DNA of 32,266 bases from Mesorhizobium sp. (GTDB lineage Bacteria; Pseudomonadota; Alphaproteobacteria; Rhizobiales; Rhizobiaceae). The stretch's first letter is position 1. Every line of letters begins with the position of its first letter. The translations under genes and the position numbers were made by a program. The notes beneath the pieces are model-generated. The model was given only the letters and a program-made list of their open reading frames with translations, searched no databases and had not been told where the DNA came from. The stretch is from positions 1 to 32,266 of the forward strand of contig NZ_JAFKID010000044.1 in NCBI RefSeq assembly GCF_017306545.1, written 5' to 3'. Below, in pieces: positions 1 through 32,266 of the stretch.

Positions 1-87
1 CCCCTAGCCCCTCCCCGCAAGGGGGAGGGGAAGCTGCCGCGACCCAAGTTCCCCTCCCCCTTGCGGGGAGGGGTTAGGGGTGGGGGT
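1..87. repeat. GC-rich long inverted repeat (intergenic palindromic element, copy 1)
   Basis: Positions 1-30 and 51-80 are inverted copies of each other, matching at 29 of 30 bases (the mismatch pairs with position 7), separated by a 20-base spacer. Each arm is built from CCCC/GGGG blocks around a central GCAA/TTGC. The element ends in a G-rich tail (81-87) that abuts the ATG of the next gene at 88. A related element lies at 4253-4387. Elements of this look are common between genes in Rhizobiales. The transcript could fold into a very stable hairpin. The left edge of the window cuts off whatever lies upstream. Confidence 0.85.
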
Positions 88-1365
88 ATGAAGCCCGCGA
101 CGATGGCCGAAAATCCCAAGAAGGCGACCTCCGACGGCCGCATGGCCGACAACATCGTCTATTTCGCCCGCGCGCTGCGCAAGGCGGGCTTGCGGGTCGG
201 GCCGGCTTCGGTCAAGGACGCCATCGAGGCTGTGCTGGCCGCCGGCATCGGCAGCCGTGACGATTTCTACTGGACGCTGCATTCCGTGCTCGTCTCGCGC
301 CGCGAGGATCACGCCACCTTCGACGAGGCGTTCCGCCTGTTCTGGAAGTCGCGCGAGTTGATCGAGAAGATGCTGGCGATGTTTTCGCCCGTCGCGCCCG
401 ACAACCGCGAGAAGGCGAAGCCGCGCGCGGCGGAGCATCGCGTCAGCCGGGCGCTGTTCGAAGGGCATGAAAAGAACCAGCCGCTGAGCGAGGTTCCCGA
501 AATCGAGATCGATGCCCGCCTCACCGTGTCCGGCAACGAGGTGCTGCGCGGCAAGGATTTCGCCCAGATGAGCGCCGAGGAACTGCTGGCCGCGCGCCGC
601 GCCATCACCGAATTGAAGCTGCCGTTCGACCGCGTGGCGACACGCCGCTTCCGGCCCGACCCGCAAGGCAGCCGCATCGATCCGCGCGCCATGATGCGGG
701 CGGCGTCACGCGCCGGCGGCGGGTTGATCCTACCGAAGTTCCGCTCGCGCCGCGAGGTGCATCCGCCGCTGGTGGTGCTGGCCGACATTTCCGGCTCGAT
801 GAGCCAGTACACCCGCATCTTCCTGCACTTTTTGCATGCACTCGGTGAAAAGCGCCGCCACGTCCATGCCTTCGTCTTCGGCACGCGGCTGACCAACCTG
901 ACGCGGCAGATGCGCCATCGCGATCCCGATCAGGCGCTGGCCGACTGTTCCGCCGCCGTGCAGGACTGGTCGGGCGGCACGCGCATCGGCGAGGCGATCG
1001 GCGAGTTCAACCGGCTGTGGTCGCGCCGCGTGCTCGGGCAGGGCGCTGTCGTGCTGCTCATCACCGACGGGCTGGAGCGCGACGACATCGGCAACCTCGC
1101 CGAAGAGATGGAGCGGCTGCACAAATCCTGCCGGCGGCTGATCTGGCTGAACCCGCTGCTGCGCTTCGATGGTTTCGAGGCGCGCGCAAGAGGTGTGCGG
1201 GCCATGCTGCCGCATGTCGACGAGTTCCGCCCAGTGCACAATCTCGACGCGTTGAGCGACCTCGTCGCCTCGCTCGGCCGGCAGGGCCGGGCTGAGGTCG
1301 ATCCGCGCCGCTGGCTGGGGCATCTGGCACAAAAGTCGGGGGTTGTCAGCGGTCGTGCGGCGTAG
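88..1365 (+). CDS. coxE: CoxE-like VWA domain protein (molybdenum hydroxylase maturation)
   Basis: A 425-aa protein of the CoxE family. These act with a MoxR-type AAA+ ATPase (CoxD) in maturing the active site of CO dehydrogenase-type molybdenum hydroxylases. The C-terminal half is a von Willebrand A domain. Its metal-ion-dependent adhesion site is complete: DISGSM at about residues 233-238, a threonine in SGGTRIG, and a later aspartate in LITDGLERDD. The N-terminal half is the helical CoxE region. The start at 88 directly follows the palindromic repeat, whose G-rich tail would serve as ribosome-binding site; ATG codons at 103 and 142 are alternatives, and the conserved part begins near 142. 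The XdhC-like genes follow at 1447, which supports the maturation role. The MoxR partner is not in the window and may lie upstream. Confidence 0.85.
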   Translation: MKPATMAENPKKATSDGRMADNIVYFARALRKAGLRVGPASVKDAIEAVLAAGIGSRDDFYWTLHSVLVSRREDHATFDEAFRLFWKSRELIEKMLAMFSPVAPDNREKAKPRAAEHRVSRALFEGHEKNQPLSEVPEIEIDARLTVSGNEVLRGKDFAQMSAEELLAARRAITELKLPFDRVATRRFRPDPQGSRIDPRAMMRAASRAGGGLILPKFRSRREVHPPLVVLADISGSMSQYTRIFLHFLHALGEKRRHVHAFVFGTRLTNLTRQMRHRDPDQALADCSAAVQDWSGGTRIGEAIGEFNRLWSRRVLGQGAVVLLITDGLERDDIGNLAEEMERLHKSCRRLIWLNPLLRFDGFEARARGVRAMLPHVDEFRPVHNLDALSDLVASLGRQGRAEVDPRRWLGHLAQKSGVVSGRAA

Positions 1366-1390
1366 CCATATATAACGACATCCCGACATC

Positions 1391-1424
1391 GAGGAATGCC
1401 CGATAGCGAGGAATGCCCGATAGC
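1391..1424 (+). repeat. 17-bp tandem duplication upstream of the XdhC-like gene
   Basis: The unit GAGGAATGCCCGATAGC occurs twice head to tail (1391-1407 and 1408-1424) and is followed by a partial third copy. It lies in the 81-bp gap between the CoxE-like gene and the next gene, upstream of that gene's ribosome-binding site. It looks like a local slippage duplication; no function is evident. Confidence 0.7.
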
Positions 1425-1446
1425 GAGAATGCAAGGAGGTTCCGTC

Positions 1447-1785
1447 ATGGACAACCCAACGCAAATCGATGAATCCCGTGACCCGTTGCAGATCGCTGAA
1501 CATTGGGTCGACGAAGGCAGGGACGTCGCGCTCGCCACGGTGGTCGAGACATGGGGGTCGGCGCCGCGCCCGGTCGGCAGCCATCTGGTCATCGACGCCG
1601 AGGGCAATTTCCACGGTTCCGTTTCCGGCGGCTGCGTCGAAGGCGCGGTGGTGACGGAAGCGATGGACGTGCTGGAGAGCCGCAAGCCGCGCATGCTGGA
1701 GTTCGGCGTCGCCGACGAAACCGCCTGGCGCGTCGGCCTTTCCTGCGGCGGGCGCATCAAGGTCTATGTCGAGCGGCTGGCCTGA
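1447..1785 (+). CDS. XdhC/CoxI family protein, N-terminal-type domain only
   Basis: A 112-aa protein matching the small N-terminal domain of XdhC/CoxI proteins. Key features are VVETWGSAPRPVGSHLVI, SVSGGCVEGAV with its conserved cysteine, and a second cysteine in LSCGGRIKV near the C-terminus. XdhC binds molybdenum cofactor and delivers it, sulfurated, to xanthine dehydrogenase-type apoenzymes. Here the domain is a separate gene, and the Rossmann part follows 3 bp downstream. The start at 1447 is fixed by an AAGGAGG ribosome-binding site at 1433-1439; an in-frame ATG at 1396 lies in the tandem repeat and lacks such a site. It should act with the next gene product as a split XdhC. Confidence 0.88.
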   Translation: MDNPTQIDESRDPLQIAEHWVDEGRDVALATVVETWGSAPRPVGSHLVIDAEGNFHGSVSGGCVEGAVVTEAMDVLESRKPRMLEFGVADETAWRVGLSCGGRIKVYVERLA

Positions 1786-1788
1786 ACG

Positions 1789-2493
1789 ATGGACCTCGCC
1801 GCCCTTAAATCTCTCAACGCCGACCGTCGCGCGCGCCGCGCCGCCGTTCTGGTGACAAACCTCGATGACGGCTCTTGCCGCCTGATCCACGAAGGCGACG
1901 CGGCCGGCGGCGAACTGGTCGATGCGCTGCGGCAGGCGTTCCAGACCGGCAAGTCCGGCACGGTCGAGGCAGACGGGAAAAAGCTGTTCCTCAACGTTCA
2001 TCTGCCCAGCCCGCGCCTGGTGGTGATCGGCGCCGTCCATATCAGCCAGGCGCTGGCGCCGATGGCGAAAGTCGCCGGCTTCCCGGTCGAGGTCATCGAT
2101 CCGCGCACGGCCTTCGCCACCGCCGAGCGTTTTCCGGACGTGGCTCTGGATGCCGAATGGCCGCAGGACGTGCTCGCCCGCCGCCCGCTGGATAGCTATA
2201 CGGCGCTGGCCGCCGTCACCCATGACCCGAAGATAGACGATTTTGCGCTGAAGGCCGCGCTCGACGCCGGCTGTTTCTACATCGGCGCGCTGGGCAGCCG
2301 GAAAACCCACGCCAGACGCGTCGAGCGTCTGCTGGCGCTGGGCGCTACGGCCGAGCAGATAGGCCGCATCCACGCGCCGATCGGCATCGACATTGGTGCT
2401 GCCAGTCCGGCCGAGATCGCCGTCGCGGTGCTGGCCCAGATCATCCGGGCCTTTCGCACGCGCGGCGAGGAGGCGAAGGGGGCGGCAGCGTGA
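1789..2493 (+). CDS. XdhC family protein, Rossmann-type C-terminal domain
   Basis: A 234-aa protein corresponding to the XdhC C-terminal (XdhC_C) Rossmann domain. Visible features are LVVIGAVHISQALAPMA near residue 77, then the AVTHDPKIDDFAL segment and the family hallmark YIGALGSRKTHARRVERL, with a closing GIDIGAASPAEIAVAVLAQII. The first 70 residues resemble a short lead-in rather than a full XdhC N-domain. It is expected to bind or insert molybdenum cofactor for a xanthine/CO dehydrogenase-type enzyme together with the 112-aa protein encoded just upstream. Its TGA stop overlaps the GTG start of the next gene, so the two are probably translationally coupled. Confidence 0.9.
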   Translation: MDLAALKSLNADRRARRAAVLVTNLDDGSCRLIHEGDAAGGELVDALRQAFQTGKSGTVEADGKKLFLNVHLPSPRLVVIGAVHISQALAPMAKVAGFPVEVIDPRTAFATAERFPDVALDAEWPQDVLARRPLDSYTALAAVTHDPKIDDFALKAALDAGCFYIGALGSRKTHARRVERLLALGATAEQIGRIHAPIGIDIGAASPAEIAVAVLAQIIRAFRTRGEEAKGAAA

Positions 2494-4103
2494 AATTCGG
2501 ACCGGTTCCGCTGGAGGAAGCGGAAGGCGCCATTCTTGCGCATTCGACCGTCGCCGGGCAGGCGCGCTTCAGGAAGGCGCGCGTGCTTTCGGCCGAAGAC
2601 GTGGCGGCGCTGCGCGAGGCCGGCTTGAAGGAGATCATCGTCGCCACGCTGGCGCCCGACGACGTGGAAGAAAACGAGGCGGCGGCCCGTATCGCGGAGG
2701 CTCTCCGCTTCTCCGGCATCGAAGCGCGGCCGGCCGCGACCGGCCGGGTCAACCTTCACGCCACGTTGACCGGCATCTTCGCCGTCGACAAGCCGCTGAT
2801 CGACGCCATCAACCTCGTCGATCCCGATATCACGCTCGCCACCATGCCGGCCTTCGCGCCGATGGTCGAAGGCCAGATGGTGGCGACGATCAAGATCATC
2901 CCCTTTGCCGTGCCGCAAGCCATGCTGGAAAAGGTGCTGGCGCTCGCCGGCGCGCGCGAGGCGTTTGCCATGCACGCCTATCGGCCGATGCGGGTCGGCG
3001 TTGTGCAGACGGTGCTGCCTTCGATCAAATCCAGCGTGCTGGACAAGACGATCCGCGTGACCGAGGAGCGGCTGAGCCGCACCGGCAGCACAGTTTCCGG
3101 TGAAATCCGCACGCCCCACGCCGCACCGGAAGTGGCGCAGGCGATCCGCGATCTCGCCGATGACAGCGACATGGTGCTGGTGTTTGGTGCCTCCGCCATG
3201 AGCGATCCCGACGAGGACGTCATCCCGGCGGCGATCCAGTCTTCCGGCGGCACCGTCTTCCGCTCCGGCATGCCGGTCGATCCGGGCAACCTCTTCGTGC
3301 TCGGCGAGCGCGACGGCAAGCCGGTGCTCGGCGCGCCGGGCTGCGCCCGCAGCCCCAAGCTGAACGGCTTCGACTGGGTGCTGGACCGCATCGTCTCCGG
3401 CATCGGCATTACCCGGGAAGACATCGCCGGCATGGGCGTCGGCGGCCTTTTGATGGAAATTCCGACCCGGCCGCAGCCGCGCGAGCCGGCGCCGGCCGTG
3501 GCGGCGGGCAAGGTGGCCGCGGTGGTGCTCGCCGCCGGCCGCTCCAGCCGCATGGGCGGCCCCAACAAGCTGATGGCGCTGTTCGACGGCAAGCCGCTGG
3601 TGCGCCGCACCGTCGAGCGCGCGCTGGCTTCCAAGGCCAGGATCGTCATCGTCGTCACCGGCCATCAGGGGGAGCGGGTGAGGGCGGCGCTTGACGGCCT
3701 GCCTGTCACCTTCGCCGATAATCCGGCCTTCGCCGAGGGGCTCTCCACGTCGCTCAAGGCCGGCATTGGTGCTGTTCCGGCTTCCGCCGCCGGCGCGCTC
3801 GTGGTGCTGGGCGACATGCCGGGCGTATCAACCGCCGACCTCGACCAACTGATCGAAACCTTCCACAAGGTCGGCGACCGAGCGGTGGTGCGCGCCGCCC
3901 ATGAAGGCAAGCGCGGCAATCCCGTGCTTTTGCCGAAATCGCTGTTCGATGCGGTCGTGCATCTGGAAGGCGACACCGGCGCCCGCCACCTGATCGAGAA
4001 CGGCGGCGTCGAGGTTGTGGATATCGAGATCGGAGCCGGAGCCGCCATCGACGTCGATACGCGCGAGGCGCTGGAAACCGCCGGCGGCGTCTTGCAGGAT
4101 TGA
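2490..4103 (+). CDS. Molybdopterin-binding / MocA-like cytidylyltransferase fusion
   Basis: A 537-aa two-domain protein. Residues about 165-325 form a MoeA/MogA-type molybdopterin-binding domain (VGVVQTVLP start, VFGASAMSDPDED, later PVLGAPGCARSPK). Residues 342-537 form a MobA/MocA-type nucleotidyltransferase with the loop LAAGRSSRMGGPNK at 347-360 and a metal-binding GDMPG with Asp442. The LAAG...NKL form of the loop is that of MocA (CTP-using) rather than MobA (LAGG...DK, GTP-using). This predicts molybdopterin cytosine dinucleotide, the cofactor of CO dehydrogenase-like hydroxylases, in keeping with the CoxE/XdhC neighbours. The start is a GTG at 2490 overlapping the previous stop (GTGA), with a GGAGGCGAAGGGGG purine stretch upstream. 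Cofactor specificity is inferred from the motif. Confidence 0.9.
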   Translation: MKFGPVPLEEAEGAILAHSTVAGQARFRKARVLSAEDVAALREAGLKEIIVATLAPDDVEENEAAARIAEALRFSGIEARPAATGRVNLHATLTGIFAVDKPLIDAINLVDPDITLATMPAFAPMVEGQMVATIKIIPFAVPQAMLEKVLALAGAREAFAMHAYRPMRVGVVQTVLPSIKSSVLDKTIRVTEERLSRTGSTVSGEIRTPHAAPEVAQAIRDLADDSDMVLVFGASAMSDPDEDVIPAAIQSSGGTVFRSGMPVDPGNLFVLGERDGKPVLGAPGCARSPKLNGFDWVLDRIVSGIGITREDIAGMGVGGLLMEIPTRPQPREPAPAVAAGKVAAVVLAAGRSSRMGGPNKLMALFDGKPLVRRTVERALASKARIVIVVTGHQGERVRAALDGLPVTFADNPAFAEGLSTSLKAGIGAVPASAAGALVVLGDMPGVSTADLDQLIETFHKVGDRAVVRAAHEGKRGNPVLLPKSLFDAVVHLEGDTGARHLIENGGVEVVDIEIGAGAAIDVDTREALETAGGVLQD

Positions 4104-4252
4104 TCGCCGCCTGTTGACAAGGCCGCGGCGAAGCACGCAAGCCTGCGCGATGGTTTCTCAGCTTGCGCCTTTGAAAATCTCCTTTCTCCGTCGCTACTTC
4201 GTGGCGTCGAAAATTTGGCGGCAGCAGGACCCTGAGCCCGGCTATGGTGGCG

Positions 4253-4387
4253 CCCCCCTCCCCACAAGGGGGAGGGGGACTCTGCTGTGGCGCCACGTCA
4301 CGCCAGCGTTGGCGATTTGGAACGAAACGGCGGCGCCGGCGTCCCCCTCCCCCTCCCCCTTGTGGGGAGGGGACAGGGGTGGGGGTG
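4253..4387. repeat. GC-rich long inverted repeat (intergenic palindromic element, copy 2)
   Basis: Arms at 4255-4278 and 4349-4372 are a perfect 24-bp inverted repeat made of CCCC/GGGG blocks around ACAA/TTGT. It is the same design as the element at 1-87, including the trailing ACAGGGGTGGGGGT tail. The 70-bp interior has its own small dyads (TGGCGCCA near 4290; CGCCA-GCGT-TGGCG). The 312-bp gap 4104-4415 otherwise shows no gene. The element ends about 30 bp before the next start codon. Confidence 0.85.
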
Positions 4388-4415
4388 CACGGCCTTTGCG
4401 ATCAAGGCGGCATCC

Positions 4416-5291
4416 ATGATCCGCGCCTTCCTTCTCCTCGCCTTCGCGCTCTTCGCTTTCGCCGTGCCCGCCTCGGCCCAGACCCTGAAACCTTACAAGG
4501 ACGATCTCTTCGCCTATCCGGCCTTACTCTCCTCGGAAAAAGGCGACCGCTACCGCGTTGTGGATTACCGCGAGATGCGCGACATCAACGGCCGCGACGA
4601 GGTGCCGGAAAAGCGCGTGCATTCTCAGTATGTCTCGCTCGGCGTCCGCTCAGTTCAGCAAGATCTGGTGCTAAAGACCGATGCCGGCGCCATCCGCCAT
4701 TTCGCCGTTGGCAAGACCGAAGGGGCTTCGATCATCGTGCTTTATCTGCACGGGCAGGGTGGTTCGCGCCGGCAGGGCGTCGACGATTTCACCTTCGGCG
4801 GCAATTTCAACCGCATCAAGAACCTGATGGTGGAGAACGGCGGGCTTTATCTCTCGCCGGATTTTTCCGATTTCGGCGATACCGGCGCCGCGCAGGTGGC
4901 GGCGCTGATCGATCACTACGCTGGGCAGTCGCCGCAGGCCAAAATCTACGTCGCCTGCGGCTCGATGGGCGGGGCGCTGTGCTGGAAACTCGCCGGCCGC
5001 GCCGACACCGGCGCCCGCCTGAACGGGCTGCTGCTGCTCGGCTCGCTGTGGGACGAGAGCTTTTTTGCAAGCCCGGCCTTCAAACGCCGCGTCCCGGTCT
5101 TCTTCGGCCAGGGCAGCAAGGACCCGGTCTTTCCGATCGCCAACCAGGAAGCCTTCTTCCGCTCGATCCTGGCGAAAGTGCCGGCCTATCCGACCCGCTT
5201 CGTGCGTTTTGAGACGGGCACGCACGGCACGCCGATCCGCATGACCGACTGGCGCGAGACGCTGAACTGGATGCTGTCGCCGGCGAAGTGA
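4416..5291 (+). CDS. Exported alpha/beta hydrolase
   Basis: A 291-aa protein beginning with a clear Sec signal peptide, probably cleaved after AVPASA near residue 21. The mature part has an alpha/beta-hydrolase layout: oxyanion-hole loop HGQGGS at 112-117, nucleophile elbow CGSMGG with Ser183, a likely acid at Asp236 (GSKDPVF), and a likely catalytic histidine at His270 (GTHGTP). The substrate cannot be read from the sequence; an ester or a similar bond in the periplasm is likely. The ATG at 4416 is chosen because it starts the signal peptide; upstream in-frame codons run through the palindromic repeat. It converges tail to tail with the next gene, with only 4 bp between stops. Confidence 0.75.
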   Translation: MIRAFLLLAFALFAFAVPASAQTLKPYKDDLFAYPALLSSEKGDRYRVVDYREMRDINGRDEVPEKRVHSQYVSLGVRSVQQDLVLKTDAGAIRHFAVGKTEGASIIVLYLHGQGGSRRQGVDDFTFGGNFNRIKNLMVENGGLYLSPDFSDFGDTGAAQVAALIDHYAGQSPQAKIYVACGSMGGALCWKLAGRADTGARLNGLLLLGSLWDESFFASPAFKRRVPVFFGQGSKDPVFPIANQEAFFRSILAKVPAYPTRFVRFETGTHGTPIRMTDWRETLNWMLSPAK

Positions 5292-5295
5292 CCGC

Positions 5296-6351
5296 TCACG
5301 GCGGGGTGTTGTAATCGACCACCGTCTGTGGATTCACTTCGCCGTCGTAGGAGGCGTCCACGTCGTATTGCACCAGCGCGAACCGGCCGTTGCGGAACAG
5401 ATAGGTGCCGGCGGACGAGGCATCGCCGACGCCGCGCCATTTCGCTGCCGTTGTGATGGTGCGGTTGGCCTCGTCGTAGGCGGAATTGATGGCTGTATCC
5501 TCCGTCTGGAAACCGGTGACGGTGATCGAGTCCACCTTGCCTTCGGGATTGTCGTTCTCGTAGCGGATGTCCAGTTCCGGCACGGCGAACTGCAATTGCC
5601 GCACGCCCGTGGCGTCGTCGGTCACATAATAGACGGCGCTCTCGTTGTAGGCGGCCATATGGCAGAAGAAGCGGAACAGCCGCACCTCGCGTTCCGGTTC
5701 GCCTTCCGCCGCATCCTTGTCCTTGTAGTGGATGGCGTAGGCGGTCGGCTCGCTGATCGGCTTATGCTCCGGTGTTTCCTGGTCGCACTGGTCGCCATAG
5801 GCGGCGAGGAAGGTTTTCTTGGCCTGCTCCAGCGCGGCGTCCTTCTTCGGCGGCGGCGGACCGTCGCCGCATTGCTTCGGCAGCGCGTCTTCCAGGTTGG
5901 CCGTCGACGGCTTCAATTCGCCCTTGTCGATATGGATCGGATCGAAGGGCGGTTCCTGGACATCTGCGTTGACCTGCCTCAGCGTATAGCAGCCGGCAAA
6001 AACCTTCTGCTCGCCCATCTTGTCGGTCGCCCGGATCGCGACGGGAACGCCGTAGTAGATCGAGCCGGCCGCACCCTCTTCGGAGATGGCACCGATCTTC
6101 AGGTCGATGCTGTCGGTATCGGCATAGCCCTTGGCGAAGCTGTCGAAATCCTTGGCCGGCTTGGCCTCGCCGAAATAACCCCAGGCGCGGGCGTATTCGT
6201 GCCGGTCGATGGCGCTGTAGAGCGAGCGCACCACCGCCTCCGGACTGGAGCGGTCGTCCAGGTAGGGCGCGTCGGACGGCGCCTGCGCCGCGAAGGCAAT
6301 CGGCGCCGAGACGAAGAGCAGGCAGGCGGCAGAGATAAGGGCGCGTTTCAT
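5296..6351 (-). CDS. Secreted DUF1176-like protein
   Basis: A 351-aa protein with a signal peptide (MKRALISAACLLFVSAPIAFA, about 22 residues). The C-terminal half contains a segment resembling DUF1176: KWRGVGDASSAGTYLF followed by NGRFALVQYDVD. Four cysteines in the mature part (for example in AGCYTL, PKQCGDG, DQCDQE, FFCHMA) could form periplasmic disulfides. The N-terminal region has a helix of the type seen in NTF2-like folds (SPEAVVRSLYSAIDRHEYARAWGYF), but that is tentative. The start is supported by an AAGGGAGA site just upstream on the minus strand. The function is unknown; it probably acts in the periplasm. It converges with the hydrolase gene. Confidence 0.7.
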   Translation of the reverse strand: MKRALISAACLLFVSAPIAFAAQAPSDAPYLDDRSSPEAVVRSLYSAIDRHEYARAWGYFGEAKPAKDFDSFAKGYADTDSIDLKIGAISEEGAAGSIYYGVPVAIRATDKMGEQKVFAGCYTLRQVNADVQEPPFDPIHIDKGELKPSTANLEDALPKQCGDGPPPPKKDAALEQAKKTFLAAYGDQCDQETPEHKPISEPTAYAIHYKDKDAAEGEPEREVRLFRFFCHMAAYNESAVYYVTDDATGVRQLQFAVPELDIRYENDNPEGKVDSITVTGFQTEDTAINSAYDEANRTITTAAKWRGVGDASSAGTYLFRNGRFALVQYDVDASYDGEVNPQTVVDYNTPP

Positions 6352-6476
6352 GACGAATCTCCCTTGTCTGGCCGAATCCTAGCACCGATTGCGGCGCCGC
6401 CGTGGCGCTTGTGGAAACTTCCGTGACGGCGTTAGGTCGCTGGACGGCAGTAACAGCAAAAGCAAGGAGAAATGAC

Positions 6477-6983
6477 GTGCCTATCTCGATGTACGATGCG
6501 TCCGTGGCGGTGTTTCAGGCGCGGTTGAAGGCGCTGGACGGGGTGCTGAAGGCGGGCGAAGAAAACGCCGCCGAACGCAAGATCGATCCGGCGGTGTTCC
6601 TGAACGCGCGGCTGGCGCCCGACATGTTCACGCTGACACGGCAAGTGCAGATCGCCACCGACCACGCCAAGGGCGCGCCGTCACGGCTGGCCGGCCGCGA
6701 GGTCCCGAAATTCGAGGACAACGAGGCGAGCTTCGCCGATCTTCACGCCCGCATCGCAAAGACGCTCGATCATCTGGCGACCTTCGCGGCGGCGGACCTG
6801 GAAGGGTCGGACGGAAGGACGATCAACCTGAAGGTCGGCGGCCGCGACATGGCGATGCCCGGCCTGCAATACCTGTTCGGCTACGCCACGCCGAACTTCT
6901 ATTTCCACATCACCACCGCTTACGACATCCTGCGCCACAACGGCGTGCCGCTCGGCAAGGTGCTGTTCATCCGCGGCCATTGA
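6477..6983 (+). CDS. DUF1993 family protein
   Basis: A 168-aa protein of the DUF1993 family, helical proteins related to the DinB/YfiT fold. Recognisable parts are FLNARLAPDMFTLTRQVQIATDHAKG, then FADLHARIAKTLDHL, and near the end FYFHITTAYDILRHNGVPLGK. Members often have uncertain function. The start is set at a GTG (6477) because AAGGAG at 6464-6469 lies 7 bases before it; the first in-frame ATG (6489) would be 19 bases from that site. An out-of-frame ATG at 6472 overlaps and could compete. Upstream is a 125-bp gap shared with the divergent DUF1176-like gene. Confidence 0.85.
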   Translation: MPISMYDASVAVFQARLKALDGVLKAGEENAAERKIDPAVFLNARLAPDMFTLTRQVQIATDHAKGAPSRLAGREVPKFEDNEASFADLHARIAKTLDHLATFAAADLEGSDGRTINLKVGGRDMAMPGLQYLFGYATPNFYFHITTAYDILRHNGVPLGKVLFIRGH

Positions 6984-7005
6984 AGACGGCCTGCGACCCG
7001 CGGCC

Positions 7006-7170
7006 TCAGCGCATCGCCATTTCACGGGCGATGCGCGGGAAGTCGACGGGCTTGGCGGCCGCCTCGATGCGGTCGGAATTGTTCATTGCGTTGGCAAGCG
7101 CGAGCGCTGCGCGATAGCGCGCCTGTTCTGTCGGACGCGGACGAGAGAACATTTCGGTCAAGAACCCCAT
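7006..7170 (-). CDS. Small protein, 54 aa, unknown function
   Basis: A 54-aa ORF beginning MGFLTEMFSRPRPTEQARYR and ending FPRIAREMAMR. The start at 7170 is supported by GGAGAG seven bases upstream on the minus strand. The sequence is basic and helical, with an alanine-rich middle (AALALANAMNN). No family was recognised; it does not show the arginine-rich DUF1127 pattern. It is probably a real gene because of its ribosome-binding site and its position between two convergent or divergent genes, but this is not certain. Confidence 0.55.
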   Translation of the reverse strand: MGFLTEMFSRPRPTEQARYRAALALANAMNNSDRIEAAAKPVDFPRIAREMAMR

Positions 7171-7250
7171 GGTCAGGCTCTCCAGTTTGTCCTCCCGAGG
7201 CGCATATAGGTGATTCATGGCGGATTGTGCAGTGCAGCATTGCGATAATC

Positions 7251-7262
7251 GCCACATGTGGC
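7251..7262. promoter_or_regulatory. Perfect 12-bp palindrome in a divergent intergenic region
   Basis: GCCACATGTGGC is a perfect palindrome located between the 54-aa gene (minus) and the J-domain-like gene (plus), and is followed by AATTTTT. The 234-bp gap 7171-7404 holds no other gene. On the minus strand the palindrome overlaps a possible -35 (TTGCCA), which would suit an operator for the small gene. A weak intrinsic terminator on the plus strand is an alternative, but no gene reads into it from the left. Confidence 0.35.
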
Positions 7263-7404
7263 AATTTTTCCCGGCAAGGGGGTCATCACGGGGGCGCAGC
7301 CTGCCATCGGCTAAATTACCGTCGATCGGAGGCAATCATTTTTAACGCCCCGCCATTAAGGTGAGGGTAGGTTCGCGTATCTTTCGGGGGAGGTCGTCAT
7401 CGCA

Positions 7405-7884
7405 ATGGGAGCCAAGCGGGATTTCGCTTCGCTGCTCGACGACCTTTTCGCCGCGACGGACGCGGCCGAGGAGGCCGGCGCCCGACCGTCCATTCCCTTC
7501 GATTACCTGGCGGTGGCGGACGAACTGCACTCCGGGCGCATCAGGGTCGCCGGCGAGGCGGTTGCCGCCGAATATCGGGAAACGGGCGCCGACATGGCAG
7601 CCGAGTTCGCGGCGCTTCTGGAGCAGGCGAGGGCGGCCCTCGCCGACGAGCAACCCTCGCCTCAGGAGGTTCTGCCGCCCATCGATCCCGACTCGATTGC
7701 CGCCGAACTGGGCCTCGGGAGCCCTGCCGCAGCAGTCGATCTCGGCCGCTTGCGCCGCAGCTTCGCCTTTGCCAATCACCCGGACCGGGTGCCCGCGCAT
7801 CTTAGGCAGCGCGCCATGATCCGCATGCAGGTGGCCAACATGCTGATCGACGAAGCGCAGCGCAAGGCTTCCGCCCGGCGCTGA
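7405..7884 (+). CDS. Protein with short C-terminal J-domain-like segment
   Basis: A 159-aa protein. Residues 115-159 look like the central part of a DnaJ J domain: a helix LRRSFAFAN, then the diagnostic HPD tripeptide at 125-127, then RVPAHLRQRAMIRMQVANML, which resembles helix III. The preceding 110 residues are acidic and alanine-rich with no recognised domain. J-domain proteins stimulate Hsp70 (DnaK) ATPase through HPD, so it may be a dedicated Hsp70 partner; the domain is short and lacks a clear helix I. A GGGGGAGG site lies 11 bases before the ATG. The family assignment rests mainly on the HPD and the surrounding helices. Confidence 0.65.
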   Translation: MGAKRDFASLLDDLFAATDAAEEAGARPSIPFDYLAVADELHSGRIRVAGEAVAAEYRETGADMAAEFAALLEQARAALADEQPSPQEVLPPIDPDSIAAELGLGSPAAAVDLGRLRRSFAFANHPDRVPAHLRQRAMIRMQVANMLIDEAQRKASARR

Positions 7885-7985
7885 CCCCGCACAAACGCAG
7901 GGCTTGGAGATCGCGGCGTCCTTTTCTATGCTGGGCGCCTTCCCGCCGCGCGCCTCCGCCGCCGGCCTTCCATCGGAGAGATGTC

Positions 7986-9050
7986 ATGGAAAAACGCCGC
8001 CTCGGCCGTACGGACCTTTTCGTGTCGCGCATCTGCCTGGGTTCGATGACCTGGGGCCAGCAGAACACCGAGGCCGAGGGCCACGCGCAGATGGACATGG
8101 CTTTCGAGCGCGGCGTCAATTTCATCGACACCGCAGAGCTTTATCCCATCCCGCCGAAAGCCGAGACGCAGGGACGCACCGAAAAGATCATCGGCACCTG
8201 GATGAAGGCGAAAGGCAACCGCGATCATGTGGTGCTGGCCTCCAAGGTGGTCGGCCGCACTGCCAACGAGTGGTTCCGCGGCGGCCGGCCCTCGAAGCTG
8301 GTGCGCGCCGACATCATCGACGCCGTGGAAAAGTCGCTGGCCAAGCTCGGCACCGACCGTCTCGACCTCTACCAGATCCACTGGCCGGACCGCGATATTC
8401 CGTGGGGCGCCAACCCGAGCCGTCTCGGCGTGCCGAGGCGGGCGGACGCGGCAGCGGTTCCCGATCCCGAGACGCCGGTGGCCGAGACGCTGGCCGTCTT
8501 CGACGAACTGGTGAAGGCCGGCAAGATCCGCCATTTCGGCCTGTCGAACGAAAGCTCGTGGGGCGTCATGCGCTTCCTGTCCGAAGCCGAGAAGGGCGTC
8601 GGCCCGCGCGTCGCCTCGCTCCAGAACGCCTACAATCTGGTGAACCGCTCCTTCGAGGTGAACTTGGCGGAAGTCTGCGCGCGCGAGGACGTGTCGCTGC
8701 TCGTCTATTCGCCGCTGGCGCAAGGCTATCTCACTGGCAAGTATGACCATGGCGCCCGCCCGCAAGGCTCGCGCACGCAGCTTTTCAACCGTGGCCAGCG
8801 CTACGAGACGCCGAACGCTGCCGAAGTCCAACTCGAATACAACACGCTTGCGCGCTCCTTCGGGCTGGAGCCGGCCTCCTTCGCCGCCGCCTTCGTGCTC
8901 AGCCGGCCGTTCGTGACGGCCAGCATCGTCGGCGCGACCACGCTTGCCCAATTGGAAACCGCGCTTTCGGCCATCGATGTCGACTGGACGGACGAGATGC
9001 GGAAGGCAGTGGACGCCGTGCACCAGCGGGTCGGCAATCCCTGTCCGTGA
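7986..9050 (+). CDS. Tas-like NADP(H)-dependent aldo-keto reductase
   Basis: A 354-aa aldo-keto reductase closely resembling E. coli Tas over its whole length, for example LGSMTWGQQNTEAEGHAQMD, AELYPIPPKAETQGRTE and NRSFEVNLAEV. The AKR tetrad is visible: Asp in FIDTAE, Tyr in ELYP, Lys in ASKVVG and His in IHWPD. Such enzymes reduce carbonyl compounds with NADPH in the cytoplasm; the natural substrate of Tas is not settled. The start at 7986 follows a GGAGAG site. It is a single gene converging with the deacetylase gene at 9076. Confidence 0.93.
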   Translation: MEKRRLGRTDLFVSRICLGSMTWGQQNTEAEGHAQMDMAFERGVNFIDTAELYPIPPKAETQGRTEKIIGTWMKAKGNRDHVVLASKVVGRTANEWFRGGRPSKLVRADIIDAVEKSLAKLGTDRLDLYQIHWPDRDIPWGANPSRLGVPRRADAAAVPDPETPVAETLAVFDELVKAGKIRHFGLSNESSWGVMRFLSEAEKGVGPRVASLQNAYNLVNRSFEVNLAEVCAREDVSLLVYSPLAQGYLTGKYDHGARPQGSRTQLFNRGQRYETPNAAEVQLEYNTLARSFGLEPASFAAAFVLSRPFVTASIVGATTLAQLETALSAIDVDWTDEMRKAVDAVHQRVGNPCP

Positions 9051-9075
9051 AGTGGCGGCGCCAACGGTTAGAGTG

Positions 9076-10110
9076 CTATCCTACCCGGTGCTTCCCGCCA
9101 AACCCCGTCAGGAACGATGTCAGGTTGTCGCCCAGCGCATCGCACAGATAGCCGCCTTCCTGCACGATGACCGTCGGTAGGCCGAGCCCGGCGATGGCCT
9201 CGCCGATGCGCGAAAAGCCCGGCGTCGAAACGGACAGGCCTCCGAACGGGTCGCCCTCGAAGGCGTCCAGCCCGAGCGCCACCACCAGCGCTTCCGGCGC
9301 GAAGGCGCGGATGCGCCGGAAGGCGACCTCCAGCGCTTCGAGGAAGGCGGCGTCGGCGGATTTGCGCGCCAATGGCAGGTTGAGGTTGTAGCCGAGGCCC
9401 GGTCCTTCGCCGCGCTCGTCGGCATGGCCCCAGAAGAAGGGGTAGAAGCGTACCGGGTCGGCGTGGAGCGAGACGGTCAGCACGTCGCCGCGTGCATAGA
9501 AGATGCCTTGCGTGCCGTTGCCGTGATGCAGGTCGACGTCGAGGATCGCCACCCGCGCCGCCTGTTTGCGCAGCGCCTGCGCCGCGACCGCCGAATTGTT
9601 GACGAAGCAGAAGCCGCCGGCGACGTCGGCGAAGGCGTGATGGCCGGGCGGACGGCAGAGCGCATAGGCCGCGGGCGCACCAGCCATGACGGCTTCGGCC
9701 GCTTCGACCGAGCTCCAGGCGCTCCACAGCGCGCTGCCCCATGTCTCGCCCGAGATCGGACAGGCGGTGTCGGCCATGTGGTAGCCGGCCTGGCCGACGG
9801 CGGAGGCCGGATAGGCGCCGTCGCGCGCCAGCGGATGGATGTTGGGAATCACTTCCGCCGAAGCCCCTTCGATGCGCTGCCAGCGGACAAAAATGTGTTC
9901 GAGGAAATCGAGATATTCCGGCGTATGCACCGCCGCCACCGGGCCGAGCCCATGGTTGCGCGGCCGCTCGATGGTGCAGCCGGCGGCCTTGGCGCCGGCA
10001 AGAAGTCGCTCGACGCGCGCCGGCTGCTCCGGGTTGGGCTGCTGTGCGCCACTGGACAGGAACATCTTCGGATCGTGCCGCTTCTGCTCCACGGCGTAGA
10101 AGGCTTTCAT
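9076..10110 (-). CDS. Acetylpolyamine amidohydrolase-type deacetylase (HDAC superfamily)
   Basis: A 344-aa zinc deacetylase of the histone deacetylase/acetylpolyamine amidohydrolase family. It aligns end to end with Mycoplana ramosa AphA-like sequences, as recalled. Zinc ligands and catalytic residues are in place: His157-His158 (PPGHHA), Asp193 and His195 (DVDLHHGNGT), Asp282 (GLDAFEGDP) and Tyr321 (EGGYLC). Family members remove acetyl groups from small amines such as acetylputrescine or acetylspermidine, and some act on acetamido acids. It is the last gene of a five-gene operon, and its ATG overlaps the TGA of the acetyltransferase gene (ATGA). Given the operon, a 4-acetamidobutyrate-like product could be its substrate; this is inference. 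Confidence 0.92.
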   Translation of the reverse strand: MKAFYAVEQKRHDPKMFLSSGAQQPNPEQPARVERLLAGAKAAGCTIERPRNHGLGPVAAVHTPEYLDFLEHIFVRWQRIEGASAEVIPNIHPLARDGAYPASAVGQAGYHMADTACPISGETWGSALWSAWSSVEAAEAVMAGAPAAYALCRPPGHHAFADVAGGFCFVNNSAVAAQALRKQAARVAILDVDLHHGNGTQGIFYARGDVLTVSLHADPVRFYPFFWGHADERGEGPGLGYNLNLPLARKSADAAFLEALEVAFRRIRAFAPEALVVALGLDAFEGDPFGGLSVSTPGFSRIGEAIAGLGLPTVIVQEGGYLCDALGDNLTSFLTGFGGKHRVG

Positions 10111-10601
10111 GCGGTTTCCTCGTCTGCGGCGGCGAAGGTCAGCAGGGCCTCGCCAATGAAATTGTAGACATGGTCGGCATCCCGCTCCATCCCGATGCGC
10201 TGGTAGAAGCGTTGCGCGACAATGTTGCCGGCGTCCACCTGCAATTCGATATAGACGCCTCCCTGGTCGCAAACCGCACGCGCCAGATGCCTGAGCAGGC
10301 GTTCGCCGATCTTGCGACCGCGATGGCTTTCGGCCACGAAAAGATCCTGCACATAGGCGCCGGGCTTTCCTCGCCATGTCGAATAAATGGGAAAATACAG
10401 GCACATGCCGGCGAATCTTGAATCGACTTCCGCAATCAGCGTGTGGAAATGGGGGTGCGGGCCGAAGCCGTCGCGGCGAATGTCGCCCGGCGTGCTCGTC
10501 ATCTTGTGCAGTTCGCCGACCGTCTCGGCGATGCCGATGAGAGCGGCATGGATGTCGTCCGCGTCGTCCGGCCGGGCAGGGCGGATGGTGAGCCCGGTCA
10601 A
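10107..10601 (-). CDS. GNAT family N-acetyltransferase (small amine type)
   Basis: A 164-aa GNAT acetyltransferase. It has the N-terminal TIRPARPDDADDI, a central AGMCLYFPIYSTWRGKPG resembling diamine/spermidine acetyltransferases, and the acetyl-CoA loop RGRKIG at 94-99 after the beta-strand VQDLFVAE. The C-terminal AQRFYQRIGM is the usual motif B region. It would acetylate an amine with acetyl-CoA in the cytoplasm. It overlaps its neighbours by 4 bp on both sides (start ATGA with the BKACE gene; stop with the deacetylase). This ties it to the catabolic operon and makes a pathway intermediate a more likely substrate than a protein. Confidence 0.88.
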   Translation of the reverse strand: MTGLTIRPARPDDADDIHAALIGIAETVGELHKMTSTPGDIRRDGFGPHPHFHTLIAEVDSRFAGMCLYFPIYSTWRGKPGAYVQDLFVAESHRGRKIGERLLRHLARAVCDQGGVYIELQVDAGNIVAQRFYQRIGMERDADHVYNFIGEALLTFAAADEETA

Positions 10602-11533
10602 AACGCCACCCGGTCGCCACCCTTCAGCGCCAGCATGACGCGCGCTTCGGCCGGCGTCGCCACCTCCAGCGACAGGCCCTCGACGATGCCACGGATGCGC
10701 TTGACCTGGTCGGCGTTGGATTTCGCCAGTCCTCGACCGTCATAGAGCGAATCCTCCAGCCCGACGCGCACGTTGCCGCCCATGGCAGCGGCCATCGAAA
10801 TCAGCGGCATCTGCGCCCGGCCGGCGGCCAGCACCGAGAAGCGGTAGTCGGTGCCGAACAGCTTGTCGGCGATGCGCTTCATGTGCATGAGGTTTTCCGG
10901 ATCGGCGCCGATGCCGCCCAGAATGCCCAGCACGAACTGGATGAAGAGCGGGCCGGAAACCAGCCCCCGGTCGCGGAAATGCGCCAGCGAATAAAGATGG
11001 CCGACGTCGTAGCACTCGAACTCGAAGCGCGTGCCGCAGCCCTTGCCGAGTTTTTCCAGGATCGTCTCCATATCGGCGAAGGTGTTCTTGAAGATGGTGT
11101 GGCGCGTGGCCTCCAAGAGCTTCGGCTCCCACTCATGCTGCCATTCGCGCGGCCGGTCGAGCATCGGGAACAGGCCGAAATTCATCGAGCCCATGTTGAG
11201 CGAGCACATTTCGGGCTGTGCCTGAAGCGGTGCGGCCAGCCGCTCCTCAAGCGTCATCAGCGAGGAGCCGCCGGTGGTGATGTTCACCACCGCGTCGGTC
11301 GCCTGCTTGATGCGCGGCAGGAATTGCATGAAGACGGTCGGATCGGCGGTCGGCCGGCCGTTTTCCGGGTCGCGGGCGTGCAGGTGCAGGATCGAGGCGC
11401 CGGCTTCGGCCGCAGCTATTGCCTCCGCCGCGATCTGGTCCGGCGTCACCGGCAGGTGCGGCGACATGGTCGGCGTATGCACCGAACCGGTGACGGCGCA
11501 GGTGATGATGACTTTGCGCGGTGCTGACGCCAT
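10598..11533 (-). CDS. Beta-keto acid cleavage enzyme (BKACE, DUF849)
   Basis: A 311-aa member of the BKACE family, whose founder is 3-keto-5-aminohexanoate cleavage enzyme (Kce). These zinc enzymes cleave a beta-keto acid with acetyl-CoA to give acetoacetate and a CoA ester. The zinc-binding HLHARDPENGRP is at 50-61 (His50, His52). Other hallmarks are NITTGGSS, the FECYDVGHLY segment and the late GGNVRVGLEDSLYDGRG. BKACE members differ in the acyl side chain accepted, so the substrate cannot be named from the fold. It follows the aminotransferase by 25 bp, so a beta-amino acid turned into a beta-keto acid is the natural feed. Confidence 0.93.
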   Translation of the reverse strand: MASAPRKVIITCAVTGSVHTPTMSPHLPVTPDQIAAEAIAAAEAGASILHLHARDPENGRPTADPTVFMQFLPRIKQATDAVVNITTGGSSLMTLEERLAAPLQAQPEMCSLNMGSMNFGLFPMLDRPREWQHEWEPKLLEATRHTIFKNTFADMETILEKLGKGCGTRFEFECYDVGHLYSLAHFRDRGLVSGPLFIQFVLGILGGIGADPENLMHMKRIADKLFGTDYRFSVLAAGRAQMPLISMAAAMGGNVRVGLEDSLYDGRGLAKSNADQVKRIRGIVEGLSLEVATPAEARVMLALKGGDRVAF

Positions 11534-11558
11534 TTTTGTCCCCCAGCGATTGCCTTGG

Positions 11559-12905
11559 TTAGCGATTGACCGGAAGGTCGAGTTCGGCCGCCAGCGCCTC
11601 CAGCGTATCGCCGAGAAGGCCCATGATCTCGCCGATCTGCTCGCGCGTCACGATCAACGGCGGGGCAACCATGAAATTGTCGCTCTCCGGCCCGCCCTTC
11701 ACGCGGCGCGAATAGACGATCAGCCCGCGCTCGAAGGCGAGATCGATGAGCCGCACGTTGGCGTTCAGATCGCGCGGCAACGGCACTTTCGCCACCGGGT
11801 CGGCGTAGAGTTCGGCGCCGGTCAGCAGGCCCTTGCCGCGCACGTCGGCGACGAAGGGGAAGCGGGCGGACAGCCCTTCCAGTTCGGCTTTCAGAACTTC
11901 GCCCATCGCGGCGGCGTTGTCGATCAGCCCGAGCCGGTCGGTTTCCGCCAGCGCCGCGCAGCCAGCGGCACAGGCCACGGGATTGGCGCCATAGGTATGG
12001 CCATGCAGGAAACCGCCCATGTCGAGAACCGGCCCGACGATGCGTTCCGATGCGGCCAGCGCGCCGAGCGGGGCGTAGCCCGAGGAAAGTCCCTTCGACA
12101 GCGAGACGATGTCCGGCCTGCAACCCCAGTGGTCGCCGCCGAGGAAGGCGCCCGTGCGGCCTATGCCGGTCATCACCTCGTCGTGGATGAGCAGGATGCC
12201 GTATTTGTCGCAGATCTCGCGGATGCGCGAAAAGTAGCTGTCGGGCGGCACGAGAGCCGCCGTCGCCGCACCGCCGATCGGCTCCATGATGAAGGCCAGA
12301 ACGCTTTCCGGTCCTTCGGCGAGGATCTTTTCCTCCAGCATGTCGGCATAACGCGTGCCGCGCTGTTCCAGTGAAAGGTTGTCGCGGTCGCGATGCACGA
12401 ACGGCGCCGGGATCAGCGGCATCGCATGGCCCATCTGCTCGAAGGCCGGCGTCAACACCGCGTCGCCGGTGACGCCGAGCGAGCCGATGGTGATGCCGTG
12501 ATAGGAGGGCATGCGGCCGATGATCTTCCAGCGGTTCGGCTGGCCGGTGGCGACCGCCCATTGCCGCGCCAGCTTCAGGCAGGCTTCCACCGCTTCCGAG
12601 CCGCCGGAGACGAAGTAGATCCGGTCGAGGCCGGGCAGGCGCGCGGCGAGGTCGCGCGCCAGATCGAGCGCCGGCTGGTTCTCGAAATGGATCGTGTAGG
12701 CGAAGGAGACGCGCTCCATCTGCCGCTTCATGGCATCGATGACCGTGCGGTTGCCGTGGCCGATATTGACGTTCACCGCGCCAGACGAGCCGTCGATATA
12801 GCGCTTGCCTGTGGCGTCCCACATGTAGATGCCGTCCGCCCGGTCGATCAGCGGGCGCGGCGCGCGGGTGAAGTGGAAGAGGTTGGGCTTGGTCTGGACG
12901 TTCAT
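11559..12905 (-). CDS. Class III PLP-dependent aminotransferase (omega/beta-amino acid type)
   Basis: A 448-aa class III (fold type I) aminotransferase. The PLP lysine is Lys271 in VSLSKGLSSGYAPLGA, and the PLP-ring aspartate is in IHDEVMTGIGRTG (Asp242). Residues YFVSGGSEAVEACLKLAR carry the phosphate-binding turn, and HGHTYGANPVACAA is the typical later motif. Relatives include beta-alanine, GABA and diamine transaminases. Position before a BKACE gene suggests it makes a beta-keto acid from a beta-amino acid. The start at 12905 has GAGG five bases upstream, and the gap to the preceding gene is only 11 bp, so they form one operon. Confidence 0.9.
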   Translation of the reverse strand: MNVQTKPNLFHFTRAPRPLIDRADGIYMWDATGKRYIDGSSGAVNVNIGHGNRTVIDAMKRQMERVSFAYTIHFENQPALDLARDLAARLPGLDRIYFVSGGSEAVEACLKLARQWAVATGQPNRWKIIGRMPSYHGITIGSLGVTGDAVLTPAFEQMGHAMPLIPAPFVHRDRDNLSLEQRGTRYADMLEEKILAEGPESVLAFIMEPIGGAATAALVPPDSYFSRIREICDKYGILLIHDEVMTGIGRTGAFLGGDHWGCRPDIVSLSKGLSSGYAPLGALAASERIVGPVLDMGGFLHGHTYGANPVACAAGCAALAETDRLGLIDNAAAMGEVLKAELEGLSARFPFVADVRGKGLLTGAELYADPVAKVPLPRDLNANVRLIDLAFERGLIVYSRRVKGGPESDNFMVAPPLIVTREQIGEIMGLLGDTLEALAAELDLPVNR

Positions 12906-12916
12906 TCGATCCTCGT

Positions 12917-14557
12917 TCACGAGCGGCCGAGATAACGGTCGAGCACGTTCCGCGTCACCCGCTCTATCATCGCATCCTGCCGCAGCAGCCCCGCCACCCA
13001 TTCGCAGGTGCCGGCGTGGAAGACCTCGCCCTTGCCGCGCTTGAAATTGACGATCATGCCGTTGGAGTAGCGCACTTTCTCAAGGTTCTCGTCGCTTGCG
13101 TCGCCATAGAGCGTCTCGGCGACGAAGCGGCCGTCCTCGTCGCCGAAGAACTGGTCTTCCAGCGGTATGTCGGGGCTGTCTTCGACCTGGCAGGCCATGC
13201 CGAGCGCCAATATCTCCAGCCCGTCCGGCGCGCCGCTTGTGGCGCTGGGGTAGGGCAGGCCATGACGCATCTCGTAGTCCAGCCCGTCCACCTCATAGCC
13301 GAAGACGTGGCTCTCGGCGCCCAGTATGTCGCCGTAATAGAGCCCGGTGCCGGCGAAGGCCCAGTGCTGCGGGCGATAAATGGGAAAGCCGCGCGCGCCG
13401 CGCGGCGCGCAGCCGCCCCAGCCGGCATAGATGCCGTTCGAGGCGTTGAGCCCGAAGGTCTTGCATCCGGCGCGGCCGATCTCCGGCGCTTCCCACGAAT
13501 TGGTGGCGCGCGTCACGTCGCCGCCGCGATAGGCGGGGTCTTCGGCGCGCGCCCGGTACTTGTAGCAGACCTGTTTGGATCCAAAGTCCTCCAGCCGCGT
13601 CTGCCACATGAAGTTGCCGGCGAAGCGCGCCGCATACCCGCCCTGCTCGACGAAGGCGTCGACCGCGTCGCGCATCTCCCACGTCCAGTATTCGTCGTGA
13701 CCGACGAAGACGGCGCAGTCGTAGTCGAGCAAAATGTCGGGCGAAAAATGCAGGTCGTGCTGGCTGGCGAGGTCGACCTGATAGCCGGCCCGCTCGGCGA
13801 AGCGGAAGAAATGGCTGTCGTAGCTCGCCCAACCGGCGGAGGCGTATTTCTTGGAATGGCCGGTGGCGTAGGCCCATTCCATATGTGGATAGCGCGGCAC
13901 GGCGCCGGGCGGCATCGCCACCTCCAGCGGCACGCGCGGCGCGTCGGTCGGTTTTACGACGAAGCCGCGACACCATGGGCGCTGCGTCGAGACGATGGGC
14001 GAATAAAGGTTGCCGTCTGGCCCGGTGATACCTTCATAGTGGTTCGAGCCGCCCCATGTGTTGTACGCGAGCCATGTGCCGGTCGCCGCGACTTGCAGGA
14101 TGCGGCCCTGCTTCCGGCCCGGCCTCGGCAGGACGATGAGCACATGATGGCAGCGGATCTGCTGCCCGTCGCGGCCTTGCGCCGTCAGCGTCAGGCGATA
14201 GCCGCCGGACGGCCAGTCTTCGCCGATGCGAAACTCGAAACTCGTTTCCCAGCCGCAACCTTCGACCGAACAATCGTCCGGCGTCTCCTGCCAGCGGGCG
14301 GCGATACCCGTTTGCTCGAAGACCTTCGTCTCCCTGCCGCCGTCGCGCACGATTTCCAGCGCAAAGCGCGGCGCCGTCGAACTGACCTGCAACCGCACCG
14401 TCTCGCCCGGCCGATAGGAGAAGCGGTCGCTGTAGCACCAGATTTCGCCGCGCTCGCCGTCCATGCCCGGCCGTTCGTAATAGTGGCTGCGCACGGCGAG
14501 CCTGCGCTGTTCGTGCGTCAGGCCGAAATCCGGGAATTCTGTCGGCAGGCCGGTCAT
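12917..14557 (-). CDS. N,N-dimethylformamidase large-subunit-like amidohydrolase
   Basis: A 546-aa protein matching the large (beta) subunit of N,N-dimethylformamidase. It has an N-terminal beta-sandwich-like region (EIWCYSDRFSYRPGETVRL) followed by the large conserved domain with NTWGGSNHYEG, the strongly conserved VGHDEYWTWEMRD, GGYAARFAGNFMWQTR, and near the end VFHAGTCEWVAGLL. DMFase is an iron amidohydrolase with a large and a small subunit; no small-subunit gene is visible here, and other members of this large-subunit family are probably not true DMFases. It is the first gene of the catabolic operon and may open the pathway by cleaving an amide. The start at 14557 has an AAGGA site upstream. 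Confidence 0.82.
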   Translation of the reverse strand: MTGLPTEFPDFGLTHEQRRLAVRSHYYERPGMDGERGEIWCYSDRFSYRPGETVRLQVSSTAPRFALEIVRDGGRETKVFEQTGIAARWQETPDDCSVEGCGWETSFEFRIGEDWPSGGYRLTLTAQGRDGQQIRCHHVLIVLPRPGRKQGRILQVAATGTWLAYNTWGGSNHYEGITGPDGNLYSPIVSTQRPWCRGFVVKPTDAPRVPLEVAMPPGAVPRYPHMEWAYATGHSKKYASAGWASYDSHFFRFAERAGYQVDLASQHDLHFSPDILLDYDCAVFVGHDEYWTWEMRDAVDAFVEQGGYAARFAGNFMWQTRLEDFGSKQVCYKYRARAEDPAYRGGDVTRATNSWEAPEIGRAGCKTFGLNASNGIYAGWGGCAPRGARGFPIYRPQHWAFAGTGLYYGDILGAESHVFGYEVDGLDYEMRHGLPYPSATSGAPDGLEILALGMACQVEDSPDIPLEDQFFGDEDGRFVAETLYGDASDENLEKVRYSNGMIVNFKRGKGEVFHAGTCEWVAGLLRQDAMIERVTRNVLDRYLGRS

Positions 14558-14645
14558 GGCGATCCTTGAAAAGAAGCTGCCGTCATTTCGGCCGAGCGCG
14601 GGCCGTGCGTCAAGCAAACCCATCGGGCCAGCGCGAGGGGTTCGG

Positions 14646-14674
14646 TTGGCCGGGCGAACGCAAGCCTATATATG
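14646..14674 (+). promoter_or_regulatory. Candidate sigma70-type promoter of the ParB-like gene
   Basis: TTGGCC (14646-14651) and TATATG (14669-14674) are 17 bp apart and lie about 26 bp before the ATG at 14701. The -10 stands out as an AT-rich island in GC-rich DNA. The opposite-strand operon starting at 14557 shares this 143-bp gap, and no equally clear promoter was seen for it. Confidence 0.4.
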
Positions 14675-14700
14675 TGGTGGTCGCGTTCCAGGGAGGCAGG

Positions 14701-14949
14701 ATGCTGAGGGTCCAGAAAATCAAGATCGTCGACGTCTACGTGCCGACGGCGCGCCGCAAGCTCTTGCATCCCGAAACGGTACGCTCGCTCGCCGAGGATA
14801 TTCTGGAAAACGGCCTGAAGACGCCGATCCAGGTGCGTGAGGACGGCAAGCGCTTTGTCCTCGTCGAAGGCCAGCATCGGCTGGAGGCGATGAACTGGTT
14901 GGGCGAAGAAGCCATCGACGCCTATATCGTGCACGCGAAACGGCATTGA
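14701..14949 (+). CDS. Lone ParB/Srx-type domain protein
   Basis: An 82-aa protein consisting only of a ParB N-terminal (ParB/sulfiredoxin fold) domain: DVYVPTARRKLLHPETVRSL, then IQVREDGKRFVLVEGQHRLEAM. GQHR at 57-60 corresponds to the GERR phosphate-binding box of ParB, which binds nucleotide. There is no helix-turn-helix or dimerisation domain, so it is not a chromosome-partition ParB. The role is unknown; stand-alone domains of this type occur as nucleases, nucleotide-binding regulators or kinases. A GGGAGGCAGG site precedes the ATG. It diverges from the catabolic operon but need not be related to it. Confidence 0.75.
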   Translation: MLRVQKIKIVDVYVPTARRKLLHPETVRSLAEDILENGLKTPIQVREDGKRFVLVEGQHRLEAMNWLGEEAIDAYIVHAKRH

Positions 14950-15108
14950 ACCGGCTTCTCGTCGTCGGTATCCGGTCAGCTTGAAATTGCGGCGGAAGGT
15001 TCGTCCCAACCGCTTGGTGTTCCTTCGCGTCGATGAAAAGAATGCGTCGCCGCCGGTGCCTTTCTTGTGGCAATGCAGCATATTTTTCCTGATCTTGCCG
15101 CAACATAG

Positions 15109-15129
15109 CCGCCAAACGATCATTGGCGG
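15109..15129. repeat. Short hairpin CCGCCAA-N7-TTGGCGG
   Basis: A perfect 7-bp stem with a 7-base loop in the 234-bp gap between the ParB-like gene and the next small gene. No U-run follows, so a simple terminator is not obvious. An operator or a 5'-leader hairpin for the downstream gene are alternatives. Nothing else was recognised in 14950-15183. Confidence 0.35.
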
Positions 15130-15183
15130 GCCACGATGGCCTTCCTATCTAAAGGCTGAGGCGGGCCGATGAGGAGGCTATCC

Positions 15184-15390
15184 ATGACCGAGGGCGCGAG
15201 AACCCTGGACGAACTGTTGAGCGATCCGACGATCCAGCTTGTCATGGCGCGTGACGGCTGGCAGGCGGACGATATCCGGCTTCTGCTGGAGAAGGCGCGC
15301 GACCGCGCGGCCGAGCGCGACATGATTCCGCCGGCGCATGTCATCGAAACGTACTGGGCGCAGCGCATGGGCGTTTTGAAAGCCCGCTAG
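15184..15390 (+). CDS. Small protein, 68 aa, unknown function
   Basis: A 68-aa protein starting MTEGARTLDELLSDPTIQLV and ending HVIETYWAQRMGVLKAR. The start at 15184 is fixed by GAGGAGG (15171-15177) six bases upstream; an ATG at 15169 would overlap that site. It is amphipathic and charged, with a DGWQADDIRLLLEKARDRAAERD helix, and has no signal peptide or membrane segment. No family was recognised. The strong ribosome-binding site and typical codon use argue that it is expressed. Confidence 0.65.
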   Translation: MTEGARTLDELLSDPTIQLVMARDGWQADDIRLLLEKARDRAAERDMIPPAHVIETYWAQRMGVLKAR

Positions 15391-15651
15391 CGGCCGCGCA
15401 GGCCTGCAAAAGCCGGCAGGCTGCCGGCAGCGGTCGTTCGGCCGCGTTTCCTTGCTATGAACACGATGCGCAAAGCGACCTTGCCGGCTACCGGCGAGGA
15501 CGTTTGTGCTGACGCCTTCCTGTGTTCGGCCCGCATCGCCGACAATTTTTCCGGCATTTAAGGTTTGTTGGTAATTTCTCGTTAGCAATTGTCTTGGCCC
15601 GCCCGGTTGAGGTGGTGCCGCCCGATTCTTTGTCGTGCGTACGGGTTCGTC

Positions 15652-16713
15652 ATGCGTCTGCCAGGCTTCGTCGCCTTCCTTTCCGCCTGCCTTGCTTTCG
15701 CCGGCTGCACCTCGAGCCGCGGCATCGAGGATATCGTGCCCGGCCCTTCCATGGAGACGACCAGCGCCATCGCGCGCCCGGCCGCGCCGGTTCGCGCCGC
15801 CGCGCCCAGAGCCGAGATCGCGACCGCTCGGGTCCGCACGGCCTCCGTCGCCGACGCGGCCTTTTCCATGCCGCAGATGACGTCCGACGTGGAACCCGAG
15901 GCGCTGGTGGCGGACAAGCCCGAGCCGGTGAGCCTTGCGGCCGTGATGCCCGCACCTCGTCCGGCGCTGCGCGGCGGCGATGACGACAGGCCCGTGATCC
16001 GGGACGGGGCGATCCGCCAGCACCGTTTCCGCGATGCCAAGCCGATCAATTTCGGCCGCCATTCGCCGAAAAACCTCGCCGTGCACGGTGTCGACGTCTC
16101 GCGCTGGCAAGGCGACATCGATTGGGGCAAGCTGCGCGAGCAGGGCGCCAATTTCGCGTACATCAAGGCGACCGACGGCGGCGACCACATCGACCCGATG
16201 TTCAGGCAGAACTGGAAGGGCGCGGGCGAAGCCGGCCTGGCGCGCGGCGCCTATCATTTCTTCTACTGGTGTCGCACGGCAGGCGAGCAGGCCGACTGGT
16301 TCATCCGCAACGTGCCGAAGGTGCGGGGTGCGCTGCCGCCGGTCATCGACGTGGAATGGAACCACCAGTCATCCTGCAAGCGCCGCCCCTCGCGCGCCAC
16401 GGTGCTCGAAAAGATGCAGGTCTTCATGGACAAACTGGAGGCGCATTACGGCCAGCGCCCCATCATCTACACCTCGCCGGATTTTTACGCCGATAATTTG
16501 CGCGGCGCCTTCCCGAACCATCCCTTCTGGCTGCGCTCGGTGGCCCGGCATCCGTCCAAGGTCTATTCCGACCGCGACTGGGTGTTCTGGCAGTATTCCG
16601 GCTCCGGCCTGTCGCATGGCGTGAGCGGCCGCATCGACCTGAACGTCTTCAACGGCACCGAGGCCGAGTGGCGCAGCTGGCGCGGCGGGCGTCAGGAGAT
16701 GGCCGCCAACTGA
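15652..16713 (+). CDS. GH25 lysozyme-like lipoprotein
   Basis: A 353-aa cell-wall hydrolase. It begins with a lipoprotein-type signal ending FAGC (Cys19), so it is probably anchored in a membrane facing the periplasm. Residues 20-135 are a low-complexity Ala/Pro/Arg-rich linker. Residues 143-345 are a glycoside hydrolase family 25 domain: GVDVSRWQGDIDW with Asp148, AYIKATDGGDHIDPMF, RGAYHFFYW, and the catalytic pair in VIDVEWN (Asp233, Glu235), closing with VFWQYSGSG and RIDLNVFNG. Such muramidases cut the N-acetylmuramic acid/N-acetylglucosamine bond of peptidoglycan. The ATG at 15652 starts the lipoprotein signal. The 261-bp region before it has an AT-rich stretch (15540-15595) but no gene. 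Confidence 0.9.
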   Translation: MRLPGFVAFLSACLAFAGCTSSRGIEDIVPGPSMETTSAIARPAAPVRAAAPRAEIATARVRTASVADAAFSMPQMTSDVEPEALVADKPEPVSLAAVMPAPRPALRGGDDDRPVIRDGAIRQHRFRDAKPINFGRHSPKNLAVHGVDVSRWQGDIDWGKLREQGANFAYIKATDGGDHIDPMFRQNWKGAGEAGLARGAYHFFYWCRTAGEQADWFIRNVPKVRGALPPVIDVEWNHQSSCKRRPSRATVLEKMQVFMDKLEAHYGQRPIIYTSPDFYADNLRGAFPNHPFWLRSVARHPSKVYSDRDWVFWQYSGSGLSHGVSGRIDLNVFNGTEAEWRSWRGGRQEMAAN

Positions 16714-16830
16714 GGGCGGCGCCGGCCGACGTCGATCTGGACCAATGCGTTGTTGTGACCGCGGCGGTGGCGCTGCGCTGCGCGGCTTCCTATCTGCGGG
16801 CTGGACGCCATTGCCCCTGGAGAGAGCACG

Positions 16831-17706
16831 ATGACCGATTCCGCAGAATACACGCCGCCGAAAGTCTGGACCTGGGACAAGGGCAACGGCGGCACCTTCG
16901 CCAGCATCAACCGTCCGGTCGCCGGTCCCACGCATGAGAAGGTCCTGCCCGTCGGCAAGCATCCTTTCCAGCTCTATTCGCTGGGTACGCCGAACGGCCA
17001 GAAAGTCACCATCATGTTCGAGGAACTGCTGGCGGCCGGCCACAAAGGCGCCGAATACGACGCCTGGCTGATCGAAATCGGCAAGGGCGACCAGTTCGGC
17101 TCCGGCTTCGTCGAGGTCAACCCGAACTCCAAGATCCCGGCGCTGGTGGACCGCAGCGGGCCGAAACCGATCCGCGTCTTCGAGTCCGGCTCGATCCTGG
17201 TCCATCTGGCCGAGAAGTTCGGCGCCTTCCTGCCGACGGCCCAGCCGGCGCGCGCCGAGACGCTGTCCTGGCTGTTCTGGCAAATGGGCTCGGCCCCCTT
17301 CCTCGGCGGCGGCTTCGGCCATTTCTATGCCTACGCGCCGGAAAAGATCAAATACGCCATCGACCGCTACGCCATGGAAACCAAGCGCCAGTTTGACGTG
17401 CTCGACCGGCGGCTCGCCGACAACGAGTTCATCGCCGGCAGCGAATACACCATCGCCGATATGGCGATCTGGCCCTGGTACGGCGGGCTGGTGAAAGGCT
17501 GGCAGTACGGCGATTCGGCGACGTTCCTTTCGACGCACGAATACAAGCATGTGAACCGCTGGGCCGACCAGATCTTCGCCCGTCCTGCGGTGACGCGCGG
17601 CCGCAAGGTCAACCGCACCTCGGGCGATCCCGCCAGCCAGCTTCGCGAACGTCATGACGCGAGCGATTTCGATACGAAGACGCAAGACAAGGTGGCGGCG
17701 GAGTAG
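16831..17706 (+). CDS. yghU: YghU-type glutathione S-transferase (Nu class)
   Basis: A 291-aa protein nearly collinear with E. coli YghU, as recalled: KVWTWDKGNGGTFASINRPV at the start, GPTHEKVLPVGKHPFQLYSL, FVEVNPNSKIPALVD, RVFESGSILVHLAEKFG, and a C-terminal helical domain ending RERHDASDFDTKTQDK. YghU-type enzymes bind two glutathiones and reduce organic hydroperoxides and disulfide-bonded substrates; the threonine-rich start of the thioredoxin fold (LGTPNGQKVT) replaces a catalytic cysteine. It is a cytoplasmic stress-defence enzyme. GGAGAGAG precedes the start. It is monocistronic; the 208-bp gap after it (17707-17914) shows no gene. Confidence 0.95.
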   Translation: MTDSAEYTPPKVWTWDKGNGGTFASINRPVAGPTHEKVLPVGKHPFQLYSLGTPNGQKVTIMFEELLAAGHKGAEYDAWLIEIGKGDQFGSGFVEVNPNSKIPALVDRSGPKPIRVFESGSILVHLAEKFGAFLPTAQPARAETLSWLFWQMGSAPFLGGGFGHFYAYAPEKIKYAIDRYAMETKRQFDVLDRRLADNEFIAGSEYTIADMAIWPWYGGLVKGWQYGDSATFLSTHEYKHVNRWADQIFARPAVTRGRKVNRTSGDPASQLRERHDASDFDTKTQDKVAAE

Positions 17707-17914
17707 GCCCGGACCGTCTGGCCGTTCCTCTGCCTCGGGCGGAAGGTCGGACGAGGTTGCGCCCTGGTCGATGTGCGGCAGTTTCACTGGGCCGAATCGA
17801 TCACCTGCCCTTTGCCGACCCATCGAGCGGAGAATAAAGCGACAGGAACTTTGTCATAGTGGGCTCCTGTCGGCTTGCCTTCCGGGAGAAGGGCGCAAGC
17901 CGCTTTGCGATTGT

Positions 17915-18745
17915 TCATTTCCGTTCGACGACGACTTCCAGATATTCGCCCGGTGCGACCACCGAGCCGTCTCCGATGCGATTGAATCGTGCGATCACGG
18001 CTTCCAGATCGGCGGCGAGCGCTTCCTGTCTGGCGTCATCGAGGGCCGCGAAGGCTTTCACCGCAGGGCCGTAATAGGTCCTGAACACGTCGAGGAAATG
18101 CGCGGCCGAGCGATAGCGGAAGATGAAGGCGCGCGGCACGGCATGGATTGAAGCCGCACGTTCGCCGAACAGGGCGTGCAGATGCTCGCTCGTGCCCCAC
18201 AGAAGCGGCGATCTCGCCCCGGCCGGCGGCGGCACATGGCGGCCGATCGCCTTGAACAGTTCCCCTATGAATCCCTGCGGCGTCCAGTTGGCGAGGCCGA
18301 TCCTGCCATGCGGCTTGCAGACGCGCGCCAGTTCGGCCGCCGCCCGCTCCTGGTCCGGCGTGAACATCACGCCGAACGTCGAGGTGACGAAATCGAAGCT
18401 CGCGTCGTCGAACGGCAGGTTCTCGGCGTCCGCTTCCCGGAACGCCATGGCAAACCCGTTTGCCTCCGCTCTCGCCCGCGCCCGTGCCAGCAAGGCAGGA
18501 ACGTAGTCGGTCGCCGTCACCTCGCACCAGCGGCGGGCCGCGGCGAGCGAGGCGTTGCCGTTGCCGGCCGCGACATCGAGCACGCGGTGGCCTGCGCGCA
18601 GGTCGAGCGCTTCGCACAGCTGTTCGCCGACAATCTGCAAGGTCGAACCGATGAGGGCATAGTCGCCCGACGACCAGGCGTCGTGCTGGCGTGCCTTGAG
18701 GCCGGTGAGATCGACGGAGTGCGGCAAAGTCTGGACGGCTGGCAT
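17915..18745 (-). CDS. SAM-dependent methyltransferase (class I)
   Basis: A 276-aa class I methyltransferase. Motif I VLDVAAGNGNASLAAA is at 55-70, followed by a conserved acidic strand (VTATDYVPALLARA), then READAENLPFDDASFDFVTSTFGVMF, the typical post-I and motif II region of UbiE/Methyltransf_11-type enzymes. The C-terminal half (PRAFIFRYRSAAHFLDVFRTYYGP) fits small-molecule methyltransferases. The substrate is unknown. The start at 18745 is supported by GGAGGAAGGAA upstream. It diverges from an HxlR regulator 163 bp away, which is likely to control it. Confidence 0.85.
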   Translation of the reverse strand: MPAVQTLPHSVDLTGLKARQHDAWSSGDYALIGSTLQIVGEQLCEALDLRAGHRVLDVAAGNGNASLAAARRWCEVTATDYVPALLARARARAEANGFAMAFREADAENLPFDDASFDFVTSTFGVMFTPDQERAAAELARVCKPHGRIGLANWTPQGFIGELFKAIGRHVPPPAGARSPLLWGTSEHLHALFGERAASIHAVPRAFIFRYRSAAHFLDVFRTYYGPAVKAFAALDDARQEALAADLEAVIARFNRIGDGSVVAPGEYLEVVVERK

Positions 18746-18908
18746 GATCGTGTTCCTTCCTCCGGCCGATCTGGCGACGCGGCGGACAGATGAGTGGGCC
18801 GGGTTCGCGGGCCTTGGTTCTGAACTGATGGAAGTTTCGGCTCGACGGCATCGGCCGGCAACTTTAATATCTGAAGCGGTGTGGCCTGGGTCCCCGAAGG
18901 GGAACGGC

Positions 18909-19598
18909 ATGGCGATAAAGAGCGGCTACGGCCAGTTTTGCCCGGTGGCGCTTGCCGCCACGATCCTGGCGGAGCGGTGGATGCCGCTGGTCATCCGCGA
19001 ACTTCTCTGCGGAAGCGTCCGTTTCAACGAACTCCAGCGCGGGGTGCCGCGCATGTCGTCGGCGCTGCTGGCGCAACGTCTCAAGCAATTGCAGTTCGCC
19101 GGGATCGTCCAGCGCCTGAGCGGCGCCGGCGGGATCGAATACCATCTCACGCCGGCCGGCCGGGAATTGTTTCCGGTAATCAGGGAAATGGGCGTGTGGT
19201 CGCAACGGTGGCTGCGCCACGATCTCGTCGACACCGATAATCTCGATTCGGACCTTCTTATGTGGGACATCCGCCGCACCGTCATCGGTCATGCGCCGGA
19301 GCGGCCCGGACGCTATGTCGCCGAATTCCGGCTCTCGGGCGTGCCGGCCAGCCGGCGCTGTTACTGGCTGGTGTTCGAGGGCGGGACGGTCGATCTCTGC
19401 TATCGGGACCCCGGCTTCGACGTCGACCTTTTCGTGCAAGCCGGCCTGCGCGTGCTGACGCAAGTCTGGCTCGGCCACATTCCGCTCGGCGAGGCCATCC
19501 GGGACGAGAGGCTGAGCCTCGACGGCAGCCGAGCCGACATCGCCGCCTTCAAGTCGTGGTTCGTCCTGAGCCCGTTCGCGCAGGCCGCCATGACGTGA
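18909..19598 (+). CDS. HxlR family regulator with C-terminal SCP2-like domain
   Basis: A 229-aa regulator. Residues 1-100 are an HxlR winged helix: CPVALAATILAERWMPLVIREL, then RFNELQRGVPRMSSALLAQRLKQL and YHLTPAGRELFPVI. Residues 125-229 resemble the sterol-carrier-protein-2-like domain found on a subgroup of HxlR proteins (YWLVFEGGTVDLCYRDPGFDVD, then LTQVWLGHIPLGEAIRDERL), a possible ligand-binding part. HxlR proteins sense thiol or aldehyde stress or small ligands; Cys11 lies at the usual sensor position. The start at 18909 follows GAAGGGGAA. It probably controls itself and the divergent methyltransferase; a TAATAT at 18865-18870 is a candidate -10. Confidence 0.85.
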   Translation: MAIKSGYGQFCPVALAATILAERWMPLVIRELLCGSVRFNELQRGVPRMSSALLAQRLKQLQFAGIVQRLSGAGGIEYHLTPAGRELFPVIREMGVWSQRWLRHDLVDTDNLDSDLLMWDIRRTVIGHAPERPGRYVAEFRLSGVPASRRCYWLVFEGGTVDLCYRDPGFDVDLFVQAGLRVLTQVWLGHIPLGEAIRDERLSLDGSRADIAAFKSWFVLSPFAQAAMT

Positions 19599-19643
19599 AC
19601 CCGCCTGCGACAACGCGAACTGGCATCTCCAGTGGCCGGGTTC
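19597..19643. terminator. Candidate bidirectional terminator between convergent genes
   Basis: An outer stem GAACCCG/CGGGTTC (19597-19603 with 19637-19643) and an inner perfect stem-loop ACTGG-CATCT-CCAGT (19619-19633) fill the gap between the HxlR stop and the sigma-factor stop. The structure just touches both stop codons. There is no U-tract, so termination strength is uncertain. Confidence 0.4.
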
Positions 19644-20519
19644 ATTCCGCCAACGCGCTGACCGCGAGTGCGGCGAGCTGGTCTGTCTCGGCCACGGCAT
19701 CCACGGCGACGACGCGATCGCCTTTCGTCGTTACGCGCAGGACCAGCAGCGTCGCGCCGTCGCGCTCGACCAGAATGCCGACGCCGCCGTCGATCAGGGC
19801 AGCCTTGGCGCCGCGCGCCCGGCCGTTGAACATGGTCGCCACGGCCTGAGCGCCGCGCAGTTCGGCCTGCGAACCCAACCGGGTTGCGGCCTCGTCTGCC
19901 CGGAACACGACGTCCGGGTCGAGAATGGAAAGCAGCGCCTCGAAATTCCCGTCACGCGAGGCCACAAGAAAAGCCTCGACCACCTTGCGCTGGCGAGCGC
20001 GATCGGCTGTCGGCGAAGTCGGCGCGCCCTGCACGCGGCGGCGCGCGCGGCTTGCCAACTGGCGGGCGGCGTCGGTGGAGCGGCCGACGATCGGCGCGAT
20101 GTCGTCGAAGGCGAGGTCGAACATGTCGTGCAGCACGAAGGCTACGCGCTCTGCCGGCGCCAGCGTCTCCAGCACGATCAGCATCGCCAGACCGACGGAG
20201 TCGGCCATGGCAACCTCCCGCTCGGGGTCCTGGCCGCTTCGCTCGGCATCGTCGGGCAGGTCGGGCCGGTTTCCCCGATCGGCTCCTCGCGGCGGATCTT
20301 GCGCGAACGCAGAGTGTCCAGGCAGATGCGCGCGACGACCGTGGTCAACCAGCCGCCGAGATTGCCGACGTCGCCGGCATCCGTGCGCACCAGCCGCAAC
20401 CATGCTTCCTGCACCGCCTCTTCCGCCTCCGCCCGTGAGCCAAACATGCAGTAAACAAACGCCTGCAAATGCGCGCGATTGGCCTCGAAGCGGTCCGCCA
20501 GAATTTTTTTCTCGTCCAT
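19642..20519 (-). pseudogene. ECF sigma factor (SigJ/ECF41-like) with SnoaL-type C-terminal domain, frameshifted
   Basis: Two overlapping frames together make one ECF sigma factor of about 292 aa. The first (from ATG 20519) gives region 2: FEANRAHLQAFVYCMFGSRAEAEEAVQEAWLRL and GGWLTTVVARICLDTLRSRK. The second gives region 4 (ADSVGLAMLIVLETLAPAERVAF, then DDIAPIVGRSTDAARQLASRARRRVQG) and a SnoaL/NTF2-like tail with VVEAFLVASRDGNFEALLSILDPDVVF. The frame changes between about 20245 and 20275, near a GGGGAAA tract; one missing base would explain it. As read, the product stops after region 2 and is inactive. A sequencing error is the main alternative. The tail is typical of ECF groups that control a neighbouring AhpD/CMD-like gene, which is present and divergent. 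Confidence 0.85.
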
Positions 20520-20555
20520 CGGTCACGTTTTCCTTTCGTCGTCCGTCAAGCTCAT

Positions 20556-20602
20556 GACGAACGAGTTCCGGTCCATGTGACATGGCCGGCGGTAACATCG
20601 TC
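20556..20602. promoter_or_regulatory. Mirror-symmetric divergent ECF promoter with shared -35 box
   Basis: TGTGACA at 20576-20582 reads TGTCACA on the minus strand. On the plus strand it is followed after exactly 16 bp by CGTC (20599-20602), leading to the CMD-like gene. On the minus strand, also after exactly 16 bp, comes CGTC (20559-20556), leading to the sigma gene. The recalled ECF41 promoter consensus is TGTCACA plus CGTC. The minus-strand copy matches it perfectly; the plus-strand copy has one difference. Both -10 boxes sit 20 bp from the centre at 20579. Confidence 0.75.
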
Positions 20603-20626
20603 CTGAATCGGAAACGGAGACTTATC

Positions 20627-21085
20627 ATGCAAGCCAGAATGAAGAACCCCGCGGTCCTGCTGCCCGAAGCCATGAAGGCGCTGCTCGCGCTTGGCAAGGC
20701 GGCTCAGGGCGAGGGGCTCTCGTCCGTGACCGTGAAGCTGGTCCATCTGCGCGCCAGCCAGATCAACGGTTGCAGCGTGTGCGTGGACATGCACGCGCAG
20801 GAACTGAAGCAGGCCGGCGAGACGGATCGGCGCATTTTCGCCGTCGCGGCCTGGCGGGACACGCCGTTCTTCACCGACGCCGAGCGCGCGGCGCTCGCCC
20901 TGACGGAAGCCGTGACGCGGCTGGCCGACCGGCCCGACGCGGTTCCGGACGAGGTGTGGAACGAGGCGGCAAGGCATTACGGCGAACAGGCGCTTGCGGC
21001 GCTCATCCTCCAGATCGCCCAGATCAATCTCTGGAACCGGCTGAACGCCAGCGTGCGTCAGGTGGCCGGCGCCGCCTGGAATTAA
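20627..21085 (+). CDS. AhpD/carboxymuconolactone decarboxylase-like protein
   Basis: A 152-aa all-helical protein of the CMD/AhpD family. The redox motif is present: NGCSVCVDMH with Cys49, Cys52 and His56, the CxxC-x3-H arrangement of AhpD-type peroxidase partners. FTDAERAALALTEAVTRL is the conserved second helix. It is likely a thiol-dependent antioxidant or detoxifying enzyme in the cytoplasm rather than a true carboxymuconolactone decarboxylase. The start at 20627 is preceded by GGAGA; an ATG at 20582 overlaps the promoter -35 and is rejected. It is probably controlled by the divergent ECF sigma factor through the promoter at 20576-20602. If that sigma factor is truly broken, expression may be low. 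Confidence 0.9.
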   Translation: MQARMKNPAVLLPEAMKALLALGKAAQGEGLSSVTVKLVHLRASQINGCSVCVDMHAQELKQAGETDRRIFAVAAWRDTPFFTDAERAALALTEAVTRLADRPDAVPDEVWNEAARHYGEQALAALILQIAQINLWNRLNASVRQVAGAAWN

Positions 21086-21549
21086 GCGGCGGCGCTTTGG
21101 GATTATGCCGGGTCCCCTCGGCCGGACGGGCCGCTCCCGGCCCTCCGGTCTGTATGGACGGCACAGGCCTTGCCGTAGCCGGCCGGGAGCGCTGGCGTCG
21201 CCGACGTTTCGTTTCTATGTCGCCGGGTCGTACATGAATTCGCGGAGTTCTTGCGAGCAACGGCAGGCGACCGCGATCTTGCTTGCCAGGATCGACCGTT
21301 TGGTGAGGTGATCTGTCTGCGCCTGATGGGCTCGCGCCGTTCCCGGACGCTCCAGCCACTCGGTAAACATTTCGACGGGACGATCCGCCCTCAGCGGCCG
21401 GGCAGCCTGGCTCGCGTAATCTCAGCCTTCGGGATCTGGAAGTGATGATGTCCAAGCGTCGCATCCACGCCGGCCATTCTATGATCCATCGTGCGCTTCG
21501 CGCCGCTGCTGCTTGATCGTCCAAGTGACGATTTTTCGACAATGCCGGA
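21086..21549. other. Intergenic region without a recognised gene
   Basis: 464 bp between two convergent genes. No reading frame here has recognisable domain content or a convincing ribosome-binding site. A 10-bp inverted repeat GCTCCCGGCC/GGCCGGGAGC (21133-21142 and 21181-21190) is the most evident structure and may help end transcription of the CMD-like gene. The region may hold decayed coding DNA. Confidence 0.5.
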
Positions 21550-23187
21550 TCAAACGGTCGTATTCTCGTTCCTTGCCGTCAGTCGTGACAGCCAGTCGGG
21601 ATCCATTTCCGGCACGGAGGACAGCAGGAGTTCCGTATAGGGGTGATGCGGCGGCCGGAATATCTCGTCCTTCGGGCCGCTTTCCACCACGACGCCTTCC
21701 TTCATCACCACCACCTCGTCGGCGATCGCCCTGACCGTGGCGATGTCATGGGTGATGAACATGTAGGTAAGGTCGCGTTCGCGTTGCAGCCGAACCAGCA
21801 GCTTCAGCATGCTTTCGGCGACGAGCTGGTCCAGCGAACTCGTCACCTCGTCGCAGATGACGAGTTGCGGATCGGCCGCAAGCGCACGCGCGATGCCGAC
21901 GCGCTGCTTCTGGCCGCCCGACAGCTCCGACGGCAGGCGGTCGAGATAGACGGCGGGATCGAGCTCGATGTCGTTCAAAAGCTGCCGCGTTCGCGCTTCC
22001 AGCGCCTTGCCGGTCAGCCCGAGATAGAAGCGGATCGGCCGCCCGACGATCTCGCGCACCCGCTGGCGCGGATTGAGCGCGGTGTCGGCCATCTGGTAGA
22101 CCATCTGCACCTGACGCAGCTCTGCCTTGCTCCGCTCGCGATATCCGGGCGGCAGCGTCTTTCCGGCAAGCTCGACCCGGCCGCCTCTCGCCGGCAGCAG
22201 CCCCATGATGACCCGGGCGAGCGTGGATTTCCCCGAGCCGGACTCGCCGACCACCGCAACGGTCCGTCCCTTGGGAAGGTCGAACGAGATGCCGGACAGG
22301 ACTTTGTGCTCGCCATAGGCGGCGTCCACCTTCTCTATTTTCATCAGCGTCGACGCGGGGGCAGCGTCCTGCCGCGGCGGCGCCTTGAAACTGCGCACTG
22401 CCCAAAGCGATTTTGTGTAGTCCTGCCGGGGGCTGGACAGCATAGTGCGGGTAGGCGCCTCCTCGATGGTCTCGCCATTGCGCAGGACCATGACCCTGTC
22501 CGCCATCTGCGCCACCACGGCAAGGTCGTGGCTGACATAGATGGCCGCGGTGCCGAGCGACTGGACGGCGTCGCGGATGGCCGACAGGACCTCGATCTGG
22601 GTGGTGACGTCGAGCGCCGTGGTCGGTTCGTCGAAAATGATCAGGTCGGGGCGGCATGCCATCGCCATGGCCGTCATCGCCCGTTGCAGCTGGCCGCCGG
22701 AAACCTGGTGTGGATAGCGGAATCCAATCTCATCGGGATTGGGCAGTTGCAGCTTCCTGTAGAGCTCGACCGCGTCGGCCTCGGCCTCCGTCCGGGTCAT
22801 CAGGCGGCGGAGGACGGGAAACTCGACATGCTGGTCAATCAGGCGGAAGGCGGGGTTGAAACTGGCCGCCGCTGACTGGGCGACATAGGCGATCCGCGAC
22901 GAGCGCAGCCCGCGCCGGAGCTTGCGTGGCGCGCCGATAAGCTCGATGCCGTCGAACTTCACGCTGCCGCCGGCAAACCTGCAGCCGTCGCGCACGAAGC
23001 CCATGGCGGCCAGCCCGATGGTGGACTTGCCGGCGCCCGACTCGCCGATGAGGCCGAACACCTCGCCGCGCTTCACCGTCAGGTCGACACCCTTGACGAT
23101 CGGCAGCCAGGCGTCCTGCGCCTTGCCTTCGATGCGCAGGTCGCGGATCGAAAGAAGGGGGGCGTCGGGCGGATCCTGCCTAGGCAT
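21550..23187 (-). CDS. Dipeptide-type ABC transporter ATPase, fused DppD-DppF
   Basis: A 545-aa protein with two complete ABC ATPase domains. The first has Walker A GESGAGKST at 48-56, signature VSGGQLQRA and Walker B LIIFDEPTTALD. The second has GESGSGKST, LSGGQKQRVGIARA and LVICDEVTSSLD. Each domain has its switch histidine (YVSHD, FITHD). The fusion takes the place of separate DppD and DppF-like subunits of the peptide/opine/nickel importer family and would energise the two permeases encoded upstream. It is the last gene of the operon, 3 bp after the DppC-like gene. The substrate is not readable from the ATPase. Confidence 0.95.
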   Translation of the reverse strand: MPRQDPPDAPLLSIRDLRIEGKAQDAWLPIVKGVDLTVKRGEVFGLIGESGAGKSTIGLAAMGFVRDGCRFAGGSVKFDGIELIGAPRKLRRGLRSSRIAYVAQSAAASFNPAFRLIDQHVEFPVLRRLMTRTEAEADAVELYRKLQLPNPDEIGFRYPHQVSGGQLQRAMTAMAMACRPDLIIFDEPTTALDVTTQIEVLSAIRDAVQSLGTAAIYVSHDLAVVAQMADRVMVLRNGETIEEAPTRTMLSSPRQDYTKSLWAVRSFKAPPRQDAAPASTLMKIEKVDAAYGEHKVLSGISFDLPKGRTVAVVGESGSGKSTLARVIMGLLPARGGRVELAGKTLPPGYRERSKAELRQVQMVYQMADTALNPRQRVREIVGRPIRFYLGLTGKALEARTRQLLNDIELDPAVYLDRLPSELSGGQKQRVGIARALAADPQLVICDEVTSSLDQLVAESMLKLLVRLQRERDLTYMFITHDIATVRAIADEVVVMKEGVVVESGPKDEIFRPPHHPYTELLLSSVPEMDPDWLSRLTARNENTTV

Positions 23188-23190
23188 CGT

Positions 23191-24018
23191 TCAGTCCTTC
23201 ATCCCGCTGACCTTGTGGAGGATCCAGTCGACCACGAAATTGACGGCCACCGTCAGCAACGCGATGGCCGCCGCCGGCAGCAGCGGCGTGATGTCGCCGA
23301 ACGTGATCAGCGTCGCGTTCTCGCGAACCATCGAACCCCAGTCGGCCAAGGGCGGCTGGATGCCGAGCCCGAGAAAGGACAGGGCGGCTATGGTCAGGAA
23401 CACGAAGCAGAATCGCATGCCGAATTCCGCCACCAGCGGCGCCGCCGCATTCGGCAGGATCTCGCGCCGCATGATCCACAGCAAGCCCTCGCCGCGCACC
23501 CGCGCGGCCTCGACATAGTCCATCGCCACGATGCCGAAGGCCACCGCCCGCGCCAGCCGGAAGACGCGCGTGGAATCGAGCACCGCGATCACCGCGATCA
23601 GTGTCACGATGCCGGTGCCGAAGATGGTCAGCAAAAGCAGGATGAAGATCAGCCCCGGCACGGCCATGATGATGTCGACGACACGCGACAGAACCTGGTC
23701 CACCACACCCCCCAGTGTCGCCGCCAGCAGGCCTGTCACCGTGCCGATGACGAAGGCGAGCGCAGTCGCGAAAAAGGCGATGGCCAGTGTGTTGCGGGCG
23801 CCGAAGATGAGCCGGGTCAGCATGTCTCGGCCCAGATTGTCGGTGCCCAGCCAATGCTGCGCCGACCATTGCAGATACTGGTCGCCGACGACCTCGCGCT
23901 CGCTGTAAGGCGCCAGCAGCGGCGCGAAGACGGCGACCAGGACATAGATCGCGATGACAGCCGCGCCGAACAGCGCCGTCGGCGGCATCCCCTTCACGGT
24001 GCGGATCAACGACGCCAT
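23191..24018 (-). CDS. ABC transporter permease, DppC-like
   Basis: A 275-aa inner-membrane permease of the DppC/OppC type. It has the N-terminal transmembrane helix (ALFGAAVIAIYVLVAVFAPLLAPYS), the family segment HWLGTDNLGRDMLTRLIFGARNTL, further hydrophobic helices, and the EAA coupling loop DYVEAARVRGEGLLWIMRREILPN that docks on the ATPase. The C-terminal GIQPPLADWGSMVREN is typical. It forms the channel with the DppB-like permease encoded 7 bp upstream. Confidence 0.95.
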   Translation of the reverse strand: MASLIRTVKGMPPTALFGAAVIAIYVLVAVFAPLLAPYSEREVVGDQYLQWSAQHWLGTDNLGRDMLTRLIFGARNTLAIAFFATALAFVIGTVTGLLAATLGGVVDQVLSRVVDIIMAVPGLIFILLLLTIFGTGIVTLIAVIAVLDSTRVFRLARAVAFGIVAMDYVEAARVRGEGLLWIMRREILPNAAAPLVAEFGMRFCFVFLTIAALSFLGLGIQPPLADWGSMVRENATLITFGDITPLLPAAAIALLTVAVNFVVDWILHKVSGMKD

Positions 24019-24025
24019 CGCAGCC

Positions 24026-24982
24026 TCACTTCGCGTGCATCAGGCGGGGATTGGAAACGATCGACACGATGTCGGCGAACAGGTTGAGCAGGATGTAGGT
24101 CATGGAGATGATCAGGCAGATGGCCTGCACCACCGGCACGTCCCGCTTCGACACCGAGTCCACCAGCAGTCTACCGAAGCCTGGATAGACGAACACGACC
24201 TCGACGATGACCACGCCGGTGACGAGATAGGCGAGGTTCAGCACCACGACGTTGACGATCGGCGCCAGCGCGTTGCGCAGCGCATGCACCATGACGACAC
24301 GCCCCTGCGAAGCGCCTTTCAGGCGGGCCATCTCGATATAGGGCAGGCTGAACAGGTTAATAAGCGCGGCGCGCGTCATACGCATGATATGCGCCGTGAT
24401 CGCCAGCGTCAGCGCCAGGGCGGGCAGGAAGGAACGATAGATGCGCTCGGCGAAATCGGTGCTTGGCGTGATGTTCGAGATGGAGGGAAAGAGGCCCAGC
24501 TTCACCGACAGGAACAGGATCAGGATATAGGCCACGAAGAATTCGGGGAACGAGATCGCGGTCAGCGTGAAGATGCTGGCCGCCCTGTCGAACAGCGAGT
24601 TGCGCAGCAGCGCCGCCAGGATGCCGAGCATCAGGGCCAGCGGCACGGCGATAATGCCCGCGAACGCGGCGAGGAAGAGCGTGTTGCCCAGCCGCTCGGA
24701 AATCAGCTTTGAAACCGGCAGCCCGTTGGCGATGGACGTGCCGAAGTCGCCATGCGCCATGGCCTGCAGCCAGTGCGTGTAGCGGGTCATAGGCGGTTGG
24801 TCGAGGTTGAGTTGGTGGCGCAGCGCCGCCACGGTTTCGGGCGTCGCCGACTGGCCGAGTATCTCCTGGGCGGCGTCGCCCGGCAGCAGTTCCACCGACC
24901 AGAAGATCAGCACGGAGACGATCAGAAGCGTGACCAGGCCGAGCCCCAGTCTCTGCAGGACGAGCCGGGCGATGCCTGTCAT
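24026..24982 (-). CDS. ABC transporter permease, DppB-like
   Basis: A 318-aa inner-membrane permease of the DppB/OppB type. It starts with MTGIARLVLQRLGLGLVTLL and the first transmembrane helix, has the periplasmic LNLDQPPMTRYTHWL motif, and carries the EAA loop YIEMARLKGASQGRVVMVHALRN; it closes with LNLFADIVSIVSNPRL. The frame stays open far upstream, but ATG 24982 is the start because it begins the family-conserved N-terminus and overlaps the stop of the MaoC-like gene (ATGA). Translation is therefore likely coupled to that gene, linking transport to the metabolic enzymes. Confidence 0.95.
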   Translation of the reverse strand: MTGIARLVLQRLGLGLVTLLIVSVLIFWSVELLPGDAAQEILGQSATPETVAALRHQLNLDQPPMTRYTHWLQAMAHGDFGTSIANGLPVSKLISERLGNTLFLAAFAGIIAVPLALMLGILAALLRNSLFDRAASIFTLTAISFPEFFVAYILILFLSVKLGLFPSISNITPSTDFAERIYRSFLPALALTLAITAHIMRMTRAALINLFSLPYIEMARLKGASQGRVVMVHALRNALAPIVNVVVLNLAYLVTGVVIVEVVFVYPGFGRLLVDSVSKRDVPVVQAICLIISMTYILLNLFADIVSIVSNPRLMHAK

Positions 24983-25923
24983 AGTCCTTGCGGCCTCATG
25001 AAGGTCGCCTGCGCCTTGACCACCGCCACGCCGTCGCGCAGACATTCCAGATCGAGTTCCACAGTCCTGCCCTCCTCGCGCTCGCCGAAGCCGCGAACGC
25101 GACCGGTGTAGGTTAGCACGTCTCCAGGCCACACGGTCGACAGGAAACGCGCGCGAACAGCCCTGACATTTTCCGGGCCCAGCCAATGCGCGGCATAGGC
25201 CCCGAGCACGCCCGCATGGTGCATGCCGACGGAGATGAATTCCGGCAGCCCCGCCGCCCGCGCCGCCAGCGTGTCGTGATGGCCGGGCGAATCCTCTCCG
25301 GACGCGCACTGGTAGCGGATCATCTCGGTCAGCGTCAGGCCGGGAACGGTGATCGCGCCCGCGCTCCCGCCGATCGCCAGCGGGACTTTCGCAAGGCCGA
25401 TCTGATCGAGTTCGAGGCGCGCTTCGCCGCGCTTCAGCCAAGGCCGTTCCCGCGTCGTTTCGGCCACAGCGGCCTTGGGACGCCGATCCATCCGGATCGA
25501 GGTCGGCATCCACCGCGCCACCAGACGTCCGTCTGCGGCATCATGGAAATCGGTCTTCATGACGAAGAATTCCAGCTCGCCCGAGCGGCCGTGCTTGAAG
25601 AAATGGTCGGCCACCTCGGTGGAGGCGACCAGGCTGTCGCCGGCACGCGGCGGCGGCCCGAAGAATTCGAAGGATTGTTCGCCGTCGGTCGTGCCGCGGG
25701 CGTCGATGTCGGCGAGCGGCGATCCGACCGGCGGCCGCTCGAGGATATAGCCCCAATGATAGCCGGCCATGACCAGGAAGGTCGGCGGCACGACGGCGTC
25801 GCGCGCCTCCATCCAGTCCGGATGCGAGGAATAGAGGCTGCGCGCGAACTGTCTTATGGCCCCGCGTTCGATCGGAACTTCGAAATCAGGCCCCCGAACC
25901 CCGATGATGGACCCGACGCTCAC
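24979..25923 (-). CDS. MaoC-like double-hotdog dehydratase/hydratase
   Basis: A 314-aa protein with two hotdog folds. The N-terminal half resembles MaoC_dehydrat_N/FAS1-type domains (SSHPDWMEARDAVVPPTFLVMAG, then DARGTTDGEQSFEFFGPPPRAGD). The C-terminal half resembles the catalytic MaoC domain: the motif usually written D-x-N-P-x-H appears as EDSPGHH before DTLAARAAGL, keeping Asp, Pro and His but not Asn. The strand TVWPGDVLTYTGRV also fits. Such enzymes hydrate enoyl-CoA or mesaconyl-CoA-like thioesters or act in reverse. The start is a GTG at 25923 overlapping the stop of the acyl-CoA synthetase gene (GTGA). It probably acts on the CoA ester made by that enzyme. Confidence 0.82.
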   Translation of the reverse strand: MSVGSIIGVRGPDFEVPIERGAIRQFARSLYSSHPDWMEARDAVVPPTFLVMAGYHWGYILERPPVGSPLADIDARGTTDGEQSFEFFGPPPRAGDSLVASTEVADHFFKHGRSGELEFFVMKTDFHDAADGRLVARWMPTSIRMDRRPKAAVAETTRERPWLKRGEARLELDQIGLAKVPLAIGGSAGAITVPGLTLTEMIRYQCASGEDSPGHHDTLAARAAGLPEFISVGMHHAGVLGAYAAHWLGPENVRAVRARFLSTVWPGDVLTYTGRVRGFGEREEGRTVELDLECLRDGVAVVKAQATFMRPQGL

Positions 25924-28004
25924 GCCGCCGCCCTCGTCTCGATCAGCGCGTCGACGGCGACCGCCTCGCCCTCGCGCGTCACGATTACCGGATTGATGTC
26001 GAGCGAGACCAGCGACTGCCGGTTGGTGACGGCATAGGCGGCTACCGCCTCGGCGATGTCAGCCAACCGCCTCCTGGCTAGCGCCGACAGGCCGGCGGCC
26101 GTCCGCAGGCCCGCGATCGCCGCCTCGATCATGGCGCGCGTCGCCGGCAAAAACAGCACCGCCGAATCCTTCAGCTGCTCCACGTCGACGCCGCCTGCGC
26201 CGATCACCAGCGCCTGCCCGTAGATGCGGCTTGCCTTGACCCCGACGATGATCTCGGCGGTCGCGCCCGGAACCATCTTTTCGACGAGGAACCCGTCCGG
26301 GTCGATGCCGGCGACGGAAAGCGCCTTTTCCATCCGGACAAGCGCGCCGGCGAGCGCCGCCTGGTCGGCAAGGCCCACCGCGACCGCGCCCACCTTGTTC
26401 TTGTGCAGCAAGAGCGGCGAAACCGCCTTCAGCACCATGGGGAAGCCGATCGACGCGGCGGCCATCGCCACGTCGCCGCGTCCGACCATGTGCCGGTCGG
26501 GAAAAGGCACCCCGGCGGCTTCCAGCGCCGCCTTGGAAGACCATTCGTCGAGGATGCGCGACGGCCCCTCGGCGACGACCGCCCCGGGCAGCCCGATATC
26601 GCCGGCGGTCCGGGCCGCCTGCCGCTGGCTGTGGCGGACCACCGCCGCGATCGCGGCAACGCCGTCCTCGAGCCCGTGCAGCGCGGCGACGCCGTTCTCC
26701 CTGCAAATCCGATGGGTGTTTTCGGAGATGTGGTCGGGCATCGTCGTGACCAGTGCCGAGGCGACGCCGGTGTCTCTGGCAGCCCGCACCCACGCCTTCA
26801 GGCTGGGCGAGCCGAGCGGGCCGTCGCCGCCGTCGGAATTCATCACCCCGATGTCGTAGCCGTCCGCCAGCATCGTCCTGAAGCACTCGTAAAGTGCCGG
26901 TTCGTTCTCCAGTGTCAGCCCGACCATGCCGGTATAGGCGGCGTTGTGGTCGAGCGGGTTCGAGACGTGCGCGAACTCGGGCAGTTGTCCGCGCAGCGAC
27001 GCGGCGGTGGCGGCCGAGGGCGCGGGCAGCGCCAGCCCGGCGTCGGCGGCCGCGTCGGCGAACAGCGCCCGCGCCGCACCGCTCGCCGTCAGCACCGTCA
27101 TGCGGTTGCCCGGCAGGCGGCCGTGCCACACGTTCATGGCCTTCAGCGTCTCGAGAAGTTGCGGCAGGGTGTGAACGCGAACGAAGCCGAGCCGGTCGCA
27201 AAGGGCGTCGAACAGATGGTCGTCGCCGGCCATCGAGCCGGTATGGGTGAGCGCCATCTCGGCGCCAAGCGCGCTGCGCCCGCTTTTCAGGACGACCACC
27301 GGCACGCCGCGCGCGGCCGTCACCTTGGCGGCCTCGGACAGAGCCGCGACGTCGCCGGGCCCCTCCAGGAATATCCCGATGGCGGTGACGCGCGGGTCGT
27401 CGCCCAGCACCGCCAGCCAGTCGGCGACGCCGAGAAGCGCCTGGTTGCCGGTGGAGGCCACGATGGCGGCGCGCACCTGGCGGCGGTCGCGCACGAGAGC
27501 ATAGGCGATGCCGCCCGACTGCGAAATGAAAGCGGGTCCGCTCTCGACGGCGTAGGGCTCGTGGTCGTTCATCGGCCACAGCGCCAGCCGGTCGAGCCGG
27601 TTCAGCAGGCCGTTGGAATTGGGGCCGACGATCGCCAGATCGCCGGCGGCGGCGACAAGCTGGCCTTGCAGCGACTTGCCGGTTTCACCCATCTCGCCGA
27701 ACCCGGCGGCAAAGCAGACCGCCCCCCCGGCCTCCCGGCGCGAAAGCGCCGCGACCGCCTCGATCGTCAGATGCCGGTTCACGTTCAGGAACGCGGCGTC
27801 GGGCGATTCCGGCAGGTCGTCTATGGTCGGTGTGCAGGCGATCCCGCCGATCTCGGCATGCGAGGGATTGACCACCCGGATCTTGCCGTCGTAGCCGGCG
27901 CGGCGCAGCATCTCGATCGATGGCGCCAGCGTGCGGCCGCCGACCAGGGCGACGGACCGGGGGTTCAGGAGGCGGCGCAAATTGAGCCGTCGCGTCGTGT
28001 TCAT
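25920..28004 (-). CDS. NDP-forming acyl-CoA synthetase (acetate-CoA ligase family)
   Basis: A 694-aa protein with the layout of ADP/NDP-forming acyl-CoA synthetases. It has a CoA-binding Rossmann domain (LLNPRSVALVGG, later IVGPNSNGLLNRLD), a succinyl-CoA synthetase-like flavodoxin domain with the phosphohistidine His254 in MALTHTGSMAGDD, and a C-terminal ATP-grasp domain (from about residue 475, SSKAALEAAGVPFP, then GFPMVLKAVSPLLLHKNKVGAV and SLVSLDINPVIV). It joins a carboxylic acid to CoA at the cost of ATP. Related enzymes act on pimeloyl, phenylacetate-like or small acids; the substrate here is unknown. It follows the binding-protein gene after a 140-bp gap. Confidence 0.92.
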   Translation of the reverse strand: MNTTRRLNLRRLLNPRSVALVGGRTLAPSIEMLRRAGYDGKIRVVNPSHAEIGGIACTPTIDDLPESPDAAFLNVNRHLTIEAVAALSRREAGGAVCFAAGFGEMGETGKSLQGQLVAAAGDLAIVGPNSNGLLNRLDRLALWPMNDHEPYAVESGPAFISQSGGIAYALVRDRRQVRAAIVASTGNQALLGVADWLAVLGDDPRVTAIGIFLEGPGDVAALSEAAKVTAARGVPVVVLKSGRSALGAEMALTHTGSMAGDDHLFDALCDRLGFVRVHTLPQLLETLKAMNVWHGRLPGNRMTVLTASGAARALFADAAADAGLALPAPSAATAASLRGQLPEFAHVSNPLDHNAAYTGMVGLTLENEPALYECFRTMLADGYDIGVMNSDGGDGPLGSPSLKAWVRAARDTGVASALVTTMPDHISENTHRICRENGVAALHGLEDGVAAIAAVVRHSQRQAARTAGDIGLPGAVVAEGPSRILDEWSSKAALEAAGVPFPDRHMVGRGDVAMAAASIGFPMVLKAVSPLLLHKNKVGAVAVGLADQAALAGALVRMEKALSVAGIDPDGFLVEKMVPGATAEIIVGVKASRIYGQALVIGAGGVDVEQLKDSAVLFLPATRAMIEAAIAGLRTAAGLSALARRRLADIAEAVAAYAVTNRQSLVSLDINPVIVTREGEAVAVDALIETRAAA

Positions 28005-28007
28005 TCC

Positions 28008-28037
28008 ATATGCTCCATTAGCCCTATATGCTCCATT
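28008..28037. repeat. 12-bp direct repeat overlapping the ribosome-binding site
   Basis: ATATGCTCCATT occurs at 28008-28019 and again at 28026-28037. On the minus strand each copy reads AATGGAGCATAT, so the GGAG in front of the acyl-CoA synthetase start is duplicated. The downstream copy is at the right distance from the ATG at 28004. No further function is visible in the 140-bp gap 28005-28144 apart from short GC-rich dyads. Confidence 0.55.
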
Positions 28038-28144
28038 GGCGGCGGCGCGGGCTCACAGGCGCGTCCCCGCGGCCCGCATGGACCGCGAGCCGCCCGAAGA
28101 CAGCGGTGGATGGATACGCCGATTCCTGTCCGGACTTTCCCTAC

Positions 28145-29716
28145 CTACGCGAACCACCAGCGCTCGCCGCATTTCGACCCGTCCAGCGCGGAAATCGAGC
28201 TCAGGTGCGGCCCATGCGTCAGTTCGGCGCGACGGATCCAGACATAGTTGGCGTACATCGGGATGATGACGCCGCCGTCGTCCGAGACCAGGCGCTGCAT
28301 CTCGCCGTACATCTGCTTGCGTTTGGCGTCGTCGAGTTCGCTGCGCGCCTCCAGCATCAATTTGTTGAACTGCGGATTCTTCCAGTGGGTGTCGTTCCAC
28401 GGCGCATCCGCGGCATAGACCTGGCTGAACATCCAGTCCTCGGTCGGACGCCCCTGCCAGAAGCACATGACGAAGGGCTTCTTGGTCCACACGTTCGACC
28501 AGTAACCGTCATTCGGCTCGCGAACGACGTTGATGGTGATGCCGGCCCTGGCCGCCTGCTCGCTGTAGAGGACAGCCGTGTCCAGCGCGCCCTGGAATGC
28601 GGCGTCGGCGGCATGGAGGTCGACCTTGAGCCCCTCGAGGTTGGCCTTCTTCAAATGGAACTTGGCCTTTTCCGGATCGTAGGGGCGCTGCGGAAGGTCA
28701 GCGTCGTAGTAGCGGTTCGCCGGCGCGATCGGCTGGTCGTTGGCTATCTTCCCGTGCCCGTTGAGGATCTTTTTGACCATTTCCTCGCGGTCGACGGCGT
28801 ATTTGAGCGCCAGTCGCACGTCGACATTGTCGAACGGCGCGACATCCGTGAACATCGGCATCGTAAAGTGCTGGGTGCCGGTAACCTCCTCGACCACGAC
28901 ATCCGAACGCGCCTTGACGCGTCCCACCGTCGCTATGTCGGCGTTGCTGATGACGTCGACTTCGCCGGTCAGAACCGCGTTCATGCGCGCGGCGACATCG
29001 TCGATGCCGATGATCTCGACTTCATCGAACCAGGCGGCGCCGCTCTTCCAGTAGTCGTTGCGGCGCGTCAGCAGCGCCCGGTTACCGACCTCGTATTCGG
29101 TCAGCGTGTAGCCGCCGGTGCCGATATGGGCATTCCAATCGACTTTGCCGTCGGCGGCGAGGCCGATCACCAGATGGTAGTCGCTGAGCAGATACGCGAA
29201 GTCGGCATTGCCGCCTTCGAGTTCGAAGACGACCGTGTCGGGGCCTTCGCTCTTGATGTCGGCGATGCCGGCGACGATCGGCTTGGCGGAAGATTTCGAG
29301 TCAGGGCCGCGATGGTGGTTGATCGAGGCCACCACGTCGTCCGCAGTCAGCGTCTTGCCATTCGAAAAGGTCACGCCGGACCGCAGCTTGAACGTCCACG
29401 TTTTGGCGCCCGGAGCCGCCTCGAAGCTTTCGGCAAGCTCCGGCATCAGCGTGCCGTCGGAGCCGACTTCCACTAGATTGTTGTAGATGCAGCCGAAGCC
29501 GCCCAGTCCCATGATGGCGCTAAGGCCCCAGGTCGCCGGATCCCAGCTCTCCGAGGCGTTGGTGCCAGCCGAACCGATCCTCAGCCTGCCGCCCCGCTTT
29601 GGTTCCGCGCGAGCAGCGCCGCCGATAAGAGGCAAGAAGGCGGCACCGGCGCTGAGCGTCGCCGCCATCCGTCCGAATTGCCGTCGTGAAATTCTGGATG
29701 GGAAACCGCTGGCCAT
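28145..29716 (-). CDS. ABC transporter substrate-binding protein (SBP_bac_5, DppA-like), Tat-exported
   Basis: A 523-aa periplasmic binding protein of the SBP family 5. The N-terminus has a twin-arginine signal (ISRRQFGRM, then a hydrophobic stretch ending AARA), so it is probably exported folded. The mature protein has LAESFEAAPGAKTWTFKLRSGVTFSNGKTLTADDVVAS, the signature block of the family, and GTGGYTLTEYE and YDPEKAKFHLKKA. It would capture the substrate for the two permeases. The start at 29716 has AGGAGA eight bases upstream and begins the Tat signal. It is the first gene of the operon, with the LysR gene divergent 103 bp away. The family handles peptides, opines, sugars and other solutes, so the ligand stays open. 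Confidence 0.93.
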   Translation of the reverse strand: MASGFPSRISRRQFGRMAATLSAGAAFLPLIGGAARAEPKRGGRLRIGSAGTNASESWDPATWGLSAIMGLGGFGCIYNNLVEVGSDGTLMPELAESFEAAPGAKTWTFKLRSGVTFSNGKTLTADDVVASINHHRGPDSKSSAKPIVAGIADIKSEGPDTVVFELEGGNADFAYLLSDYHLVIGLAADGKVDWNAHIGTGGYTLTEYEVGNRALLTRRNDYWKSGAAWFDEVEIIGIDDVAARMNAVLTGEVDVISNADIATVGRVKARSDVVVEEVTGTQHFTMPMFTDVAPFDNVDVRLALKYAVDREEMVKKILNGHGKIANDQPIAPANRYYDADLPQRPYDPEKAKFHLKKANLEGLKVDLHAADAAFQGALDTAVLYSEQAARAGITINVVREPNDGYWSNVWTKKPFVMCFWQGRPTEDWMFSQVYAADAPWNDTHWKNPQFNKLMLEARSELDDAKRKQMYGEMQRLVSDDGGVIIPMYANYVWIRRAELTHGPHLSSISALDGSKCGERWWFA

Positions 29717-29769
29717 GGCCTGTTCTCCTGCTTGCGAACCCAGCCGAGGAAACCACACGGACGCTATCT

Positions 29770-29811
29770 CGACAAATATTAACTTTCGACAATGATATCA
29801 GCATTTGATAT
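29770..29811. promoter_or_regulatory. Candidate LysR operator in the divergent promoter region
   Basis: The 103-bp gap between the LysR gene and the binding-protein gene is AT-rich. It contains the dyad ATATCA-N5-TGATAT at 29795-29811, of which the left half extends to the palindrome TGATATCA (29793-29800). It also contains a repeated CGACAA at 29770-29775 and 29787-29792, 17 bp apart. This fits LysR-type binding sites in general, although the exact T-N11-A spacing is not met. Confidence 0.45.
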
Positions 29812-29819
29812 ATGCGGTC

Positions 29820-30728
29820 ATGCTTGGCTTCCGTGAGATCGAGGCGTTCCGTGCGGTCATGACCAGCGGCTCCGTGTCGGCGGCGGCGCGCATCCTCAAT
29901 ACCTCCCAGCCGAACGTCACCCGCCTCATCGCCGCCCTGCAACGCCGCATCGGCTATCGGCTCTTCATCCGCCACAGCCGCGGCGTGATACCGACCGCCG
30001 AAGCCGAGATGCTGTTCGCCGAGGTCGACCGGTCGTTCAACGGCCTGACCGAGATCGAACGGGCGGCGCAGGAGATCGGCGAGTACAAGGGAGCTCAGAT
30101 CACGCTCGGCGCCGTCTCCGCGCTCATGCCCCAGGTGGTGCCCGAGGCGGTCAGCGCTTGGCGCAGCGCATTCGGCGACATCTCGATCAAGATAGAACTG
30201 CGCGGCGCGCAGCGCATCGTCCATTGGGTCCGGACCCGCCGGTTCGACCTGGGTCTTGTCAGCCCGCTCTACGACGTGCGCGACGTCAATGTTGTGACCC
30301 GGTGGCAGATGCCTTACGTCGTCATGGCGGCTCCAGGCCATCCGGCCATGAACAAGGCCGGTACGCCGCTCGATATCGCGCAGATCGGCGACACGCCGCT
30401 TATCGTACCGGGCATGGGATACATGCTGGCGCTGTGCCAGGCCAGCGAGCTTGCCCAGCTCATCCAGGAGAAGAACCGCATCGACGCCTATATATCGCCG
30501 ACCGCCGGCCACCTGGCGATGGCGGGATTGGGCATTGCCCTGGTTGATCCAGTCACTGCCCACTATTTTGGCGAAGCACTCAATGCGGAGGTCCGACCAC
30601 TGAAGAATGCTCCGCTTTACGACTTGGCCCTGATCGCCCCACCCGAACAGGCCCGCTCCCGCGCCTCGGTGCGTCTGGGACAACTGCTTATCACAGCGGT
30701 CGAAAAGGTGATCAGGTCAGGTCCGTAG
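29820..30728 (+). CDS. LysR family transcriptional regulator
   Basis: A 302-aa LysR-type regulator. The N-terminal winged helix is clear: FREIEAFRAVMTSGSVSAAARILNTSQPNVTRLIAALQRRIGYRLFIRHSRGVIPT. The remaining part is the periplasmic-binding-protein-like effector domain (ITLGAVSALMPQVVPEAVSAW, then FDLGLVSPLYD). It probably senses the substrate or a CoA derivative and controls the divergent import/activation operon. The ATG at 29820 is preferred over an in-frame TTG at 29805, which lies inside the putative operator. No strong ribosome-binding site is seen. Confidence 0.92.
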   Translation: MLGFREIEAFRAVMTSGSVSAAARILNTSQPNVTRLIAALQRRIGYRLFIRHSRGVIPTAEAEMLFAEVDRSFNGLTEIERAAQEIGEYKGAQITLGAVSALMPQVVPEAVSAWRSAFGDISIKIELRGAQRIVHWVRTRRFDLGLVSPLYDVRDVNVVTRWQMPYVVMAAPGHPAMNKAGTPLDIAQIGDTPLIVPGMGYMLALCQASELAQLIQEKNRIDAYISPTAGHLAMAGLGIALVDPVTAHYFGEALNAEVRPLKNAPLYDLALIAPPEQARSRASVRLGQLLITAVEKVIRSGP

Positions 30729-31471
30729 GATTCATCCGAAGTCGGGATATTTGCCGATGCCAAGCTATCGGCGAACAACGATACCAACAGGAGCTTGGGA
30801 GGCCTGCGTGCTGGTCGATGTGGAGATCGTCCACCCAAGACGCGGGTGCATCCAGCCGGCTTTCAGCTCGGGAACCTGCGCCCTACGGCGTATCAGAAAC
30901 GGCTGAGGCTCTAGTTGCCGCTGGATGAAAGTTCAGCGGCATGTATGGACGGCCTCCGCGTGGCAAGGGCTTTTAAGCGCTTCTGACGATTGGTCGGGTG
31001 CAGGCATGTATACGGCCTTTGATTGCGGCGTGTTCATGCCGCCGGCCCTGATGTAGTCCGCCGATCGGATCCCGGACAGATCAACGCGCTTCCTCAGCAT
31101 GTTGCACCGCGGTGGATACGTACATCGATTGAATAAACATTTACAGCCGCGAAACGATGTGCGCTTGGCGCGTTGCCCCCGCCATCAAGCAGTTGTCCTG
31201 CTCCCGACCCTCGAAGTCGCCAGGCTATACCTTCGTATATTTCACTGAAGCCAACGTATAGCGCGGCATTGCCGACAGAGACTGGCGCCGTCCTCGCCGC
31301 AGGGCTAAGCCAGTGCTCGTCGATCGGGGCCGTTGCCTGCGGCGACACCGAAGGAAGATCGAACCATGCCAAGCGACAATAGTCGAGAAAGCACGCCGTT
31401 GCGGCCGTTCGGTCGGGTCTGATCGCCAGCCTCGCCCGTGACGCCGCAGCGGCGCGTCAGCGAGGTGAGCC
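30729..31471. other. Gene-poor region, no gene recognised
   Basis: 743 bp with no reading frame that has recognisable content. It includes a near-repeat GGCATGTATGGACGGCCT (30938-30955) and GGCATGTATACGGCCT (31003-31018). Base composition is less GC-rich than the neighbouring operons. Together with the broken genes that follow, it looks like a rearranged or decayed stretch, but no transposase or integrase remnant could be identified. Confidence 0.5.
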
Positions 31472-31759
31472 ATGAACATCGCAATCCTTTTTCATCGCTG
31501 GGCCGATGTCTCTGTCCGTTATGGGGATGGCAGCCCGATAGTGCATCCCGCGCAGAAGCAAACTGCCCAGATCATCCATTTTTCCCGCCAGACGGCACTT
31601 CGTGCCAAACGCGGCCACACCGCGCGTTGGCATGTGAGCCCGGTGTCCGGGCGCCTGGAATGCAGCTGGCTCTTTGCCGGCCCACCTGGCGGACGCGATC
31701 CGTTCTTCGAGCGCCTCGGCACCATCATGGCGGGCCGTGAGAGGTGCCGCTCCGGGGGG
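31472..31759 (+). CDS. Unknown ORF, runs in frame into an MgtA fragment
   Basis: A frame opening at ATG 31472 with GAGGTGAG just upstream. Its first 70 or so codons give MNIAILFHRWADVSVRYGDG, then QTALRAKRGHTARWHVSPV and SGRLECSWLFA. No family was recognised. No in-frame stop occurs; the frame continues into MgtA-like sequence from about 31760 and on to the window end. The end at 31759 is a judged junction, not a stop codon. It may be an independent small gene whose own stop was lost in a rearrangement. Confidence 0.4.
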
Positions 31760-32107
31760 ATGCTCGAATCGCGCGATCTGTTCGTCAGCCAGGCGGCTCT
31801 CACCGGCGAGGCCCTGCCGGTGGAAAAATACGACACGCTGGGCGCCGTGGCCGGCAAGTCAGCGGCCGCCGTCGCCGACGACAAGGCCGATCTGCTCGAA
31901 CTGCCCAACATCTGCTTCATGGGAACGAACGTGGTCAGCGGCACGGCCACCGCCATCGTCGTCGCCACCGGTTCACGCACCTATTTCGGCTCGCTCGCCA
32001 AGGCAATCGCCGGCTCGCGGGCTGAGACCGCCTTCGACCGCGGCGTCAACAGCGTGAGCTGGCTGTTGATCCGCTTCATGTTGGTCATGGTGCCGATCGT
32101 GCTGCTG
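31760..32107 (+). pseudogene. mgtA: Fragment of MgtA/MgtB-type Mg2+ P-type ATPase
   Basis: About 116 codons match the actuator domain and following transmembrane helix of Mg2+-importing P-type ATPases. The segment holds LESRDLFVSQAALTGEALPV with the LTGE dephosphorylation loop, then LPNICFMGTNVVSGTATAI, ATGSRTYFGSLAKAI, NSVSWLLIRFML and VMVPIVLL. Full MgtA is roughly 900 aa. Here the N-terminal part is missing, and the sequence stops before the usual NG(Y/F)TKGDW and the DKTGT phosphorylation domain. So this is a doubly truncated, non-functional piece. It is joined in frame to unrelated sequence on both sides. Confidence 0.8.
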
Positions 32108-32266
32108 ATGAAACAGTTTTTTCTCGCCATCGCGCTCATTGTCGCTCCAGTGGCGGTCTTCACGGGGTTCGAGCTTTACGCCAGCAACGCGCCGGCCAAG
32201 GCGGCGGGGCTTGGCGATCTTTCATCCTTCAAGACCATCATCGCCGACGTCCAGACCCTCGCTTCC
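32108..32266 (+). CDS. Start of an exported protein, cut by the window end
   Basis: From ATG 32108 the frame gives MKQFFLAIALIVAPVAVFTG, a signal-peptide-like sequence, followed by FELYASNAPAKAAGLGDLSSFKTIIADVQTLAS. This is not MgtA sequence. It resembles the N-terminus of small periplasmic proteins of unknown function, and the 53 codons present continue past the window edge. No ribosome-binding site is seen, because the upstream DNA is the MgtA fragment, so its expression is doubtful. Confidence 0.45.
   Translation, partial: MKQFFLAIALIVAPVAVFTGFELYASNAPAKAAGLGDLSSFKTIIADVQTLAS

Follow-up and report, generated by a model that had tools for sequence, protein, structure and literature searches.

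Based on the analysis of the window (the whole 32,266-nucleotide stretch of Mesorhizobium sp. DNA), we propose, with a probability of about 0.6, that a minus-strand operon of five genes serves the catabolism of an N-acylated beta-amino acid bearing a second amine that is protected by acetylation. The leading candidate for the substrate is beta-lysine (3,6-diaminohexanoate) or one of its close homologues; related beta-diamino acids fit the operon too, and beta-lysine itself is put forward as a tentative assignment. The genes are as follows:

12917..14557, minus strand: operon gene 1, a dimethylformamidase-like (DMF-like) hydrolase, proposed N-acyl-beta-amino-acid acylase (PF20254, 223 bits, computed on a version with a longer 5' end, 12917-14623)
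11559..12905, minus strand: class III (PLP) aminotransferase (AT), proposed beta-transaminase yielding a beta-keto acid (PF00202, 297 bits)
10598..11533, minus strand: BKACE (PF05853, 360 bits, above the curated cut-off of 24.8; NF053538, 527.8 bits)
10107..10601, minus strand: GNAT N-acetyltransferase of the thialysine/SSAT type (PF00583, 61 bits), with a TTG start overlapping the BKACE stop
9076..10110, minus strand: acetylpolyamine-type amidohydrolase of the HDAC fold, proposed to deacetylate the omega-acetamido product (PF00850, 248 bits)

The initial annotation had described the last four of these genes, and its family assignments (AT, BKACE, GNAT and deacetylase) are all upheld by the Pfam scores. 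The operon it outlined was incomplete, since the PF20254 gene precedes it, with 11 bp between the end of that gene and the start of the AT. The ATGA overlaps said to join three of the genes were reduced to one, between GNAT and deacetylase; the BKACE/GNAT junction is TTGA, and AT and BKACE are separated by a 25-bp gap. In Mesorhizobium composti (L031) the five genes lie together in identical order with 82-98% protein identity, and the complete set occurs in 14 of 46 AT-anchored clusters, the window included; the grouping is therefore not a product of chance. A sigma-70 promoter scan gave 0 sites, and a terminator scan gave 5 sites versus 4.0 in shuffles.

What was observed is the gene order, the families, the conservation of catalytic residues wherever they could be aligned and the exchange of steps for unrelated enzymes of like chemistry; the substrates and the order of reactions given here are a proposal. 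The DMF-like iron hydrolase would free the beta-amino group; the thialysine-type GNAT would acetylate the distal amine, preventing cyclisation, and the class III AT would produce an omega-acetamido beta-keto acid, which BKACE with acetyl-CoA would convert to an omega-acetamido acyl-CoA and acetoacetate. A thioesterase could release the acid, and the deacetylase would yield an omega-amino acid, namely 4-aminobutyrate if the substrate is beta-lysine. This pathway class is supported by the kinship of the hydrolase to an N-acyl-beta-amino-acid acylase, by the resemblance of GNAT to thialysine, ornithine and diamine acetyltransferases, and by two relatives in which a 3-oxoacid CoA-transferase takes the place of BKACE and an M20 deacylase that of the deacetylase. 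On these grounds the acetylated beta-amino acid route of the initial annotation stands as a class, whereas its choice of beta-lysine is weakened by the lack of a KamA-family gene and by NCBIfam, which gives BKACE another substrate. Lysine 2,3-aminomutase had been named there as worth seeking elsewhere in the genome; the KamA-family model TIGR00238 had 0 matches at E<=0.001 in this 99.99% complete genome, and 9 of 14 controls were matched. Biosynthesis of acetyl-beta-lysine was rejected on the same result together with the lack of an AblB-type match for GNAT, and ectoine breakdown was set aside on the basis of the gene set of that route.

Aerobic beta-lysine degradation in Pseudomonas, a subject of the Barker laboratory, is said to proceed through N6-acetylation, transamination, cleavage of 3-keto-6-acetamidohexanoate and deacetylation to 4-aminobutyrate (EC 2.6.1.65, EC 3.5.1.51). 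The operon offers the same types of steps; it differs in adding an acylase-like first gene, and its substrate is a candidate. The Pseudomonas pathway of the Barker laboratory reportedly used a combined deacetylase-thiolesterase, whereas here the deacetylase gene stands alone, and a separate 4HBT thioesterase gene adjoins 9 of the 46 clusters, not the window's operon. The idea that the operon supplies one enzyme for each of the four steps survived in part, as it left out the hydrolase, and GNAT is absent from 11/46 clusters and BKACE from 13/46. Among the titles and abstract openings of the literature found, none assigned genes to the aerobic beta-lysine route.

In a more specific version of our reading, acylated or amide-linked natural products are the source from which the operon recovers beta-lysine or a near homologue, with the hydrolase as a new N-acyl-beta-diamino-acid acylase and the BKACEs bearing C110, F200 and F232 as a substrate-specific subgroup cleaving omega-acetamido-3-oxoacids; taken in all its parts, this is speculative and somewhat unlikely. 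If it were true, an orphan aerobic beta-lysine route known for decades would gain testable genes and an added first step, a role in physiology could be given to the DMF-like family, and one subgroup of the promiscuous BKACEs would receive a predicted class of substrates, by which a database label that is too broad would be corrected.

At the profile level, the nearest solved relatives of the hydrolase are N-acetyl-(R)-beta-phenylalanine acylase (8i5a, E 2e-15) and dimethylformamidase (DMFase; 6lvd, E 3e-15). The iron ligands Y399 and E521 and the catalytic H519 and N547 of DMFase all have counterparts in the HMM alignment (Y165, E289, H287 and N315, respectively), invariant in 18 relatives; the regions of the second tyrosine ligand of DMFase, Y440, and of E657 are unaligned with the hydrolase. 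The H-x-E and N motifs and one tyrosine are common to the hydrolase and the acylase (8i5a, 8huy, 8i59), but identity is ~14%, taken over a poor model, and the lengths are about 545 and about 775 residues. With a mean pLDDT of 53.9 for that model, the fold search simply agrees with the sequence profile. The hydrolase is equally near to DMFase and to the acylase, which we count against our reading of the operon.

The SKG lysine of the AT is K271, presumably the PLP lysine, and no NCBIfam model was above its cut-off among the best 25 of the 69 matches listed. The closest solved structures to GNAT are the thialysine acetyltransferase 12jc, 2fe7 and SSAT2 (2bei), with which it has an S-T-W stretch in common; the ornithine N5-acetyltransferase NATA1 was also compared. 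GNAT differs from this group in its profile-level score to 12jc (~119 bits) and in Q85, where SSAT2 has Glu; S74 and D86 are kept in 46/46 homologues. Polyamine-type SSAT1 has D-P where SSAT2 has S-T. The AblB beta-lysine N-acetyltransferase model, which we take to be included in the NCBIfam library, was not among the nine families matching GNAT at E<=0.001. The closest solved chains to the deacetylase are 3men (an acetylpolyamine aminohydrolase), 9gkz, 6phr and 3q9b, and its HDAC fold is further indicated by GHH at 156 and DVDLHH at 191, which we assume to be the His-His and Asp-x-His functional motifs.

The 527.8 bits of BKACE against NF053538, the equivalog model for 3,5-dioxohexanoate:acetyl-CoA acetone transferase, exceed the cut-off of 430, and its structure model is nearest to 3e49, 3e02 and 8rip. 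The catalytic E173 and R256 (E171 and R254 of BKACE15) are present in 32/32 operon sequences. A comparison with characterised subgroups, which the initial annotation had recommended, gave a divided answer: NF053538 places the enzyme with the 3,5-dioxohexanoate type, yet C110 (31/32 operon BKACEs), F200 and F232 (32/32 each) differ from BKACE15 of Paracoccus denitrificans (8rip), which has A110, T200 and W232. None of the three residues was found in the solved close relatives BKACE15, 3e49 and 3e02. The substrate survey of BKACE by Bastard et al. 2014 reportedly may have included acetamido-3-oxohexanoate. Likeness to BKACE15 extends to the fold, the catalytic Glu/Arg, H50, H52 and E260 (PMC11961710).

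Over 60 BKACE loci, an AT lies within 1.5 kb of the gene in 12/15 with C110 and F200 and in 3/45 without this signature, six of the 60 (L110, L111, L113, L114, L140, L168) coming from sequences that had already defined or contrasted it. Without those six the figures are 8/10 and 3/44 (Fisher p 6e-6, relatedness uncorrected). This association counts for our reading; a second BKACE paralogue of the organism's own genome (L072), which shares F200 and W131, counts against it.

The 46 AT-anchored clusters were counted with identity cut-offs and a limit of 9 kb from the AT. GNAT seeds led to 39 loci (L031-L069), 29 with an AT of at least 50% identity; L033, L043, L044, L050, L059, L060, L064, L067, L068 and L069 lacked one, so that L044 and L068, for instance, were left out of the count. 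In a survey with the DMF-like gene, 15/385 genomes matched and the 12 regions examined gave two clusters (L074, L075); with the deacetylase, 36/398 matched and 22 regions gave nine; BKACE matches added five (L108, L109, L174, L176, L177). The counts depend on the seeds because the clusters were gathered through them: BKACE recurs in 33, GNAT in 35, the deacetylase in 39 and the hydrolase in 29 of clusters that were mostly GNAT-found, and GNAT, the seed of 29/46, is present in only 5 of the 16 found by other seeds (a sixth, L094, has a divergent GNAT that the count missed), a point against our reading.

The 13 clusters without BKACE also weigh against our reading; they comprise ten of the DMF-AT-GNAT type, L035 (a 3.4-kb contig) and two with a CoA-transferase. 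In these two, L062 and L065, 3-oxoacid CoA-transferase A/B and an M20 ArgE/DapE deacylase replace BKACE and the deacetylase, unrelated enzymes of like chemistry, which suggests that the pathway may be built from alternative parts. The CoA-transferase of L065 is above the cut-offs of both TIGR02429 and TIGR02428; at E<=1e-40, BKACE was not found in the genome of L065 (G123), nor the deacetylase in that genome or that of L062 (G021). Nine genomes of the family, together carrying nine of the ten DMF-AT-GNAT clusters, were examined for a BKACE elsewhere. In one (G038) a second cluster contains a signature BKACE, in another (G134) such a gene adjoins a deacetylase, and G074 has a 55% BKACE with C110, F200 and F232 and no AT within the 6 kb examined; in the other six, 0/24 BKACE matches carry C110 and F200.

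Three other explanations were weighed. The operon might act on a polyamine-like substrate with a beta-alanine-type end, GNAT and the deacetylase working on the polyamine part and AT and BKACE on the released piece (malonate semialdehyde). Polyamine-type ABC transporters (10/46) and DAO (6/46) in relatives without the DMF-like gene speak for this, as does the closeness of the deacetylase to acetylpolyamine amidohydrolases, and BKACE15 acts on malonate semialdehyde, although that reaction is termed new-to-nature (PMC11961710). C110, F200 and F232, however, set the operon BKACEs apart from BKACE15, and GNAT has the S-T of SSAT2 rather than the D-P of SSAT1; we regard a polyamine substrate as unlikely. 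It is very unlikely that the database label is correct, with BKACE acting on 3,5-dioxohexanoate or on other short hydrophobic beta-keto acids like it, and with some different compound being degraded by the operon. The equivalog score favours the label, and BKACE15 is stated to accept 3,5-dioxohexanoate in a paper where its physiological role is called unknown and its gene context is said to suggest aromatics (PMC11961710). The operon BKACEs nevertheless differ from BKACE15, 3e49 and 3e02 in the signature residues, the BKACE family is described as promiscuous (PMC4922564), and the label leaves AT, GNAT and the deacetylase without a role, for which reason a 3,5-dioxohexanoate pathway was discarded for the operon as a whole.

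Finally, GNAT and the deacetylase might form a separate detoxification module (e.g., against a basic amino-acid-like toxin) travelling with a plain N-acyl-beta-amino-acid pathway of hydrolase, AT and BKACE, which we consider quite improbable. It would account for L074 and L075, where these three genes occur with neither GNAT nor deacetylase in the cluster; GNAT was not found in the two genomes at E<=1e-25, and both carry a deacetylase at another place (74% in G207, 47% in G312). GNAT is also at a separate locus in G064, G106, G700 and G848, the last copy having an internal stop codon. L074, L075 and G829, which has the deacetylase without GNAT, are at the same time points against our own reading. 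Against a separate module stand the ATGA overlap of the two genes in the window, their joint presence in 30/46 clusters, mostly GNAT-seeded, and the M20 deacylase in both CoA-transferase clusters that lack the deacetylase. Our preferred reading remains the breakdown of an N-acylated beta-amino acid whose second amine is acetyl-protected.

The window's operon has no adjoining transporter, and the best match by E-value to the binding protein of the relatives stands at 37%, too little for a close orthologue; both points count against our reading. In its favour, companions of the operon in relatives include LysR (26/46) and ABC transporters of the polar-amino-acid type (16) or, as noted, the polyamine type (10). 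DMFase depends for activity on a separate small subunit; the small genes that recur around the clusters include the 4HBT thioesterase (c17) and, in Mesorhizobium-type loci, extra-operon neighbours such as c9. One locus, L068, has no AT within 20 kb and carries a DAO-plus-RidA pair after the deacetylase; the idea that this pair simply stands in for the AT is weakened, since DAO lies beside an AT in six other loci (L090, L093, L104, L174, L176, L177).

According to our analysis, the minus-strand operon of the window probably (about 0.6) serves the catabolism of an N-acylated beta-amino acid whose second amine is acetyl-protected. A hydrolase would free the beta-amino group, a GNAT would acetylate the distal amine, and a class III aminotransferase, a beta-keto acid cleavage enzyme (BKACE) and a deacetylase would follow. 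The last four genes, on which the initial annotation had based a four-gene operon, are all present and belong to the families it named, but the first gene had been overlooked:

12917-14557, minus strand, dimethylformamidase-like (DMF-like) hydrolase, Pfam PF20254, with 11 bp between its end and the aminotransferase start

Three genes had been described as joined by ATGA overlaps; this holds for GNAT and deacetylase, but at the BKACE-GNAT junction the shared sequence is TTGA, TTG being the GNAT start codon, and a 25-bp gap separates aminotransferase and BKACE. The same five genes occur in the same order in Mesorhizobium composti (locus L031; identities of 92, 98, 96, 82, and 95%). A small adjoining gene (14701-14949, plus strand), kept in seven Mesorhizobium-type loci including the window, had no Pfam match at 1e-5; judged by eye, its product presumably resembles a ParB N-terminal domain.

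A profile built from 18 relatives of the DMF-like protein matched five distinct PDB sequences below 1e-10, namely N-acetyl-(R)-beta-phenylalanine acylase (8i5a, 2e-15; 8huy, 4e-15) and the dimethylformamidase large subunit (three sequences, among them 6lvd at 3e-15). In a fold search with a low-confidence model, the best six matches were the acylase and the next three dimethylformamidase. Published work on dimethylformamidase gives Y399 and E521 as iron ligands and H519 and N547 as catalytic (PMC7686228); these align to Y165, E289, H287, and N315, all invariant among the 18 relatives. No alignment was obtained for Y440 and E657. Homologues from other families (34–52%) were found at eight loci (L076, L078, L079, L080, L081, L082, L084, and L085) whose surroundings gave no aminotransferase, BKACE, GNAT or deacetylase match above 70 bits, and thus the hydrolase family has other settings too.

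The solved structures nearest to the GNAT are thialysine acetyltransferase (12jc), 2fe7, SSAT2 (2bei), SSAT1, and NATA1, and an NCBIfam scan gave no AblB-type match. Among 46 homologues, S74 and D86 were conserved in all and T75 in 43. In the alignment S74-T75 are the SSAT2 residues; SSAT1 has Asp-Pro there, a difference that presumably moves specificity toward amino acids.

The window BKACE is labeled by NCBIfam as 3,5-dioxohexanoate:acetyl-CoA acetone transferase (equivalog NF053538, ~98 bits above cut-off) and is 60% identical over the model to BKACE15 of Paracoccus denitrificans, which reportedly accepts 3,5-dioxohexanoate and three more short beta-keto acids (PMC11961710). By their residues, the 32 operon-linked BKACEs form a group of their own: M109, W131, F200, and F232 are present in 32/32 and C110 in 31/32, whereas 3e02, 3e49, BKACE15, and the paralogue L070 from the window's genome have V/L109, A110, F/L131, C/T/S200, and L/W232. 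The other paralogue compared from that genome, L072, shares W131 and F200 but differs at C110 and F232. Among 60 BKACE loci, an aminotransferase lay within 1.5 kb in 12 of the 15 with C110 and F200 vs. 3 of the 45 without (8/10 vs. 3/44 after removal of the six loci used to define or contrast this signature). Given these residues and this association, the NF053538 label likely covers more than its name and may be too broad. One group of the family is described as accepting hydrophobic and non-charged polar substrates (PMC4922564); an acetamido side chain would be non-charged and polar, and the window's enzyme is a candidate member of that group. At L126, L132, and L135, a BKACE of another type, with SACWTW at the signature positions, has a divergent aminotransferase (38%) and a GNAT (35–38%) as neighbours, perhaps a sister pathway with a different substrate.

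Of 151 genomes from the host's family, 40 had GNAT homologues (E ≤ 1e-20). We compiled 46 clusters, the window being the 46th, each anchored on an aminotransferase of at least 50% identity; they contained BKACE in 33, deacetylase in 39, the DMF-like hydrolase in 29, and GNAT in 35, GNAT itself having been the seed for 29 (it occurred in 5 of 16 clusters from other seeds, with a sixth, L094, found by separate comparison). The five-gene set was complete in 14 clusters; eight had hydrolase, aminotransferase, GNAT and deacetylase, six aminotransferase, BKACE, GNAT and deacetylase, and four aminotransferase, BKACE, deacetylase and an FAD oxidoreductase (DAO). Accompanying genes encoded LysR (26/46), a polar-amino-acid-type binding protein (16), a polyamine-type transporter ATPase (10), a 4HBT thioesterase (9), and DAO (6); none of the 46 combined a polyamine-type transporter with the DMF-like gene. 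Genome G038 carries one hydrolase-aminotransferase-GNAT cluster and a second with polyamine-type transporter, aminotransferase, signature BKACE, deacetylase and DAO; G013 and G116 have clusters like the latter, with GNAT at other loci. The transporter and DAO lie beside aminotransferase, BKACE and deacetylase at L090, L093, L104, L174, L176, and L177, with RidA too in three of those six, plus L104.

Two clusters, L062 and L065, lack BKACE and deacetylase and carry 3-oxoacid CoA-transferase subunits A and B and an M20 ArgE/DapE-type deacylase after GNAT (proteins assigned by similarity in L062 and by scanning in L065), replacements expected if the pathway passes through a beta-keto acid with acetyl protection. 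Both have a creatininase-family amidohydrolase gene and no DMF-like gene. At E ≤ 1e-40, neither genome (G021 for L062, G123 for L065) had the deacetylase and G123 had no BKACE match; G021 keeps a single BKACE paralogue of a different type (L156). Against the reading stand the 13 BKACE-less clusters, which comprise, besides these two and the short contig L035, ten hydrolase-aminotransferase-GNAT clusters (L032, L041, L042, L045, L047, L048, L052, L056, L057, and L058; nine from host-family genomes). A signature BKACE is encoded at another locus in G134 and G038, and G074 encodes a paralogue (55%) that carries C110, F200, and F232 but not W131, with no aminotransferase in the 6 kb examined; in G129, G080, G062, G130, G030, and G031, none of 24 BKACE matches (E ≤ 1e-40; fragments judged by readable residues) had C110 and F200. 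L045 carries, upstream, genes for a BktB-type thiolase and for a ligase similar to malonyl-CoA synthase. Also against it, GNAT and deacetylase are both missing beside the hydrolase, aminotransferase and BKACE genes of L074 and L075; the two genomes gave no GNAT at E ≤ 1e-25 and encode a deacetylase elsewhere (74% in G207, 47% in G312). In G829, which has aminotransferase, BKACE and deacetylase, a GNAT search at E ≤ 1e-25 likewise found none.

An aerobic beta-lysine route, with EC numbers, has been published for a Pseudomonas; our literature search, at the level of abstract openings, found no gene assignment for it. The initial annotation had proposed this route for the operon. We retain the pathway class, but beta-lysine itself is doubtful as the substrate: the window's genome has no KamA (lysine 2,3-aminomutase) family match, so that beta-lysine would have to be imported. 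Beta-ornithine, hydroxylated beta-lysines or other homologues may be used in its place. The operon in the window has no transporter gene beside it, and the top match by E-value in its genome to the relatives' binding protein has 37% identity. That protein does not name a ligand, since the L038 representative falls under NCBIfam cut-offs and its nearest chains are glutamine-type and ancestral amino-acid-binding proteins. The operon's parts belong to known families; within the reach of our searches, what is new is their assembly, together with the acylase-like first step and the BKACE signature.

Elsewhere in the window, two further gene groups were observed:

88-4103, plus strand, CoxE-like VWA, XdhC/CoxI, XdhC C-terminal and MobA-like NTP transferase genes in series
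21550-29668, minus strand, Opp/Dpp-type ABC transporter (binding protein, two permeases, double ATPase), MaoC-like dehydratase and ADP-forming acyl-CoA ligase
29820-30728, plus strand, LysR gene divergent from the preceding group

The first looks like a molybdenum-hydroxylase maturation cluster, and the second, together with the LysR gene, like a separate catabolic operon.
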